Source: Microbacterium terregens (lineage in GTDB: Bacteria > Pseudomonadota > Alphaproteobacteria > Sphingomonadales > Sphingomonadaceae). From it: 64,000 nt of DNA. Position numbers and translations under genes: made by a program. Below, in pieces: positions 1 through 64,000 of the stretch. Positions within the stretch are counted from its first letter, which is position 1. Each line of letters opens with the position of its first letter. The DNA lies in NCBI RefSeq assembly GCF_027922045.1, contig NZ_BSEX01000006.1, positions 802,649-866,648 of the forward strand. The letters run 5' to 3'. Below the pieces are notes generated by a model. It searched no databases and was not told where the DNA came from. It saw nothing but the letters and a program-made list of their open reading frames with translations.

Positions 1-620
1 TGCCCGGCGCCCTCCACCAGATAGGCGCCCCGGTTCCATTCGGCCGACTGGTTCGGGTCCGGCCGCAGCGGCTGCTTGGGCATGAACAGCAGCTTCCACG
101 CGCGCATCAGATAGCGCTGGTTGAACGGGAAGGAGAGCTGGTTGACCGCCACCGCCTGGTTCACCGGCCGCAGCGTGTTGAGGTACGCGCGGATCGCGAG
201 CACGTCGTCGGTGCTCATGTGGGTATAGGCGGTGTAGGGAAACGCCGGATACAGCTGCTGCCCGTCGTTGCGCACGCCGTGCCGCACCGCGCGCACGAAC
301 TCCGCATCGCTCCACGCGCCGATGCCGTTCTTGGGATCGGGCGTGATGTTCGACGAATAGATGGTGCCGAACGGCAGCTTGAACGCCAGGCCGCCGGCAA
401 AGGGCTCGCCATTGGGCGTCGAGTGGCAGGCGACACAATCCGCCGCGGTGGCGAGGTAGCGCCCCTTCTCCACGAGCGCGCGGCCGGTCGGCTGGGCGGG
501 GCTCGGCGCCACCGCCTCCAGCTTGGCGGGCCAGGCGAAGAAGGCGATCGCAGCCACCAGCAGCAGGCCGGCAACGGCCAGCGCGATCAGGCCGAAGCGC
601 CTGAGGCGAGAGCCCTTCAT
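1..620 (-). CDS. c-type cytochrome, electron acceptor of the adjacent dehydrogenase (partial, 3' end off window)
   Basis: The gene starts at ATG 620-618 and runs off the left edge, so about 206 residues are visible. An N-terminal membrane anchor/signal segment (about residues 10-28) is followed by a haem-binding CVACH motif, so the protein should be periplasmic and membrane-attached. The visible end (GAYLVEGAG) is the kind of sequence that precedes a second CxxCH in multi-haem cytochromes of the membrane-bound aldehyde/alcohol dehydrogenase family. Its ATG overlaps the stop of the large subunit (ATGA at 617-620), so the two are translationally coupled. It probably carries electrons from the molybdopterin enzyme to the respiratory chain. 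The number of haems cannot be counted here. Confidence 0.85.
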   Translation of the reverse strand, partial: MKGSRLRRFGLIALAVAGLLLVAAIAFFAWPAKLEAVAPSPAQPTGRALVEKGRYLATAADCVACHSTPNGEPFAGGLAFKLPFGTIYSSNITPDPKNGIGAWSDAEFVRAVRHGVRNDGQQLYPAFPYTAYTHMSTDDVLAIRAYLNTLRPVNQAVAVNQLSFPFNQRYLMRAWKLLFMPKQPLRPDPNQSAEWNRGAYLVEGAG

Positions 621-2956
621 GCCGCGCCTCCCGTGTCGCTACCCCAGGCGAGCGCTGCCGCGCCCAGCCCCAGCGCCACCGCGGGCGGCGCGATCACGCG
701 GTTGTGCGCGTCCTTCTCCATCAGCGCCGCACGGTCGATCGGCAGCCGCCGCAGCCGGATGCCGGTCGCCGCGAAGATCGCATTGGCGAGCGCGGGCGCT
801 GCCGACACGGTGCCCGCCTCGCCCACGCCGCCGGGATCGTCGGTGCTCTGGACGATGTGCACCTCGAACGGCGGCGTCTCGTTGATGCGCAGCTGGCGAT
901 AGTCGTTGAAGTTGCTCTGTTCGACCTGGCCTTCCTTGATGGTGATCGCATTGTAGAGCGCCGCCGAAAGGCCGAACAGCACGCCGCCCTCGATCTGCGC
1001 CTGGACGCTGTTGGGGTTCACCACCTGGCCGCAGTCGATCACCGCCACCAGCCGGCGCAGCCGCACCTCGCCCGCCGGGGTCACATGCGCCTCGCACACC
1101 AATGCCAGGTGGCTGCCGAAGCTGTCGTGCAGCGATACGCCGCGGCCGGTACGCGGCGGCAGCGGCTTGCCCCAGCCGGCCCGGCGCGCCGCCATCTCCA
1201 GCACCCGGTGCGAGCGCGGATTGTCCTTCAGCATCGCCAGCCGATATTCCACCGGATCGCGCCCCACCGAATGCGCGCATTCGTCCAGGAAGCTCTCGAC
1301 CACATGGACGTTGTGGGCCGGGCCCACGCCGCGCCACCAGTTGACCTTGATCGGCGGGTCGCGCCGGATCCAGTCCACGCGTACCGCCGGGATCGAATAA
1401 GGCGTCCGGTCCGCGCCCTCGACCGCGTCTGTGTCGAGCGTCCCGTCGGGAAGGCCGGTCGGCAGGTAGCTGCCCAGCACCGATCCGCCGGTGATCCGGT
1501 CGGTCATCACCTTGACCAGCCCGTCCGGGCCGAGCCCTGCGGCGATGCGGTCGTAATAGGCCGGGCGGAACAGGTCGTGGCGGATGTCCTGCTCGCGCGT
1601 CTGCACCACCTTGAGCGGATAGGGCACCTGGCGCGCGAACTGCACCGCCTGGGTGACGCTTTCGGCCACCAGCCGCCGGCCGAAGCCGCCGCCGATCAGG
1701 TGGTTGTGCACCATCACCCGCTCGGGCGGGATGCCCAGTACCTTGGCGGCCGCACCCTGCACCGCGGTCGGCGCCTGGGTGCCGACCCAGATGTCGCAAC
1801 CGTCCGGGCGCACATGCACCGTCGTGTTCATCGGCTCCATGGTGGCGTGCGCCAGGAACGGCAGCTCGTACACCGCCTCCACCCGGCTGTGCGCGTCGTC
1901 CATCGCCTCGTCGGCATCGCCCAGCTCGCGGCCCAGGATCGGCTTGCCGTTCTCGGACGCATGCTTCAGGTCGGCGAGGATCCGCTCGCTCGACACCTTC
2001 TCGTGGCCGGCGAAGTCCCAGCGCAGCTCCAGCTGCTCCAGCCCCTTCTTGGCCGCCCAGAAATGGTCGGCGACCACCGCCACCGCATTGTCGATGCGCA
2101 GCACGTCGACCACGCCCGGTACGGTGCGCGCGCCGCGGTCCTCCATCGATCGGAGCCGGCCGCCTTGGGCGGGGCAGATCTCCATCACCGCCACCTTCAT
2201 GTCCGGCACCTTCACGTCGATGCCGAACACCGCCGTGCCGTTGACCTTGGACGGCGTGTCCACCCGCTGCAGCGATCGCCCGATCAGCTTGAACTGGCCC
2301 GGCTGCTTGAGCGGCACGTTCTTGGGCACCGGCTGGTTGCGCACCGCCTGCACCAGCGCGCCATAAGGCAGCGACTGGCCGTTGGCGCGGCAATAGACGC
2401 GGCCCTGGTCGGCAAAGCAGGTGTCGGGCGCGACGTTCCAACGCTGGGCGGCGGCCGCGATCAACATGGTGCGCGCGGCCGCACCCGCCTGCCGCAGCGG
2501 ACCCCAGGCGCCGCGGGTGGAGGTCGATCCGCCCGTCGCCTGGCTCTTCAGGATCGGCTGGCTGTAGAGCAGCTCGTTGGGCGGTGCCGGCACCACCTCC
2601 ACCTGCTCGAGCGTGACTTCCAGTTCCTCGGCCAGCAGCATCGCCTCGCCGGTGTAGATGCCCTGCCCCATCTCGGTCGACGGGATGATGAAGGTGATCT
2701 TGCCCTCGGGCGGGATGCGGATGAAGCCGCCCGGCGCGAAGCCGTCGAAGGCGGCGCCGCTTTCCGGCCCGCCCGGCGTGATCGCGCGCAGCGAGGGCTC
2801 CTCGCCCTGGCTCTGCGCCGCCGCCTTGCCCGCGCGCCCCAGCACGGCGAAGCCGAACATGAACGTGCCCGCCTTCAGGAACCGGCGGCGCGAGGCGACG
2901 CTCAGGTCCTCGGGCTCCAGCACGCCATAGGCGGGCCGGCCGATCGGTCCGTGCAT
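617..2956 (-). CDS. xanthine dehydrogenase-family molybdopterin-binding subunit (IorB-like)
   Basis: This 779-residue protein is the large catalytic subunit of an isoquinoline 1-oxidoreductase/aldehyde dehydrogenase type enzyme. The N-terminus carries a twin-arginine motif (SRRRFLKAG, about residues 22-30) followed by a hydrophobic stretch, so it is expected to be exported folded through Tat. The cofactor-binding GGGFGRR loop and the C-terminal GVGEAG segment with the family's catalytic Glu are both present. The start ATG at 2956 shares a base with the TGA of the small subunit gene (TGATG), and its own stop overlaps the cytochrome start. The substrate (aldehyde or N-heterocycle) cannot be told from sequence. 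Confidence 0.9.
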   Translation of the reverse strand: MHGPIGRPAYGVLEPEDLSVASRRRFLKAGTFMFGFAVLGRAGKAAAQSQGEEPSLRAITPGGPESGAAFDGFAPGGFIRIPPEGKITFIIPSTEMGQGIYTGEAMLLAEELEVTLEQVEVVPAPPNELLYSQPILKSQATGGSTSTRGAWGPLRQAGAAARTMLIAAAAQRWNVAPDTCFADQGRVYCRANGQSLPYGALVQAVRNQPVPKNVPLKQPGQFKLIGRSLQRVDTPSKVNGTAVFGIDVKVPDMKVAVMEICPAQGGRLRSMEDRGARTVPGVVDVLRIDNAVAVVADHFWAAKKGLEQLELRWDFAGHEKVSSERILADLKHASENGKPILGRELGDADEAMDDAHSRVEAVYELPFLAHATMEPMNTTVHVRPDGCDIWVGTQAPTAVQGAAAKVLGIPPERVMVHNHLIGGGFGRRLVAESVTQAVQFARQVPYPLKVVQTREQDIRHDLFRPAYYDRIAAGLGPDGLVKVMTDRITGGSVLGSYLPTGLPDGTLDTDAVEGADRTPYSIPAVRVDWIRRDPPIKVNWWRGVGPAHNVHVVESFLDECAHSVGRDPVEYRLAMLKDNPRSHRVLEMAARRAGWGKPLPPRTGRGVSLHDSFGSHLALVCEAHVTPAGEVRLRRLVAVIDCGQVVNPNSVQAQIEGGVLFGLSAALYNAITIKEGQVEQSNFNDYRQLRINETPPFEVHIVQSTDDPGGVGEAGTVSAAPALANAIFAATGIRLRRLPIDRAALMEKDAHNRVIAPPAVALGLGAAALAWGSDTGGAA

Positions 2957-3423
2957 CAGACGGTCTCCGCCGGCAGCCCGGCCGCGCGCTTGATGGCGGC
3001 GCGGATGCGGGGATAGGTGGCGCAGCGGCAGATGTTGCCCGACATGGCGGCGTCGATCGCGGCATCGTCGGGCGCCGGGTTGCGCCCCAGCAGCGCCGCT
3101 GCCGACATGATCTGGCCCGACTGGCAATAGCCGCACTGGACGACCTCGACGCCCAGCCACGCCTCTTGCACCTTGCGGCCGATCTCGGTCTCGCCCACCG
3201 CCTCGACGGTGGTGACGGCGCGGTTGCCGACGGCGGAGACCGGCAGCACGCAGCTGCGTGCCGGCTTGCCGTCGACATGCACCGTGCAGGCGCCGCACTG
3301 GGCGATGCCGCAGCCGAACTTGGTGCCGGTAAGGCCGACCACGTCGCGCAGCACCCACAGCAGCGGCATGTCGGGCGGCACGTCGACCTCGCGGGCCTCG
3401 CCATTGATCAGGATCGTCGTCAC
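2956..3423 (-). CDS. (2Fe-2S)-binding small subunit of the molybdopterin dehydrogenase (IorA-like)
   Basis: A 155-residue electron-transfer subunit with an N-terminal plant-type 2Fe-2S ferredoxin domain (CGIAQCGAC followed by a further Cys) and a C-terminal 2Fe-2S domain (CGYCQSGQ and CRCATY). I chose GTG 3423-3421 over the upstream ATG at 3459 because GGAG lies about seven bases before the GTG and the family starts with this beta-strand (VTTILINGE). It is the first gene of a three-gene operon with the large subunit and cytochrome c. It has no export signal, so it would be carried across the membrane with the Tat-targeted large subunit, as is usual in this family. Confidence 0.9.
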
Positions 3424-3510
3424 TCGTGTCTCCGCATCGCGCCGCCTGTTCCGCGGCACGCAATGCGGCGAGCGCTACGCCCGCGCTTCCGCGCCGTGCA
3501 ACAACCCAGG

Positions 3511-4008
3511 TCAGCCTTCCTGCAACGCCTCTTGGTTGATCTCGGCGTCGGCGATCGCGGTCAGATCCTCGTCGGTCTGCGATTCTTCCTGCAGCGTCTC
3601 GTCGAGCAGCGCCACGGCATCCTTCAGGCCGAGCACGCCGGCCCAGCGCTTGAGCGTGCCATAGCGGGTGATCTCGTAATGCTCGACGGCCTGGGCCGCC
3701 GCCAGCAGCCCCGCGTCCAGCGCCGGAGTATCCTTATACTCCTCCATGATCTCCTCGCCCTCGGCCAGGATGCCCTCGATCGCGTCGCAGGTCTTGCCGC
3801 GCGGGGCCTTGCCGATGATCTCGAACACCTGCTGCAGGCGCTCGATCTGGCCTTCGGTCTGCTCCTTGTGCTTCTCGAACGCGGCCTTGAGCGCCTCCGA
3901 CTGCGCCGCCCGCTTCATCTTGGGCAGCGACTTCAGGATCTTGCGCTCGGCGTAGTAGATGTCCTTGAGCGTGTCGTGAAACAGGGTGTCCAGGGTCTTT
4001 TGCGCCAC
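3511..4008 (-). CDS. DUF892 (YciE/YciF-type) ferritin-like protein
   Basis: A 165-residue predicted four-helix protein of the YciE/YciF family, with the typical opening TLDTLFHDTLKDIYYAE and later acidic/His residues (AVEHYEITRYG) placed as in the ferritin-like di-metal site. Members are linked to stress responses, but the reaction is not established. The GTG start at 4008 is preferred because GGAGG lies eight bases upstream and the length then matches the family; an ATG at 4044 would add twelve unrelated residues. It is a single-gene unit between the dehydrogenase operon and the sulfatase gene. Confidence 0.85.
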   Translation of the reverse strand: MAQKTLDTLFHDTLKDIYYAERKILKSLPKMKRAAQSEALKAAFEKHKEQTEGQIERLQQVFEIIGKAPRGKTCDAIEGILAEGEEIMEEYKDTPALDAGLLAAAQAVEHYEITRYGTLKRWAGVLGLKDAVALLDETLQEESQTDEDLTAIADAEINQEALQEG

Positions 4009-4108
4009 GGCTTGGTCCTCCAGCTGGTCCGACTGAAACCGCACGACCCCGGGAAGGTTCCTGCTCCGCCCCGTGAGGCGGTGATCCGCAGGTGACGCAC
4101 GGCAACCC

Positions 4109-5785
4109 TCACTCGATCACCAGCCGGACATCCCAGCTCTGCAGGCCGCTCATGGGCAGGAAACTGCCGTCGTCGCGGCCGATCTCGCGCGCGATGATCG
4201 CGTTCAGCTTCGCGTTCAGCGCCTCGATCAGGTCCAGATTGGCGTCGCCGTCCGCCGCCAGGTTGCGCAGTTCCCCCGGGTCCTCGACCGTGTCGAACAG
4301 CTCCAGGTCGTTGTAGGACGTCAGCGCCTCGACCGTCTCCGGGAGATTGTGCTGGCGCAGGGAGAAGTAGCGCGCGAACTTGTACCGGCCGTCGTAGAGG
4401 CAGCGGATACCGGATCGTTTGGTCAGGTCCATCGGCACCTTGCCGATCGCCAGCTGCTTCCCCTCCGCCGTCAGCGCGTCACTTCGCCGGATCGCCTGGA
4501 CTTTCCCGAGGTAATCGCCGTCGGCATAGGTGAACATGCTGAAGCAGTAGAGGCTGTCCTCTCGGATCGCGTCGACGGGCGCGGCTTCCGGTTGCGACAG
4601 GAGCGGGGAGAAATCCACGCCCTGCCGCTTGCCCAGGATGGCGTCACGCTGCTCGGCGGCAAGGCCGGTCAAGGCCAGCAGCGTCGGCGCCACGTCCAGA
4701 TGGCAGGTCAGCGCCTCGCATGCCGATCCGCCCGGATAGGCCGGGTGTGCCACGATCATCGGCACGTTGATCTGCTCGCGGTACACCGACGATCCCTTGC
4801 CATGCATGCCATGCGAGCCGCCGAGTTCGCCGTGGTCGGAGGTGAAGACCACGATGGTGCTCTCCGTGAGCCCCAGGCTGTCGAGCTCGTCCAGCACGCG
4901 CTGCACGTGACGGTCGCTGTCGCGGATGCAATTGAAATAATAGTCCTGCAGCTTGCGCCAGCGGCGATCCTCGTCCGCAAAGTCGCCGACCAGCGCCGCG
5001 CGGGCGCGCTGGTACTCCGCATGGGCCTGCGGACGCCCCGGCTCGTCGAACCGCTGGTGGCGGTTGGCGGGCAGCGGGACGTCGGCCCACTCCGCCTTGT
5101 AGAGCTCGTTCTCCGGCGGTTGCGCCGGGTTCATCGAGACGCCGCCCTCGTTGATCGCGCCCGTCCACTGGACCTGCTCGTCCGGCCGGTCGGTGTCGAT
5201 GAACATGACGTCGTGCGGATTGACCAGGTTGAGCGCGAGGAACCAGTTGCGCCCCGCCCGGCGCAGCGACTGGCCGGTGCCGCGAAGCCAGTTCACCGTC
5301 TGGGCGGCGATGATCTCGTCGTACAGATAGCCGCCTTGCGACCAGCCGATCGCATCGCCGATGCCGTGATAGTCGCTGAACCCGTACCGCTCCATCACCT
5401 GGGCGAGCCGGGGTTCGGTGTGGATGCCCCCTTCGAACGCGGCGGTCAGGTGCCATTTGCCCTTGTAGACGGCGTAATAGCCCGCCTGCCGCATCATCGA
5501 CCCCAGCGTGCCGAGCGCCGGATCGAGGTCGTTGGTCATCCACGGCAGGCCGAAGTTGTCGAACATGCCCGTCACCGGCATGTGCCACCCCGTGTAGAGC
5601 ACGGAGCGGGAGGACGTGCAGACGTTGGAGCAGTTCTGGTGCCGGTTGAAGCTGGTGCCCTCGCGGATCAGCCGCTCGCGCGCCGGCACGGGGAAGGGAT
5701 AGCGGCCGAAATGCCGCTCCTGATCGACCACCACCAGCAGGATGTTGTAGCCGCTGGGAGGCGAGGCGGGCGGATGGATCGTCAT
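4109..5785 (-). CDS. sulfatase-family hydrolase (alkaline phosphatase superfamily)
   Basis: This 558-residue protein begins with the metal-binding strand ILLVVVDQ (Asp21, Gln22), the version seen in phosphonate monoester hydrolases and some arylsulfatases. The nucleophile motif is CTSSRSVLYTG with Cys56; the usual formylglycine motif is C-x-P/A-S-R, so Ser replaces Pro/Ala here. A second metal/active-site region (FTSDHGELGGSHGMHGKG) follows near residue 310-330. No signal peptide is visible, so a cytoplasmic hydrolase is likely. If Cys56 is converted to formylglycine, a maturase encoded elsewhere is needed. Start ATG at 5785. It could act on sulfate or phosphonate/phosphodiester substrates. 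Confidence 0.85.
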   Translation of the reverse strand: MTIHPPASPPSGYNILLVVVDQERHFGRYPFPVPARERLIREGTSFNRHQNCSNVCTSSRSVLYTGWHMPVTGMFDNFGLPWMTNDLDPALGTLGSMMRQAGYYAVYKGKWHLTAAFEGGIHTEPRLAQVMERYGFSDYHGIGDAIGWSQGGYLYDEIIAAQTVNWLRGTGQSLRRAGRNWFLALNLVNPHDVMFIDTDRPDEQVQWTGAINEGGVSMNPAQPPENELYKAEWADVPLPANRHQRFDEPGRPQAHAEYQRARAALVGDFADEDRRWRKLQDYYFNCIRDSDRHVQRVLDELDSLGLTESTIVVFTSDHGELGGSHGMHGKGSSVYREQINVPMIVAHPAYPGGSACEALTCHLDVAPTLLALTGLAAEQRDAILGKRQGVDFSPLLSQPEAAPVDAIREDSLYCFSMFTYADGDYLGKVQAIRRSDALTAEGKQLAIGKVPMDLTKRSGIRCLYDGRYKFARYFSLRQHNLPETVEALTSYNDLELFDTVEDPGELRNLAADGDANLDLIEALNAKLNAIIAREIGRDDGSFLPMSGLQSWDVRLVIE

Positions 5786-6114
5786 GGGCGCTCCGATGCC
5801 AGGGGCACGCTCCCAGCTGGCGGAGCGGCGCCCGGGGAAAGAAGATCCACCGCAAGGCGGCGCCTTCGTTCCGCCGCCTCGCCGGTGGTTTATTGTGTAC
5901 CAGGCACGCCCCGGCCAGCCGAGGCGGCTGCCCCGCGCGACGGAGGCGGTGCGAAGCTGAAGCAGCCGGGCGGCCCCGGTTATCGGGTGTTTCCACCAAA
6001 TGTCGGGCGAGCAACCCCCAGCTAGCCAGGCCGGAACGCGCCGCGATACACCCGATGCCGTCCGGGCCGGCGACCTGCGCCGCGCCTCTTCGACCCTGCG
6101 GGTGGAGTTGCATC
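5786..6114. other. intergenic region between divergent genes (329 bp)
   Basis: This stretch separates the divergent sulfatase and barrel-protein genes and must hold both promoters. I see no confident -35/-10 pair, operator palindrome or small gene. Open frames here are extensions of neighbouring genes or shadows. Confidence 0.4.
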
Positions 6115-6954
6115 GTGACGCTGCATTGCGCATCCTGGCTCGGTTCGATGGTCGCCGCCGCGGCGCTGGCGACGCTGGGCTGCACCGCGGCCCACGCGCA
6201 GGATCAGGACCAGGACCACCCCTCCACCGACATCGACGAACTGGCCCGCAGGGTCTCGAATCCCGCGTCCTTCATGATCAGCGTTCCGGTCCATTCGGAA
6301 CTCAGCATCGGCGGCGACGACACCGGCAACTCCCAGCACTATCTGCTGGACGTGGAGCCGGTGCTGCCGTTCCGGCTCACCCCGAACTGGAACCTCATCT
6401 CGCACACCGACTTCCCGCTCGCCTATGCCGATCCGGCGGGGCCGCGCGGGGGCGTCTTCGGGCTGGGCGACATCCACCAGACGATCTCCTTCACGCCGGC
6501 GGGCCACAAGGGGTTCATCTGGGCGGTCGGCCCGCAGGTCAGCCTGCCCACCGCCACCAGCAGCAAGCTCGGCTCGGGCAAGCTTGCGATGGGGCCGTCG
6601 GTATTGCTGCTGAGGCAGAGCGCGACGATGACCTTCGGCCTCTCCGCCGATCACCTCTGGTCGATCGCGGGCAAGGACGACCGCGAGGATATCAGCGCCA
6701 CCGAAGTGCAGCCCTTCGTCGCCTGGCACATCGGGCAAGGCCGCACGATCTCGACCAACGTCGACGTCGGCTACGACTGGAAACACAAGCAGTGGGAGCT
6801 GCCGGTCTCGCTTTCCTATTCCAAGGTGCTCAAGATCGGCGAGCAGGCGCTGAGCATGTCGATCGGCGGCAAATACTGGTTGGAAAGCCCGACGGGCGGG
6901 TCCGATTTCGGCCTCAGGATCGGCGCCGTTCTGCTCTTTCCTCAGAAACGCTGA
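6115..6954 (+). CDS. predicted outer-membrane beta-barrel protein, transporter-like
   Basis: A 279-residue exported protein. GTG 6115 is chosen because GGAG lies seven bases upstream and a signal peptide follows directly, ending ...AAHAQ; the open frame extends upstream but that part is Arg/Pro-rich and unlike a leader. The mature part is a series of alternating hydrophobic strands ending at Lys-Arg (LLFPQKR), with conserved-looking segments such as GLGDIHQTISF and WAVGPQVSLPTAT that match the family often annotated only as 'transporter' or 'outer membrane beta-barrel'. Substrate unknown. It is divergent from the sulfatase gene, but a joint function is only a guess. Confidence 0.65.
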   Translation: MTLHCASWLGSMVAAAALATLGCTAAHAQDQDQDHPSTDIDELARRVSNPASFMISVPVHSELSIGGDDTGNSQHYLLDVEPVLPFRLTPNWNLISHTDFPLAYADPAGPRGGVFGLGDIHQTISFTPAGHKGFIWAVGPQVSLPTATSSKLGSGKLAMGPSVLLLRQSATMTFGLSADHLWSIAGKDDREDISATEVQPFVAWHIGQGRTISTNVDVGYDWKHKQWELPVSLSYSKVLKIGEQALSMSIGGKYWLESPTGGSDFGLRIGAVLLFPQKR

Positions 6955-7065
6955 GTCCGTCAGCGCGTCGCGGCGTCCGAATTGTGCGGTAGTGCCGCCC
7001 TCGACGCAGAACCCCAAGTACGGCCAAAGTTCTCAGCCAGCGCCTGTTCCATCAGGCACAAGTAC

Positions 7066-7093
7066 TGGACAGAGAAACGAGATGTCATAATAC
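7066..7093 (+). promoter_or_regulatory. sigma70-type promoter for the autotransporter gene
   Basis: TGGACA at 7066-7071 and TAATAC at 7088-7093 are separated by 16 bases, with the start codon about 35 bases downstream. This is the best promoter-like pair in the gap between the barrel protein and the autotransporter. Confidence 0.5.
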
Positions 7094-7129
7094 CCGCCAT
7101 GCGGCGATGCCGCTTGGGGGGATGTCAAC

Positions 7130-10100
7130 ATGATCCGTTACGTGTCGCGGGCGCGCAGCCGCCGTGTGTCTTTCGCGCTTGGCACCAGCACGCTTGCTTT
7201 GGGCTTCTTGCTGCCGGCCGCCGCACAAGCGCAATGCGCGCCGGAGCCGACCGCCGCGAACGAAACCACCGTCTGCACCGGTACGGACAGCGACGGCATC
7301 CGCGTGACCACGCCGGGGACCGGCGTGCGGGTAGAAACCGGGGCCGCGGTATCCAACACGAACGCCTCCGCGATCGCCGTCGACGTGCCTGTCAGCGGCG
7401 GCTTCTCTCAGACGGTGTCGATCGACGTTCTCGGCAGCGTTTCCGCCTCCGGACACGATGCGATTGTGGTCGCGTCGGGAACGCCAACCTCCGACACCTA
7501 CTATAGCCGCCAAGAGGTGACGCTGACGCTCGGCGAAGGTGCCAGCGTCACGGGCACCACTGCCCTTGCGCTCGTTCAATCCCCCGGAAACGCAGACGGG
7601 ACGGTCGTCGCTACGGTGAACAATTCCGGCACGCTGATCGGAACGGGCGGCGTCGCCCTGCTCGGTAACGTGATCTCGACTGAGAACGGCTATCCGGCGC
7701 AGCTTACCCAGTTCTCCACCATCACCAACCGGGCGAGCGGCCGCATCGTCGGTGGCATTCTGGGTCCTGTCGAAACCCTTTCGAACGCGGGCAGCATCGA
7801 CGGCGGCAGCCGCAGCGCGCTCGAAACCAACTATGCGGATGTGACGAACAGTGCCGGTGCCACGATCCGTTCCGCCTCGACGGGGGCGACTATCTCCGGC
7901 GGCGACGCCTATTACTTGACCGTCGAGAACGCCGGCACGATCGAGAATTCCGGCGCGGGCGGCGCCTTGTCGGGCGGAACGGTGCGCGTCATCAACGAAG
8001 CGGGGGGCCGGATCACCGGCAGCATCACCGCCGCGACGTCGCTCGATCTCGTCAACGCCGGCACCATCATTGGCGACATCATTGGCGGCTGGGATTCGAA
8101 CACGATCGATTCCACGGCTGGGCGAGTCGACGGCTCGCTCACCCTCGGGGATGGCGACGACACGTTGATCTCGCGGTACGTCGGCAGCCGCACCCTGGCG
8201 ACCGGTTTCAGCGGCACCATCGGCGGCGGTGGCGGCGAAAACACCCAGCGCGTGCAATTCGCGACCGACACCAGCGTGACCACCCCGATCGATCTGGCTA
8301 CCGGGTTCCAGCAGCTCGTGCTGGCTGCAGACGCCGGTGTCACGGCCACGCTAGAAGCGGGTTTTTCGACGCCGCGCGCACTGGTACTGGGCGGCCGTGG
8401 CACGGTGGTCAACCGCGCGACGATTGACCTCGTCGGGACGGCCGTGACCGATCTAGGCTATTCCTTCGGCAGCAGCGCCTGGTTCCGCAACGAAGGATCG
8501 ATCACCGCTTCGTTGCGCGGCGACAACTACGAAGGCGGCGTCGAACTCAGCAATAACAACTTTGCCAACACCGGCAGCCTGACCGTGTACGGCGGCACCG
8601 GCGTGTCGATGTCGTACAACGACATCGACAACAGCGGTACCATCACCGCAACCGGCAAGGCCGTGAACGTCTTCGACGGGGTACTGACGAACAGCGGGAC
8701 GATCGTCTCGACAGGTGGGATCGGCGTCGATCTGTACGGCAACACCGGCTACACCGGGAGCAACAGCGGTACCATCCGTGGCGCCACCTTCGGTGCGGTG
8801 ATCGGGGTCGACTTCACCAATTCCGGTACGATCAGCTCGGCCGAAACCGGCGTTCAGGTCAGACCCTACGGCTTCTTCGTCAACGCCGCGGGTGGCGTCG
8901 TGTCGGGAGGAACCGGCCCCGCCATCACGGCGTACGGCTTCAACGCCGGCGTTGCCAATGCCGGAGTCATCAACGGCGACGTGGTCTTCAGCGGCATCGA
9001 CTCACCGGGCAGTGACCTCGTCTACCTGGCGCTGCCGGGTGGTATGCTCAACGGCAACCTGATCCTTGGCGGGGGGGCGACGCTTGTCACCGACCTGGTC
9101 AACACCGGGCCTGGCGCCTTCGCCGGCATCTCGGGGACGGTAACCGCCGGCGCTGCCTCCTCGCTCCGCTATGCGGTCAACGCCGATGCGAGCGCGACCT
9201 TGCCCGCCGGCGCCGTAGGCCCCTTCAGCACCGCCGGCTATCAACTCGCCAACGGTGCCACGCTGTCGCTCACGGCGCCAGCCGGCCAGGTGCGCACGCA
9301 GTCGTTGCTGCTCGCCGGCAGCGGCAGCGTCGATCTCGACGCGGACATTTTCGAGACGACGGGCGCTGCGGCCGCACTGACGTCCGTGCCCTCGATCCCC
9401 TATCCAGGCGCGCCGAACGTGGCAGACGGCCTGTCGATCGTCAGCCGGGGCTCGCTCGCCATCAATGGCGAGGGTGCGGACCCGTATTCCTGGTACACCA
9501 GCGGCGTGGTCAGCCTGTCCATGGCGGACAGCTTCACCAACGCGGGCGTCATCACCGTCAACGATCCCATGCGCCATGGCTTGGCGGGCGTGTTCCAGGG
9601 CGCCAGCGTGACCAACGAAGGCCGGATCCTGCTGGATGGCGGCAACGGCATCGCGGCCTTCGGGACCGTCGTCAACACCGGCACCATCGAGCAGCTGGCG
9701 GGCGGGCTGGCGGGGAACGGCGTAACGTTCGCGAGCGGCAGCCTCGACAATCGCGGCACGATCAAGGTCGATGGCAGCGCCGTCCTGGTCGGCTCGTACT
9801 TTGGGTCCGAACCGGTCAGCGTGACCAACTCCGGCACGCTCGCCTCGACAACCGGTCCCGCCGTCACGAGCACGGACACTTTTTATCGGCAGTTGACGCT
9901 CACCAATCTCGCCGGCGGCACCATCGCCGGCGGCAACGGCATTGCCGTTCAGGTCAACGGTGCCGTGCTGCGCAATGCCGGCGTCATCACCGGCACCGTC
10001 GATCTCGGATATCGCGCGCCCAATTATCCGGGCGACACTTCACGCTCCTACCTCAGCAGCACCTATATCGCCGATGGTGGCACGATCCTGGGCGACCTGC

Positions 10101-13100
10101 TGTTCGGGGATTGGAGCGATCGCTTCGTGGTGAGCAGCGCCGGAGGTGCTGTCAGCGGCATCATCGACGGTGGTGAGGGCATGGACCTGTACATCCATGG
10201 TCTGGCGACCAGCGGCATCGTCACCTTGGGCATGTCGAACGTCCGCAACTTCGAGGGGCAAGGCGTCGAGGTGCTTGGCACGGACACCGTCGCCACGATC
10301 GAGAGCGATGTGCCTGTTGCGGAAGTACTCTATCTTTCCGGAGATGGTCAGATCGTCAACACCGCGACGATCGAAGGCGGCGTATATTCCGAGTCGATGT
10401 ACAACGACCCGTGGGCACCGGCCGTCCTGCTCACGTCCTTCACCAACCAGGGCCGGATCGACGGCGGCTTCTTTGCCGCGACGCAGCGCTTCGCCAACAG
10501 CGGGTCCGTCGGCAGCGACGGGTTCGACGGGCAAGCCGTCGCGATCTCCCAGAAGGCCGCGCTCGACTTCACCAACAGCGGCAGCATCGCCAGCAGTGGA
10601 GACGACCTTGCGGTCCGCCTCTATGCGCAGGACACGCTGGCGATCACCAACAGCGGCCAGATCACCGGTGGGGGCATCGATGGCGAGGTCATCAGCCGCG
10701 AACCGGTGGAGGGAGTCACCGCACCCGCGCCGGCGCCTGCGATCGTGATGACTAACGCGGGCACCATTTCCGCTACCGGAGACAATCCCGCCGCTGCCGT
10801 GTCGCTGGCCGTCACCAACTATGCCAGGCTGGAGACCAGTTCGGTCACCCTCGACAACAGCGGCACCATCGAGGCAGGCATGGCCGGTGGCACCGCGCTG
10901 TCGATCAGCACCTTTGCCCGCTTGACGGACACCGGCGTCAAGTCGAGTGCTATCACCATCAACAACTCGGGCACGATCCGCGCCAATGGAGGCGGCATCG
11001 CGTACGAGGCGAGCTATTTCAACCCGCCCTATACGGTGCCCGCGTCGGCCATCAGCGTCGGCGCCTATGCAGGCGGGACCATCGACATCGCGAACGCAAG
11101 CGGCGGGGTGATCGAGGCGACCGGGCCGCTGTCCACCGCCATTGCCACCTATGCCGGGGCGCTGGATCTCACCAATGCGGGAACGATCCGCGGCGGTGCC
11201 GGCAGCACGCTGGCAAACGATGACTATCGCGCGCTGCAGAACGGCACCACCTATCTCGCAGGGGCGGTCCAGACGATCGGTGACGCAGCCGACAGCGTCA
11301 TCAACACCGGCACCATCATCGGCTCGATCGCGCTGGAAGGGGGCAACGACAGTGTCGAGAACCGCGGCACCCTTCGCGGGGACGTCTTCCTGGGCGCGGG
11401 GGACGACAGCTTCCTTCAGCAGGCAAGCGCGATCCTGGAGGGCATGGTGAACGGCGGGGACGGGACCGACACGCTGATCATCGACGCGACCGGCGGTGGC
11501 ACGGTTAATGGCGACCAGTTCGTCGATTTCGAACGCTTCAACCAGGTCGGCAACGGCAACGTCACCTATGCCGGCACCTTCCACTTCGACACCATCGGCG
11601 TAAGCGGCGGCACCGTCACAGTGGCGGCAGGCGAGACGCTCACCAGCAGCGGCGCGACCGCCATCACCGGCAGCGACACGGACGAAACGGTCGTCAACAA
11701 CGACACCATTGCCGGCTCGGTGACGCTGGCAGGCGGTGCCGACCGCGTGGTCAACAGCGGTGCGATCACCGGCTCGGTCCTGCTGGGCGACGGCAAGGAC
11801 GAGTTCGTCGAGGGCCTCGGCAGCAGCGTCGCGGGAGTGGTCGACGGCGGCGCCGGCACCGACCTCTACACCGTAGTGCTGGCGGGCGACCGTAGCGGAA
11901 TCACCGCGCGCACCAGCTTCGAGCAGCTCCGCCTGGAAGGCACCGGGACGCTCACCCTTGTCGCCGACCAGAACTTCGACTCCATCGCACTCGCCGGCAC
12001 CAGCCTCGACCTTTCGCTCGGGGGCTATACCGTGGGCTCCGTCAACGGCTCCGACGCAGCGGAGACGCTGACGATGGCGAGCGACATCGCGCGGGTGGCG
12101 CTGGGCGGCGGGAACGACGCGCTGGCGCTCGATACCGCGCGCCCCTCGGGCATCTATGACGGCGGAAGCGGCAACGATGCCCTGCGCTTCACCGCGAAAG
12201 GCCCGGTGACGCTCGCGGGCACGGCGGTCCATTTCGAGACCATCTCGCTTGCAGGCGACGCGCTGACGGTCGCCGGCACGCTTGGCAGCACGGGAGACAC
12301 GCTCACGTTCGGCGGCGGCGATCAGGCACTGACCGCCACCCGTGGCGGCACGCTTGGTGGCACGATCGATCTGGGCGCCGGCGACGACAGCTTCCGCCTC
12401 GCGGCCGGTGCCATGCTCGCCGGCACCGTCGCGGGCGGCAGCGGCACCGACGCTGCCACCCTGGAGTTGGAGGGCGAGCGCACGCTTGACGGCCGCATGC
12501 TGACCGGCTTCGAGATGCTGGTGACGGAGGGCCGCGGCCAGCTGTCGCTCAGCGGGACGCACAGCCTTGCCGCCATCGTCGCCAACACCGATCTCGCCAT
12601 CGCCACCAACGGCACGCTGCGCGACGCTCAGGTCCGGTTCGGTGGCGGCGACAACCGCTTCACCATTGCCGGCGGCTTTGCCGGGTCGGTAGACGGCGGC
12701 GCGGGCAACGACCGTCTCTTCGTCTCGGGCGGCAGCCAGGCAGCCCCGATCGCGTTCGGCGATCTGCGCAACATCGAATCCTATACCCAGACCGCCGGCT
12801 TCGCCCAACTTGCCGGCACGGCCTCGCTCAGCGCGGTCGAACTCGTCGGCGGCCGCCTCGTCGGACAGGCGGGCTCCGTCCTAACCGCCCCGCAAATCCT
12901 GGTTGGCCGCAGCGCCACCTTCGGCTCGGCCGGCACGATCAACGGCGATGTCCTGGTCGCGGGCACCCTCAGCCCCGGCGCCTCGCCCGGCACGATGACG
13001 ATGAACGGCGATGTCACGCTCGCCAGCGGGTCGACCTCGCTGTTCGAGCTGTCCTCGGCCGTCTCCGACACGCTGGTCGTCAACGGCAGCCTCTCGATCG

Positions 13101-14359
13101 CGCCAGGCGCGACGCTCCAGCTGACGAAGATCGGAACCCTGCGTCCCGGCAAGTTCTACACGCTGGTCACCGCGACCGACGGCATCAGCGGCCGCTATGC
13201 GACGATCCTGAAGCCCAGCGACCTGTTCGGCTTCGTCGTGCACCGCGCCGACAGCATCGACCTCCTGGGTCAGTTCGTCGATACCGGCGACTTCAGCCCG
13301 CAGGTCAGCCGCAGCATCGCCTATGCGAACCGCACGCTCGAGGTGCAGGGAGCGGACAGCGCGCTGTTCGATGCGCTGCCGGCGCTGCTCACCAGCACCG
13401 ACGGTTCCAATCCCGCGGCCTTCGCCCGCCTGACGCCGGAACCCTATGCATCGGCGACCCAGATGAGCGTCGACAACGCTCTGGGGCTGGTCGATGCGGT
13501 GCGCGGCCCCTCCTTTGCCGCCACCGGCGAAGGCCCGCGCGCCTTCACCTTCGCCTCGGCACTGGGCCAGTGGCATCGGCTGAGCGCGGATCCGACCGCC
13601 GGCACCTCGGCTGCCCGGACCCATGGCTACGGCTTCCTCGGCGGAATCGGCTATGGCGACGCGCACTGGAGCGTCGGCGCGTTCGGCGGGTATCGGGACA
13701 ACCGCCAGACCATCGATGCGCTCGGCGCCCGCACCAAGGCGGACGGCGTGGTCGCGGGCGTCCAGGGCCGCCTGCGCACCGCAGGGGGTCTGGGGCTCAG
13801 CACTTCCGTTCTCTACGATGGCGGTCAGGCGACCACCACGCGCACCCTGCCCGTCGGCTCTGCCACCGGGCGCTACGATCTGCACGCCTGGACGGGCGAT
13901 CTCAGGGCCAGCTACGAAGTCGCGCTACCCGGCGATTGGGCCGTGACGCCGCAGATCGGTCTCACCTATCTGCGCGTGACGCGGGACGGCGTGGCGGAGG
14001 CGGGCGGGAGCCCCTTTGCACTGGCGGTGGCGCGCAATCGTCATGTCGCCGGCTTTGCCGACGGCGCGATCGCGTTCGGCCGCAGCGAGGATTCGGGGGC
14101 GCGGTTCCGGCCATTCGTTTCACTCGGCCTTCGCTATCAGATCGAAGGGCTGCGGACCGAGGCACTGGGCGGCTATGCGGGCGGTGGCATGGGCCTCGAG
14201 GCGCTGGGCGCCGCCCGGTCGCGGATGGTGGGCACCGCCTCGGCAGGCGCGGCCTATCGCCTGAAAAGCGGTGTCGACCTGTTTGCGACCGCCGCGTCGC
14301 GGACCGGCAGCGACGATCACCAGGAGTCGGTCTCGGCCGGCGTGCGGCTCAATTTTTGA
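7130..14359 (+). CDS. giant type V autotransporter adhesin-like protein
   Basis: A 2409-residue secreted protein. A long signal peptide ends at AAAQAQ (about residue 35). The passenger is built of many short repeats around N-S/A-G-T-I (NSGTI, NAGTI, NRGTI), a pattern that folds as a right-handed beta-helix. From about residue 1410 the repeats become Asp/Gly-rich, with LGAGDDSF, GGDGTDTL and GGAGNDRL motifs resembling RTX calcium-binding nonapeptides. The C-terminal 270 residues form an autotransporter beta-domain ending in Phe (GVRLNF), the usual outer-membrane assembly signal. GGGGGG lies just upstream of the ATG. No protease or enzyme motif was found in the passenger, so adhesion or surface structure is the likely role. 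Confidence 0.9.
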   Translation: MIRYVSRARSRRVSFALGTSTLALGFLLPAAAQAQCAPEPTAANETTVCTGTDSDGIRVTTPGTGVRVETGAAVSNTNASAIAVDVPVSGGFSQTVSIDVLGSVSASGHDAIVVASGTPTSDTYYSRQEVTLTLGEGASVTGTTALALVQSPGNADGTVVATVNNSGTLIGTGGVALLGNVISTENGYPAQLTQFSTITNRASGRIVGGILGPVETLSNAGSIDGGSRSALETNYADVTNSAGATIRSASTGATISGGDAYYLTVENAGTIENSGAGGALSGGTVRVINEAGGRITGSITAATSLDLVNAGTIIGDIIGGWDSNTIDSTAGRVDGSLTLGDGDDTLISRYVGSRTLATGFSGTIGGGGGENTQRVQFATDTSVTTPIDLATGFQQLVLAADAGVTATLEAGFSTPRALVLGGRGTVVNRATIDLVGTAVTDLGYSFGSSAWFRNEGSITASLRGDNYEGGVELSNNNFANTGSLTVYGGTGVSMSYNDIDNSGTITATGKAVNVFDGVLTNSGTIVSTGGIGVDLYGNTGYTGSNSGTIRGATFGAVIGVDFTNSGTISSAETGVQVRPYGFFVNAAGGVVSGGTGPAITAYGFNAGVANAGVINGDVVFSGIDSPGSDLVYLALPGGMLNGNLILGGGATLVTDLVNTGPGAFAGISGTVTAGAASSLRYAVNADASATLPAGAVGPFSTAGYQLANGATLSLTAPAGQVRTQSLLLAGSGSVDLDADIFETTGAAAALTSVPSIPYPGAPNVADGLSIVSRGSLAINGEGADPYSWYTSGVVSLSMADSFTNAGVITVNDPMRHGLAGVFQGASVTNEGRILLDGGNGIAAFGTVVNTGTIEQLAGGLAGNGVTFASGSLDNRGTIKVDGSAVLVGSYFGSEPVSVTNSGTLASTTGPAVTSTDTFYRQLTLTNLAGGTIAGGNGIAVQVNGAVLRNAGVITGTVDLGYRAPNYPGDTSRSYLSSTYIADGGTILGDLLFGDWSDRFVVSSAGGAVSGIIDGGEGMDLYIHGLATSGIVTLGMSNVRNFEGQGVEVLGTDTVATIESDVPVAEVLYLSGDGQIVNTATIEGGVYSESMYNDPWAPAVLLTSFTNQGRIDGGFFAATQRFANSGSVGSDGFDGQAVAISQKAALDFTNSGSIASSGDDLAVRLYAQDTLAITNSGQITGGGIDGEVISREPVEGVTAPAPAPAIVMTNAGTISATGDNPAAAVSLAVTNYARLETSSVTLDNSGTIEAGMAGGTALSISTFARLTDTGVKSSAITINNSGTIRANGGGIAYEASYFNPPYTVPASAISVGAYAGGTIDIANASGGVIEATGPLSTAIATYAGALDLTNAGTIRGGAGSTLANDDYRALQNGTTYLAGAVQTIGDAADSVINTGTIIGSIALEGGNDSVENRGTLRGDVFLGAGDDSFLQQASAILEGMVNGGDGTDTLIIDATGGGTVNGDQFVDFERFNQVGNGNVTYAGTFHFDTIGVSGGTVTVAAGETLTSSGATAITGSDTDETVVNNDTIAGSVTLAGGADRVVNSGAITGSVLLGDGKDEFVEGLGSSVAGVVDGGAGTDLYTVVLAGDRSGITARTSFEQLRLEGTGTLTLVADQNFDSIALAGTSLDLSLGGYTVGSVNGSDAAETLTMASDIARVALGGGNDALALDTARPSGIYDGGSGNDALRFTAKGPVTLAGTAVHFETISLAGDALTVAGTLGSTGDTLTFGGGDQALTATRGGTLGGTIDLGAGDDSFRLAAGAMLAGTVAGGSGTDAATLELEGERTLDGRMLTGFEMLVTEGRGQLSLSGTHSLAAIVANTDLAIATNGTLRDAQVRFGGGDNRFTIAGGFAGSVDGGAGNDRLFVSGGSQAAPIAFGDLRNIESYTQTAGFAQLAGTASLSAVELVGGRLVGQAGSVLTAPQILVGRSATFGSAGTINGDVLVAGTLSPGASPGTMTMNGDVTLASGSTSLFELSSAVSDTLVVNGSLSIAPGATLQLTKIGTLRPGKFYTLVTATDGISGRYATILKPSDLFGFVVHRADSIDLLGQFVDTGDFSPQVSRSIAYANRTLEVQGADSALFDALPALLTSTDGSNPAAFARLTPEPYASATQMSVDNALGLVDAVRGPSFAATGEGPRAFTFASALGQWHRLSADPTAGTSAARTHGYGFLGGIGYGDAHWSVGAFGGYRDNRQTIDALGARTKADGVVAGVQGRLRTAGGLGLSTSVLYDGGQATTTRTLPVGSATGRYDLHAWTGDLRASYEVALPGDWAVTPQIGLTYLRVTRDGVAEAGGSPFALAVARNRHVAGFADGAIAFGRSEDSGARFRPFVSLGLRYQIEGLRTEALGGYAGGGMGLEALGAARSRMVGTASAGAAYRLKSGVDLFATAASRTGSDDHQESVSAGVRLNF

Positions 14360-15026
14360 GCCGCACGCTCCGACGAAGCACAGGCGCCCCGCACGCGGCC
14401 TGATCGGGCCGCGGTGCAGGCGCGCTCGTTTTCGCTCGCCGGAGCGATGCCCGCCGGGATCTAGAAACAGCAGCCAGGCAGCGGCCGCGGCTCAAGCTGC
14501 GGCGCGAACTCGCCCAACGTGTGGATCACAGTAGAATCCAATGATGCGCACCCCGCGCATCGCCGCTGTCTGCAGGCTTCCGGAATACAGTGTTGTCCTC
14601 GATACCCGGGGGGACTCCCGGGCAGCAATTTCAAAAGGCGCCGAGCTCTTCAAGCCCCTCACCAGCCTCCGCCCGGAGCGCGCCGAAGCCTCGCTGACCG
14701 CCTGTCGCGGCCTGGATCGAAGCAGTTCTTCCTGTATCGCGCGCGCCAGAAGCGCCACGGCTAGCCTCGCAAATGTGACCTTTGGCGATACCGAAATGCG
14801 CTCGAACAAGTGCCAGATCGCACCGGGCGGCAAGCTCGTCCGAAAGTCCCGGATCAATGTGGATGTAGGTCAGCTTGGGGCGCTTCCAGCAAGCCGGGCG
14901 GCCGCGGGCCGTCAAAAACGATGCGCAGTCGGATCGCATCGAAGAGCCGGGCGCCCTCGCCTCGCCTTCGCTGTCAAAACAGGTGAAAAAAACCGGCCTT
15001 CCCGAACGCGCGTAGCGCGGGAAGAG
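14360..15026. other. non-coding or unrecognised chromosomal DNA left of the island
   Basis: This 667-bp stretch lies between the autotransporter and the left end of the island. Open frames of 80-175 codons exist on both strands but overlap each other in all directions, lack ribosome binding sites and resemble no family I know. The only convincing element is a hairpin followed by a T-run at its right end, described separately. Confidence 0.4.
14986..15024 (-). terminator. terminator originally belonging to tRNA-Leu, displaced by the island
   Basis: Read on the minus strand, a CTTCCCG/CGGGAAG stem (15018-15024 with 14998-15004) is followed five bases later by seven T residues (A7 at 14986-14992). 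It sits immediately beyond the partial copy of the tRNA-Leu 3' end at 15027-15045, exactly where the tRNA's own terminator would have been before the island inserted. Confidence 0.65.
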
Positions 15027-15045
15027 TGGTGCCAGAAGAGGACTC
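15027..15045 (+). repeat. left attachment-site copy (partial tRNA-Leu 3' end)
   Basis: Nineteen bases repeat the 3' end of tRNA-Leu in the same orientation as the copy at 29780-29799. The last 14 bases (CCAGAAGAGGACTC) are identical; the left copy lacks one C of the tRNA copy. This marks the left junction of the island. Confidence 0.8.
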
Positions 15046-15709
15046 ACATGCGCCGACTATCGTTTTGATTAAAGGCGCCTATCCGGAAATTAGGGTACGG
15101 TTTTCTACCCCGCTTCTACCCTCAAGCCGCTTTCTTTGGACGGGTCGATGCCAAAAGCACCCTGTCCTGAGCCGCCGCCTTCGCCTGCACCGAACCGTGT
15201 AAATGCTGCGTCGAGTTGTCAACTATCCTCCACGGTTTGGACGCTCGCCATCCAGCTTAGCGCGCGCCGCTCAGAGCGACGCTGCTGGACGTCGTGCCGA
15301 CTTCACTTGCTCCAACCTATCGCGAGTTTGGGTGAAAGGCGAAGTCCGGAGTCGCTGCCTATCTCTAATTGCTTGAACGTCTAAGCCAGCGGAAGGCTGG
15401 GAAAGGGCCTCTCCGGAACGGAGTTGGTGTTGTGGGCTGCGGAAGGGTGCTGCAATTTTTTGCTACTTCGAGCACCTCACGGTTATAAGCCGCCTGAAAG
15501 CCAGCCCACGATCGATCGTATCGAGCCTAAGGGTAATCCGCCCCGGGTCGCTCGCCTTCGTTCAGTGGCTACGACAGCCCCATTGAACATCATAGGAATG
15601 GACAGCCATAAGGTCATGGACGGCATTGCGCCGTCACCATGCGCGCGCCCTCTTGCGGCCGGCGCCGGCATCGGGAACATGTTGAAACGACAAAGCTAGT
15701 GCGCTTTGC
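15046..15709. other. left end of island, no recognised gene
   Basis: About 660 bases without a credible gene precede the defence operon. Open frames of 60-90 codons have no ribosome binding sites and no recognisable motifs. A TTGAAA at 15682-15687 could be a -35 element for the operon, but no good -10 follows. Confidence 0.4.
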
Positions 15710-18700
15710 GTGTTTGGGGCGGGATCGGATTTGAAGAACAGCTTTTCGGGCATTCGCGATAATCGCTCGCGCGGCTCGGTTCATGAGTTTGTGACCTCGA
15801 CGGTTCGGCCGGGGAGCAAGCTATCCATCGTTTCGGCCTACTTCACCGCTGCGGCTCACGGTGCTCACCGGGAGGCTCTTGATGCTACGGGGGCCGTGCG
15901 CTTCCTGTTCGGCGAACCGCGTTTTCTGTCCATTGCCGACGCGGATGCGCTTAGCCCGCCAGCCTTCGCGATCACCGAGCAGGGATTGTCGCTCACTGAG
16001 CAGCTTCGCGCCCGGATGGAAGCATACCGATGCGCGAACTGGATTCGGGCCAAGGTAGAGGTGAGGTCGGTCCGCCGCGCCGGCCTGCTTCATGGTAAGA
16101 TGATTCACGTGCACGATGGCGCACGCGAGCACGCGCTGATCGGCAGCTCCAATTTCACGCTTCGCGGCTTGGGCTTCACCGACAAGCCGAACCTGGAGCT
16201 CAACCTGGTCGTGGACGGCGACCGAGACCGGGCGGACCTTCTCGCCTGGTTCGACGAAGCGTGGAACGACGACACGCTGACGACCGACGTCAAGGCGGAG
16301 GTGCTTGCGCGCTTGGAGCGGCTGTACACCTACAACGCGCCTGAGTTCATCTACTACAAAACGCTGTTCCACCTGTTCGAGAGTTACCTACTCGATCAGG
16401 ACTTGGAGGGGCGTGGGACGGAAGCGCTGACCGACAGCGCGGTCTGGAACATGCTGTTCGATTTTCAGCGCGACGGGGTGCGCGCGGTACTCGGCAAGCT
16501 CGACCGGCATGACGGCTGCATCCTTGCGGACAGCGTGGGTCTCGGGAAAACGCTGACGGCGTTGGCCGTGGTGAAATACTTCGAGTCCGCCCGAAAGCGG
16601 GTGCTGGTGCTCGCGCCCAAGAAGCTGCGGGAGAACTGGACGGCGTACCTGTCGAACAACGCGGAGCTGAACCCGCTCAAGCCCGACGGTTTCCGCTACG
16701 ACGTCCTGTCGCACACTGACCTGTCGCGGGAGACCGGGCACGTCGGAAACGTCGATCTGTCGACGCACGACTGGTCAGATTACGACCTGGTCGTCATTGA
16801 TGAGTCGCATAATTTTCGCAACGCTGGCGGCTCGCGCTATCGGCGACTGATCGAGAAAGCCTTGCAGCCCGGCGTACGGACCAAAGTACTGCTGTTGTCC
16901 GCCACCCCGGTCAACAACGACCTCCTCGACCTGAAGGCGCAACTCGACCTGGTCGCGCAGGACCGGACCGACGCCTTCCAGCCACTTGGCGTGCCCAACC
17001 TTCCCGGCCTGATCGGCGATGCCCGCCGAAAGTTTGCCGCGTGGTCCGCCAGGGGCGGCCGCGATCCGATGGCGCTGATGAACACGCTACCGACGGGTCT
17101 GACCACCCTGTTGGACGGCGTGTCGATCGCGCGGTCGCGCCGCCATATCGAGCGTCACTACGCCGCGTCGCTCGACCGCATCGGACGATTTCCGACCCGC
17201 GAGCGGCCTCAATCCATTTTTGTCGAGATCGACCGCGCGCGCGCCTTTCCCTCGTTCGCCGAGGTGGATGCGGGCATCAGCGGCCTGAAGCTCGCGCTCT
17301 ACAATCCGTTCAGCTACGTGCTCGACGAGCACAAGGCGCGGTACGACGAGGCAGGGCGCAGGCCATCCGGCTTCGACCAGGCCAACCGCGAACGTTACCT
17401 GATCGCGATGATGAAGGTCGGCTTCCTGAAGCGGCTGGAGAGCTCGATCGCATCGTTCGGCCGGACCATGGACCGAATGGAGGCGCGCATCGACACGCGG
17501 CTTACTGACATTGCTCGGCTCCGCGCTGAGATCGCGGAGGAGAACACGGGCGGGAACGAGCCGTCGGATGCCGAGGAGCTGGACGGCGACGATGAACTCG
17601 CCGGCGCGTTCGAGGTCGGACGCGGCTTGCGGTACGACTTGCGTCACATCGATGTCGAGCGCTGGGCGACGGATCTCGCCCATGACCGGGAGCTGATCGC
17701 CCAGCTTGCGGCACAAGCGCGCGAGATTTCCCCGGAGCGCGACGCAAAGCTGGCGGAGCTGAAGGCGCTGGTCGCTGACAAGGTGGCGAACCCGACGCGC
17801 AACCGAGACGGATCGCCCAACCGGAAGCTGATCCTTTTCACCGCCTATACCGACACCGCCGCCTATCTGTACGAGCAGCTCCGCCCCTTCGCCCAGGGGT
17901 TGGGAGTAGAGGTCGGCTTGGTCGCGGGTAGTCGCTGTGAGGCCACGTTCGGCCGGGCGCGATTCCAGGAGGTGCTGACGAACTTTTCCCCGCGGTCGAA
18001 GCGGCGTGGGGCGCTGAAGGCATTGCGGCAGGACGGCGAGATCGACCTGCTCATCGCCACCGACTGCATTAGCGAGGGTCAGAACCTCCAGGATTGCGAC
18101 CGGTTGGTGAACGTCGACATTCACTGGAACCCGGTGCGCCTCATCCAGCGCTTCGGTCGGATCGATCGCATCGGCGCGGTGGCAGACAGCATCCGTATGG
18201 TCAATTTCTGGCCCACCGCCGACCTGGATCGCTATCTCAGCCTCAAGGACCGCGTGGAAGCGCGCATGGCGCTGGTCGATCTTTCGGCGACGGGGGAAGA
18301 TAATCTACTGGCGGAGGCGCGGACCGCGGCGGAGGCCGACCTGCATTGGCGCGACGGCCAGCTCCGCCGCCTCCAGGACGAGGTATTCGACCTGGAGGAT
18401 GCCGGCCACGGCGTCGGGCTGACGGAGTTCACGCTCGACGAGTTCCGCGCCGACCTGCTCCACCATGTTAAGCAGCACCGCGACGCCCTGGCGGATGCGC
18501 CGTTCGGCCTTCATGCGATCGTGCCTTCGCACGTGGAAGGCGGAAGGCTGGAACCAGGCGCGATCTTCTGCTTGCAGCGCCGTGGTGAGCCGGATGGAGG
18601 TTCGACCAAGGTCGCTCCGCTCGATCCATTCTACCTGCTATACGTTCGTGACGACGGCTCTATCCGGCACGGCTTCGCGCAGCCGAAGACCGTACTGAAT

Positions 18701-18976
18701 GCTTTCCAGGCGCTTTGCGTCGGACGGAATGCGCCGATCGAAGAGCTGTGCGCCGCGTTCGATCGCGAGACCGAGCAGGGTGCGCGCATGGAGCGATATA
18801 CGGGGCTGGTCGAAGCGGCCGTGCGGTCGATCACCGGGGAGTATGGCGCACGGGCGCTGGGCGCACTGGCGGCCCTACGCGGCGGCAAGCTTGCGAACCA
18901 GGAAGCCCAGCCGAAAGGGACAGAGGACTTTGAACTCGTCACCTGGCTGGTGGTCAGGGCGGAGGAGACCCGATGA
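15710..18976 (+). CDS. PLD-nuclease/SNF2 helicase fusion, first gene of Hma-like defence operon
   Basis: A 1088-residue protein. The N-terminal part has a phospholipase-D type HKD motif (HGK at 128-130, GSSN at 145-148), as in PLD nucleases. The SNF2-type helicase core follows: Walker A ADSVGLGKT (about 273-281), DESH box (364-367), LLLSATP (394-400), and a C-terminal lobe with SEGQNLQ and the arginine finger segment QRFGRIDRIG (about 785-820). It should move on DNA using ATP and may cut it. The GTG 15710 is the earliest start; TTG 15731, preceded by GGGCGGGA, is equally possible. Its stop overlaps the methyltransferase start (ATGA). DISARM DrmD and Hma helicases are the closest recalled relatives. 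Confidence 0.85.
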   Translation: MFGAGSDLKNSFSGIRDNRSRGSVHEFVTSTVRPGSKLSIVSAYFTAAAHGAHREALDATGAVRFLFGEPRFLSIADADALSPPAFAITEQGLSLTEQLRARMEAYRCANWIRAKVEVRSVRRAGLLHGKMIHVHDGAREHALIGSSNFTLRGLGFTDKPNLELNLVVDGDRDRADLLAWFDEAWNDDTLTTDVKAEVLARLERLYTYNAPEFIYYKTLFHLFESYLLDQDLEGRGTEALTDSAVWNMLFDFQRDGVRAVLGKLDRHDGCILADSVGLGKTLTALAVVKYFESARKRVLVLAPKKLRENWTAYLSNNAELNPLKPDGFRYDVLSHTDLSRETGHVGNVDLSTHDWSDYDLVVIDESHNFRNAGGSRYRRLIEKALQPGVRTKVLLLSATPVNNDLLDLKAQLDLVAQDRTDAFQPLGVPNLPGLIGDARRKFAAWSARGGRDPMALMNTLPTGLTTLLDGVSIARSRRHIERHYAASLDRIGRFPTRERPQSIFVEIDRARAFPSFAEVDAGISGLKLALYNPFSYVLDEHKARYDEAGRRPSGFDQANRERYLIAMMKVGFLKRLESSIASFGRTMDRMEARIDTRLTDIARLRAEIAEENTGGNEPSDAEELDGDDELAGAFEVGRGLRYDLRHIDVERWATDLAHDRELIAQLAAQAREISPERDAKLAELKALVADKVANPTRNRDGSPNRKLILFTAYTDTAAYLYEQLRPFAQGLGVEVGLVAGSRCEATFGRARFQEVLTNFSPRSKRRGALKALRQDGEIDLLIATDCISEGQNLQDCDRLVNVDIHWNPVRLIQRFGRIDRIGAVADSIRMVNFWPTADLDRYLSLKDRVEARMALVDLSATGEDNLLAEARTAAEADLHWRDGQLRRLQDEVFDLEDAGHGVGLTEFTLDEFRADLLHHVKQHRDALADAPFGLHAIVPSHVEGGRLEPGAIFCLQRRGEPDGGSTKVAPLDPFYLLYVRDDGSIRHGFAQPKTVLNAFQALCVGRNAPIEELCAAFDRETEQGARMERYTGLVEAAVRSITGEYGARALGALAALRGGKLANQEAQPKGTEDFELVTWLVVRAEETR

Positions 18977-21900
18977 GCGCGCAGGTCGAGCGCCGAGTCG
19001 CCATTCGATCCGCCCTGCTGGCCGCTGACGCCGGACCATGGCGCGAGCGCGCGGCCAGCATATTGCGGGCGCTGGGTTACGACAGCCCCAAGACGCTGGA
19101 TACCGGCGGAAAGCCCGCCAGCTTCGCGCAGGCGCTAGAGATCGATGCTGCCCGGCTGCCACGGTTCGACGAGTGGCGGTCGCTCGACCTCGTCTTCCAG
19201 CTCACCGGGGATGAGCTGCCGGCGCTCAGCCGCGGCGCGGAACCCGGCACCGGCGATCGGGTGCAACGCGGCGCGATCGACTCGTTCCTGTTCGTGAGCG
19301 CCGATCTGGCGGGTGCGTGGCGGCGCAAGGAGCTGACGGACGCCGTACGCGTATTCAATCGCGCCACGTCGATGCCCGCCATCCTCCTGTTCCGTCACGA
19401 GGGAGAGGACGGGTCGCCCCGCGCCACTATCGCGGTGATCGACCGGCGCGACCATCGACGCCTTCAAGGCGCGCAGGTTGTCGACGGGCGCATCAGCCTG
19501 ATCAAGGACATCGACCTTCGCCAACCCCATCGCGCGCATCTGGAGATCCTGACCGATCTGTCGTTAGGCGCGCTCGGCTCCAAGCGGACGATTGCGGATT
19601 TCCGTACGCTATACGACGCGTGGCTCGACACCTTGTCCGCGGCCGAGCTCAATAGGCGCTTTTACGGCGAGCTCGCCAACTGGTTCGCCTGGGCGAGCAC
19701 GCTCGACAGCGTGAGGTTTCCGAAAGGTCAGGGGAACGGCGAGGGCGCCAAGGAGACGGCACTTATTCGGCTGCTGACGCGGTTGATGTTCGTTTGGTTT
19801 ATCAAGGAGAAGGGGTTGGTTTCGCCCGCCTTGTTCAGTCGGGAGGGCCTGGAAGCGCTGCTCACCGAGCCGCCCCACGAGCATGGGGAACGCCACAACT
19901 ATTATCTCGCGGTCCTTCAGAACCTGTTCTTCGCGACGCTTAACACCGAGTGGGGAGAGCGGGCGTGGTTGTCGCGATCGAGCGAGCGGCGATCGGCCGA
20001 TTTCTTCGGCCACAATGTGTTTCGGCACCAGGCCATGTTCCGCGATCCAGAACAGGCGCTTCAGCTGTTCGATCACGTCCCCTTTCTAAACGGCGGGCTC
20101 TTCCAATGCTTGGACGTGCTGGTCGAGCCGGGCGATCCGCGCGAGAAGCTCGCGGAGCGCGAGGGGCAGGCGCTGATCCTCCGGGTCGACGGATTTTCCG
20201 AGAAGGAAGCCAAGCAGCCGCGCCTGCCCAACCGGCTGTTCTTCGGCGGCGAAAAGGGTGTCGACCTGTCGGGCTGGTACGGCAGGGGCAAGCCGAAGGA
20301 CGTCCCCGGCCTAATTGAGCTCTTCGAGCGCTACAAATTCACCGTCGAAGAAAACACGCCGCTTGAAGAGGAGGCGGCGCTCGACCCGGAGCTGCTTGGC
20401 AAGGTCTTTGAGAACCTGCTCGCCTCCTACAACGAGGACACGCGCACCACCGCGCGCAACAAGTCGGGCAGCTTCTACACGCCGCGCGAGGTGGTCGACT
20501 TCATGGTCGACGAAGCGCTGGTGGCGTGGCTCATGCCGAAGCTGGATGGCGGAGCAGGGGACGCGGAGCGGGGCATGTCGCCCGCCGCGCCGACCTTCGA
20601 TCTCGGCCCGTCGCGCAGTGAGCTGGCGCTTGAGACGAGCGGGACCTCGGGTCAAGCCCGGGGTGATGAAGCGAGAAGCGCCTCCACCCCCACCGTCACC
20701 CCGGCCTCCGATCCGGGGTCCCGCTTATCGGCCATCGAGGCCAAGCTTCGCCACCTTCTCTCCTACGCCAGCCACGATCACGACTTCTCGCCTGCGCAAG
20801 CCGACCAGCTCATCGCCGCCATCGAGGCCTGCCGCGCCATCGATCCTGCCGTTGGTTCGGGCGCGTTCCCGCTGGGGCTGCTCCAGAAGCTGGTCCACGT
20901 CCTGGGGCTTCTCGACCCTGGTGGAGAGAAATGGAAGGCGCGCAACCGAGCTTCGTTTGAAGCGCGACTGGCGGCGGCGGAGGCGATGCCCTCGCCGTCC
21001 GACCGCGAAGCCGAGCTGGCGAGCGCGACGGAGGCGCTCGCGGCGTTCGAACGCGCCTACGCCAGCGGCCACACCGCCGATTACACGCGCAAGCTCTACC
21101 TGATCGAGCGCGTGCTCCACGGCGTCGACGTGCAGCCAGTGGCGGTGCAGATCACCAAGCTGCGCTGCTTCATCAGCCTAGCGGTCAGCCAGGTGATCGA
21201 CGACGGCCGGCCCAATCGTGGGGTGACGCCGCTTCCCAATCTGGAGACCAAGTTCGTCGCCGCGAACACGCTGACCCCGCTCCACAAGCGCCAGGGCACG
21301 CTGGCGAGCCGTGAAGCGTTCGCCAAGCAGCGAGCGCTGCGTGAAGCGAGCCGCGCCTTCTTCGCCGCCGCCAACGGCGCGGCCAAGCGGCGCGCGCAGG
21401 AGCGGATCAGGGTTCTACGCCGGGAGATCGCCGACGAGCTGGCGGGCGCGGACGCTTACCCGAATGAGGAGATCGCGGCGCTGGCAAAATGGGATCCGTT
21501 CGATCCAAACGCGTTCGCGCCCTTCTTCGACGGCGAATGGATGTTCGGCTTGGAGCCGCAGGCGAGCGAGGGCGGCTTCGACCTGGTGCTCGCCAACCCA
21601 CCTTATGTGCGCCAGGAGAAAATCGAAGGCTTCCTGATCAACGGCCAGCCGGTCGTCGCCAAGCCGCAGCTCAAGCGCGACTACGCCACCTATGCCGGCA
21701 CCGCGGACCTGTTCGTCTACTTCTACGAGCGCGCGCTGCGGCTGCTGAAGCCGGGCGGTGCGCTCGCCTTCATCACGTCCAACAAGTGGTACCGAGCTGG
21801 CTATGGCAAGTCCTTGCGCGGTTGGCTGGTCGAGCAGGCGCGCGTCCTCAAGCTCGTCGACTTCGGCGACGCCCCTGTATTCGAAGCGATCGCGTACCCC

Positions 21901-23061
21901 ACGATCCTGATCGCGACGCGCAAGGTCGCGCCCGCGAGGCCGGCCCCGTCCGAGACAATCCGGGTGATGAACTGGACGGCGGGCGAGCCGGTCGAACGCT
22001 TTCCGGAGCGCTTCGCGCGCGAGGCATTCGACCTGCCCCAGGCGGCGCTGGCGTCCACGAGTTGGCAGTTCGAGCCGCAGGCCGAGCGCGACTTGCTCCG
22101 CCGCCTCCGCGAGCGCGGTATGCCGCTCGCCGAGTGGTGCGGCGGGCGGTTCTACTACGGCATCAAAACCGGGTTGAACGACGCCTTCGTGATCGACGGC
22201 AACAAGCGCGCCGAGCTGATCGCCGCCGACCCGGCGAGCGCCGAGATCGTCAAACCGTTCCTGCGCGGCCGCGACGTGAAGCGGTGGCGGGTGGAGTCAA
22301 AGGACCTATGGCTAATCTTCAGCCGCCACCGGATCAATATCGATCGCTATCCGGCGGTGAAGAGACATCTAGAGCAGTTCCACGAGCAGCTGGAACCCAA
22401 ACCAGCAAGCTGGCCTTCTTCCAAGCCTTGGGCAGGCCGAAAGGCGGGCAGCTACCGCTGGTATGAAATCCAGGACAATGTGGCATACTGGCAGGAGTTC
22501 GAGCAGCCAAAAATCATCATTCCTGCAATCGAAAAACGTGTCGCCTACGCCAGCGACGACGGCACCTATTTCAGCAACGACAAGACCAGCATCGCGGTGA
22601 CAGACCGCCCGTCTTATACGCTCGCCGTTCTCAACTCGTCCGTCTCGTGGTGGATCACTCGACAGGAGTTCGCGTCAAAGCAGGGCGGCTTCTACGAGTT
22701 CAAGCCGATGTACGTCGGCAAGCTCCCCATCCCGCCCGCCACTCCCGAGCAGGAGGCGCTGGTCACGGCCGCGGTGGATGCGATCCTGGCCGGCGCGGGC
22801 GAGCGCGCCCGGCTGGAGGCGCTCATCAACGCCTTCGTCTACGAACTCTTCTTCCCCGAAGACCTCGCCGCCGCCAACCTCTCCCCCTTCCGCGCCGCCC
22901 GCAACGCGAACTTGGAGGCGCTGACCTCGCTGACAGGGCTCACGCTTGCGCAGGCAGCCGAGAGCTGGTCCCGCCAACTCGCCGACCCCGCAACCCCGCT
23001 CTACGCAACGCTATTCGGCCTGCGATCGCTGGAAGCGGTTCGCATCATTGAGGGGGTGTGA
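18973..23061 (+). CDS. large N6-adenine DNA methyltransferase with target-recognition region (Eco57I/PglX-like)
   Basis: A 1362-residue protein. An N-terminal region of about 480 residues resembles that of Eco57I-family methylases but shows no clear PD-(D/E)xK nuclease motif. The methyltransferase core has motif X (SFYTPREVVDFMV, near 495-510), SAM-binding motif I (DPAVGSGAF, near 627-635) and catalytic NPPY (near 874-877). The C-terminal part looks like a TaqI/PglX-type specificity domain (KPFLRGRDVKRW near 1095-1106). It probably marks host DNA at a specific site. Between motifs X and I lies a Pro/Ser-rich insertion encoded by an in-frame palindromic repeat. The ATG overlaps the helicase stop, and its TGA overlaps the ATPase start. 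Confidence 0.88.
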   Translation: MSAQVERRVAIRSALLAADAGPWRERAASILRALGYDSPKTLDTGGKPASFAQALEIDAARLPRFDEWRSLDLVFQLTGDELPALSRGAEPGTGDRVQRGAIDSFLFVSADLAGAWRRKELTDAVRVFNRATSMPAILLFRHEGEDGSPRATIAVIDRRDHRRLQGAQVVDGRISLIKDIDLRQPHRAHLEILTDLSLGALGSKRTIADFRTLYDAWLDTLSAAELNRRFYGELANWFAWASTLDSVRFPKGQGNGEGAKETALIRLLTRLMFVWFIKEKGLVSPALFSREGLEALLTEPPHEHGERHNYYLAVLQNLFFATLNTEWGERAWLSRSSERRSADFFGHNVFRHQAMFRDPEQALQLFDHVPFLNGGLFQCLDVLVEPGDPREKLAEREGQALILRVDGFSEKEAKQPRLPNRLFFGGEKGVDLSGWYGRGKPKDVPGLIELFERYKFTVEENTPLEEEAALDPELLGKVFENLLASYNEDTRTTARNKSGSFYTPREVVDFMVDEALVAWLMPKLDGGAGDAERGMSPAAPTFDLGPSRSELALETSGTSGQARGDEARSASTPTVTPASDPGSRLSAIEAKLRHLLSYASHDHDFSPAQADQLIAAIEACRAIDPAVGSGAFPLGLLQKLVHVLGLLDPGGEKWKARNRASFEARLAAAEAMPSPSDREAELASATEALAAFERAYASGHTADYTRKLYLIERVLHGVDVQPVAVQITKLRCFISLAVSQVIDDGRPNRGVTPLPNLETKFVAANTLTPLHKRQGTLASREAFAKQRALREASRAFFAAANGAAKRRAQERIRVLRREIADELAGADAYPNEEIAALAKWDPFDPNAFAPFFDGEWMFGLEPQASEGGFDLVLANPPYVRQEKIEGFLINGQPVVAKPQLKRDYATYAGTADLFVYFYERALRLLKPGGALAFITSNKWYRAGYGKSLRGWLVEQARVLKLVDFGDAPVFEAIAYPTILIATRKVAPARPAPSETIRVMNWTAGEPVERFPERFAREAFDLPQAALASTSWQFEPQAERDLLRRLRERGMPLAEWCGGRFYYGIKTGLNDAFVIDGNKRAELIAADPASAEIVKPFLRGRDVKRWRVESKDLWLIFSRHRINIDRYPAVKRHLEQFHEQLEPKPASWPSSKPWAGRKAGSYRWYEIQDNVAYWQEFEQPKIIIPAIEKRVAYASDDGTYFSNDKTSIAVTDRPSYTLAVLNSSVSWWITRQEFASKQGGFYEFKPMYVGKLPIPPATPEQEALVTAAVDAILAGAGERARLEALINAFVYELFFPEDLAAANLSPFRAARNANLEALTSLTGLTLAQAAESWSRQLADPATPLYATLFGLRSLEAVRIIEGV
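20638..20725. repeat. REP-like palindrome inserted in frame inside the methyltransferase gene
   Basis: Left arm 20638-20667 and right arm 20695-20725 are imperfect inverted repeats sharing AGCGGGACC and CCGGGGTGA cores, separated by about 27 bases. The element keeps the reading frame and encodes a low-complexity Ser/Thr/Pro/Gly segment. It resembles the palindromic intergenic repeats of sphingomonads. Confidence 0.75.
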
Positions 23062-24530
23062 TGCCGGTTCGGGTCGATCGTATCGTCGTATCTGATTTCC
23101 GTGCCTTTCCGGCGCTTGCGCCGGCCGACATCCGGATCGGCGGATGCAACCTCCTGGTCTACGGTGAGAATGGGTCAGGGAAATCCTCCATTTACCGCGC
23201 GTTGCGTGGCCTGTTCTCGACCGAGGAGCAGGACATCCTTTCGTCGCGGAACGTGTTCACAGACCCGCCGCAGCCTAACGTCCGCGTCACCCTAACGGAT
23301 GGGAGGGAGCTGAGTTGGTCCGCGGCTGGTCACCCGGGTCAGGACGTGCACGATATCGCGCGCCGATCCGCTTTCCTCAGCCATACGCGGCTTGCCGAGA
23401 TGAACACCGGCGCCACACCTGACGATCGGCCTAACCTGTTCAAGGTGGCCGTGGAACGGCTGCTCGCCGATTACGAGGCCACCATTGGTGGGACCGGTCA
23501 AACGGTTGGCCAATTATGGACGGCGCTAAACGAAGCGCTCGCCCGCCGGGAGCAGTACGCCGGCAAATCAGGTCTGCGGCGCTACCGAGACCACGCGGAC
23601 GTCGTCGAGCGCGCATTGGCCCGCTTCAATGACGGCATGAATCAAGCGGTCGGCGCACTCGAGGGGCACGCCAAAGCCCTGCTCCGGCGGCTACTCGACG
23701 TGTTCGGTCGCGATTCTCTGGAGCTGATCGGGCTGACCTACTTCGGCGTCACTTACGACCGAAAGGCGGACAAGCTCGGCAACGAGACGCTAACGGCGCA
23801 GGTCCGCTTCCGCACCCACGATCCGGGTGCGCCTCAGCGCTTCCTCAATGAAGGCCGACAATCCGCGCTCGCAATCTCGATCTACCTCGCGGGCCGGCTC
23901 GCCTCGGTTCCGGTCAACGATGACCTGCGACTGTTGGTCCTCGACGATCTGCTAATCAGCCTCGATCATTCGCATCGCCGCCCCGTCCTCGACGTCGTCG
24001 CGGACTCGTTCAAAGGCTGGCAGATCATATTGCTGACTCACGATCGCTTCTGGTTCGAGATGGCGAGAGAACAGCTGCTCAACGAACCGTGGAGATCAGT
24101 CGAAATCTACGAGAACACCGATGGAGATGGCCTGCTTCGCCCACTTGTGTGGGAAAGCGCGGACAATCTGGTCGACGAAACGCTCAAACAGGCGAGCCAC
24201 TTCCTTCAAACCAATCAACCTGCCGCCGCGGCAAATTATGCCCGGACTGCATGCGAGCTGACCCTGCGACGCTACTGCAAAAACCATGGCATCCAGTTCG
24301 CGTACACAGACGAGCCCAAAAAGATCAAGCTAGACGAACTGCTTCGCCGTGCAGAGGCGCATGGAGCCGGTGATCCAACCCATGTCGCAGCTTTCACAGA
24401 GGTAAAACGCTACAAGAAGCTGATACTCAATCCTCTTTCGCACGATCCGACACAGCCTGTGTCGAAAGCCGATGTCCAGGCGGCCATTCTCGCCGTCAAA
24501 GGTTTGGTGAAAATCTGTAAGAGGTCGTGA
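23061..24530 (+). CDS. SMC/RecF-like AAA ATPase, third gene of Hma-like operon
   Basis: A 489-residue ABC-type ATPase: Walker A GENGSGKSS at 35-43, a signature-like helix (LNEGRQSALAISIYLA, about residues 270-285), Walker B LLVLDDLLISLD just beyond, and the switch His in LLTHDRFW. The middle 150-240 region is short and helical, so it is not a full coiled-coil SMC. The last 115 residues form a separate helical domain containing ILNPLSHD, reminiscent of HEPN-like folds (N-x3-H) but lacking the preceding Arg. ATG 23061 shares a base with the methyltransferase TGA; GTG 23058 directly before it is an alternative start. It probably regulates or gates the helicase/methyltransferase pair. Confidence 0.85.
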   Translation: MPVRVDRIVVSDFRAFPALAPADIRIGGCNLLVYGENGSGKSSIYRALRGLFSTEEQDILSSRNVFTDPPQPNVRVTLTDGRELSWSAAGHPGQDVHDIARRSAFLSHTRLAEMNTGATPDDRPNLFKVAVERLLADYEATIGGTGQTVGQLWTALNEALARREQYAGKSGLRRYRDHADVVERALARFNDGMNQAVGALEGHAKALLRRLLDVFGRDSLELIGLTYFGVTYDRKADKLGNETLTAQVRFRTHDPGAPQRFLNEGRQSALAISIYLAGRLASVPVNDDLRLLVLDDLLISLDHSHRRPVLDVVADSFKGWQIILLTHDRFWFEMAREQLLNEPWRSVEIYENTDGDGLLRPLVWESADNLVDETLKQASHFLQTNQPAAAANYARTACELTLRRYCKNHGIQFAYTDEPKKIKLDELLRRAEAHGAGDPTHVAAFTEVKRYKKLILNPLSHDPTQPVSKADVQAAILAVKGLVKICKRS

Positions 24531-24837
24531 GAGACTCGGAGGATCGACGCGTCGCAACGCGCAATCCACCATCGAGGTGTTCGACGGCAAACGCTCGGCC
24601 GCCTTCGCGCCAGGTGCATCGATCGGAGCAGTCGACGCTCTTCCCGGAGAAGTCTTGCGCGCCATCAACGGGGAGGTTTTCGGAGACGAACTGGACGCCC
24701 TACCCGACCGCGCACGATCTTCGCCCATGTTTCGCACGACTGGTCCCGGTTTGTTGGTAGCACCGCCGAACGTGAGGCTTGCGCGCGCTCGGCTTCGAAG
24801 ATCATAGAGGGAACATCACGACCGGAGCTAATCTTAG
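24531..24837. other. gap between ATPase and RhuM genes, possible coding remnant
   Basis: About 300 bases without a convincing gene. The frame 24577-24807 reads like real protein for about 50 codons (FDGKRSAAFAPGASIGAV, then GEVFGDELDALP) but has no proper start and matches nothing I recognise. It may be the remains of a gene lost from this cargo site. Confidence 0.3.
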
Positions 24838-25869
24838 ATGCCTGACGGCGAACTGATCCTGTACCAGACCGAGGACGGGCTCGCCCGCGTGCAGCTTCGC
24901 GCTGCGGACGGAACGGTGTGGCTTACCCAAGCCGAGATCGCTGAGCTGTTCGACACTAGCAAGCAGAACGTCAGCCTGCATCTGCGCAACCTGTTCGATG
25001 AGGGCGAACTGGTGCAGGACGCAGTTGTCAAGGAATCCTTGATTACTGCCGCCGACGGAAAGGCCTATCGGACGGCGATCCATAACCTCGATGCCATCCT
25101 GGCGGTCGGCTATCGCGTCCGCTCCGAGCGCGGAGTCCAGTTCCGCCGCTGGGCGACTACCCAGCTGCGCGAGTATCTGGTTAAGGGCTTCGTGATCGAC
25201 ACGCGGCGGCTCTCCGATCCGGAGCCGTTCGATTATTTCGACGAGCTGCTCGAACGCATTCGTGAAATTCGGGCGTCGGAGAAGCGCTTCTACCAAAAGG
25301 TCTGCGACCTGTATTCGACCGCCTCCGACTATAACGGCGACAGCGAGCGGGCAAAGGCGTTCTTCGCCGCTGTCCAGAACAAGCTGGAATATGCCGTTAC
25401 TGGAGCGACCGCGCCCGAGCTGATCGTGGCCCGCGCGGACGCAGCCAAGCCGAACATGGGGCTGACCGCGTGGAAGGGCAGCCGCGTCCGCAAGGGCGAT
25501 GTGACCACCGCCAAGAACTACCTTCTAGAAGAGGAAATGACGCGGCTGAACCGCATCGTATCGGCCTACCTGGATATCGGCGAGGAAATGGCGAGCAGGC
25601 GACAAGCCATGACTATGGCCGATTGGGAGAGCCGGGTGGACGAGTATCTGCGTTTTCTCGGCCTCCCGGTGCTCCAGGGCGGCGGCAAAGTGAGCCGCGC
25701 CCAGGCTGATACGATCGCGCACCAGCGGTACGAGCGGTTCGACGTCGCCCGGCGCGATGCGGAGCGGCTAGCGGCGGACGCGGCCGCCGAGCGCGATCTG
25801 AAAGCGATCGAAGCGCAAGCGGCGCGATTGGCGAAGCGGAGCCGCCGATCGGACGGGACCTTAGACTGA
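24838..25869 (+). CDS. RhuM family protein
   Basis: A 343-residue protein of the RhuM (virulence/phage-associated) family. The N-terminal domain contains a predicted winged helix (VWLTQAEIAELFDTSKQNV) followed by the family core (HNLDAILAVGYRVRSERG, then FRRWATTQLREYLVKGF). The C-terminus is a charged helical region rich in Ala and Arg. RhuM genes often sit in pathogenicity or restriction islands, but no biochemical activity is established. The ATG at 24838 has only a weak GGAG 13 bases upstream. It lies 12 bases before the GmrSD gene and the two are probably co-transcribed. Confidence 0.85.
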   Translation: MPDGELILYQTEDGLARVQLRAADGTVWLTQAEIAELFDTSKQNVSLHLRNLFDEGELVQDAVVKESLITAADGKAYRTAIHNLDAILAVGYRVRSERGVQFRRWATTQLREYLVKGFVIDTRRLSDPEPFDYFDELLERIREIRASEKRFYQKVCDLYSTASDYNGDSERAKAFFAAVQNKLEYAVTGATAPELIVARADAAKPNMGLTAWKGSRVRKGDVTTAKNYLLEEEMTRLNRIVSAYLDIGEEMASRRQAMTMADWESRVDEYLRFLGLPVLQGGGKVSRAQADTIAHQRYERFDVARRDAERLAADAAAERDLKAIEAQAARLAKRSRRSDGTLD

Positions 25870-25881
25870 GGGGGAGGATGA

Positions 25882-27732
25882 ATGCGTCCCTACGCGAAAT
25901 CCATCATAGAGCTGTTCGACGGCAAGAAGCGCTATCTGATTCCGCTCTACCAGCGCCAATACGCCTGGAAGGTGCAGCCGCAGCTCGAGCTGCTGTGGGA
26001 GGATATCGAACGCGCCGTCATGCGGCTCGCGTCCGATCGGGTCGGCGCGGCGCCGCATTTCATGGGCGCAATCGTGATCGCGGAGATCAAGACGTTCGAC
26101 AAGCAGGTCCGCGCCTATGAGGTGATCGACGGGCAACAGCGGCTCACCACCTTCCAGCTCCTGCTGGCCGCGATCCGCGATGTCGCGGCCGCGCACGGTT
26201 CCGGCTATGCGGCCGAAATCGACAAGCACCTGCTTAACGACGGCGTCATGGAGACGCCGCACGTGGAGCGGTACAAGCTCTGGCCGACCGCGACGGACCG
26301 CCGCGCATTCGTCCATCTGATCGACTCCGCCGCGGACCTCGCCAAGATCGCCGCACCGTCGATCGAGGACGGCGACGGAGTCCGCCCGGCCGCGGCTGCG
26401 CACGCCTGGTTCCGCGCGCGCATTGAGGAGCATGTCGGCAAGGACGAGAGCTTCGACGAGTTCCGACTGGAGAAGCTGTTCGAGGCGCTGAAGAGCGGCC
26501 TAGCGGCGGTGTCGATCGAGCTGGAGACCGGCGACGATCCGCAGACCATCTTCGAAACGCTGAACAGCCGCGGCGTCGATCTCACCGCCGGCGACCTGAT
26601 GCGCAACTTCATCTTCCAGCGCGCCAAAGGTATGGGACAGAAGGACGGCTCGCTCAGCATCGACGATCTATATGCAACCTACTGGTTGCCGCTGGACGGC
26701 TGGTTCTGGCGCGAAGGCGACACGCGCGGCCGCCTCACCCGTCCACGGCTCGATTGGCTGCTGGTTGACCACCTCGCGATGGAAAAGGCGGATCTCGTCT
26801 CCGTCGACCAGCTCTTCGAGAGCTATCGCCGCTGGGTTCTGACTAAACAGCCGTTCGCGGACGTGACCGCGGAACTGAAGGCGATTTCCGAAAGCGCCGC
26901 CGTCCACCGCTGGGTTGCGGAGCAGGGCTCCGGCCTGCTCGGACGTTTCGGGCGGTTCGCCCAGGCGTTCGACGTTTCGACGGCGATGCCGCTTGTACTG
27001 TACCTCGTCACGGGAGCGAAGCTCGATGGCGCAGGCCTAGAAGCCGCGCTTGGCATGATCGAGTCGTTCATCTTGCGCCGCGACATCTGCGGCCTGCCCA
27101 CGGGTAATTATAACCGCCTGTTCGTGGCTGCAATCGAGCGTTTGCGGACGTCGGTTGGCTCCACCCTTGAAGAGCTGCAGCAGTACCTGTCGAGCGGCCA
27201 AATCGACACGGCGCGGTGGCCAGCGGATGACGAGTGGAAGCGAGCTTGGCTCGGTCACGATCAGTACAAGCCGAGCCGCCAGGGTCGCCTGCGCTACCTC
27301 TTCGAGGCTCTTGAGCGCGCCAAGCGGAGCGTGCTGAACGAGGATATCGAAATTAAGTCGGCGCTGACGGTCGAGCACATCATGCCCCGTAAGTGGAGGC
27401 AGCACTGGCCGGTTCCCGGTTTCGACCACCTCGCGCCTGGGGACGTCGATGTCGACCAGATGATGCGCGAGACGCAGCGCGAGCAGTTCGTCAACAACAT
27501 CGGCAACCTGACTCTGCTGACGTCCGCGCTAAATAGCTCCGCCTCCAACGCTCCCTTCGAAATCAAGATGCCCAAGCTGAGGGCACAGACAAGCCTCGCG
27601 CTCAATCGCGAGCTGAACGCCTACGATCATTGGGACGAGACAACTATCACGCACCGGGGCGCCGCCTTGTTCGAGGTGGCTCGGAAGATCTGGCGCGCAC
27701 CGTCCGGTTCCGTGGCAGCTCAGGCCGCCTGA
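25882..27732 (+). CDS. GmrSD-type type IV restriction enzyme (DUF262-DUF1524 fusion)
   Basis: A 616-residue fused type IV restriction enzyme. The N-terminal DUF262 (GmrS-like) NTPase/ParB-like domain carries YQRQYAW near the start and the DGQQRLTT motif at about 82-90. The C-terminal DUF1524 (GmrD-like) domain has the HNH-family segment TVEHIMPRKW (His near 498) and the companion NNIGNLTLLTSALN. Such enzymes cut phage DNA carrying modified, often glucosylated, hydroxymethylcytosine. It has a strong GGGGGAGG ribosome binding site at 25870-25877. An ATG at 25878 is out of frame. It complements a methylation-based system by attacking modified invaders. Confidence 0.9.
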   Translation: MRPYAKSIIELFDGKKRYLIPLYQRQYAWKVQPQLELLWEDIERAVMRLASDRVGAAPHFMGAIVIAEIKTFDKQVRAYEVIDGQQRLTTFQLLLAAIRDVAAAHGSGYAAEIDKHLLNDGVMETPHVERYKLWPTATDRRAFVHLIDSAADLAKIAAPSIEDGDGVRPAAAAHAWFRARIEEHVGKDESFDEFRLEKLFEALKSGLAAVSIELETGDDPQTIFETLNSRGVDLTAGDLMRNFIFQRAKGMGQKDGSLSIDDLYATYWLPLDGWFWREGDTRGRLTRPRLDWLLVDHLAMEKADLVSVDQLFESYRRWVLTKQPFADVTAELKAISESAAVHRWVAEQGSGLLGRFGRFAQAFDVSTAMPLVLYLVTGAKLDGAGLEAALGMIESFILRRDICGLPTGNYNRLFVAAIERLRTSVGSTLEELQQYLSSGQIDTARWPADDEWKRAWLGHDQYKPSRQGRLRYLFEALERAKRSVLNEDIEIKSALTVEHIMPRKWRQHWPVPGFDHLAPGDVDVDQMMRETQREQFVNNIGNLTLLTSALNSSASNAPFEIKMPKLRAQTSLALNRELNAYDHWDETTITHRGAALFEVARKIWRAPSGSVAAQAA

Positions 27733-28161
27733 TTGGTATAGAAAATCGTGCTTCAAAAGCGTCCGACCGGAACGTCGGCGCGGCACTTCAGGCGCTGCAC
27801 CACAATCAGCTTAGGCGAACATCTTCGCGTTCGTTCTCATGCACACCTTACGCGGCGACGCCGCAGGTTAAGTAGCTGCATATGCAAGCCATTAGCCGTT
27901 ATACACAACCATTCATTTCGTTAGACGGCGTTATACTTGCGCAAAGCGTTGCAATCGGCCGCGTTTGGCGGGCCCGCTCAGGTGAGCCAAAGCGTTTTCC
28001 TACAGCCTTTTAGGGTGCTACGTCGGGCCTGCCTTGCGATGCGCGACAATTCTCCATCCGATTGATGGAGACGTGAATGCCACACCGTGAAACAACTATC
28101 TCCCGGATGAGCGGCGGTGCGCCCTTCGAGCTCAAAGTCATGGCTGAGGATGTCGCTTCCG
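27733..28161. other. island intergenic region, AT-richer, with short repeats
   Basis: This 429-bp gap between the GmrSD gene and the AlpA-like regulator contains no credible gene. It is visibly richer in A and T around 27880-27940 and holds two direct copies of CGTTATAC, described separately. It probably carries the promoter and control sites of the regulator. Confidence 0.4.
27897..27936. promoter_or_regulatory. pair of CGTTATAC direct repeats
   Basis: CGTTATAC occurs at 27897-27904 and 27929-27936, 32 bases apart (about three helical turns), and each is preceded by TTAG. The spacing suggests binding sites for a protein such as the downstream AlpA-like regulator; this is inference. Confidence 0.35.
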
Positions 28162-28383
28162 ATGCGGAATAAGCTCCCGCTGCAGGCGCCCACCGAGGCT
28201 CCGGCGCCGCCTCTGGAGCCGATCGCTGTTCGCATCCCAGAAGCCATGCGGCTCACCGGGATCGGGCGATCCAAGCTCTACGAGCTGATCGCTTCGGGTG
28301 ATGTCGAGACGGCGAAGATCGGCACCTGCACGCTGATCACCTTCGCCAGCTTGAGACAGCTGATCGAGAAGGCACGAAGGTGA
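28162..28383 (+). CDS. AlpA-like excisionase/HTH regulator
   Basis: A 73-residue protein with a MerR-like winged helix of the AlpA/excisionase class: RIPEAMRLTGIGRSKLYELI is followed by a wing ending AKIGTCTLI and a final helix. In P4-like islands such proteins activate the integrase or act as directionality factors. I place the start at ATG 28162 (GAGGA about 11 bases upstream), which leaves a short Pro-rich leader; the frame could begin at 28117. It converges on the integrase gene with only 12 bases between the stops. Confidence 0.75.
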   Translation: MRNKLPLQAPTEAPAPPLEPIAVRIPEAMRLTGIGRSKLYELIASGDVETAKIGTCTLITFASLRQLIEKARR

Positions 28384-28395
28384 CGGACGGCAAGC

Positions 28396-29615
28396 TCAAC
28401 GCCTGCCGAACGCTCCCTTCAGGACCTTCCCGCTCGACCGGATTTCGTCGAGCTGGTCGGACCAGGACTGCATCATCCTGACGCGCTCCTCCCAGTGTTC
28501 GCCGCGCGCATAGGCGCGGCGAACACCATTGCCCTCGACGTGCGCGAGCTGCCTTTCGATCGCATCCGGGTGCCACTTGCCCGTCTCATTGAGCAGCGTG
28601 CTCGCCATCGCGCGGAAGCCGTGGGAGGTCATCTCCTCGCCCGTATAGCCGAGCCGACGGAGCGCCTGATTGAGCGTGTTCTCCGACATCGGACGACGCG
28701 AGGTGTAGAAGCTCGGGAACACGTACTGACCCGCGCCGGTGATGCCACGAAGGTTGGTTAGGATCTCCAGCGCTGGATCGAAAGCGGCACGCGATGCGGC
28801 CGGCGCATCTTCATCTTGTTGGCCGGGATCGTCCCGATGGCGGCGTCTAGATCGATCTCCGACCACTCGGCATGGCGCAGCTCGCCGGGTCGCACGAACA
28901 GGTGCGCGGCCAGTTGAAGTCCCGCCCGTGTCGTCGCATGGCCGGTGAAATCGTCGATCGCGCGGAGCAGCACGCCGACCTCAACCGGGTCCGTGATTGC
29001 CGCGCGGTGGGTCACCTTTGGGGTGATCAGAGCGTCGCCCAGCGCGGACGAGATATCGTGCTGCGCCCGTCCGGTAGCGATGGCGTAGCGGAACACCCGG
29101 CCGCTGACGCTCCGCAGTCGGCGGGCGCTCTCATAACGACCGCGCCCCTCGACGCTGCGGAGGACGGCCAGCAGCTCCAGCGGCAGAATGTCGGCGATCG
29201 GACGGTCACCGATCAGCGGATAGGCGAAGTCGAGTAGCCACCGGATTTTGCCGAGCGTGACATCGGCTCGACCCTCCTTCTCGACCTTCGCCAGCCATTC
29301 CTCCGCGATGTCCTTGAACGTGGTAGCGGACGAGAGCGAAGCGATCAGCTTGTCCCGCTTCTTGCGCGCGAACGGGTCTTCGCCCGCGGCCAGTGCGCTT
29401 CGCGCCCTGTCACGTGCTTCCCGCGCGTCGGCGAGGCTGACCTTCGGGTATACGCCGAGAGCAAGCGTCTTGTAGCGGCCGCTCAGGCGGTAGTTCAGCC
29501 GCCAGTAGCGGCCGCCCTGCGGCGTCACCAACAGATAGAGGCCGTCGGCATCGTTGAGCTTGTAGGCTTTGTCCCGGACCTGCGCTTTGGACACGGCCAA
29601 TGCTGAAAGAGGCAT
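28396..29615 (-). pseudogene. P4-type tyrosine integrase, frameshifted
   Basis: The 5' part (29615 to about 28780) encodes the arm-binding DUF4102 domain (KLNDADGLYLLVTP), the core-binding domain and the first catalytic Arg (VRPGELRHAEW). The 3' part continues in another frame with ALEILTNLRG, the HGFRAMAST box (H-x-x-R) and the RRAYARGEHW segment with the likely nucleophile Tyr. Loss of one G at CCAGCGCTGG (28767-28776; CAGGCGCTGG expected) would explain the shift. Without correction the product ends after about 285 residues, lacking the second Arg and the Tyr. The gene abuts tRNA-Leu, its presumed integration target. A sequencing error is the alternative. Confidence 0.85.
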
Positions 29616-29617
29616 GA

Positions 29618-29663
29618 GGGTATCTCACTACAGAGCATACGATTTTTGATACCCTGAGCATAC
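29618..29663. promoter_or_regulatory. integrase promoter region with inverted and direct repeats
   Basis: Just upstream of the integrase start, GGGTATC (29618-29624) and GATACCC (29648-29654) form an inverted repeat, and GAGCATAC is present twice (29633-29640 and 29656-29663), 23 bases apart. Such repeats between an integrase gene and its tRNA target are typical arm-type or operator sites; the assignment is inferred. Confidence 0.5.
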
Positions 29664-29779
29664 CCGATTTGTTCTCGGAAACCCAGACCCGCGGGCGGAC
29701 GCCTACGGACCGGCAGTCCGCTAAACCGTCGGCTTTCTGAGGCTTTTTGGAAGCCGGCGGACGCCGGCGGAAGAACAAA

Positions 29780-29799
29780 TGGTGCCCAGAAGAGGACTC
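29780..29799 (+). repeat. right attachment-site copy within the tRNA-Leu 3' end
   Basis: Twenty bases covering the CCA end, acceptor stem and part of the T-arm of tRNA-Leu. The last 14 bases match the left copy at 15032-15045 exactly, in direct orientation. The island end therefore keeps the tRNA intact. Confidence 0.8.
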
Positions 29800-29866
29800 G
29801 AACCTCCACGACCTTGCGATCGCCAGCACCTGAAGCTGGTGCGTCTACCAATTCCGCCATCTGGGC
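29780..29866 (-). tRNA. tRNA-Leu (anticodon CAG)
   Basis: The 87-nt minus-strand gene folds as a class II tRNA. The acceptor stem is GCCCAGA with TCTGGGC, the D-arm contains AATTGGTAGA, and the anticodon stem CCAGC/GCTGG encloses loop TTCAGGT with anticodon CAG. A long variable arm and a T-arm with TTCGAGT follow. Discriminator A and an encoded CCA close the 3' end. Its 3' end is the island's integration site. Confidence 0.95.
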
Positions 29867-29882
29867 ACGGGGTAGGCCGGCG

Positions 29883-29911
29883 CCTCTACGGGTCCCTGCC
29901 GGGGGTGTCAA
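29883..29911 (-). promoter_or_regulatory. promoter of tRNA-Leu
   Basis: On the minus strand, TTGACA (29911-29906) and TAGAGG (29888-29883) are separated by 17 bases, ending 17 bases before the tRNA 5' end. The consensus -35 and correct spacing make this a good sigma70 promoter. Confidence 0.6.
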
Positions 29912-30039
29912 CAGCCCCGTTACGACTTTTTCCCGAGCGCTGCGTTTTTTCGCACCGGCCCGCGCTCCCTTGCCCTTCGGGGCTGGGCGCGGCATGGGCT
30001 GGACTTGCGAAAAAACCTGGGCGGACCAAGGCAAGCACG

Positions 30040-30969
30040 ATGAAGAACAAGGTGATCACGCTGATCGGCGGCGGCGGGTTCGTCGGCCGCTATGTCGCAC
30101 AGGCCCTGCTGCGCCGCGGCGCGCGGGTGCGCATCGCGCAACGCGATCCGCGCCAGGCCTATTTCCTGCGCACCCAGAGCGCGCTGGGCCAGACCCAGTT
30201 CATCGCGGCCGACGTCCGCCGCCCCGATACCATCGCCCGCGCGATGATGGGTGCCGATGCGGTGGTGAACCTCGCCGGCACGCTCGGCAGCGACGCCGAC
30301 GCCGTCCAGGCCAAGGGCGCCGCCGCCGTCGCAGAGGCGGCCCGCGCCGCCGGGGTCGAGGCGCTGGTCCATTTCTCGGCGATCGGTGCCGATGCCCAGG
30401 GCGAGACCCCCTATGCCCGCTCCAAGGGCGAGGGCGAGGCGGCGGTGCGTCAGCACTTCCCCAACGCCACCATCCTGCGCCCGTCGCTGATCTTCGGCCG
30501 CGAGGACCAGTTCGCCAACCGCTTCGCCCGCATGGTCGAGAAGCTGCCGGTGGTGCCGGTGATCGCGCCCAAGACGCGCTTCCAGCCGGTCTATGTCGTG
30601 GACGTCGCCGCCGCCGCGGTCGCGGCGCTCGAGGATCCGGAGCGCTTCGGCGGCCGCACCTTCGAACTCGGCGGCCCGGACGTGCTGTCGATGGCGGAGC
30701 TGATCCGGCAGATCGCATCGCTGCTCGATCGCAAGATCCGCACCGTCGAGCTCGGCACCGGCACCGCCGGGCTGGTCGCGGCGCTTCCGGGCACGCCGAT
30801 CACGCGTGACCAGCTGCGCATGCTCGGCCACGACAATCTGGTGTCGCCGGGCGCGGAAGGGCTCGTCGAGCTCGGCGTCACCCCGACCCCGTTCGAATCG
30901 GTCGCGCCGCAGTGGCTGGTCCAGTTCCGCCGCTACGGCCGTTTCTCGCGCCACGCGCACACGGCCTGA
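30040..30969 (+). CDS. complex I NDUFA9-family NAD(P)-binding protein
   Basis: A 309-residue atypical short-chain dehydrogenase with the N-terminal Rossmann motif IGGGGFVGRYV, a GADAVVNLAG segment and the central RPSLIFGREDQF, which are typical of the NDUFA9/complex I assembly branch common in alphaproteobacteria. It lacks a clear YxxxK catalytic pair, as is usual for this branch. It may support respiratory complex I or quinone metabolism, but it could also be a general NAD(P)H-binding epimerase homologue. The ATG 30040 start gives MKNKVITLIGG. uppP follows 20 bases downstream on the same strand. Confidence 0.8.
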   Translation: MKNKVITLIGGGGFVGRYVAQALLRRGARVRIAQRDPRQAYFLRTQSALGQTQFIAADVRRPDTIARAMMGADAVVNLAGTLGSDADAVQAKGAAAVAEAARAAGVEALVHFSAIGADAQGETPYARSKGEGEAAVRQHFPNATILRPSLIFGREDQFANRFARMVEKLPVVPVIAPKTRFQPVYVVDVAAAAVAALEDPERFGGRTFELGGPDVLSMAELIRQIASLLDRKIRTVELGTGTAGLVAALPGTPITRDQLRMLGHDNLVSPGAEGLVELGVTPTPFESVAPQWLVQFRRYGRFSRHAHTA

Positions 30970-30989
30970 GGGCCTTTGACGGGACGCTC

Positions 30990-31790
30990 ATGACCGATCT
31001 CCTGACCATCATCCTCCTCGGCATCGTCGAGGGGGTCACCGAGTTCCTGCCCGTCTCCTCGACCGGCCACCTGATCCTCGCCGGGGCCCTGCTGGGCTTC
31101 AAGGGCGAGGCATCGGGCACGTTCGAGATCGTGATCCAGCTGGGCGCGATCCTGTCGGTGATCGTGCTCTACTGGCGGCGCTTCTGGGACGTGTTCGTGG
31201 GGCTGGGCCGGCGCGATCCGCGCGCGATCGCCTTCACCCGCAACGTGGCGCTCGCCTTCCTGCCCTCTGCCGTGATCGGCCTGATCGTCTACAAGATGGT
31301 CAAGGCGATGCTGGAGAGCCCGATGACGGTCGCGGTAGCGCTGGTCGTCGGCGGCATCGCCATTCTGGTGATCGAACGGCTGGTGAAGACGCCCCGGACC
31401 ACGGACGTCGAGCAGATCAGCTGGAAGGTGGCGCTCGGCATCGGCCTCATCCAGTGCCTGGCGATGATCCCGGGCGTCAGCCGCTCGGGCGCCACCATCA
31501 TGGGCGCGCTGGGCTTGGGCGTCGATCGCAAGACCGCGGCGGAGTTCAGCTTCTTCCTCGCCGTCCCCACCATGCTCGCCGCTTCCGCCTATGATCTCTA
31601 CAAGAATGCGGAGTCGATCGGCAGCGACGGCTGGCTCGCGATCGCGATCGGCTTCGTCGTCTCGTTCGTCGTCGCGCTGCTGGTGATCCGCTGGTTCCTG
31701 GGCATCGTCACCCGCCACGGCTTCACCCCCTTTGCCTGGTATCGAATCGTCGCCGGCGGCATCGCCATCGTCTGGCTGTCGCAGCTGTAG
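30990..31790 (+). CDS. uppP: undecaprenyl-diphosphatase UppP (BacA)
   Basis: A 266-residue integral membrane enzyme with the two family signatures: EGVTEFLPVSSTGHLIL at the N-terminus and PGVSRSGATI in the middle. It removes a phosphate from undecaprenyl diphosphate to recycle the lipid carrier for peptidoglycan synthesis and gives bacitracin tolerance. Several hydrophobic helices follow through to the C-terminus. ATG 30990 is preferred because it begins directly at the first membrane segment; the frame extends 26 codons upstream into the preceding gene. It probably shares a transcript with the NDUFA9-like gene. Confidence 0.95.
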   Translation: MTDLLTIILLGIVEGVTEFLPVSSTGHLILAGALLGFKGEASGTFEIVIQLGAILSVIVLYWRRFWDVFVGLGRRDPRAIAFTRNVALAFLPSAVIGLIVYKMVKAMLESPMTVAVALVVGGIAILVIERLVKTPRTTDVEQISWKVALGIGLIQCLAMIPGVSRSGATIMGALGLGVDRKTAAEFSFFLAVPTMLAASAYDLYKNAESIGSDGWLAIAIGFVVSFVVALLVIRWFLGIVTRHGFTPFAWYRIVAGGIAIVWLSQL

Positions 31791-31804
31791 GTCCGGAACG
31801 GCCA

Positions 31805-31939
31805 CATCTTCTTTGCTGAAGATGCGAGCGTTTCGCAACTCCAGCAGCTTCTGCGAAGAACAAGGTCAGCACTCCTGACCTAACGATAGAATATTGCGTG
31901 ACTTGGCCCTCCGGCTGTGCTTTTCGCACACGCCGGAGG
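31805..31939 (+). promoter_or_regulatory. structured region upstream of gltD with SD-covering hairpin
   Basis: Four inverted repeats follow each other: CATCTTC/GAAGATG (31805-31824), TTCGCA/TGCGAA (31832-31857), GGTCAG-CACTC-CTGACC (31864-31880), and a 13-bp stem with one bulge at 31908-31939 whose right arm contains the GGAGG of gltD. A TAGAAT at 31887-31892 could be a -10 element. In that case the third repeat would lie over the -35 region as an operator, and the transcript would begin just before the last hairpin. Confidence 0.55.
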
Positions 31940-31944
31940 AAGTC

Positions 31945-33426
31945 ATGGCTGCTGACCAGATGCTCAAGTTCGTTGCGCGCCCCCAGGCCTATCCGGCCAA
32001 GCGGGAGCCGGAGTTGCGCGCGGAGGACTTTCGCGAGATCGCGGACCGCTATGCGACGCCTACCGCAGAGGCGCAGGCCGGCCGCTGCTCGCAATGCGGC
32101 GTGCCCTATTGCTCGGTCCACTGCCCGCTTCACAACCACATCCCCGACTGGCTGCGCCTGACGGCGGAAGGCCGGCTGCGCGAGGCGTACGAGCTCTCCA
32201 ACGCCACCTCGACCATGCCCGAGATCTGCGGCCGCATCTGCCCGCAGGACCGGCTGTGCGAGGGCAATTGCGTCATTGAATTCTCCGGCCACGGCGCCGT
32301 CACCATCGGCTCGGTGGAGAAGTTCATCACCGACAAGGCCTGGGACGAGGGCTGGGTCGAGCCGGTCGCGGTCGGCCCGGAGCGCGGCCAGTCGGTCGGC
32401 ATCATCGGCGCGGGCCCCGCAGGCCTCTCGGCTGCCGACTGGCTGCGCACCGCGGGCTATGAGGTGCATGTCTATGACCGGCACGATCGCGCCGGCGGCC
32501 TGCTGACCTATGGCATCCCCGGCTTCAAGCTCGAGAAGCATGTCGTCACCCGCCGCGTGCAGCGGCTGAAGGACGCCGGCATCGTCTTCCACGAAGGCTT
32601 CGACATCGGCCGCGATGCGACGCTGGAGCAACTGCGCCAGCGCCACGACGCGCTGCTGGTCGCAACCGGCGTCTACAAGCCGCGCGCCATCAAGGCGCCC
32701 GGCGTCGCCACCGACGGGGTGGTCGATGCGCTCGACTATCTCACCGCCTCCAACCGCAAGAGCTTCGGCGACGCGGTGCCCGCCTTCGACGGCGGCGCGC
32801 TCAATGCCGAGGGCAAGAAGGTCGTCGTGATCGGCGGCGGCGATACTGCCATGGACTGCGTGCGCACGGCGATCCGCCAGGGCGCGACCTCGGTGAAGTG
32901 CCTCTACCGCCGCGACCGCGCCAACATGCCGGGCTCGCAGCGCGAGGTCGCCAATGCCGAGGAGGAAGGCGCCGAGTTCGTCTGGCTCTCCGCCCCCGCC
33001 GCGTTCGAGGGCGAGGGCAAGGTGACCGCCGTCCGCGCGACGGCCATGCGCCTGGGCGCCCCCGACGCCACCGGTCGCCGCGCGCCCGAGGTCGATCCCG
33101 GAAGCGAGTTCGTGCTGGAGGCCGATCTCGTCATCAAGGCGCTCGGCTTCGATGCGGAGGACCTGCCCACCCTGTTCGGCAGCCCGGATCTGGGCGTCAC
33201 CCGCTGGGGCACGCTGCGCGTCGACGGCAAGTCGATGATGACCAGCCTGGACGGCGTGTTCGCCGCCGGCGACATCGTCCGCGGCGCCTCGCTGGTCGTC
33301 TGGGCGATCCGCGACGGCCGCGACGTCTCCGAACACATGCACCGCTACCTGCGCGAAAAGGCCAAGGCCGCAAAGGCGGGCGCCGTCCCCGTGCCGGAGC
33401 GCCAGGCGACGATGGTCGCGGCATGA
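31945..33426 (+). CDS. gltD: glutamate synthase (NADPH) small subunit
   Basis: A 493-residue flavoprotein that passes electrons from NADPH through FAD and iron-sulfur clusters to the large subunit GltB. Two Cys clusters (CSQCGVPYC, then CGRICPQDRLCEGNC) bind 4Fe-4S centres. The FAD-binding motif GIIGAGPAGLS and the NADPH motif VVVIGGGDTAMDC follow, with a C-terminal AAGDIVRG loop. ATG 31945 is set by GGAGGA five bases upstream; the frame extends 17 codons further without support. The ribosome binding site is buried in a hairpin. Here gltD comes before gltB, with a DUF2059 gene between them. Confidence 0.95.
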   Translation: MAADQMLKFVARPQAYPAKREPELRAEDFREIADRYATPTAEAQAGRCSQCGVPYCSVHCPLHNHIPDWLRLTAEGRLREAYELSNATSTMPEICGRICPQDRLCEGNCVIEFSGHGAVTIGSVEKFITDKAWDEGWVEPVAVGPERGQSVGIIGAGPAGLSAADWLRTAGYEVHVYDRHDRAGGLLTYGIPGFKLEKHVVTRRVQRLKDAGIVFHEGFDIGRDATLEQLRQRHDALLVATGVYKPRAIKAPGVATDGVVDALDYLTASNRKSFGDAVPAFDGGALNAEGKKVVVIGGGDTAMDCVRTAIRQGATSVKCLYRRDRANMPGSQREVANAEEEGAEFVWLSAPAAFEGEGKVTAVRATAMRLGAPDATGRRAPEVDPGSEFVLEADLVIKALGFDAEDLPTLFGSPDLGVTRWGTLRVDGKSMMTSLDGVFAAGDIVRGASLVVWAIRDGRDVSEHMHRYLREKAKAAKAGAVPVPERQATMVAA

Positions 33427-34166
33427 TGCTCTCCCTGCTGCTCACGGCGGCAGTGGCGATCGGCCAGGCACCGCCTGCGCCTGTCGTGCTTCCAACTGCG
33501 GAGATCTCCAGCCCCGCTCCTCGGGAGGCCGCACTGACGCTGGCGAGACTGCTCAACAGCGAGGCATCCATCATCGGCGACGGTGATGATGACACCAAGG
33601 TGGTCTCGTTGATCCGGCAGCTGGCGGAGGGAGAGCCGGAGCTTGTCAGCCTGGAGCGAAAGCATCCTGGTTTGATGAAGGCTATGGCAAGCGCCATCTT
33701 GCCGATCATCAATCGCTCGGAACGGGAGCGGCTGCCCGAACTGCAGCGCCGCCAGGCGATCTTGTACGGCAGCACCTTCAATGACGCCGATCTGATGACC
33801 CTCATCGACTTTTACAGCTCCCCGACCGGGCAGAAGCTGATCGCCATCATGAACGACGCGGTACGCCCGAACGCCATGCTCGCCGAAATGACTGCTTCAC
33901 CAGATCTGAAAATCAGCCCGGCATCGGTGTTGAAGGACATCGCTGCTGTGAAACCCGAACTCGCGAAACAAATGACGGCAGAGGATCAGGAGATCCTGAC
34001 GGTGTTTGGCAAAAGTGGGTTGATCCCTCGCATTGAGGCCGTGGCGCCAAAAACCCAGGCGATTGCCCTCGCCTGGTATGACGAGAACGCCCCTTGGGAA
34101 GAGGCAGAGACGGAGAAGGCTTTGGCTTCCGTCCTGAACGAGTTTGGGATCGGAGACGACGAATGA
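33423..34166 (+). CDS. DUF2059-domain protein embedded in the glutamate synthase operon
   Basis: A 247-residue protein with a short N-terminal signal peptide (LLLTAAVAIGQA) and a DUF2059 domain (about residues 100-150, FNDADLMTLIDFYSSPTGQKL). Such proteins are predicted periplasmic and of unknown function. Its ATG overlaps the gltD stop (ATGATG at 33423), and its own TGA overlaps the gltB ATG, so all three genes are translationally coupled. Its codon use is less GC-rich than that of gltD and gltB, which suggests a later insertion into the operon. A role in glutamate metabolism is not implied by sequence. Confidence 0.75.
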   Translation: MMLSLLLTAAVAIGQAPPAPVVLPTAEISSPAPREAALTLARLLNSEASIIGDGDDDTKVVSLIRQLAEGEPELVSLERKHPGLMKAMASAILPIINRSERERLPELQRRQAILYGSTFNDADLMTLIDFYSSPTGQKLIAIMNDAVRPNAMLAEMTASPDLKISPASVLKDIAAVKPELAKQMTAEDQEILTVFGKSGLIPRIEAVAPKTQAIALAWYDENAPWEEAETEKALASVLNEFGIGDDE

Positions 34167-37100
34167 CCACCCCCACCCTCCAGTCGGAGCGCGAGCGCCT
34201 CGCCCGCGAAGGCATGTACCGCCCCGAGTTCGAGAGCGACGCGTGCGGCGTCGGTCTGGTCGCCGCCACCGACGGCACCAGCTCGCGCCGCGTCGTCCAG
34301 TCGGCCATCGACGCTCTGCGTGCGGTCTGGCACCGCGGCGCGGTCGATGCCGACGGCAAGACCGGCGACGGCGCGGGCTTGCACGTCGATCTCCCCACGC
34401 GCTTCTTCGAGGATGCGGTGTCGCTCGCCGGCCACCGCATGCGTCCGAACCGGCTGGCGGTCGGCATGATCTTCCTGCCGCGCACCGATCTCGGCGCGCA
34501 GGAGACCTGCCGCACCATCGTCGAGAGCGAGATCATCGACGCCGGCTACACCATCTATGGCTGGCGCCAGGTGCCGGTCGACGTGTCCGTCATCGGCCTG
34601 AAGGCGCAGGCCACCCGCCCGGAGATCGAGCAGATCATGATCGCCGGGCCGCTGCCCGACGACGTGGATGCCGCCGAGTTCGAAAAGAACCTTTATCTGG
34701 TCCGCCGCCGGATCGAGAAGCGCGTGATCGCAGCGCAGATCAGCGGCTTCTACATCTGCTCGCTGTCGTGCCGGTCGATCATCTACAAGGGGCTGTTCCT
34801 CGCGGAGTCCCTCTCGGACTTCTACCCGGACCTGAAGGACGACCGGTTCGAGAGCCGCGTTGCGATCTTCCACCAGCGCTATTCCACCAACACCTTCCCG
34901 CAATGGTGGCTGGCCCAACCGTTCCGCTGCCTCGCCCACAATGGCGAGGTCAACACGATCCGCGGCAACAAGAACTGGATGCTCAGCCACGAGATCAAGA
35001 TGGCGAGCCTGGCGTTCGGCGAACGCTCGGAGGACATCAAGCCGGTGATCCCGGCCGGCGCCTCCGACACCGCTGCGCTCGACGCCGTGTTCGAGGCGAT
35101 CTGCCGCTCCGGTCGCGATGCCCCCACCGCCAAGCTGATGCTGGTGCCCGAGGCGTGGCAGGAGAATGAGGACCTGCCCGCCCCTCACCTCGCCATGTAC
35201 GAATATCTCGCCTCGGTGATGGAGCCGTGGGACGGGCCGGCCGCGCTTGCGATGACGGACGGCCGCTGGGCGGTCGCGGGCATGGACCGCAACGCGCTGC
35301 GCCCCTTGCGCTACACCCAGACCAACGATGGCCTGCTGATCGTCGGCTCCGAAGCCGGCATGGTCGTTGTGCCGGAGGCGACGGTGCTCGCCAAGGGGCG
35401 GCTGGGGCCGGGCCAGATGATCGCCGTCGACCTGCACGAGGGCCGCGTCTTCGACGATCGCACGATCAAGGACCAGCTCGCGGCCGAGGCCGACTACGCG
35501 TCCATGATCCAGAACTTCCTGACCATCGACGATCTCGCCCCCGTCGCCGGCGAGCAGCTGCCGCGCTACGACCGCGCCGAGCTCGCGCGGCGCCAGGTCG
35601 CCGCCGGCCAGACGCTGGAGGACATGGAGCTGATCCTGTCGCCGATGGTCGAGGGGGGCAAGGAAGCGATCGGCTCGATGGGCGACGACACGCCGCTTGC
35701 CGTCATCTCGGACAAGCCGCGGCTGGTCAGCCAGTTCTTCCGCCAGAACTTCAGCCAGGTGACCAACCCGCCGATCGACCCGTTGCGCGAGCGCCACGTC
35801 ATGTCGCTGCGCACCCGCTTCGGCAATTTCTCCAACATCCTCGACACCCGGGGCCGCCCGAACGCGGTGCTGGTGCTCGAAAGCCCGGTCCTCACCAGCG
35901 AGGACTGGCTGCGGCTCAAGCGCTATTTCGGCGCCCAGTCGGCCGAGATCGACTGCACCTTCGAGGTCGGCGACGACCATGAAGTGCTGCGCGCCGCCAT
36001 CCAGCGCATCCGCCAGGAGGCCGAGCAGGCCGTGCGCGAAGGCCGCAGCGAGCTGTTCCTCACCGACGAGAACGTCGGCCCCGATCGCGTCGCCATCCCC
36101 GGCGTGCTCGCGGCCGCCGCGGTCCACACCCACCTCGTCCGCCGCGGCCTGCGCGCCTATGCATCGGTCAACGTCCGCACCGCCGAGTGCCTTGACACGC
36201 ACTATTATGCGGTGCTGGTCGGCGTCGGCGCGACGACGGTGAACGCCTATCTGGCGGAAGCCGCGATCGCCGATCGCCACGCCCGCGGCCTGTTCGGCGA
36301 CATGACGCTCGACCAGTGCCTCGGCCAGCACCGCCATGCGGTGAACGAGGGCCTGCTCAAGATCCTGTCGAAGATGGGGATCGCCGTGATCTCCAGCTAC
36401 CGCGGCGGCTACAACTTCGAGGCGGTCGGCCTGTCGCGCGCACTCGTCAACGACCTCTTCCCCGGCATGCCGGCGAAGATCTCGGGCGAGGGCTATCACT
36501 CGCTCCACTACAGCGCGATGCTCAAGCACCAGGCGGCGTTCGACCGCGGCGTGGCGACGCTCCCGATCGGCGGCTTCTATCGCCAGCGCGATGGTGGCGA
36601 GACCCACGCCTATTCGGCGCAGCTGATGCACCTGCTGCAGTCGGCCGTCGCCCGCGACAGCTTCTCGACCTACATGCAGTTCTCGCGCGGGGTGCGCGAC
36701 TTGCCGCCGGTCTATCTGCGCGACCTGCTCGAGTTCAACTATCCCGACGAGGGGATCGCCATCGAGAAGGTCGAGGCGATTACCGAGATCCGCAAGCGCT
36801 TCGTCACCCCCGGCATGTCGCTGGGCGCACTGTCGCCGGAAGCGCACGAGACGCTGGCGATCGCGATGAACCGCATCGGCGCCAAGGCGGTGTCGGGCGA
36901 GGGCGGCGAGGACAAGGCGCGCTACCAGCCGTACGAGAATGGCGACAACGCCAACTCGACGATCAAGCAGATCGCGTCGGGCCGCTTCGGCGTCACGGCG
37001 GAATATCTCAACGCCTGCGACGAGATCGAGATCAAGGTGGCCCAGGGCGCCAAGCCCGGCGAGGGCGGGCAGCTGCCCGGCTTCAAGGTGACCGAGTTCA

Positions 37101-38707
37101 TCGCCAAGCTGCGCCATGCGACGCCCGGCGTGACGCTGATCTCGCCGCCGCCGCACCACGACATCTATTCGATCGAGGATCTCGCGCAGCTCATCTACGA
37201 CTGCAAGCAAATCAACCCGCGCGCCCGGGTCTGCGTGAAGCTCGTGTCCTCGGCCGGCATCGGCACGGTCGCGGCCGGCGTCGCCAAGGCACACGCCGAC
37301 GTGATCCTGGTCTCCGGCCATGTCGGCGGCACCGGCGCCTCCCCGCAGACGTCGATCAAATACGCCGGCACGCCCTGGGAAATGGGCCTGTCGGAGGTCA
37401 ACCAGACGCTCACCCTCAACGGCTTGCGCGGGCGCGTCACGCTGCGCACCGACGGCGGGCTCAAGACGGGGCGCGACATCGTCATCGCCGCGATCCTGGG
37501 CGCCGAGGAGTTCGGCATCGGCACGCTCAGCTTGGTGGCGATGGGCTGCATCATGGTGCGCCAGTGCCATTCGAACACCTGCCCGGTGGGCGTGTGCGTC
37601 CAGGACGAGAAGCTGCGCGCCAAGTTCACCGGCTCGCCCGAGAAGGTCATCAACCTGATGACCTTCATCGCGGAGGAAGTGCGTGAGATCCTGGCCCGTC
37701 TCGGCGTCTCCAGCCTCGACGAGGTGATCGGCCGCACCGAACTACTCCGCCAGGTCAGCCGCGGTGCCGAGCATCTCGACGACCTCGACCTGAACCCGGT
37801 GCTTGCCAAGGTCGACGCGACCGACGCGGAGCGCCGCTTCTCGCTCAACACCTTCCGCAACGAGGTGCCCGACAGCCTCGACGCGCAGATGATCAAGGAC
37901 GCGGCCGCCGTCTTCTCGCGCGGCGAGAAGATGCAGCTGACCTATTCGGTGCGCAACACGCACCGCGCGGTCGGCACGCGTCTGTCGAGCGAAATCACCC
38001 GCACCTTCGGCATGTCCAAGCTCGCCGACGGCCACGTCACCATCCGCCTGCGCGGCACCGCCGGCCAGTCGCTCGGCGCCTTTCTGTGCAAGGGCATCAC
38101 GCTCGAAGTGTTCGGCGACGCCAACGACTATGTCGGCAAGGGGCTATCAGGCGGCGTCATCGTCGTGCGCCCGATGGTGAGTTCCAAGCTCGTCAGCCAG
38201 CACAACACGATCGTCGGCAACACCGTGCTCTATGGTGCGACCTCGGGCCGGCTGTTCGCCGCGGGTCAGGCCGGCGAGCGCTTCGCGGTGCGCAACTCAG
38301 GCGCGACGGTGGTGGTCGAGGGCTGCGGTGCCAACGGCTGCGAATACATGACCGGCGGCATCGCGGTGGTGCTGGGCGACACCGGCACCAACTTCGGCGC
38401 GGGCATGACCGGCGGCATGGCCTTCGTCTACGACGCCGAGGACCGCTTCCCCCGCCACGCCAATCCGGAGAGCATCGTCTGGCAGCGCCTCCAGTCGGCG
38501 CATTGGGAAGGCATGCTGCGCGACCTGGTCGAGCAGCACCACCGCGCCACCGACAGCCGCTGGTCCGGCGAGATCCTGGAGGATTGGGACCGCAGCCGCA
38601 CCCGCTTCTGGCAGGTGGTGCCCAAGGAAATGCTCACCCGCCTGGCGCAGCCGCTGTCGGATACGCCGGCCGAGGCATCGCAAGAAGCGATGGTCGCAGC
38701 GGAATAA
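34163..38707 (+). CDS. gltB: glutamate synthase (NADPH) large subunit
   Basis: A 1514-residue enzyme that transfers the amide of glutamine to 2-oxoglutarate. The class II glutamine amidotransferase domain begins at the Cys of DACGVG after a short propeptide that must be removed. A central domain and the FMN-binding synthase domain follow, with the 3Fe-4S cluster motif CHSNTCPVGVC near residue 1140. The C-terminal GXGXG repeat domain contains GANGCEYMTGG. The ATG overlaps the DUF2059 stop. The gene is followed by a strong intrinsic terminator. Confidence 0.97.
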   Translation: MTTPTLQSERERLAREGMYRPEFESDACGVGLVAATDGTSSRRVVQSAIDALRAVWHRGAVDADGKTGDGAGLHVDLPTRFFEDAVSLAGHRMRPNRLAVGMIFLPRTDLGAQETCRTIVESEIIDAGYTIYGWRQVPVDVSVIGLKAQATRPEIEQIMIAGPLPDDVDAAEFEKNLYLVRRRIEKRVIAAQISGFYICSLSCRSIIYKGLFLAESLSDFYPDLKDDRFESRVAIFHQRYSTNTFPQWWLAQPFRCLAHNGEVNTIRGNKNWMLSHEIKMASLAFGERSEDIKPVIPAGASDTAALDAVFEAICRSGRDAPTAKLMLVPEAWQENEDLPAPHLAMYEYLASVMEPWDGPAALAMTDGRWAVAGMDRNALRPLRYTQTNDGLLIVGSEAGMVVVPEATVLAKGRLGPGQMIAVDLHEGRVFDDRTIKDQLAAEADYASMIQNFLTIDDLAPVAGEQLPRYDRAELARRQVAAGQTLEDMELILSPMVEGGKEAIGSMGDDTPLAVISDKPRLVSQFFRQNFSQVTNPPIDPLRERHVMSLRTRFGNFSNILDTRGRPNAVLVLESPVLTSEDWLRLKRYFGAQSAEIDCTFEVGDDHEVLRAAIQRIRQEAEQAVREGRSELFLTDENVGPDRVAIPGVLAAAAVHTHLVRRGLRAYASVNVRTAECLDTHYYAVLVGVGATTVNAYLAEAAIADRHARGLFGDMTLDQCLGQHRHAVNEGLLKILSKMGIAVISSYRGGYNFEAVGLSRALVNDLFPGMPAKISGEGYHSLHYSAMLKHQAAFDRGVATLPIGGFYRQRDGGETHAYSAQLMHLLQSAVARDSFSTYMQFSRGVRDLPPVYLRDLLEFNYPDEGIAIEKVEAITEIRKRFVTPGMSLGALSPEAHETLAIAMNRIGAKAVSGEGGEDKARYQPYENGDNANSTIKQIASGRFGVTAEYLNACDEIEIKVAQGAKPGEGGQLPGFKVTEFIAKLRHATPGVTLISPPPHHDIYSIEDLAQLIYDCKQINPRARVCVKLVSSAGIGTVAAGVAKAHADVILVSGHVGGTGASPQTSIKYAGTPWEMGLSEVNQTLTLNGLRGRVTLRTDGGLKTGRDIVIAAILGAEEFGIGTLSLVAMGCIMVRQCHSNTCPVGVCVQDEKLRAKFTGSPEKVINLMTFIAEEVREILARLGVSSLDEVIGRTELLRQVSRGAEHLDDLDLNPVLAKVDATDAERRFSLNTFRNEVPDSLDAQMIKDAAAVFSRGEKMQLTYSVRNTHRAVGTRLSSEITRTFGMSKLADGHVTIRLRGTAGQSLGAFLCKGITLEVFGDANDYVGKGLSGGVIVVRPMVSSKLVSQHNTIVGNTVLYGATSGRLFAAGQAGERFAVRNSGATVVVEGCGANGCEYMTGGIAVVLGDTGTNFGAGMTGGMAFVYDAEDRFPRHANPESIVWQRLQSAHWEGMLRDLVEQHHRATDSRWSGEILEDWDRSRTRFWQVVPKEMLTRLAQPLSDTPAEASQEAMVAAE

Positions 38708-38710
38708 CCA

Positions 38711-38750
38711 AACCCCCGGTCCGGCTTCCCGCCGGACCGGGGGTTCTTTT
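38711..38750 (+). terminator. intrinsic terminator of the glt operon
   Basis: A 15-bp perfect stem (AACCCCCGGTCCGGC, 38711-38725, with its complement 38731-38745) encloses a five-base loop and is followed by CTTTT. It lies directly after gltB and may also act on the convergent ridA gene. Confidence 0.9.
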
Positions 38751-38779
38751 GCGGCAAGGGTGACGCCCCGCCTCGCTAA

Positions 38780-39178
38780 TCAGCTGTTCTTGGGGATTCG
38801 GGCGACCACCTTGATCTCGAAGTCGAAGCCCGCGAGCCAGGTGACGCCGATCGCCGTCCAGGTCGGATAGGGCGCGGCCCCGAAAATCTCGCTCTTCACG
38901 GCCATGATCGTCTCGAACTGCTGCTCTGGATCGGTGTGGAAGGTCATGACGTCGATCACGTCGTCGAACCCGCACCCACCCGCGCGCAGTGTCGCTTCCA
39001 GATTGGCGAACGCCCGCCGCACCTGCGCCTCGAAATCCGACTCGGGCGAGCCGTCGTCGCGGCTGCCAACCTGACCCGACACGAACAGGAGGTCGTCGGA
39101 GCGAATCGCCGCCGAATAGCCGTGCGCCTCGTACAGCGCGTGCCGGTTGGGAGGAAAGACTGCGTCACGTTTGGCCAT
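38780..39178 (-). CDS. RidA family protein
   Basis: A 132-residue member of the RidA/YjgF/Rid superfamily. Regions typical of the fold are present: YSAAIRSDDLLFVSGQVG near the N-terminus, RRAFANLEATLRAGG in the middle and a C-terminal strand ending EIKVVARIP. The usual catalytic Arg of RidA imine deaminases (in R-x-x-V-x-V near the C-terminus) is not present in that form, so it may be a Rid subgroup with another role. ATG 39178 is supported by AGGAG six bases upstream; a GTG-type start 18 codons earlier lacks one. It is divergent from a TetR gene with shared operators. Confidence 0.85.
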   Translation of the reverse strand: MAKRDAVFPPNRHALYEAHGYSAAIRSDDLLFVSGQVGSRDDGSPESDFEAQVRRAFANLEATLRAGGCGFDDVIDVMTFHTDPEQQFETIMAVKSEIFGAAPYPTWTAIGVTWLAGFDFEIKVVARIPKNS

Positions 39179-39255
39179 GTCATCATCTCCTTCGTCGTGC
39201 CGGCACGCCCGTGTGATCCGCGTACTGGACATTGGGAGCTTGCAGGATCATCTGC

Positions 39256-39312
39256 ATACGCAGCGTATTTGAACACGCGCCCCGCGCATGTCAACTCAGA
39301 TACGGCACGTAT
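39256..39312. promoter_or_regulatory. two palindromic operators between ridA-like and tetR genes
   Basis: ATACG-CAG-CGTAT (39256-39268) and ATACG-GCA-CGTAT (39300-39312) are perfect palindromes 44 bases apart in the divergent promoter. The second lies 17 bases before the tetR start. They fit a TetR dimer controlling its own gene and the RidA gene. Confidence 0.7.
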
Positions 39313-39329
39313 GTGAAAGGAATATTGTC

Positions 39330-39926
39330 TTGGCCGCAAAGCGCCGTGCCGAAACCATGGAGGAAAATCGCGCCAAGCTGATCGGCGCGGCGCGACGGGC
39401 GTTTGCGGCATCCGGGTTCGCCGGGGCGTCGATGGACGAGCTCACCGCAGAGGTCGGCCTGACCCGCGGTGCCCTCTATCATGGCTTTGGCGACAAGAAG
39501 GGGTTGCTGGCCGCCGTGGTCGCGCAGGTCGATGGCGAGATGGCTGCGCGCGCGCAGCGCGCCGGAGCTGCCGCGGCCAACGAGTGGGAAGGGCTGCTCG
39601 CCGAAGGCGCCGCCTATATCGAAATGGCGCTCGATCCGGAGGTGCGGCGGATCGTCCTCCTCGATGGCCCCGCCTTCCTGGGCGACCCCGCGACATGGCC
39701 GAGCCAGAATGCGTGCCTCAGCATCACCATGGAGGCGGTCGCGCGGCTACTAGCCGAGGGCGTCATGCAGCCGGTCGATGTCGAGGCCGCGTCCCGCCTG
39801 TTGAGCGGCGCGGCCTTCAACGCCGCGCTATGGGTTGCCGCCAGCGAGGATCCCCAGGTCACCCTGCCCAAGGCGATCGCCGCCTTCCGGCTCATGGCCG
39901 AGGGACTGCTGGCAAAGCGAGGCTGA
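39330..39926 (+). CDS. TetR family transcriptional regulator
   Basis: A 198-residue repressor-like protein. The N-terminal helix-turn-helix spans about residues 10-56, with ELTAEVGLTRGALYHGFGDKKGL as the classic TetR recognition segment. The C-terminal ligand domain is less conserved. I choose TTG 39330 because AAAGG precedes it by about nine bases; the frame continues upstream to an ATG at 39288 that overlaps the second palindrome. It most likely represses itself and the divergent RidA-family gene through the paired ATACG-N3-CGTAT sites. The ligand is unknown. Confidence 0.85.
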   Translation: MAAKRRAETMEENRAKLIGAARRAFAASGFAGASMDELTAEVGLTRGALYHGFGDKKGLLAAVVAQVDGEMAARAQRAGAAAANEWEGLLAEGAAYIEMALDPEVRRIVLLDGPAFLGDPATWPSQNACLSITMEAVARLLAEGVMQPVDVEAASRLLSGAAFNAALWVAASEDPQVTLPKAIAAFRLMAEGLLAKRG

Positions 39927-39927
39927 T

Positions 39928-40509
39928 TCAGGCCCCCGCTTCGCCCAGCAACGTCCGCGCGTCGGCGCCGGTCCACTCCATCGCGCCTTGCACCCGCCAC
40001 AGCTCCTTGCCCGCGGCGTCGTACAGGATCGTCGTCGGCAGGTTCGCGTTGAGGCCGGTCGAAAGCCCCAGCTTGGGGTCGGCATAGGCGGCCAGCTTCG
40101 TCCAGCCATGCTTGGCCAGGAACGGCGCCGCTGCCTTGCGGCCTTCCAAGTCCTGGCTCACCGCCACCACCTTCAGCTTCCCCTCGCCCGCCAGCGCATC
40201 GAGCGTCGGCATCTCCTGTATGCAGGGCGCGCACCAGGTCGCCCACAGGTTCACCAGCACCGGCTTGCCGCGGAATGCCGCCAGGCTCGTCGGCGTGCCG
40301 TCCGGCGCCTCGAATGCCACGTCCGGCGCCGCCTCGCCCTTGTGGCTGCGGTCGACCGCGCCGGCCTTTGCAGGCGCCTCGCCGCCGCCGGCCGCAGCAA
40401 CGTCGGGAACCGTGCCGGCTTCGTCTTGCCGGGCCGGGTTGGGTCGCCTATCGCAAGCCCCGGTTAGCAGCAGCGTTGTGGCAAGGAGAAGCGCGATTAC
40501 CGAGCGCAA
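39928..40509 (-). CDS. TlpA-like thioredoxin-fold protein, membrane-anchored
   Basis: A 193-residue exported thiol-disulfide oxidoreductase. An N-terminal hydrophobic segment ([17 protein letters not shown]) is either a signal anchor or a weak lipobox with Cys near residue 19. A low-complexity linker leads to the thioredoxin/TlpA domain with active site WATWCAPC and the cis-Pro segment NLPTTILYD. It probably reduces or isomerises periplasmic cysteine residues, for instance in cytochrome c maturation. TTG 40509 is the likely start (GGAG nine bases upstream); no Met exists in the mature region. The divergent argH ATG lies only 16 bases away. Confidence 0.8.
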
Positions 40510-40525
40510 GGCAGGCTCCAATTCG

Positions 40526-41905
40526 ATGTGGGGCGGGCGCTTCGCCGAAGGCCCTTCGGCAGTGATGCGGGAGATAAATGCCTCCATCCCGTTCGACAAG
40601 CGAATGTGGCAGCAGGACATCGCCGGATCGCAGGCGCATGCCGCGATGCTGGCCGCCCAGGGCATCCTGACGGCCGAGGACGCGGCCACGATCCGCACCG
40701 GCCTCGACGGCGTCGCCGAGCATTATGCGCGCGAGGGCGTGGCCGAGGATCTCGCGCTCGAGGACATCCACATGCAGACCGAGGCGCGTCTGGCCGAGGC
40801 GATCGGCCCGGCGGCCGGCCGCCTCCACACCGCGCGCTCGCGCAACGATCAGGTCGCGACCGATTTCCGCCTGTGGGTGCGCGACGCGATCGACTCGGTC
40901 GATGCCGCGCTCGGCGGCCTGCAGGACGCGCTGATCGCGCGCGCCGACGAGCATGCCGAGACGGTGATGCCCGGCTTCACCCATCTCCAGGTCGCCCAGC
41001 CGGTGACGCTCGGCCACCACCTGATGGCCTATCACGCGATGGTGGCGCGCGACCGCGGCCGCTTCGCCGATGCCCGCGCGCGCCTCAACCGCTGCCCGCT
41101 CGGCGCCGCAGCACTTGCCGGCACCGGCTTCCCGATCGATCGCGAGGCGACTGCCCGCGCGCTCGGCTTCGATGGCCCCACCGACAATTCGCTCGATTCG
41201 GTTTCCGACCGCGACTTCGCGATCGAATATCTCACCGCCGCCGTGCAGGCGTCGCTGCACCTGTCGCGCATGGCCGAGGAGTTCGTGCTGTGGGCGTCGC
41301 AGCCGTTCGGCTTCGTCTCCCTTTCCGACGCCTGGTCGACCGGCTCATCGATCATGCCGCAGAAGCGCAACCCGGATGCCGCCGAGCTGGTGCGCGGCCA
41401 TTCGGGACGCATCCTTGGGTGCATGACCGCGCTGATGGTCACCATGAAGGGCCTGCCGCTCGCCTATTCAAAGGACATGCAGGACGACAAGCCGCCCGTG
41501 TTCGAGGCGACCGACCTGCTTGCCCTCTCGATCGCGGCGATGACCGGCATGGTCGAGAGCGCGACCTTCCGCCCGGCCCGCATGCGCGCGGCGCTGGAGG
41601 CGGGCTTCCCGACCGCCACCGACCTCGCCGACTGGCTGGTGCGCGAGGCGGGGCTCCCGTTCCGCGAGGCGCACCACGTCACCGGCCGCACGGTGAAGCT
41701 CGCCGAGGAGCGCGGCGTCGCGCTCGACGCGCTGCCGCTCGCCGATCTCCAGGCGATCGACCCGCGCATCACCGACAGCGTCTACACCGTGCTGACCGTG
41801 GACGCATCGGTTCGCAGCCGCACCAGCTTCGGCGGCACCGCCCCGGATCGGGTGCGCGCCGCCGTCGCCGCGGCCCGCGCCGCCCGTGCAAAGGAAGCCG
41901 CATGA
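40526..41905 (+). CDS. argH: argininosuccinate lyase
   Basis: A 459-residue enzyme of the fumarase/aspartase superfamily that cleaves argininosuccinate to arginine and fumarate. The conserved start MWGGRF fixes ATG 40526. Signature regions are present: [28 protein letters not shown] and the mobile loop [12 protein letters not shown] with the catalytic Ser. It is the first gene of an operon with the lipoprotein, lysA and two further genes, linking arginine and lysine synthesis. Its promoter must lie inside or beyond the divergent tlpA-like gene because only 16 bases separate the two starts. Confidence 0.96.
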
Positions 41906-42147
41906 CCCGTCGCCCGCTGCTGCTCGCCGTCGTTGCCCTTGCGCTCGCCGGCTGCGGCGCGCGCCGCGATCTGCGGCCGGCCGAGGGTGAGGCGCTGCCG
42001 CCGCCGCCCTATGGCGCCACCGCCACGCCCACGCCCGGCGACCTGCTGACGCCCACCACGCAGCAGCGCCCCACCCGCAGCGACGAGCTGCTGCGCGAGT
42101 CGACGGAACGCCAGGACGATCCGTTCGACATCCCGCCCCGCAACTGA
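41902..42147 (+). CDS. small lipoprotein between argH and lysA, LptM-like
   Basis: An 81-residue lipoprotein with signal peptide and lipobox LAGC (Cys near residue 18), followed by a Pro-rich, low-complexity tail. Position and appearance recall LptM (YifL), the LPS-translocon maturation lipoprotein often encoded beside dapF/lysA: CG is followed by a short basic stretch and then prolines. The exact CGxKGPL signature is not present, so this is a weak identification. The ATG overlaps the argH stop (ATGA). lysA starts 12 bases after its stop. Confidence 0.6.
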
Positions 42148-42159
42148 GCGCCTGAACCC

Positions 42160-43422
42160 ATGGACAATTTCCAGCTGCGCGACGGCGCGCTTCATGCCGA
42201 GGACGTGCCGCTGGCGGCGATCGCCGACGCGGTGGGCACCCCGGTCTACGTCTATTCGACCGCGACGCTCGCCCGTCACGTCGCCGTGTTCCGCGAAGCG
42301 CTGGCCGGTCTCGACAACCCGCTGATCGCCTTCGCGGTCAAGGCCAACCCCAATGGCGCGGTGCTCGCGACCCTCGCCCGCGCCGGCCTCGGCGCCGACG
42401 TCGTCTCGGGCGGGGAGCTCGCGCGCGCGCTCCACGCGGGAGTACGCCCGCAGGACATCGTCTTTTCCGGCGTCGGCAAGACCGCCGAGGAAATGGCGCA
42501 GGCGCTCGACGCCCGCATCGGCCAGTTCAACGTCGAGTCGGAGCCGGAGCTCGACATGCTCTCCGCCGTTGCGACGGCGCGCGGCGTCACCGCACCGGTC
42601 GCGATCCGCGTCAATCCGGACGTGCTCGCCGGCACCCACTCGAAGATCTCCACCGGCGGCGCCGACAACAAGTTCGGTATCCCCTATGATCGCGCGCTCG
42701 ACGCCTTCGCCCATGTCGCGGCGCTGCCGGGGCTGGAGGTGCGCGGCGTCGCCGTCCACATCGGCAGCCAGCTCACCGACCTCGGCCCGCTGGAGGCCGC
42801 GTTCGGCCGCGTCGGCGCGCTGATCGCCGAGCTGCGCGCCGTCGGCCACCGCATCGCCACCGCAGACCTGGGCGGCGGCCTCGGCGTCCCCTACGACCCC
42901 GCCAAGCCCGCGCCGCCCTCGCCCGCCGCCTATGGCGACATGGTGCGCCGCGCCACCGCCGGCTGGGACGCACGCCTGATCTTCGAGCCCGGCCGCCTCA
43001 TCGTAGCCAACGCCGGGGTGCTGGTATCGCGCGTGATCCGCGTGAAGCAGGGCGCCAACGCCCCTTTCGTCATCGTCGACGCGGCGATGAACGACCTGCT
43101 GCGCCCCAGCCTCTACGACGCCTATCACGCGATCGAGGCGGTCGTGCCCACCGGCCAGCGCGAGACCGTCAACGTCGTCGGCCCGGTGTGCGAGACCGGC
43201 GACACCTTTGCCACTGGCCGCACCATGGACCATGTCGCGGCCGGCGATCTCGTCGCTTTCCGCACCGCCGGTGCCTATGCCGCGTCCATGTCGAGCACCT
43301 ACAACTCGCGCGCGCTCACGCCCGAGGTGCTGGTCTCGGGCGACCGCTTCGCCGTGGTCCGCGAACGTCCGTCGATCCGGTCGATGGTCGAGGCCGACGT
43401 GCTGCCGGACTGGCTCGCCTGA
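42160..43422 (+). CDS. lysA: diaminopimelate decarboxylase
   Basis: A 420-residue PLP enzyme for the last step of lysine synthesis, converting meso-diaminopimelate to lysine. The N-terminal alanine racemase-type barrel has the PLP-lysine in FAVKANPNG. The phosphate-binding glycine loop GGGLGVPY, EPGRLIVANAG and the partner active-site segment CETGDTFA follow. It starts at ATG 42160 and is followed after one base by the Met8-like gene. Confidence 0.96.
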   Translation: MDNFQLRDGALHAEDVPLAAIADAVGTPVYVYSTATLARHVAVFREALAGLDNPLIAFAVKANPNGAVLATLARAGLGADVVSGGELARALHAGVRPQDIVFSGVGKTAEEMAQALDARIGQFNVESEPELDMLSAVATARGVTAPVAIRVNPDVLAGTHSKISTGGADNKFGIPYDRALDAFAHVAALPGLEVRGVAVHIGSQLTDLGPLEAAFGRVGALIAELRAVGHRIATADLGGGLGVPYDPAKPAPPSPAAYGDMVRRATAGWDARLIFEPGRLIVANAGVLVSRVIRVKQGANAPFVIVDAAMNDLLRPSLYDAYHAIEAVVPTGQRETVNVVGPVCETGDTFATGRTMDHVAAGDLVAFRTAGAYAASMSSTYNSRALTPEVLVSGDRFAVVRERPSIRSMVEADVLPDWLA

Positions 43423-43423
43423 C

Positions 43424-44188
43424 ATGATCGGCCTGCCGGTCCTGCTGCGGCTGGCCGGCAGGCCGGTGATCCTGAAGGGCGACGGCCCCGCCGCCGACGC
43501 CAAGCGCCGCCTGCTCGAACGCGCCGGCGCGCAGGTGGTCGAGGATCACCCCGACGCCCGCCTCGCCGTCGTCGCCCTCGCCGACGAGACGCAAGCCCAC
43601 GCCGCCATCGCCGCGCTCCGCGCCCGCGGCATCCTGGTCAACGCCGTCGACCGGCCCGAGCTCTGCGACTTCACCCTGCCGGCGATCGTCGACCGCGATC
43701 CGCTGCTGGTCGCGGTCGCGACCGGCGGCATCTCGGCAGGCTTGGCCGCTGCCGTCCGCCAACGGCTCGAGACGCTGCTCCCCGCCGGCCTCGGCCGCCT
43801 CGCCGAACAGCTCCACGCCGCCCGCACCGCCCTGCGCCAGCGCTTCCCCGACGGCGACGCCCGCCGCCGCGCGCTCGGCACGGCGCTCTCCGCAGGCGGT
43901 GCGCTCGACCCGCTGACCGCACAGGATGACGACGCCGTCGCCCGCTGGCTCGACACCGCCGAGGCCCCGCCGTCCGAGCACGTCCGCATCGCCCTGCGCT
44001 CGCCCGATCCCGACGACCTCACCCTGCGCGAAGCCCGCCTGCTCGCCCGCGCCGACCGGCTGGTCCACGCCCCTGACGTGCCTGCCGCCATCCTCGATCG
44101 CGCGCGCGCCGATGCCGATCGCATCGCCGGCGACACCCCCCCGCCCGACGCCCCGGGCCTCACGATCCTGCTGGAGATGCTGCATTGA
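43424..44188 (+). CDS. siroheme synthase N-terminal (precorrin-2 dehydrogenase/ferrochelatase) domain with SUMT-like remnant
   Basis: A 254-residue protein. The first 150 residues match the Met8/CysG-N family (VILKGDGPAADAKRRLL, then LCDFTLPAIVDRDPLLVAVATGG), which oxidises precorrin-2 and inserts iron to make sirohaem for sulfite and nitrite reductases. The last 65 residues (DDLTLREARLLARADRLVHA onward) look like the start of the uroporphyrinogen methyltransferase domain of CysG, but the rest of that domain is absent. It therefore appears to be a CysG whose methyltransferase half was cut down to a stub. Its stop overlaps the TTG of the CorA-like gene. Confidence 0.8.
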   Translation: MIGLPVLLRLAGRPVILKGDGPAADAKRRLLERAGAQVVEDHPDARLAVVALADETQAHAAIAALRARGILVNAVDRPELCDFTLPAIVDRDPLLVAVATGGISAGLAAAVRQRLETLLPAGLGRLAEQLHAARTALRQRFPDGDARRRALGTALSAGGALDPLTAQDDDAVARWLDTAEAPPSEHVRIALRSPDPDDLTLREARLLARADRLVHAPDVPAAILDRARADADRIAGDTPPPDAPGLTILLEMLH

Positions 44189-45144
44189 ACGGCTTTGCGA
44201 TGCAGGTGAAGGACGGCACCGCCCGCACCATCTCCCTGGAGGATGCCGTCACCGCAGACGGCGCGCTGGTGTGGATCCACCTCCATGGCGAGGAACCGGC
44301 GCTGCGCCCCTGGCTGGAGGGCGTCGCCGGCCTCCCTGCCTTTGTCATCGACCCACTGGTCGCGGTCGAGACGCGCCCGCGCTGCACCGCCATCGAGAAC
44401 GGCGCCTTCGTCAACCTGCGCGGCCTTTCGCCCGACGATCTCGCCACCTCCGATCCGCTGGCCTCGGTGCGCCTCTATGCCGCCGCGGGCCGCGTGTTTT
44501 CGGTCACCCGCCACCGCCTCACCGCCATGCCCGCGGTCCGCGAAGAGGTCGAACAGGCCCAGGTCGCCGATCCGGGCGACCTGATCGTCGCCTTTGCCGA
44601 GGAAATCACGGGCGAGCTCGACCCGCTCGTCGCCGACCTCGGCGACACGCTCGACGATTGCGAGGGGGAATTGAGCGCCGACCGCGTGTTCGAGCTGCGG
44701 CGCATCGTCAGCCGCGCCCGCATCCAGGCGATCGGCTACCGCCGCTTCCTCAGCCCCCAGCGTGCCGCGCTCGAAAAGCTCTCGGCGCTGCCCGGCGACT
44801 GGCTCGGGGCCGACGACCGCCTCCACATCGCCGCCGCCGCCGACCAGGCCGCGCGCATGGCGGAGGAGCTGGAGGCGATCCGCGAGCGCGCCGCGCTGAT
44901 CCACGAGACGCTCACCGATCTACGCGCCGAACAGATCGACCAGCGCTCGCTCCAGATCGCGATCGTCGCGATGGTGTTCCTGCCGCTGACCTTCCTGACC
45001 GGCCTGCTCGGCATGAACGTCGAGGGGATCCCCTTCGCCCACGAACCCTGGGCCTTTGCCGGCGTGATCGGCGTCTGCATCCTGCTCGCTGCCGGCATCA
45101 CCGGCTGGTTCGTCCACCGCCACTGGCTGAACCGCGCAAGCTAG
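44185..45144 (+). CDS. CorA/ZntB family divalent metal transporter
   Basis: A 319-residue membrane protein of the CorA superfamily. A large cytoplasmic N-terminal domain is followed by two C-terminal membrane helices, with the pore motif GMNVEGIP between them. The sequence after GMN and overall length resemble ZntB-type zinc transporters more than CorA magnesium channels, but the ion cannot be assigned with confidence. TTG 44185 overlaps the preceding stop (TTGA), with GGAG eight bases upstream; ATG 44200 is an alternative. It ends the argH operon. Confidence 0.85.
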   Translation: MNGFAMQVKDGTARTISLEDAVTADGALVWIHLHGEEPALRPWLEGVAGLPAFVIDPLVAVETRPRCTAIENGAFVNLRGLSPDDLATSDPLASVRLYAAAGRVFSVTRHRLTAMPAVREEVEQAQVADPGDLIVAFAEEITGELDPLVADLGDTLDDCEGELSADRVFELRRIVSRARIQAIGYRRFLSPQRAALEKLSALPGDWLGADDRLHIAAAADQAARMAEELEAIRERAALIHETLTDLRAEQIDQRSLQIAIVAMVFLPLTFLTGLLGMNVEGIPFAHEPWAFAGVIGVCILLAAGITGWFVHRHWLNRAS

Positions 45145-45172
45145 GGGCGGCGCCGCCGTCTGCCCTCCTGGG

Positions 45173-45835
45173 CTAGCCTGCGGCTGCCGAGGTCCGGCCC
45201 GCCTCGACGATGCGATAGGAGGCGGTGGCCAGGATCGCCCGCAGCCCCGGATAGTTGAAGCGCGCCGTCTGCCCCTTCGCCATGCACGTCTCCACCACCG
45301 GCGTGAGGGTGCGGATCGCCGCGCGTTCCGCCTCGCTCGCCACCGGCGTCGCGAACAGGGCCGCGACCTCGCGGGAGGCCGTGCGCGCGACGCAGTTGGC
45401 GGTCCGGTCGGTCTCGCCCAGCGTCTTCACCGCCGTCTTGGCCGGGTCATAGGCAAGCGCCTCCGGCAGGTTGCCGGCATGCGACAGCAGCTCCTCCGCG
45501 ACCGCCCCCGCGAACAGCACCCCGGCGAACCGGCCCTGTTTCCCGGGCGAGCAGCTGGCGTTGGACAAGGCGAGCTTCCGGAGCGCCTGCTGATATTGCG
45601 GCGTCGTATAGTCCATCTGCAGCAGCGCCGCCGCCTTGGCGGGCGCGCGTCGCGCCGCACAGCGCCCGAACGCCTGCATCTCCGCCAGCGAGGCTGGGTC
45701 CGCCGCCGTCCGCGCGCGCGCCGGGCGTGCGGTCTCGCCGGCGGGGTTCGGGGATGCCGACGCGAGCGACGGCGCACTCTCCTGCGGAACCTGGGTCTGC
45801 CCCAGCAGCAGCGCGGCGATCGAGGTCGCGATCAC
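45173..45835 (-). CDS. hypothetical exported protein
   Basis: A 220-residue protein with a short N-terminal hydrophobic segment (IATSIAALLLG) suggesting export, then a Pro/Ala-rich stretch and a helical domain with four Cys residues that could form disulfides in the periplasm (FGRCAARR, NASCSPG, ANCVART, ETCMAKG). I recognise no named family. It converges on the CorA-like gene with a 28-base gap and appears to be a single-gene unit. Confidence 0.65.
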   Translation of the reverse strand: MIATSIAALLLGQTQVPQESAPSLASASPNPAGETARPARARTAADPASLAEMQAFGRCAARRAPAKAAALLQMDYTTPQYQQALRKLALSNASCSPGKQGRFAGVLFAGAVAEELLSHAGNLPEALAYDPAKTAVKTLGETDRTANCVARTASREVAALFATPVASEAERAAIRTLTPVVETCMAKGQTARFNYPGLRAILATASYRIVEAGRTSAAAG

Positions 45836-45988
45836 AGCACCCCTCCCCGATCTGCCGACTCACCTGCCTTTGCGATGCTGACGTGCATTCGGCCGCCTCC
45901 CTCAAAGCGCGACGTTCCGTGCCTCGGCGCAGGAACGCCTTCTCCGCAAAGCTGATCGCAAACCCCGCTTGACGCAAGCCGGATCGCT

Positions 45989-46336
45989 CTAGCGCCGCGT
46001 TCCGCGCCGAAGCCGCGCCGCCACCCCCGAAACCGCCGCCGCCGGCAGCGCCAGCACCCCCAGGGTCAGCACCCCGGCGACCCAGAGCCCGCCGCTCTCC
46101 CCGTTTGCGATCCACAGCACCGGCAGCTGGCCAAAGGTGATCAGCACGCCGGCCGGCCACCCCGGCTTCCGCCAGAACCATCCGGCGACCGCCGACAGCG
46201 CAAGCGACGCGGGCACCCACAGCCGCCAATAGGCTTCCGCATCCCATGGCTCGCGCACCCCTGCCAGCCGGCACGCGCCGAGCCAGCAGAGCGCGCTTGC
46301 GACCACCAGCAGCAGCGCCTTCAGCCCGGTCGGCAC
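45989..46336 (-). CDS. small hypothetical membrane protein
   Basis: A 115-residue protein with three or four predicted membrane helices (ALLLVVASALCWLGA, SLALSAVAGWFW, and LWVAGVLTLGVLALPAAAV). GTG 46336 is chosen because GGAG lies six bases before it. No family recognised. It lies downstream of another small membrane protein gene on the same strand with a 65-base gap, so they may be co-transcribed. Confidence 0.55.
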   Translation of the reverse strand: MPTGLKALLLVVASALCWLGACRLAGVREPWDAEAYWRLWVPASLALSAVAGWFWRKPGWPAGVLITFGQLPVLWIANGESGGLWVAGVLTLGVLALPAAAVSGVAARLRRGTRR

Positions 46337-46401
46337 GGATGCTCCTCGCACGAGGTCAACACCTGGCGGCCACCGGCCGCCTCCCGGCGGGAGGCGCGGG
46401 G

Positions 46402-46686
46402 CTATGCTGCCGAGAACAGCGCCAGCGCCACGAGCGCCGGCACCCCGACCAGCAGGATCATCAGCACAAGGCTCAGCGCGCCCGGTTCGTCGCGCGTCGG
46501 GGCGGCGCGGAACGATGCCAGCGCCTCCTCGCGGCCGGCGTCGGTGCCCTCCATCTCCAGGTGGAAGGTGTTGGAAAAGAAATGCTCCGGCCGCATCACC
46601 AGCTCGCGCGGCGCCGGCTCGGCGTGGATCTGCGACGCATCCGCCACCGGACGGCGCGCCGGGGTCATCGAAACTGCTTCGGTCAT
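46402..46686 (-). CDS. small hypothetical tail-anchored membrane protein
   Basis: A 94-residue protein with a soluble N-terminal part containing FHLEMEGTDAGREEALASF and a single C-terminal membrane helix (LSLVLMILLVGVPALVALAL). No family recognised. The frame is open further upstream, but ATG 46686 gives a sensible start with AGGGA-like sequence shortly before it on the minus strand. Confidence 0.5.
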   Translation of the reverse strand: MTEAVSMTPARRPVADASQIHAEPAPRELVMRPEHFFSNTFHLEMEGTDAGREEALASFRAAPTRDEPGALSLVLMILLVGVPALVALALFSAA

Positions 46687-46916
46687 GACAGGGATTCCGC
46701 TTACTCGAGGACCGGGCGCGCAGGGCGCGTCCCGACGTTCGGATCGAATAAGTCCCGGGCCCGGGCGGCACGCCGCCGAACCCGGGCTACGCGCGCGCGG
46801 CGAGTTGGCCGGCGTGGTCGCGGAAGCGCTGATATGTCGCCTGTGCGGACATGGACGAAGGGTGATCCCGCCGGCCGGCTTTGTCAACCAGACCCACTTT
46901 GTTACACGCAAGTGCC

Positions 46917-46944
46917 TTGACGGAGGCGCACCGCACCCTAGCTT
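46917..46944 (+). promoter_or_regulatory. possible promoter upstream of DUF465 gene
   Basis: TTGACG (46917-46922) and TAGCTT (46939-46944) are 16 bases apart on the plus strand. The match to sigma70 consensus is moderate. Confidence 0.35.
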
Positions 46945-46972
46945 GAGGGTGCGGGCCGGGCCCCTCTGGCGC

Positions 46973-46988
46973 TCCTCCTTCGGGAGGA
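46973..46988 (+). promoter_or_regulatory. cUUCGg hairpin covering a ribosome binding site
   Basis: TCCTCC-TTCG-GGAGGA is a perfect six-base stem closed by the extra-stable C(UUCG)G tetraloop. The right arm is a consensus ribosome binding site placed five bases before ATG 46994. Confidence 0.55.
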
Positions 46989-47091
46989 ACGTGATGTCGG
47001 ACCGCATCGGGTGATCTCGATGTTGGCCTGGCTTCCTGCCCCCTCGCATCGCCGATCATCCGATCTTTCAATCTCGGATTGGAGAGAGGCT

Positions 47092-47265
47092 TTGAACACC
47101 TTCGTCTACAGACTCACCCAGCTGCACCAGCGGCTCGACGAGCAGATCCGCGCCGAAACCAAGCGGCGCACCCCCGACACGCTGAACCTGCTGCGGCTGA
47201 AACGGCTGCGCCTGCGTGTGAAGGATCGGCTGCACGCCATGAGTCGCCGGCCGCAGCCCGCCTGA
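47092..47265 (+). CDS. DUF465 (YdcH-like) small protein
   Basis: A 57-residue basic helical protein. The core (HQRLDEQIRAETKRRTPD, then RLKRLRLRVKDRLH) matches the DUF465/YdcH family, which forms a short helical hairpin; function is unknown. TTG 47092 has a good GGAGAGAGG three bases upstream and gives the family's usual length. An in-frame GTG at 47011 would add 27 residues and overlaps the stop of the short leader frame, so coupling to that leader is possible. Confidence 0.75.
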   Translation: MNTFVYRLTQLHQRLDEQIRAETKRRTPDTLNLLRLKRLRLRVKDRLHAMSRRPQPA

Positions 47266-47364
47266 CCGGGCCCGCCGCATCCACCCCGCCGGCGGCCCGC
47301 GGGCGATGGCAGCAGCCAGCGCCCGCCCCCCGGCCCCTTTTTCAGACGATCCGGAAGTCTCATC

Positions 47365-47805
47365 ATGTCTCTAGCAATCGGAGCGATGCTCCTTGCCGCC
47401 GCCACCGCCACCCCGGCGGGCGCGCATCAGGTCACCGTCCAGCACCCCTCCGGCCCCGTCCAGGCCGACTATCGCGGCACGGTTCAGGTCGAGCACCGCC
47501 AGCTGGGCACGGTCGCGCCGGGCGGGCGTCCCTCGACGCTGCGCTGCGCCTGGACCGCGCACCTCTCGGTCGATCGCGCCGCCACGCGCGGGCAGGACGC
47601 CTCCTTCTCCCGCAGCTTCGTCCGCAACGACGTGGCGAGCGGCAGCCGCCCGGGCTGGTGCAGCACCAATCGCGGCGCGATCGCGCGCGACGTCGCCGCA
47701 CGGGTGGGCGACACCAGCCGCCACCTCGCGCTCGCAGCAGGCGAGGACCGGCCCGTCCTCGATGCCGAGCTGGACCGGCTGCCCCCGGCGCGGTCCACCA
47801 GTTGA
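47365..47805 (+). CDS. hypothetical exported protein
   Basis: A 146-residue protein with a clear signal peptide (AIGAMLLAAATATPAGA, cleavage near residue 20). The mature part has two Cys residues (LRCAWTAHL and GWCSTN) that could pair in the periplasm. No named family recognised. It starts at ATG 47365 with CGGAAG nine bases upstream and ends before a bidirectional hairpin terminator. Confidence 0.6.
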   Translation: MSLAIGAMLLAAATATPAGAHQVTVQHPSGPVQADYRGTVQVEHRQLGTVAPGGRPSTLRCAWTAHLSVDRAATRGQDASFSRSFVRNDVASGSRPGWCSTNRGAIARDVAARVGDTSRHLALAAGEDRPVLDAELDRLPPARSTS

Positions 47806-47820
47806 TCCGGGCGCGAACCC

Positions 47821-47848
47821 CGGGCCGCCGGCAAGGTCCGGCGGCCCG
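47821..47848. terminator. hairpin between convergent genes
   Basis: A perfect 11-bp GC stem (47821-47831 with 47838-47848) with loop CAAGGT lies between two convergent genes. There is no T-run, so it may slow or protect transcript ends from both sides rather than act as a classical terminator. Confidence 0.55.
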
Positions 47849-47857
47849 TGAGGCCGA

Positions 47858-49084
47858 TCAAGCCCGCATGCGTCCGTCGGGCGCCAGCTTCACCGTCTGG
47901 CCGCGCTCGGCCGAGGCGTAGATCGCCTCCATCAGGCGAAGGTCGCGCAGCCCCATTTCCCCCGGCGTCCGGATCGGCGAGCCGGTGCGGATGGCGTCGG
48001 TGAAATGGTCGAGCTGCCCTGCGAACTGCACCTCCGGATCGCCGGGGGAGAACTCGCGTCCCCCGCGCCCCTCGGTCCACATCTTCTGGCCCGAATAGCT
48101 GGTCGCCGGGTCCATCTTCAGCACGCCCTCGGTGCCGCGCACCTCGGCGAAGTTGATGCCGGCCGAGTCATAGGACGTCACCAGCTGCGCGACCGCACCC
48201 GACGGGAAGCGCCATTGCGACGACACATGCGCCAGGATCTCGGCAAAGCGCGGGTCGCCTGAGGGGCGGAAGGCCGTGGCGCTGATGCTCTCCGGCATCT
48301 CGCCGGTCAGATAGAGCGCTGACTGCAGGCCATAGATGCCGTAGTCCTCCAGCGGCCCGCCGCCCGCCAGCGCCCGGCTCGCCCGCCAGTTATCGCTCGG
48401 GCTCGTCGGCCCCATGCGATAGGATTGCTCGGTGCGGAGCAGCCGGATGGTGCCCACCGCCTTCTGCCGCATCAGCCGCATCGCCTCGACATTGTACGGC
48501 TCGAAATGCGATCGATAGGCGATCATCAGCTTGCGGTTGGCGCGCTTGCCAGCCGCGATCATCCGCTCGCACTCCGCGCTCGAAAGCGCCATCGGCTTCT
48601 CGCACAGCACATGCTTGCCCGCGGCAAAGGCGCGGATCACCCATTCGGCATGCAGGCCGGTGGGCAGCACGACATAGACCGCCTCGATCCGCTTGTCGGC
48701 GGCGATCCTGCCAAAGTTGTCATAGGAATAGCGCGCGTCCGCGGGCACGCCATAGGCGTCGCCCACCTGGCGCAGCTTCTCCGGATTGCCCGAAACGATC
48801 GCCGCGACATGCGCCCGCTTCGCCTGGGGGAAGCGCGGCATCATCTGGTTGAGCGCATAGCCGCCCAGCCCCACGATGGCGAAGCCGACGCTGTCGGCGG
48901 CCTTGCGCGCCGGCGGCGTCGCGGGGAGCTTCGCCCCACCCGGCAGCGGCTGTCCCGCCAGCCGTGCGCCACCGCCCCCTTGGACAAGCGTGGTCGCCGG
49001 ACCTGCGGCGGCGACCAGCGAGGCGGCCGCCACGCCTCCCCCGGCCTGGAGCAACCCTCTTCGCGTCACCACGCTTTCCACCAT
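47858..49084 (-). CDS. Tat-exported Gfo/Idh/MocA family oxidoreductase
   Basis: A 408-residue NAD(P)-dependent sugar oxidoreductase resembling glucose-fructose oxidoreductase. The N-terminus has a twin-arginine-like signal (TRRGLLQAGG followed by AAASLVAAA), so it acts in the periplasm with bound cofactor. The Rossmann motif is FAIVGLGGYAL, and the catalytic EKP motif occurs in LCEKPMALSS, with a later YGIYGLQ segment typical of the family. ATG 49084 is preceded by AAGGAG. It lies 79 bases downstream of the FMN reductase gene and may be co-transcribed. Confidence 0.88.
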   Translation of the reverse strand: MVESVVTRRGLLQAGGGVAAASLVAAAGPATTLVQGGGGARLAGQPLPGGAKLPATPPARKAADSVGFAIVGLGGYALNQMMPRFPQAKRAHVAAIVSGNPEKLRQVGDAYGVPADARYSYDNFGRIAADKRIEAVYVVLPTGLHAEWVIRAFAAGKHVLCEKPMALSSAECERMIAAGKRANRKLMIAYRSHFEPYNVEAMRLMRQKAVGTIRLLRTEQSYRMGPTSPSDNWRASRALAGGGPLEDYGIYGLQSALYLTGEMPESISATAFRPSGDPRFAEILAHVSSQWRFPSGAVAQLVTSYDSAGINFAEVRGTEGVLKMDPATSYSGQKMWTEGRGGREFSPGDPEVQFAGQLDHFTDAIRTGSPIRTPGEMGLRDLRLMEAIYASAERGQTVKLAPDGRMRA

Positions 49085-49163
49085 CACCTGTCTCCTTGTC
49101 GGGAACTGCTGTGTCGGTACGTCCTGCCTTGCGATTGTCGTTTCTATGCCGCCTGGCGCAGCC

Positions 49164-49703
49164 TCAGCCGCGCCCGACGAAGCCCATGATCTGCCCCACC
49201 ATGGTCGCGATCTGCGGCTCGGCCTCGTGGATCGCATTAGGGCTCGCCAGCGTGTTGATCGCAACCCCCATCGGCGTCGGCCAGCCGCGCAGCGCGTGCG
49301 CCACCGTGCGCAGCGTGCCCAGCGTCGCCACCGCCGCCTGCCATCCCGCCGCCGTCGCGATGATCCCCACCGGCAGCCCGTCGAAATAGACGCGGTCGTC
49401 GCCGCGCATCAGCTCGACGTGGTCGAGCGCGTTCTTGACCAGCCCCGACAGCGTGCCGTGATATCCCGGCGACCCGATCACGATCCCGTCCGCGTCGCGC
49501 AGCGTCGCCAGGAACGCCGCGATCACCGGGTTCTCCAGCGCGCTTTCGGGCTCGTAGTTGGGAAAGTCGATCGCGGCCCCGGTCAGCAAGGTGGTGCGCG
49601 CGCCCTGGCTCTCGGCCTGGGCGAGCGCGATCTCCAGCGCGCGGGCGGTGCCCGAGCTGGCGCGGAGCGTTCCGCCGATGGCGACGATGTGCGGCTGCTT
49701 CAT
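49164..49703 (-). CDS. NADPH-dependent FMN reductase
   Basis: A 179-residue flavodoxin-fold flavin reductase. The FMN-phosphate loop is GGTLRASSGTARAL near residues 10-23, and GSPGYHGTLSGLVKNALDH matches the family's central GSPEYNGS-type motif. It probably reduces FMN or quinones using NAD(P)H. It starts at ATG 49703, divergent from the ParD-like gene. Confidence 0.88.
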   Translation of the reverse strand: MKQPHIVAIGGTLRASSGTARALEIALAQAESQGARTTLLTGAAIDFPNYEPESALENPVIAAFLATLRDADGIVIGSPGYHGTLSGLVKNALDHVELMRGDDRVYFDGLPVGIIATAAGWQAAVATLGTLRTVAHALRGWPTPMGVAINTLASPNAIHEAEPQIATMVGQIMGFVGRG

Positions 49704-49818
49704 GGTCCCGGCGCTACCGCAAAGCCGCACCGCATGCCAGCCGGCGGTGCCCTCCGGTTGACCGGCTGATATACGATCCATATACGCTTCGCATATTCCG
49801 CCTGCACAAGGACCTCCG

Positions 49819-50028
49819 ATGGGCATCGTGAAGATCGACGACCACCTCCATGCAGAGGTGCGCCGTGCCAGCACCGTGATGTGCCGCTCGATCAACGCCC
49901 AGGCCGAGTTCTGGATGAAGATCGGCATGCTCGCCGAGGCCAACCCAACCCTCTCCTTCAGCGAAATCGTGAAGGCGGAGCTCGCCGCCGCCGTCGACCT
50001 GCCGCCCACCCACGCCGCGGCCGCCTGA
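49819..50028 (+). CDS. ParD-like protein coupled to map
   Basis: A 69-residue protein of the ParD-like family (VKIDDHLHAEVRRASTVMCRSINAQAEFW), which is related to ribbon-helix-helix antitoxins. No ParE toxin is adjacent; instead the next gene, one base after its stop, encodes methionine aminopeptidase. This pairing occurs in other alphaproteobacteria as far as I recall. It could regulate its own operon or serve as an antitoxin to an unlinked partner. Confidence 0.8.
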   Translation: MGIVKIDDHLHAEVRRASTVMCRSINAQAEFWMKIGMLAEANPTLSFSEIVKAELAAAVDLPPTHAAAA

Positions 50029-50029
50029 A

Positions 50030-50842
50030 ATGGTGAAGACCCCGGAAGAGCTCGCGCTGATGCGCATCTCGGGCAGGCTGCTCGCCTCGGTGTTCGAGAT
50101 GCTCGACGGCCAGGACCTCGCCGGCATGTCCACCCTCCAGGTCAACGACCTGGTGGAGCGCTTCATCACCGACGACCTCGCCGCCCGCCCCGCCAGCAAG
50201 GGCCAGTACGGCTTCCAGTACGTCCTCAACTGCTCGATCAACGAGGTGGTCTGCCACGGCGTCCCGAGCGCGCAGGACATCATCCGCGACGGCGACATCA
50301 TCAACCTCGACATCACGCTGGAGAAGAACGGCTTCATCGCCGATTCCAGCAAGACCTACATGGTCGGCACCGTCAATCCGGCCGCGCGCCGGCTGGTGCG
50401 CGTCGCGCAGGAGGCGATGTGGGAGGGCATCCGCCAGGTCCGCCCCGGCGGGCACCTGGGCGACATCGGCGCCGCGATCGAGCGCCATGCCAAGAAGAAC
50501 GGCTATTCGGTCGTGCGCGAATATTGCGGCCACGGCATCGGGCGCGAGATGCACGAGGAACCCTCCGTCCTCAACCACGGCCGCCCCGGCACCGGCCCCA
50601 GGCTGCGCGAAGGCATGACCTTCACCGTCGAGCCGATGCTCAACCAGGGCAGCCGCCGCGTCGCCACCGCCGACGACGGCTGGACCGTCGTCACCCAGGA
50701 CGGCCGCCTCTCCGCCCAGTTCGAGCACACGGTCGCGGTGACGGGCACCGGCGTCGAGGTGCTGACGCTGCGCACCGACGAGACGGCCAGCACCGGCAGC
50801 CGAAAGGACGCCCGTGTTGCTATCGACAGGCGTTCGCAATAA
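50030..50842 (+). CDS. map: type I methionine aminopeptidase
   Basis: A 270-residue metalloprotease that removes the N-terminal Met of new proteins. The substrate His (CHG, His76), metal ligands Asp94 and Asp105 (NLDITLEKNGFIADSS), the GHGIG His and the two Glu ligands (EPML and FEHTV) are all present. ATG 50030 lies one base after the ParD-like stop. Being tied to a ParD-like gene, it may be an accessory copy beside a housekeeping map elsewhere. Confidence 0.92.
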   Translation: MVKTPEELALMRISGRLLASVFEMLDGQDLAGMSTLQVNDLVERFITDDLAARPASKGQYGFQYVLNCSINEVVCHGVPSAQDIIRDGDIINLDITLEKNGFIADSSKTYMVGTVNPAARRLVRVAQEAMWEGIRQVRPGGHLGDIGAAIERHAKKNGYSVVREYCGHGIGREMHEEPSVLNHGRPGTGPRLREGMTFTVEPMLNQGSRRVATADDGWTVVTQDGRLSAQFEHTVAVTGTGVEVLTLRTDETASTGSRKDARVAIDRRSQ

Positions 50843-50850
50843 CGGGGTTT

Positions 50851-51762
50851 GTGCACCTCCCCTCGCTCGACCTCAACCTCCTGGCCATGTTGGCCGTGCT
50901 GCTGCGGACGTGCAGCGTCACCGCCACCGCCCGCAAGCTCGGCCTCAGCCAGCCGACGGTCAGCCGCTCGCTTGCCCAGTTGCGCAGCGCGATCGGCGAT
51001 CCGCTGCTGGTCCGCGTCGGCAACCGCATGTGCCGCACCGCGCGCGGCGACGCGCTGCTGGAGCCGGTCAGCAGCTGGCTGGAGTCGGCCGCCATTCTGA
51101 TCGAGTCGCCGGAATTCCAGCCGGCCTCGCTGCGGCGGCGCTTTCGCATCGCCGCCACCGACTTCGGCGTGATGGCGGCGATCACTCCGGCGCTGCCGGC
51201 GATCCTGAAGGCCGCGCCCGAGGCCGCGATCGACATCGTGCCGCTGCCGTTCGAGCCCGCGGCGGCGCTGGCCGCGGGCGACATCGACCTCGCCGTCTCC
51301 GGCCTCGACTATAACCCCGCGCAGCTGCACGGGCGCGCGCTGTTCACCGACAGCTTCGCCTGCCTGATGCGGCCGGAGCATCCGCTCGCGACCGGCGATG
51401 GCGCGCTGACCCTGGACCAGCTGCTCGGCTGCACCCACCTCGGCATCACCGTCAGCGATGCCGAGGTGGAACGGCTGGACCATGTGCTGGGGGAGGTCGC
51501 GCGGGCGCGCAAGGTCAGCGCCCGCATCCCTTATTTCCACGCCGCGGCCGGGGTGATCGCCGGCAGCGACCTCCTCATGATGCTGCCGCTCCGGGCAGCC
51601 CGCACCTTTGCCCGCGTCCACGGCCTCGCGCTGCGACACGCCCCGGCCGAGGTCGGCACCCTCCACTATACCCTCCTCTGGCACGAGCGCAGCGCACAGG
51701 ATCCGGCGGTCGCCTGGCTCGCCGACCGGCTGGGCACCGCCTGCCATTCGTCCAGCGAATAG
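50851..51762 (+). CDS. LysR family transcriptional regulator
   Basis: A 303-residue regulator with an N-terminal winged helix (LLRTCSVTATARKLGLSQPTVSR, about residues 15-40) and a periplasmic-binding-protein-like ligand domain with FRIAATDFGVM and LDLAVSGL-type segments (here DIDLAVSGLDY). GTG 50851 is the likely start, with GGGG before it. The gene lies 83 bases upstream of the TonB receptor gene in the same direction, so it may regulate that receptor, although LysR regulators more often act on divergent genes. Confidence 0.85.
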   Translation: MHLPSLDLNLLAMLAVLLRTCSVTATARKLGLSQPTVSRSLAQLRSAIGDPLLVRVGNRMCRTARGDALLEPVSSWLESAAILIESPEFQPASLRRRFRIAATDFGVMAAITPALPAILKAAPEAAIDIVPLPFEPAAALAAGDIDLAVSGLDYNPAQLHGRALFTDSFACLMRPEHPLATGDGALTLDQLLGCTHLGITVSDAEVERLDHVLGEVARARKVSARIPYFHAAAGVIAGSDLLMMLPLRAARTFARVHGLALRHAPAEVGTLHYTLLWHERSAQDPAVAWLADRLGTACHSSSE

Positions 51763-51845
51763 CCGATATACGCTGCGGACCCCTTGCGAACGGCGCCGCT
51801 GCCGACAATGAGCCTGCGACTTATTCGCAATAGCAGGGGGAATGC

Positions 51846-53831
51846 ATGTCTCGCTTTGGGTGGCTCGCCGGAACGGCGACCCTGACGCTCGCCGCAGCGG
51901 TCGCCGCACCGCTCCACGCCGAAGAGGTGCCGGCCGGGCAGCAGAGCCTCAACACCGACGAGATCGTCGTCACCGCCACGGCGCGGGAACAGCAGGTCAA
52001 GGACGCGCCCGCCTCCATCAGCGTCATCACGCGCGAGGATCTGGAGCGGCTTCCCTATCGCGAGGTGACGGACGCGCTGCTGGAAATCCCCGGCGTCACC
52101 GTCACCCCGGGCGAGGGCAACAGCCGCGACATCTCCATCCGCGGCATGGCACCGCAGTACACGCTGATCCTGGTCGACGGCAAACGCCTGTCCTCGCGCG
52201 AATCGCGCACCAACGGCGGCAGCATCAGCGAAGGCGGCCTGCTGCCCCCGCTCGAGGCGATCGAGCGGATCGAGGTGGTGCGCGGGCCGATGTCCTCGCT
52301 CTACGGCTCGGATGCGATGGGCGGCGTCGTCAACGTCATCACCCGGGCCATATCGGACCGCTGGCGCGGCAGCGCGCGCGTCAACGGCACGCTCCAGCTC
52401 GGCGATGATTTCGGCAACGTCTATGACGGCAACTTCTACCTGTCCGGGCCGCTCGCCGGCGACGCGGTCGGCATCCAGCTCCAGGGTTCGCGCAACCGGC
52501 GCAGCGAGGACGACGTGATCGGTGGCACGCCGGAGCGCCACGACGATTCGATCGCAGGCAAGCTCGGCTTCGATGCCGGCGCCGACCACCGCTTCCTGGT
52601 CGAGGGCGGCTATTATCGGCAGAAGACCATCTCCACCGCCGGCAAGACCGTCGAGGCGAGCGACACCGTGCCCGAGGGCACCCAGGACACCATGACCCAG
52701 AAGCGCTGGGTCGCGTCGCTCAGCCACAGCGGCAAGTGGGGCTTCGCCGCATCCGAAAGCTACCTCCAGTATGAGGATGCCGAGCACGTCGAGGGCGAGA
52801 AGCGGATCAAGAACACGGTCGGCCAGTCGATCTGGACGGTGCCGCTGCCCTCCAACATGCTCAGCATCGGCGCCTTCTACCGCAACGAGGATCTGACCGA
52901 CCTCACCGGCAACCGGCTCAACGGGTCGACCCGCACGGGCGCCGACCGCACCAACTGGGCGCTGTTTGCCGAGAACGAGCTCGCGGTGGTGGACGGGTTC
53001 AAGCTCACCGGCGGCCTGCGCATGGACGACGACGAGCAATATGGCACCCACTGGACGCCGCGCGTCTATGCGGTGTGGAACATGACGCCCGACTTCACGC
53101 TCAAGGGCGGCTATTCGCAGGGCTTTCGCGCGCCCAACCTGCGCCAGACGCTCGAGGACTGGGGCCAGACGAGCCGCGGCGGCACGATCTACGGCAACCC
53201 CGATCTGGAGGCGGAGACCTCGCGCACCTTCGAGGCATCGCTGCTCTACGACGGGGACGGGTTCCAGGCGAGCCTCTCCGCCTACGACACCCGCTTCAAG
53301 GACAAGATCACCCGCGTCACCTGCGAGGAAGCGGCCGCCTGGTGCATCGACGAACCGCTGAGCACGATCGGCCGGCCGCCGACCACCTATGTCAACGTGG
53401 ACCGCGCGCGGGTCCAGGGCATCGAGGCGACCGTGGACGTGCGCCTCACCCCGACGCTGCGCCTCAACGCCTCGGGCACGCTCACCGATTCCGAGCAGCT
53501 GAGCGGCGCCAACGCCGGTGCCGCGCTCAACGACACGCCCAAGCAGCAGGCCAGCGCCTCGCTCAACTGGAAGCCGGCGGGCGGCTTCAGCGGCTACGTC
53601 CGCGCCATCTACCGCGGCGAGGAAGCCGTGACGGAGGCGCAGATCAGCGGCGAGAACGTCGTCGCCGCCTCCTACACCACCGTTGACATCGGCGGCAGCT
53701 ACCGGCTGACGGAGGCCGTGACCCTCCACGGCGGCATCCAGAACCTGTTCGACAAGCGGCTGGACTATGCCGACTATGCCTATGTGATCGATCCGGCCCG
53801 GCTCTGGCTGGGCCTTGCCGCGCGCTTCTGA
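51846..53831 (+). CDS. TonB-dependent outer-membrane receptor (FepA/CirA-like)
   Basis: A 661-residue receptor. After a signal peptide (residues 1-25) comes the TonB box region (DEIVVTATARE), a plug domain with LLEIPGVTVTPGEG and IERIEVVRGPMSSLYGSDAMGG, then a 22-strand barrel ending in aromatic residues (LGLAARF). The plug is of the siderophore/colicin receptor kind, so iron-siderophore uptake is the best guess. Start ATG 51846; another ATG four bases earlier is out of frame. It is convergent with the second TonB receptor. Confidence 0.92.
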   Translation: MSRFGWLAGTATLTLAAAVAAPLHAEEVPAGQQSLNTDEIVVTATAREQQVKDAPASISVITREDLERLPYREVTDALLEIPGVTVTPGEGNSRDISIRGMAPQYTLILVDGKRLSSRESRTNGGSISEGGLLPPLEAIERIEVVRGPMSSLYGSDAMGGVVNVITRAISDRWRGSARVNGTLQLGDDFGNVYDGNFYLSGPLAGDAVGIQLQGSRNRRSEDDVIGGTPERHDDSIAGKLGFDAGADHRFLVEGGYYRQKTISTAGKTVEASDTVPEGTQDTMTQKRWVASLSHSGKWGFAASESYLQYEDAEHVEGEKRIKNTVGQSIWTVPLPSNMLSIGAFYRNEDLTDLTGNRLNGSTRTGADRTNWALFAENELAVVDGFKLTGGLRMDDDEQYGTHWTPRVYAVWNMTPDFTLKGGYSQGFRAPNLRQTLEDWGQTSRGGTIYGNPDLEAETSRTFEASLLYDGDGFQASLSAYDTRFKDKITRVTCEEAAAWCIDEPLSTIGRPPTTYVNVDRARVQGIEATVDVRLTPTLRLNASGTLTDSEQLSGANAGAALNDTPKQQASASLNWKPAGGFSGYVRAIYRGEEAVTEAQISGENVVAASYTTVDIGGSYRLTEAVTLHGGIQNLFDKRLDYADYAYVIDPARLWLGLAARF

Positions 53832-53854
53832 TCGCGCCGGCAGGGAAGCGCCAC

Positions 53855-53889
53855 GGGCGCGGCAGGCCGGCTCCCCGGCCGCCGCGCCC
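53855..53889. terminator. bidirectional hairpin between two TonB receptor genes
   Basis: A 15-bp stem with one bulged A (53855-53870 with 53875-53889) and loop CTCC sits exactly between the convergent stops. There is no T-run, but the strength and position suggest a two-way terminator. Confidence 0.6.
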
Positions 53890-53896
53890 GCGGTTG

Positions 53897-56647
53897 TCAG
53901 AAGAACAGCTTTCGCACGCTGATCCGCACCGTCCGGCCGAGCGGATCGAGGAACCCGCCCTGGTAGCTCAGCGGCACCGTTCCTTGCGCGCTGGTCACTT
54001 CCTGGCGCTGGTTGAAGATGTTGTCGACCGACAGCGTCACCCGCGTGCCGCGCAGCCACGGATGGTCGCGCACCAGCGCCGGCTGCTGGCCCAGGTTCGC
54101 GAACAGCCGCAGGTCGGCGGTGGCGAGCGAGCCGAAGCGCAGCTGGTCGTTGCCGGTCGTGCCGCCGTTGACCTCGGTCGCGCTCTGCCAGTTGGCGCTC
54201 ACGCGCGCGCCCAGCCCGTTGACGACATAGCCGCCCTGCAGCTGGATCTGGTGGCGCGGCTGGCCGCCGCGGCTTCCCGATGCAGAGCCGTTGAGCAGGT
54301 CCAGCTCCGGCAGCCCCTCGCGGATCAGGATCGAGTTTTCGAACTGCCAGGTGTGATAGGCCGCGAACTGCAGCCGCCCGCCGGCCCCGCCGCCGCCACG
54401 GCCGCCCCCGCGACCGCCCCAGCCACCGCCGCCCGGCCCGCGACCCGCACCCGGGCCGCCTTCGCCCCGCGCCTCGCGTGGCGGCGCGGTGCCGGCCGCT
54501 TCCGCCGCCTCGCGTTCCGCCCGCCGGGCCGCGCGCGCCGCCTCTTCCTGCCGCTGCCGCTCGGTGACGATCGGCTTGGAGAAGTTGAAGCCCCAGCGCA
54601 GCTGGCTGCGCTTGGAACGGGCGAAGTTCACCGGCCGCGTGTCGACGCGCAGCAGCGTGCCGTCCTCCGCGCGCAGGAACCGGTCGGGGAACGCATCCTC
54701 GATCTCCGCGGTCGCCGCCGGGAAGCTCGAGATCGGGTTCTTGATCCGGCTCGACACATAGTCGGCGGTCAGCGTCAGGTCGGTGTCGCGGATCGGGCGC
54801 AGGTTCAGCCCGGCCTTGAACACGCGCCGGCTGTCCCCCTCCAGGTTCGGGTTGCCGCCCTCCACCTGCGTCACGTCCACGGTCTCGCCGCGCACATAGT
54901 CGAAGATGCGCACATTGGGCGTCACCAGCACCGGGTTGCCCAGCTGCTGCGGCGTCGGCGCGCCTTCCTCGTGCGTCACCGACACCAGCAGCCGCACCGG
55001 CTCGGCCGGCTGCCAGTTGAGGCCATAGCCCAGCGTCGTCTGCGTACCGAAGTCGGACAGCTGCTCCACCTCGGCGTTGCCGTTCAGGGACAGGTTGCCC
55101 AGGAACGCCAGCACGTCGCGCGAACGGCTTGCGATCGGCAGGTCCAGGTTGCCGCGCGCGGTGCCCGTGTCGCGGCCGATGTCGGCGGATTGGGCAACGC
55201 CCGCCCGCAGCGAATCGCTCTTCAGGTCGGTGGTGTTTCCCAGCACCCGAATGCTCGCCGACGCCGGGCCGGCCGGCATCTCGAACAGCGTGCCGGACGC
55301 CAGCGCGTCGATCGCCGCGACCTGGTTGATCGACTTCGCGCGGTCGACCACGCGGGCATAGAGGTCCAGCGGCCCGAACGGGCTCGCGTCCGGATCGCCT
55401 GCGGTGATCGCTTCCTGGAGACCGACGGTGTCGAGCCCGCGCTCGGTGAAGGTCCGCGACTCGTCGCGCTGGTAGCTGGTGTTGAGCGACCAGCGCCACC
55501 GGCCGATGTCGCCGTTGAAGGCGGCGGTAGCATTGCCCGTCCAGCTCCGGTTGGTGCGCTCCAGCGGATCGACGTCGGCATAGCGATAGAGGGTGGTGGC
55601 GTTCGCAAAGGGCGAGAAGGGGCCCTCGGCCGGAAGCAGCAGCTCCACGCCGGGCAGGCCGGACAGCGCATGGCTTTCGCTGCGCTCCAACCGCACCGTG
55701 CCGGTCGCCGCCACATTGCCGAAGATGCTGGTGCTGTAGACCGCGTTCGCCGCCACCCGGTTGCTCGACGGCTGGAGCGTGCGGAAGGGCGTCGTGTCGG
55801 TCACGTTGAGGACGCCCGCCGTCCCGGCATAGTCGGCCAGCCCCGGGTTGGCGATCCCGGCGGGCACGCCCGCCTGCGTCACGGTGGTTCCGGCCAGGGC
55901 GCTCAGCGCCGGGTCGATCTCGCCGCCGCGCAGGCCGGTGATGTTGCCGGTCAGGTCGAACGGCCGCCGTGCGCTGGTGCTCGGCGTGATGTCGCGCTCG
56001 CTCTCCAGCAGGTTCGAGACGCCCTCCGCCTCCAGGTTGACGTTCAGCCGGCCGGCGTCGTTGATCCGGGTAAGCCCGGCCTCCGCCTGGAACTGGTTGC
56101 TGCCGCCTTCGGTCGGGATGCGGTCGGTCAGCTCGCCGGTGATGCTGCGAAAACGCGGGCGGAGCACGAAGTTCACCACGCGCTGGTCCGCGCGGAAGCC
56201 GAACTTCAGCGCCGCTTCCTCCGGCAGGATGTCGACGCGCAGGATCGCCTCCGTCGGCAGGTCGCGGATTTCCTGGAAGCCGGCCGTGCGCCTGCCGTTC
56301 ACCAGCACCACCGGCGCGCCGTTGCCGTCGCGCCCCCGGCCGCTGCCGGTCTGCGGCGCCAGCTCTTCGAGCAGCTCGGCGACCGAGCTCACGCCATAGG
56401 AGCGGATGTCTGCGGGCGACAGCTGGATCTCGGGCGGGATGTCGCCCGGGACCGTTCCCGGCGGGGTGCGCCCGGTCACCACGATCTCCGCGCCCTCGGT
56501 CTCTTCCTCCACCGCCTCGGGCGGGCCGGAGTCGCCCGGCTCCCCCTGCGGCGGCGTCTGGGCCGGCACCGGGTCCGTTTGCGCGGCTGCGAGCGCAGGA
56601 CTGGCCACACCCAGCAGCAACCATGCTGCCGTCGACAAAGGACGCAT
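53897..56647 (-). CDS. TonB-dependent receptor-like protein with Gly-rich insertion
   Basis: A 916-residue outer-membrane protein. Signal peptide ends near AAAQ. A Pro/Glu-rich linker leads to a TonB-box-like GAEIVVTGR and a divergent plug domain (VAELLEELAPQTGSGRG, then VLVNGRRTAGFQEIRDLPTEAI). The barrel ends in KLFF. Near residues 720-775 a charged Ala/Arg/Glu stretch is followed by a very Gly-rich segment, predicted as a long loop. ATG 56647 is set by GGGAG nine bases upstream. The ligand is unknown; such receptors in sphingomonads often take up carbohydrates or aromatic compounds. Confidence 0.85.
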   Translation of the reverse strand: MRPLSTAAWLLLGVASPALAAAQTDPVPAQTPPQGEPGDSGPPEAVEEETEGAEIVVTGRTPPGTVPGDIPPEIQLSPADIRSYGVSSVAELLEELAPQTGSGRGRDGNGAPVVLVNGRRTAGFQEIRDLPTEAILRVDILPEEAALKFGFRADQRVVNFVLRPRFRSITGELTDRIPTEGGSNQFQAEAGLTRINDAGRLNVNLEAEGVSNLLESERDITPSTSARRPFDLTGNITGLRGGEIDPALSALAGTTVTQAGVPAGIANPGLADYAGTAGVLNVTDTTPFRTLQPSSNRVAANAVYSTSIFGNVAATGTVRLERSESHALSGLPGVELLLPAEGPFSPFANATTLYRYADVDPLERTNRSWTGNATAAFNGDIGRWRWSLNTSYQRDESRTFTERGLDTVGLQEAITAGDPDASPFGPLDLYARVVDRAKSINQVAAIDALASGTLFEMPAGPASASIRVLGNTTDLKSDSLRAGVAQSADIGRDTGTARGNLDLPIASRSRDVLAFLGNLSLNGNAEVEQLSDFGTQTTLGYGLNWQPAEPVRLLVSVTHEEGAPTPQQLGNPVLVTPNVRIFDYVRGETVDVTQVEGGNPNLEGDSRRVFKAGLNLRPIRDTDLTLTADYVSSRIKNPISSFPAATAEIEDAFPDRFLRAEDGTLLRVDTRPVNFARSKRSQLRWGFNFSKPIVTERQRQEEAARAARRAEREAAEAAGTAPPREARGEGGPGAGRGPGGGGWGGRGGGRGGGGAGGRLQFAAYHTWQFENSILIREGLPELDLLNGSASGSRGGQPRHQIQLQGGYVVNGLGARVSANWQSATEVNGGTTGNDQLRFGSLATADLRLFANLGQQPALVRDHPWLRGTRVTLSVDNIFNQRQEVTSAQGTVPLSYQGGFLDPLGRTVRISVRKLFF

Positions 56648-56720
56648 TCGAATCTCCCACCCGCGCAACGCCCGCGCGTTCACTCCGGCGATGGCCTAGC
56701 GAGCAAATGTCGCAGAAGTT

Positions 56721-57713
56721 TCACGCCATCGCAGGTGCGAAGGAATATGTGTCGCCAGGTGTCGCTGCGATGAATCGCTGCGGCGCGATCCCGCGTGCCG
56801 CCAATGCCGCCGCCAGCCGCGCCACCGGCTCCTCGCGCGCCTCGTCGGTCAGCTGGAACGTCCCCCAGTGGATGCCCAGCGCATGGGCCGCCCCGAGCAG
56901 CTCGAACATCGTCACCGCCTCCTCCGGATCGGCATGCTGCGGCGCCATGAACCAGCGCGGCGCATAGGCGCCGATCGGCAGCAGCGCGACGTCGGGCGCG
57001 CCGTGCCTGGCGGCAATGTCGCGGAAGATGCCGCCCCCGCACCAGCCGCTGTCCCCGGCGAAATAGACCCGGCCCACCGGCGTCTCGATCCAATGCCCCG
57101 CCCACAGCGCCATCCGCCGGTCGCCGGTGCCCCGCGCCGACCAGTGGTTGGCCGGCACCAGCGTCGTCGCGGCACCGCCGGGCACCGCGATGCGGTCGCC
57201 CCAGTCGCCCACCACCGTCCGCGCCCCGGGAACACCCTTCTTCACGATGGCGTCATTGCCCAGCGGCATCACCATCAGCGGCGCGTCGCGCGCATGCAGC
57301 CGCTTCAGCGTCGCCATGTCGAGATGGTCATAATGGTTGTGGGACAGCAGCACCGCGTCGATCCGCGGCAGCGCGTCGAACGCGATTCCCGGCGCCGTCA
57401 CCCGCTTCGGCCCCGCAAAGCTGAAGGGGCTCGCCCGCTCCGACCAGACGGGATCGGTGAGCAGGTTCACGCCCGCCGCCTGGATCAGCAGCGTCGCATG
57501 GCCGACCGCGGTGATCGACAGCCCCGCCACCCGCGGCTCCGGCACCGCCTGTGTGACCGGCACCGCCTTGGGCCAGGTTGCCGGGCGCGGCCCGAACTTC
57601 CACCGCAGCATGTCGGCCAGCCCGCGATCAGTCGCAGGCTGCCCGGGATTGAAGAAGCGCACGCCGTCGAAATGGTCGCTCGGCGGCCCCTGGTAATAGC
57701 GGTTGCGCGCCAC
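56721..57713 (-). CDS. MBL-fold metallohydrolase, NAPE-PLD/UlaG-like
   Basis: A 330-residue metallo-beta-lactamase-fold hydrolase. The metal motif is SHNHYDHLD, with later ligands in the GDSG loop (YFAGDSGWCGG) and IHWGTF. The early segment HATLLIQAAGVNLLTDPVWSERASP is typical of the NAPE-PLD-like family of MBL proteins. The exact substrate is unknown. GTG 57713 is my preferred start (AGGA shortly before); an ATG at 57800 would add an Arg-rich stretch. It follows the SDR gene on the same strand. Confidence 0.85.
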   Translation of the reverse strand: MARNRYYQGPPSDHFDGVRFFNPGQPATDRGLADMLRWKFGPRPATWPKAVPVTQAVPEPRVAGLSITAVGHATLLIQAAGVNLLTDPVWSERASPFSFAGPKRVTAPGIAFDALPRIDAVLLSHNHYDHLDMATLKRLHARDAPLMVMPLGNDAIVKKGVPGARTVVGDWGDRIAVPGGAATTLVPANHWSARGTGDRRMALWAGHWIETPVGRVYFAGDSGWCGGGIFRDIAARHGAPDVALLPIGAYAPRWFMAPQHADPEEAVTMFELLGAAHALGIHWGTFQLTDEAREEPVARLAAALAARGIAPQRFIAATPGDTYSFAPAMA

Positions 57714-57860
57714 GATCAGTCCTGCCGCCCTGCGGCGGCGGCCGCCTGCCCGCCGTGCTCCGCGCCGCCATCCTCGCTCATGCCCGTCCCCCTGTCGCAA
57801 TCTGCGGCGGGAGAACGCGCGGGCGCGCTTTTGGTGGCGGCGCGGCCGCGCGCGTCCCGC

Positions 57861-58574
57861 TCAGGCGCCGAACGCGCCGTCGATCGTGTGCATCGCGCCC
57901 GTCACGAACCCGGCTTCCGGCCCTGCCAGCCACGCGACCATGCCCGCCACTTCCTCCGGCCGCCCGTGGCGCTTGATCGCCAGGAAGTTGTGCATCAGGT
58001 CGCGCATCGGACCATCTTCGGGATTTGCGTCGGTGTCGATCGGCCCGGGCTGCACCACGTTGATGGTGATCCCGCGCGGCCCGAAGTCGCGGGCAAGGCC
58101 ACGCGCCAGCCCCTGAAGCGCCGATTTGCTGAGCGCATAGGATGCCATGCCCGCCACCGGCATCCGATCGCCGTTGACCGATCCGATCACGATGATCCGC
58201 CCGCCTTCCGGCATCTGCCGCGCCGCCTCGACCGAGGCGTGATAGGGCGCATGGACGTTGATGCGGAACAGCCGGTCGATCACGTCCGGGTCCTGCTCCA
58301 GCGCGTCGCCGAACACCGCGATCCCCGCATTCACCACCAGCACGTCGATCGGCCCGCTCTCGCGCACCCGCGCGATCACCGCATCCCGGTCGGCGCTGTC
58401 CGTCACCACCGCGGTGCTGCCCGTCTCCGCCGCCAGCGCCTGCGCCGCCTCGGCCGAACCGGCATAGGTAAAGGTCACCGTCGCGCCGTCCGCGGCAAAG
58501 CGCCGCACGATCGCCGCCCCGATGCCCCGGCTCCCGCCCAGCACGAGAACGGACTTTCCTTGAAACGCGGTCAT
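57861..58574 (-). CDS. SDR family oxidoreductase
   Basis: A 237-residue classical short-chain dehydrogenase. The cofactor motif is GGSRGIG at 14-20, followed by NAG, and the catalytic Ser and YALSK pair (Tyr-x3-Lys) are intact. The C-terminal GAMHTIDGAFGA is also typical. The substrate is unknown. It is divergent from a TetR gene with paired operators between them, so it is probably induced by the TetR ligand, perhaps a reactive aldehyde or quinone. Confidence 0.9.
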   Translation of the reverse strand: MTAFQGKSVLVLGGSRGIGAAIVRRFAADGATVTFTYAGSAEAAQALAAETGSTAVVTDSADRDAVIARVRESGPIDVLVVNAGIAVFGDALEQDPDVIDRLFRINVHAPYHASVEAARQMPEGGRIIVIGSVNGDRMPVAGMASYALSKSALQGLARGLARDFGPRGITINVVQPGPIDTDANPEDGPMRDLMHNFLAIKRHGRPEEVAGMVAWLAGPEAGFVTGAMHTIDGAFGA

Positions 58575-58596
58575 CTGGCACTCCCTGGCAAATTAC

Positions 58597-58659
58597 TGTA
58601 GGGATCGCTACATAAACAGCGACTTCGCACCGTCAAGGCATTCTGTAATCGTGACTACA
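58597..58659. promoter_or_regulatory. two TetR-type operators between SDR and tetR genes
   Basis: TGTAGGGATCGCTACA (58597-58612) and TGTAATCGTGACTACA (58644-58659) share TGTA at one end and CTACA at the other, 47 bases apart. The second covers the tetR start codon, which fits autorepression. Confidence 0.7.
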
Positions 58660-59241
58660 AATAAACCGCGCACCCGCGGCCGTCCGCGCAGCTTCGATCC
58701 GGAACAGGCGGTGGCCGTCGCCCAGACGCTGTTCCACACGCGCGGCTATGACGCGGTCAGCGTCGCCGACGTGACGGAGGCGCTCGGCATCAAGCCCCCC
58801 AGCTTCTATGCGGCGTTCGGCAGCAAGTTCGGGCTCTATGCGCGCGTGCTGGATCGCTATGCCGGCACCGGCGCGATCCCGCTCGACGCGATCCTCCTTC
58901 CCGACCGGCCCGTCGCCGAGGCGCTGGCGGCACTGCTCGAAGAGGCCGCGCGCCGCTATGCGGCCGCGCCGTGCACCACCGGCTGCCTGGTTCTGGAGGG
59001 CACGCGCTGCAACGACGCGGAGGCGCGGGAGGCCGCCTCCGCCTTCCTGGTCGCAGCCGAAGCGGTGATCCGCCGCTACATCGCCGATCGCCATCCCGAG
59101 GACGCCGATCGCCTGACCGACTTCGTCTGCACCACCATGGCCGGCCTGTCAGCCGCCGCACGCCACGGCCACGACCTCGATCGCCTCCTCGCCACCGCCC
59201 GCCTCGCCGGCCTCGCCATCGCGCAGGCGCTCGGCGACTGA
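58651..59241 (+). CDS. TetR/AcrR family transcriptional regulator
   Basis: A 196-residue regulator. The N-terminal helix-turn-helix has GRPRSFDPEQAV followed by VADVTEALGIKPPSFYAAFG, typical of the subgroup controlling divergent reductases. Two Cys residues occur in the ligand domain (APCTTGC), hinting at possible redox or electrophile sensing. GTG 58651 is the start and lies within the second operator. It likely represses itself and the divergent SDR gene. Confidence 0.88.
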   Translation: MTTNKPRTRGRPRSFDPEQAVAVAQTLFHTRGYDAVSVADVTEALGIKPPSFYAAFGSKFGLYARVLDRYAGTGAIPLDAILLPDRPVAEALAALLEEAARRYAAAPCTTGCLVLEGTRCNDAEAREAASAFLVAAEAVIRRYIADRHPEDADRLTDFVCTTMAGLSAAARHGHDLDRLLATARLAGLAIAQALGD

Positions 59242-59343
59242 GGGTGGGGCGCAGGTCGCGGATAGCGCGGCCTCTCCCGGGAGCTCGGCCCTTGCGGAAA
59301 TGTCTGCAGCGAAAGCCGAGTACGGCTCCCGCGGCTACGACGC

Positions 59344-60600
59344 CTACTGCAACCCCAAGGTCGTGGTCGGCGACAATGTGGGTGCGAGCACGAGCAGGTC
59401 GAACTGGCGGGCAGCTTCTCGCCAGGCATCGGGCATGTCCGCGGGCGGGTTGGCGCGCAGGGTCCGCAGATCGATCACCGTCCATTCGCCGCTGGTAGCG
59501 GCCTGGGCTCCTGTCGGAACGGCTGCCTTCAGCCAGGCATAATGGGGATCATCGGCCAGGTCGAACGGTGCGGTTTTGAGCGGCCGGCCGACCTCGTCAT
59601 AGGACGGCAGGATCCCCTTCGCGCCATAGACCGCGATGTGCAGCGACGACGTGCCTTCCCCGTCCGCGCGTTCGGCGACGAAGTTGCCGAGGTCGCGCTG
59701 GCCGAGCGTGTTGAAGCCCTTGGCGGCATGAACGTCGCCGAATTTGAAGAGCAGCTTGCCGGTGCCGGGCGTCGCCTTGAGATGATCGACAAGCGTCTGC
59801 TTCATCAGGCGCGCACGCCGCCCGTTGGAAGAGAAGCCGTCCACGTCCTGGCCGAGATAGATCGCGCGCGTCTCGGTCAGGGCGCGAAACAGCCGCTTCA
59901 CGCGCACGCCGCCGTCCCGTTCGATCGCGGCACGGGCTTCGCCAAGCTGTTGATCGCTGACCTGGATGAGGAACAAGTCGACGATCGATCCCGATTGCAG
60001 CGCTTTGGCGGTGGCGGTGCGATCGAATGCCACCAGTCGCTCGATGGCGGCGCGGGAGAGAGGACCGGGTTTGGCGTCCAGCATCCGCTCGAGAAGAAAG
60101 CCGCCGGATCCGAGAAACTCCTGGTCGAGCCCCCAGAGCGCGAAGTCGGGCCCGGCCATCTGCGCGCATCGCGCCGCCATCTGGCTTTCGTCGCGGCTGT
60201 CCTGGAAGGCGATCGCATGCGGATGTGCTCGGACGAACGCCGCAATGCGTCCCTCCCGATCCGGGCGGCGGAGCTGGCTGTCGACCATCGCGGCGACTTC
60301 GGGGCCGGTCTCGACGACAAAGGCGCGCAATCCCGATGGTGCCATGATCCGGCAGACGCCCGTCGCGAACAGGGGTATCTCGCGCGAAAGATGATATTCG
60401 CCGATCATCACATACTGCGCTCGCGCAACGGCATCCGCCAGGACGGTGGAGCCCGGCCCATGCAATCCTTCGGCATCGACGCGCAGCGCCGTGTGCGCTT
60501 GGGTCAACCGCTCGGAAAAAGGAACCGACGCGGGCGGCGTCTCGGCTCGCCCGGCAGTAGTCCAGGCCAAAAGCAGCAGTACGGCGATACGCGAAAACAT
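59344..60600 (-). CDS. exported protein of the erythromycin esterase/ChaN-like (TIKI) fold, tentative
   Basis: A 418-residue protein with a clear signal peptide (AVLLLLAWTTAGRAE). Early in the mature part MIGEYHLSREIPLFA matches the Glu/His pattern of the EreA/ChaN/TraB superfamily (G-E-x-H...E). Later conserved-looking segments include WGLDQEFLGSGG and KFGDVHAAKGF, with a further His. This suggests a metal-dependent hydrolase or a haem/metal-binding protein in the periplasm, but the exact family is uncertain. It converges on the tetR gene. Confidence 0.6.
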   Translation of the reverse strand: MFSRIAVLLLLAWTTAGRAETPPASVPFSERLTQAHTALRVDAEGLHGPGSTVLADAVARAQYVMIGEYHLSREIPLFATGVCRIMAPSGLRAFVVETGPEVAAMVDSQLRRPDREGRIAAFVRAHPHAIAFQDSRDESQMAARCAQMAGPDFALWGLDQEFLGSGGFLLERMLDAKPGPLSRAAIERLVAFDRTATAKALQSGSIVDLFLIQVSDQQLGEARAAIERDGGVRVKRLFRALTETRAIYLGQDVDGFSSNGRRARLMKQTLVDHLKATPGTGKLLFKFGDVHAAKGFNTLGQRDLGNFVAERADGEGTSSLHIAVYGAKGILPSYDEVGRPLKTAPFDLADDPHYAWLKAAVPTGAQAATSGEWTVIDLRTLRANPPADMPDAWREAARQFDLLVLAPTLSPTTTLGLQ

Positions 60601-60822
60601 GATCCTACCCCCCTATTCCCCAGTCCCTTTCGGCTCGGACACCTCTCCCGTCGCGGGAAGATCCTGTCGAAACCGAAGCGGTGTCGTGTCCCGACATGCC
60701 CCGATATGTCCCGGCGGGAAAGTGAAGGGGGTCGCGACTTGCGATCGCGCGCCGTCGGGCTCGAGAGAAAACCGGGGAGCACTGCGTCACGCAATGCTGG
60801 CGCTCCGGTCCGGGCTCATACC

Positions 60823-61914
60823 CTAGCCCCGGTACGTCACCCCGCCCGTCATCGCCTCGGGCGCGCCGGTCGTGCCGGGGAAGGAGATCGCCAGCCCCCG
60901 CACCGATCGCGCCGCGAGGTACGCGAACGCCTCCGCCTCGATGAAGTCGCCGCGCATGCCCAGCGTATCGGACGAATCCACCCGGCCCAGCGCATCCGCC
61001 AGCATCGCCATCATCACCGGATTGTGCCGCCCGCCGCCGCACACGATCCAGTGCCAGTCCGCCGCCGCCTCGCCCAGCTGCGCCCGGCACGCCACCACCG
61101 CCGCGACCGTGAACGCCGTCAGCGTCGCCGCCGCATCCGCGTCCGACAGCTCCGCCACCGCATCGAGCGGAAAGTCGTAGCGGTCGAGCGACTTGGCGCC
61201 GGTGCGGGTGAAGTACGGGCTCGCCATCAGCCGCTCGACCACGCCGCGGTCGACGGTTCCGGCCGCCGCCAGCCGCCCGCCCTCGTCATAGCGGCCCAGC
61301 CCGCGCGCCTGCACCAGCTGGTCGATCAGGCCGTTGCCCGGCCCCACGTCGAACGCCGCCACACTCCCGTCGCGCGCGATCGCGGTCACGTTCGCGACCC
61401 CGCCGATGTTGAGAAATGCGACCGGCCGCGCACACCCGGCCCACTCCGCCAGCGCCGCATGGTAGATCGGCGCCAGCGGTGCGCCCTGCCCGCCCGCCGC
61501 CAGATCCGCCTGGCGCAGGTCCGCGACCACCGGCACGCCCAGCGCCACCGCCAGCGCATCGGGATCGCCCAGCTGGATCGACAGCTTGCGCTCGGGCCGG
61601 TGCAGCACCGTCTGCCCGTGGAAGCCCACCAGCTCGATCGTGCCCGCGTCCGGCTGCGCCAGCAGCTCGCGCGCGGCGCGGACATGGAAGTCGTGGATCA
61701 CCCGCTCCGCCTCGGCAAAGCTCGCCGGGCGCGGGCCGTGGCCGTCGCTCGCGATCGCATCCTCGGTCGCCTGCACCAGCACCCGGCGCTCCCCGGCGCC
61801 GAACGGCAGCATCAGCGCGGGGCCGAAGCCGGTGACGCCCTCGCCGTCCGTCTCCAGGATCGCGGCATCGACGCCGTCCAGCGAAGTGCCGCTCATATAT
61901 CCCAGCACGCGCAT
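60823..61914 (-). CDS. anmK: anhydro-N-acetylmuramic acid kinase
   Basis: A 363-residue ATP-dependent kinase that phosphorylates and opens anhydroMurNAc from recycled cell wall to give MurNAc-6-phosphate. The start MRVLGYMSGTSLDGVD is the family signature; GFHGQTVLHRP, LNIGGVANVT, FDVGPGNGLID and VCGGGRHN follow in order. ATG 61914 begins the signature directly. It is divergent from the FAD monooxygenase gene. Confidence 0.95.
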   Translation of the reverse strand: MRVLGYMSGTSLDGVDAAILETDGEGVTGFGPALMLPFGAGERRVLVQATEDAIASDGHGPRPASFAEAERVIHDFHVRAARELLAQPDAGTIELVGFHGQTVLHRPERKLSIQLGDPDALAVALGVPVVADLRQADLAAGGQGAPLAPIYHAALAEWAGCARPVAFLNIGGVANVTAIARDGSVAAFDVGPGNGLIDQLVQARGLGRYDEGGRLAAAGTVDRGVVERLMASPYFTRTGAKSLDRYDFPLDAVAELSDADAAATLTAFTVAAVVACRAQLGEAAADWHWIVCGGGRHNPVMMAMLADALGRVDSSDTLGMRGDFIEAEAFAYLAARSVRGLAISFPGTTGAPEAMTGGVTYRG

Positions 61915-62037
61915 TGCCGCTCTCCACCCAAATCGCCGCTCGCCGCGCCGCCCGACCCGCGATAGCTTGGGGCCACGGCGCTGTTGCCCCGATCCAAAGC
62001 ACAGCGCGCAAAGCGATGCCAGCGTGGAGACAGGACC

Positions 62038-63669
62038 ATGTCGGACGGCGATCGGTGCGAAGTGCTGGTGGTGGGCGCAGGGCCGACCGGCCTCATGGCG
62101 GCGCTGCTGCTCCGACGACAGGGGATCGACGTCCGCATCGTCGATCGCGCCGCCCAGCCGTCCCGCGAGTCCCGCGCCTTCGCCGTCTCCGCCCGCACGC
62201 TGGAGCTGTTCGCCAGCCTCGGCCTCGCCGACACGCTGCTCCAGCGCGGCGTGATCGACAGCGGCATCGGCTTCCACGTCTCGGGCGAGTGGGTGGGCGG
62301 GCTCGATTTCGACCATGCCAGTTCGCCGGACACGCCGTACCGCTTCATCCTGATGCTGCCCCAGGCGGAGACCGAGGCGGTGCTGCTCGACGCGCTCGAC
62401 GACGCCTGGCTGACGGTGGAGCGGGAGGTGGAGGTGACCGGCCTCGCCGTCGACCCGGACGGCGTCCGTGTGGAGGCGCAGGAGGCATCCGGCACCGTCA
62501 CCACCCTTCATGCCCGCTACGTGATCGGCGCGGACGGCGCGCACAGCATCGTCCGCCACGCGCTCGACCTGCGGTTCGAAGGTGCGCCCTATCCGCAGAA
62601 CTTCCTGCTGGGAGACGTCGCGGTCGACTGGCCGCTCGACCACGACCGCTTCCGCGTCTTCGTCCATGCCGATCGCATCGGCCTCTATTTCCCGCTCGAC
62701 GGCACCGGCCTGTCCCGGGTGATGGCGACCGACCTGCACGCCCGCCCGGACGAGCACGCCGCCCCGGAGCTCACCCTCGCCGAGCTTCAGTCGGCCTTTG
62801 CGGAGGCGGCCTGCCTTCCCGTCACCCTCTCCCGCCCCGAATGGCTGACGCGCTTCCGCAGCCACCACCGGGTGGTCGATCGCTACCGCGTCGGCCCGGT
62901 TTTCGTCGCGGGCGACGCCGCCCACATCCATTCGCCCGCCGGCGGCCAGGGCATGAACACCGGCCTGCAGGATGCCGCCAACCTCGCCTGGAAGCTCGTC
63001 TCGGTGCTGCGCGGCGGCGCGTCGGAGCCGCTGCTCGACAGCTATGGCAGCGAGCGCCTGCCCATCGCGCAGGAGGTGCTGCGCTTCACCGACCGCATCT
63101 TCAACGCCGCCGCCGGCCAGGTCGGCTGGCGCGCCTGGCTGCGCGACGCGCTCGCGCCGATGCTGGTGGGCCCGGCCTCCGCGCTCGACGTGGTCCAGGA
63201 CCGCGCCTTCCGCCGCTTCGCCCAGATCGACATCGCCTATCCGCCCAATCCCGCCGTCGCGGAGCTGCCCCGCGGCCCCGCGCCGCGCCCGGGCGAGCGC
63301 GCCCCCAATGCCCAGCTCACCCGCCACCGCGACCTTTTCGATCTGCTCGCGGGCTATCGCTTCCACGTCCTCGCCCTCTCCCGCCGCCGCCTCTCGGCCG
63401 TCGAGGCGGGCACCCTCGCAGACGCGCTCGCGCGCCTTTCCGGCGATCGCGTGGCGACCCACCTGCTCGCCCGCATGACGGCCGGCGCCCATGGCGCCGT
63501 CGAGCGCCTGGAGCGCGCCGACCTGTTCGACCGCTACGGCCTCGCCGACGAACACGCCCAGGCCCTGCTCCTGGTCCGCCCCGACGGCGTCCTCGCCTGG
63601 CGCGCCGAAAGCCTCGACCTCCCCGCCTGCACCGCCGTCCTCCGCAGACTAGGCGCTCTCCCCCGCTGA
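62038..63669 (+). CDS. FAD-dependent monooxygenase (aromatic hydroxylase type)
   Basis: A 543-residue flavoprotein hydroxylase of the PHBH/PheA family. The FAD Rossmann motif is VLVVGAGPTGLMAA near 9-22, the second FAD motif is VGPVFVAGDAAHIHSPAGGQG, and YVIGADGAHSIVR lies between. The C-terminal thioredoxin-like domain typical of phenol hydroxylases is also present (VLVRPDGVLAWRA-type end; here LLVRPDGVLAWRAE). The substrate is unknown. ATG 62038 with AGGA close before it. The gene is followed by repeats. Confidence 0.9.
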   Translation: MSDGDRCEVLVVGAGPTGLMAALLLRRQGIDVRIVDRAAQPSRESRAFAVSARTLELFASLGLADTLLQRGVIDSGIGFHVSGEWVGGLDFDHASSPDTPYRFILMLPQAETEAVLLDALDDAWLTVEREVEVTGLAVDPDGVRVEAQEASGTVTTLHARYVIGADGAHSIVRHALDLRFEGAPYPQNFLLGDVAVDWPLDHDRFRVFVHADRIGLYFPLDGTGLSRVMATDLHARPDEHAAPELTLAELQSAFAEAACLPVTLSRPEWLTRFRSHHRVVDRYRVGPVFVAGDAAHIHSPAGGQGMNTGLQDAANLAWKLVSVLRGGASEPLLDSYGSERLPIAQEVLRFTDRIFNAAAGQVGWRAWLRDALAPMLVGPASALDVVQDRAFRRFAQIDIAYPPNPAVAELPRGPAPRPGERAPNAQLTRHRDLFDLLAGYRFHVLALSRRRLSAVEAGTLADALARLSGDRVATHLLARMTAGAHGAVERLERADLFDRYGLADEHAQALLLVRPDGVLAWRAESLDLPACTAVLRRLGALPR

Positions 63670-63690
63670 GGCGCCGGCGCCCACCGCTCT

Positions 63691-63998
63691 TTCTACGTAC
63701 CCCGACGAAGGCCGCGGCCCAGTCGGGAAACGCCCGCGGCTCCAGCGAACCACCCCCACCTGGACCCCAGCCTCCGCCGGGGTACAGAGGCATCAAACCG
63801 CACCGCCGCTCGTGCTCCCGCGAAGGCGGGAGCCCAGGGTCCCACGCGCCACCCACGTTGCTCTGCGCGGCCCTGGATCCCCACCTGCGCGGGGATACGT
63901 CACGATGCGCAGCCGCACCCCCCTTCTGCGTACCCCGGCGGAGGCCGGGGCCCAGTTGGGAAACACCCGCGGCTCCAGCGAACCGCCCCCACCTGGAC
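63691..63998. repeat. palindromic direct and inverted repeats at the right edge
   Basis: A 75-bp unit occurs twice in direct orientation (63691-63765 and 63924-63998) with about seven mismatches. Between them lie an inverted partial copy (about 63760-63787) and a separate hairpin GCTCCCGC-GAAG-GCGGGAGC (about 63813-63832). They look like REP/ERIC-type intergenic repeats common in sphingomonads. No gene is present between 63670 and the window end. Confidence 0.8.
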
Positions 63999-64000
63999 GC

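Follow-up and report, generated by a model that had tools for sequence, protein, structure and literature searches.

Three overlapping genes in the window (the whole 64,000-nucleotide stretch of DNA analysed) form a genuine, widespread operon resembling restriction-modification (R-M) systems. We read it, with a probability of about 0.6, as an R-M system with its own fail-safe, in which a helicase bearing a PLD nuclease domain would be the cutter, an adenine methyltransferase the marker, and an ATPase with a PrrC-like RNase domain would be held by a tail of the methyltransferase. This reading rests on gene order and conservation, on an ABC ATPase head and a HEPN fold recognised as models, and on an invariant Arg-Glu-His triad. 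It rests also on a methyltransferase without a conserved nuclease motif and on the recurrence of its tail in other proteins next to the same ATPase. From sequence, a role in defence is plausible.

Layout and recurrence of the operon

The ORF list and a reading of the junctions give three long ORFs, here termed HEL, MT and ATP, in which neighbours share 4 bases at both junctions; the sequence-only reading had noted overlaps of a few bases. These ATGA and GTGA overlaps likely couple translation of the genes. The parts named in that reading (a PLD-helicase, an N6-methyltransferase with a specificity region and an ATPase) are borne out by Pfam. Features of the operon are:

15710..18976, + strand: gene 1, HEL, PLD (HKD-type) nuclease domain and SNF2-type helicase; 1088 aa, GTG start
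16013..16264, + strand: PLD nuclease domain of HEL, residues 102-185 (PLDc_2); H128 at 16091, K130 at 16097, N148 at 16151
18973..18976, + strand: HEL/MT overlap, ATGA, 4 bases in the sequence
18973..23061, + strand: gene 2, MT, adenine methyltransferase bearing a TaqI-like specificity domain, then TAIL at the C-terminus; 1362 aa
22252..22731, + strand: TaqI_C specificity domain of MT, residues 1094-1253 (Pfam)
22732..23058, + strand: TAIL domain of MT, residues 1254-1362, predicted ATPase-docking piece (profile matches, locus counts)
23058..23061, + strand: MT/ATP overlap, GTGA, 4 bases in the sequence
23058..24530, + strand: gene 3, ATP, ABC ATPase of RecF/SMC type, HEPN domain at its C-terminus; 490 aa, GTG start
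24153..24527, + strand: HEPN domain of ATP, residues 366-490 (fold search); R396 at 24243, E400 at 24255, H462 at 24441

Relatives were sought by scanning an alignment of 40 ATPases against bacterial and archaeal genomes, each species being represented once. At least 142 were confirmed, and the best 80 loci were profiled for HEL, MT and ATP; counts of upstream genes refer to the 61 of these 80 that have at least 6 kb upstream of ATP. HEL lies upstream of ATP on the same strand in 46 of the 61 loci, ending within 300 bp of MT in 38, and MT or a tail-bearing partner lies upstream in 58, ending within 300 bp of ATP in 48. Among the best 80 loci, the three genes occur together in records named Proteobacteria, Bacteroidetes, a cyanobacterium (Pseudanabaena), planctomycetes, Chlorobiaceae, Latescibacteria, Anaerolineaceae, Aminicenantes and Verrucomicrobia. 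Recurrence of the gene order in several phyla points to more than a chance grouping. A related ATPase is present in 3 plasmid records. Among 150 relatives of the nearest genome, 13 show ATPase matches, all short and weak, and E. coli DNA gave no match. Word searches of open-licence papers found none describing the three-gene set.

These data bear on the view that the cluster is degenerate or incidental, with a type IIG-like enzyme kept in the same defence island as an ATPase unrelated to it and the two doing little jointly. An integrase ORF neighbouring the operon is incomplete, one relative (L046, in genome G072) has both MT and ATP in broken frames, and three further relatives have broken or deleted ATPases, all of which such a view would accommodate. 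Nevertheless, we consider it very unlikely, given that HEL, MT and ATP of the window are all unbroken, with the motifs that are invariant among relatives, and that the gene order returns in distant phyla and the neighbours overlap by four bases.

Beyond its specificity domain, MT carries a conserved tail (residues 1254-1362) that the sequence-only reading overlooked. The TAIL profile also matches at the C-terminus of different protein types whose genes immediately precede the same ATPase, TIR-TPR and GmrSD_N proteins being among those with such a tail, and an ORF with TAIL lies upstream of ATP in 58 of the 61 loci (drawn from the best 80 of at least 142 relatives). The tail is thus predicted from sequence to be a connector, or docking piece, to which the ATPase would bind. 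Exceptions occur: TAIL is missing upstream of ATP in three loci (L124, L131 and L138), lies more than 300 bp from ATP in 10 of the 61 (from the same best 80), and is present in two helicase-MT-TAIL loci that have no ATP downstream (G782 and G869). In several TAIL-bearing partners, a portion of the specificity domain is shared as well, so that TAIL alone may not be the unit.

The helicase and the methyltransferase

Pfam places PLDc_2 at residues 102-185 of HEL (E 8.8e-8), SNF2 at 253-418 and Helicase_C at 702-822. The PLD residues H128, K130 and N148, the Walker A motif GLGK including its lysine, and D364-E365 with H367 (DExH) are invariant in 20 of 20 sequences, a set that includes two loci with no ATP in view (L047 and L048). 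The best PADLOC profile for HEL, at 321 bits, is C3a139, 'HKD+Snf2', and HEL indeed has the same domain layout as these helicases, which stand beside type III R-M genes. A HEL family search gave matches in 187 of 299 genomes, with full-length-type scores at 16 places only; the remainder are generic helicase matches. MT and ATP accompany just one of the 16 strongest C3a139-type matches, that of L046, and the two of the other 15 loci that were scanned with Pfam adjoin DUF4391 and type III Res genes.

In MT, Pfam finds an Eco57I methylase domain (residues 715-970) followed by TaqI_C (1094-1253). Motif I (residues 624-632) and NPP (875-877) are invariant in 19 of 19 members, every one of which is matched by the PADLOC type IIG model (REase_MTase_IIG). 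A type IIG enzyme has an N-terminal nuclease motif within the methyltransferase polypeptide. An alignment of 46 sequences revealed no column of D, E, K or Q conserved to 60% or more in MT residues 1-260, and the nuclease of the system is therefore probably the PLD domain of HEL. On the same alignment, we rejected MT as a self-sufficient IIG nuclease. Annotation by profile would label the system a type IIG enzyme, overlooking the probable nuclease as well as the probable fail-safe.

In type ISP R-M enzymes, nuclease, translocase, methylase and specificity domain reside in a single polypeptide. The proposal that the operon resembles such an enzyme split into parts stands as an analogy, the likely point of likeness being cutting coupled to translocation; as a statement of membership it fails, the genes being separate in the window and in its relatives. 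The operon shares with types IIG and ISP a methyltransferase with a TaqI-like specificity domain. It differs in that MT lacks a conserved nuclease motif, the activities would be divided among separate polypeptides with a PLD nuclease, and an ABC-HEPN protein is added.

The ATPase, its C-terminal domain and known systems

Pfam and a model-based fold search identify the N-terminus of ATP as a RecF/SMC-type ABC ATPase (SMC_N at 40.5 bits, where the cut-off is 40, E 2.7e-10; also AAA_21 and other P-loop families). The Walker A motif and D296, D297 and D303 are kept in 76 of 76 relatives. No CxxC occurs anywhere in ATP, so the zinc hook is absent. Against PF13166 (AAA_13), a model that we take to stand for PrrC/RloC, ATP scores 27.4 bits, under the cut-off of 36, and was not assigned to that family.

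A second domain, which the sequence-only reading passed over, occupies residues 366-490 and has a HEPN fold according to a domain model and fold search. When ATP of the window was aligned with 76 of 86 matches, those longer than 420 aa, exactly three residues of this region never varied in the 77 rows, namely R396, E400 and H462, while median C-terminal identity was 25%. The spacing is R-x3-E, then at least 56 residues before H (median 61), and Ser precedes the triad His in 66 of 76 relatives. The Arg-x3-Glu-x36-52-His triad of PrrC and RloC, where Ser often stands before His, is similar but has a shorter stretch between Glu and His, and changing R692, E696 or H737 of RloC to Ala abolishes activity (Davidov and Kaufmann, PMC2610378). 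Proteins of the PF13166 family from other genomes end in RSIME...LNLLSH, RQVLE...INSLSH and RCVLE...NSLSH, compared with RTACE...LNPLSH in the window; in ten such C-termini R and H never vary and E hardly does. ATP is thus predicted to carry a PrrC-like RNase in its HEPN-fold domain.

Direct similarity searches returned weaker signals. An hhalign comparison of the HEPN region with ten PrrC/RloC-type C-termini was weak (probability 36%), the Pfam HEPN match of the window's own slice fell below the cut-off (E 0.099), and Foldseek with the HEPN domain alone gave a best E of 0.011, with none under 0.001. A PDB sequence search with HEPN slices retrieved no HEPN protein, and PDB sequence matches reach single domains only. 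In the VIA-align list for whole ATP, matches to the ABC head take up every place and HEPN does not appear; this was not counted as evidence against the fold.

Where the arginine of the classical HEPN motif Rx4-6H is expected, ATP of the window has L457-N458, the arginine being absent, and HEPN domains lacking the complete motif may have no catalytic activity (PMC3710099). The HEPN domain might be catalytically dead, a module for binding or dimerisation, with the ABC ATPase as a DNA clamp or switch gating the PLD-helicase, much as first supposed. We regard this as unlikely, though the most serious of the alternatives. That R396, E400 and H462 alone are fixed in 77 rows at 25% median identity fits catalysis better than a binding surface. 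Moreover, ATP follows partners with no helicase in view in 15 of the 61 loci (from the best 80 of at least 142 relatives), so that gating a helicase cannot be its general job. With a predicted RNase domain on ATP itself, the question raised earlier, of how the ATPase might hold back or set off the helicase, takes another form. We also considered ATP as a mere SMC/RecF repair protein, a reading that suits its head but is opposed by the HEPN domain and by the operon context.

The closest parallels to the R-M and fail-safe reading are PrrC, with EcoprrI (a type Ic R-M enzyme plus an ABC-HEPN anticodon nuclease), and RloC, which cleave tRNA anticodon loops and like ATP have an N-terminal ABC ATPase with Walker A and B motifs and a C-terminal HEPN domain. 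PrrC is silenced by its R-M enzyme and released by a phage anti-restriction factor (PMC2610378, PMC3710099, PMC12707154), and PrrC-like genes are reported in R-M loci along with RhuM genes (PMC3710099). ATP shares with PrrC/RloC the Arg-x3-Glu...(Ser)His pattern, a gene tied to an R-M operon and a RhuM companion (PMC2610378, PMC3710099). In contrast to PrrC, its partners are not HsdMSR but a PLD-SNF2 helicase and a methyltransferase that includes the specificity domain in the same polypeptide. It differs from both in lying below the PF13166 cut-off, in its link to a shared TAIL domain, in lacking a zinc hook and in its longer E-to-H spacing, 56 or more versus 36-52 (PMC2610378).

We infer methylation by MT, DNA cutting by HEL, RNase activity of ATP, binding of ATP to TAIL, a logic of silencing and release, and defence as the outcome. 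MT, the predicted adenine methyltransferase, would mark the target site on self DNA, and HEL would travel on unmarked invading DNA, where its PLD domain would cut. ATP would meanwhile rest on the MT TAIL with its HEPN domain silent. A phage inhibitor blocking the complex, or prolonged engagement of foreign DNA, might then change the state of the ABC head, and the released HEPN domain would cut tRNA and stop translation, tRNA being the presumed target by analogy with PrrC/RloC alone. PrrC is the known example in which a restriction enzyme is guarded by a suicide RNase. The present operon seems to hold such a guard as a permanent gene of another restriction system, and its recognisable connector, TAIL, seems to remain next to the ATPase when the enzyme ahead of it is exchanged. 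If this is true, the long-standing question of how a guardian RNase senses a blocked restriction enzyme becomes directly testable via TAIL.

A further alternative is a divergent member of the BREX-related (Hma-like) or CxC ABC-ATPase (PbeABCD-like) systems. The authors of PADLOC gave the name Hma to a set of helicase, m5C methyltransferase and ATPase (PMC8565338); its HmaC belongs to the DUF499 AAA+ proteins, and the present name for these DUF499-centred systems is BREX-related, BR (PMC12839542). The operon resembles Hma and Type-2 BR in having three genes for a helicase (HKD N-terminal to SNF2), an N6-methyltransferase and an ATPase. Type-2 BR likewise has an HKD-SNF2 helicase and an N6-methyltransferase, and in some BR proteins DUF499 is joined to a HEPN domain (PMC12839542). 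The earlier assignment to the Hma type nonetheless fails, since HmaC is a DUF499 AAA+ protein (PMC12839542) and ATP an ABC ATPase. HmaA is only the sixth-best PADLOC profile for HEL (91 bits over residues 574-823, versus 321 for C3a139), HmaC is not among the 18 PADLOC families matched by ATP, and HmaB is not among the 25 listed of 52 for MT. MT moreover scores as type IIG-like. DUF499 is unmatched in HEL, MT and ATP (Pfam, E<=0.001), and no standalone DUF3780 gene was found among the island ORFs given to Pfam, small ORFs lying outside the scan; membership in Type-2 BR was rejected on these grounds. Given the HKD-SNF2 layout shared with Type-2 BR helicases and the occasional DUF499-HEPN fusions, the operon seems to parallel the BR design while using an ATPase unrelated to DUF499.

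CxC systems (PbeABCD) combine an HKD and SF2 helicase, an ABC ATPase with a zinc hook, DndE and often methylases (PMC10853773). An HKD nuclease fused to an SF2 helicase and an ABC ATPase are common to these and the operon, and weak PbeA (40 bits) and PbeC profile matches occur in the operon genes. ATP differs in having no CxxC zinc hook and an extra HEPN domain, and a DndE-type gene was not found in the ORFs scanned, from which small ORFs were left out. Lack of CxxC led us to reject membership, and a divergent form of either system is hardly probable. In agreement with the sequence-only reading that drmA and drmB are lacking, PADLOC gave no DrmA or DrmB match in the other island ORFs among the 7 scanned. 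HEL itself has a partial DrmA helicase match (62 bits, PADLOC) and scores 153 bits against the NCBIfam DrmD cut-off of 610. DISARM membership was rejected on the missing genes and the DrmD score.

Island surroundings

Further features lie to the right of the operon; the first two are companions and are not claimed as members of the system:

24838..25869, + strand: RhuM-family gene directly downstream of ATP (Virulence_RhuM, E 6.5e-103, Pfam)
25882..27732, + strand: GmrSD-family gene (GmrSD_N and GmrSD_C, Pfam)
28758..29615, - strand: incomplete integrase ORF, a mark of a mobile island (Pfam Phage_integrase, positions 7-73 of 172 only)
29780..29866, - strand: tRNA-Leu (cag), right edge of the accessory DNA (tRNA call and genome comparison)

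From tRNA-Leu rightwards, the nearest genome compared is 97% identical over 2 kb. Left of the operon, the stretch 12300-14360 has a single 65-base match there, and this side is therefore accessory relative to that genome. A 14-base exact repeat (15032-15045 and 29786-29799, E 0.058) is too weak to set the island's left edge. A RhuM-like ORF also follows ATP in L132 and, by inspection, in L199. It is absent beside ATP in the window's nearest relatives, suggesting that the RhuM gene may be island cargo.

TAIL-bearing proteins and GmrSD genes beside ABC-HEPN

TPR proteins lie directly upstream of the ABC-HEPN gene, which encodes a RecF/SMC-type ATPase with a C-terminal HEPN domain, in loci L075 (7626-10004, numbered within the locus, as below), L079 (6198-10004), L078, L080, L082 and L086 from other genomes. 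These proteins end in a TaqI-type specificity domain followed by TAIL, the C-terminal domain of the operon's adenine methyltransferase (MT) and a predicted docking piece for the ATPase. Most of them carry an N-terminal TIR domain, and no helicase is in view at these loci. The TPR proteins combining TIR, specificity domain and TAIL look like sequence-reading TIR effectors. A search with the L078 tail found 566 relatives; among the 120 listed, Poribacteria make up the majority of named sources.

GmrSD-family genes adjoin the ABC-HEPN gene in several loci (L103, L111, L092 and the window, at 25882-27732). In L106, TAIL is fused to a GmrSD_N protein, and the same fusion is probably present in L128.

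Loci lacking ABC-HEPN or its ABC head

Two helicase-MT-TAIL loci have no ABC-HEPN gene. In one (L206:7421-12388), a SIR2-domain gene lies downstream in its place, and reading of the sequence suggests a HerA-like ATPase also downstream, where ABC-HEPN would stand. In the other, an additional ORF between helicase and MT (L205:2564-3640) reads like a YhcG/DUF1016 nuclease. The ABC-HEPN ORF at L199:7684-8022 encodes only 112 aa: the ABC head is missing, and what remains is the HEPN part preceded by about 12 residues from the N-terminus. A RhuM-like ORF follows downstream. This headless form reflects either a natural deletion or an assembly fault.

PLD-helicases beside type III genes

Loci L031-L045 carry HKD-SNF2 helicases that belong to C3a139 (PADLOC profile HKD+Snf2, the operon helicase's best PADLOC match) next to DUF4391, methylase and type III Res genes (Pfam was run on L031 and L037). 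This arrangement is a PLD-helicase joined onto type III R-M.

DNA flanking the operon in the window

Immediately left of the island genes, a 2409-aa ORF (7130-14359) had no match in Pfam; a 922-aa ORF occupies the opposite strand. The end of the long ORF has about 66-71% DNA-level likeness in 5 of 21 genomes of the genus; the nearest genome yields a single match to it, 65 bases long. Two identical 14-base stretches in direct orientation (E 0.058), one just upstream of the operon (15032-15045) and the other within the tRNA-Leu gene (29786-29799), may be the remnant of an attachment site.
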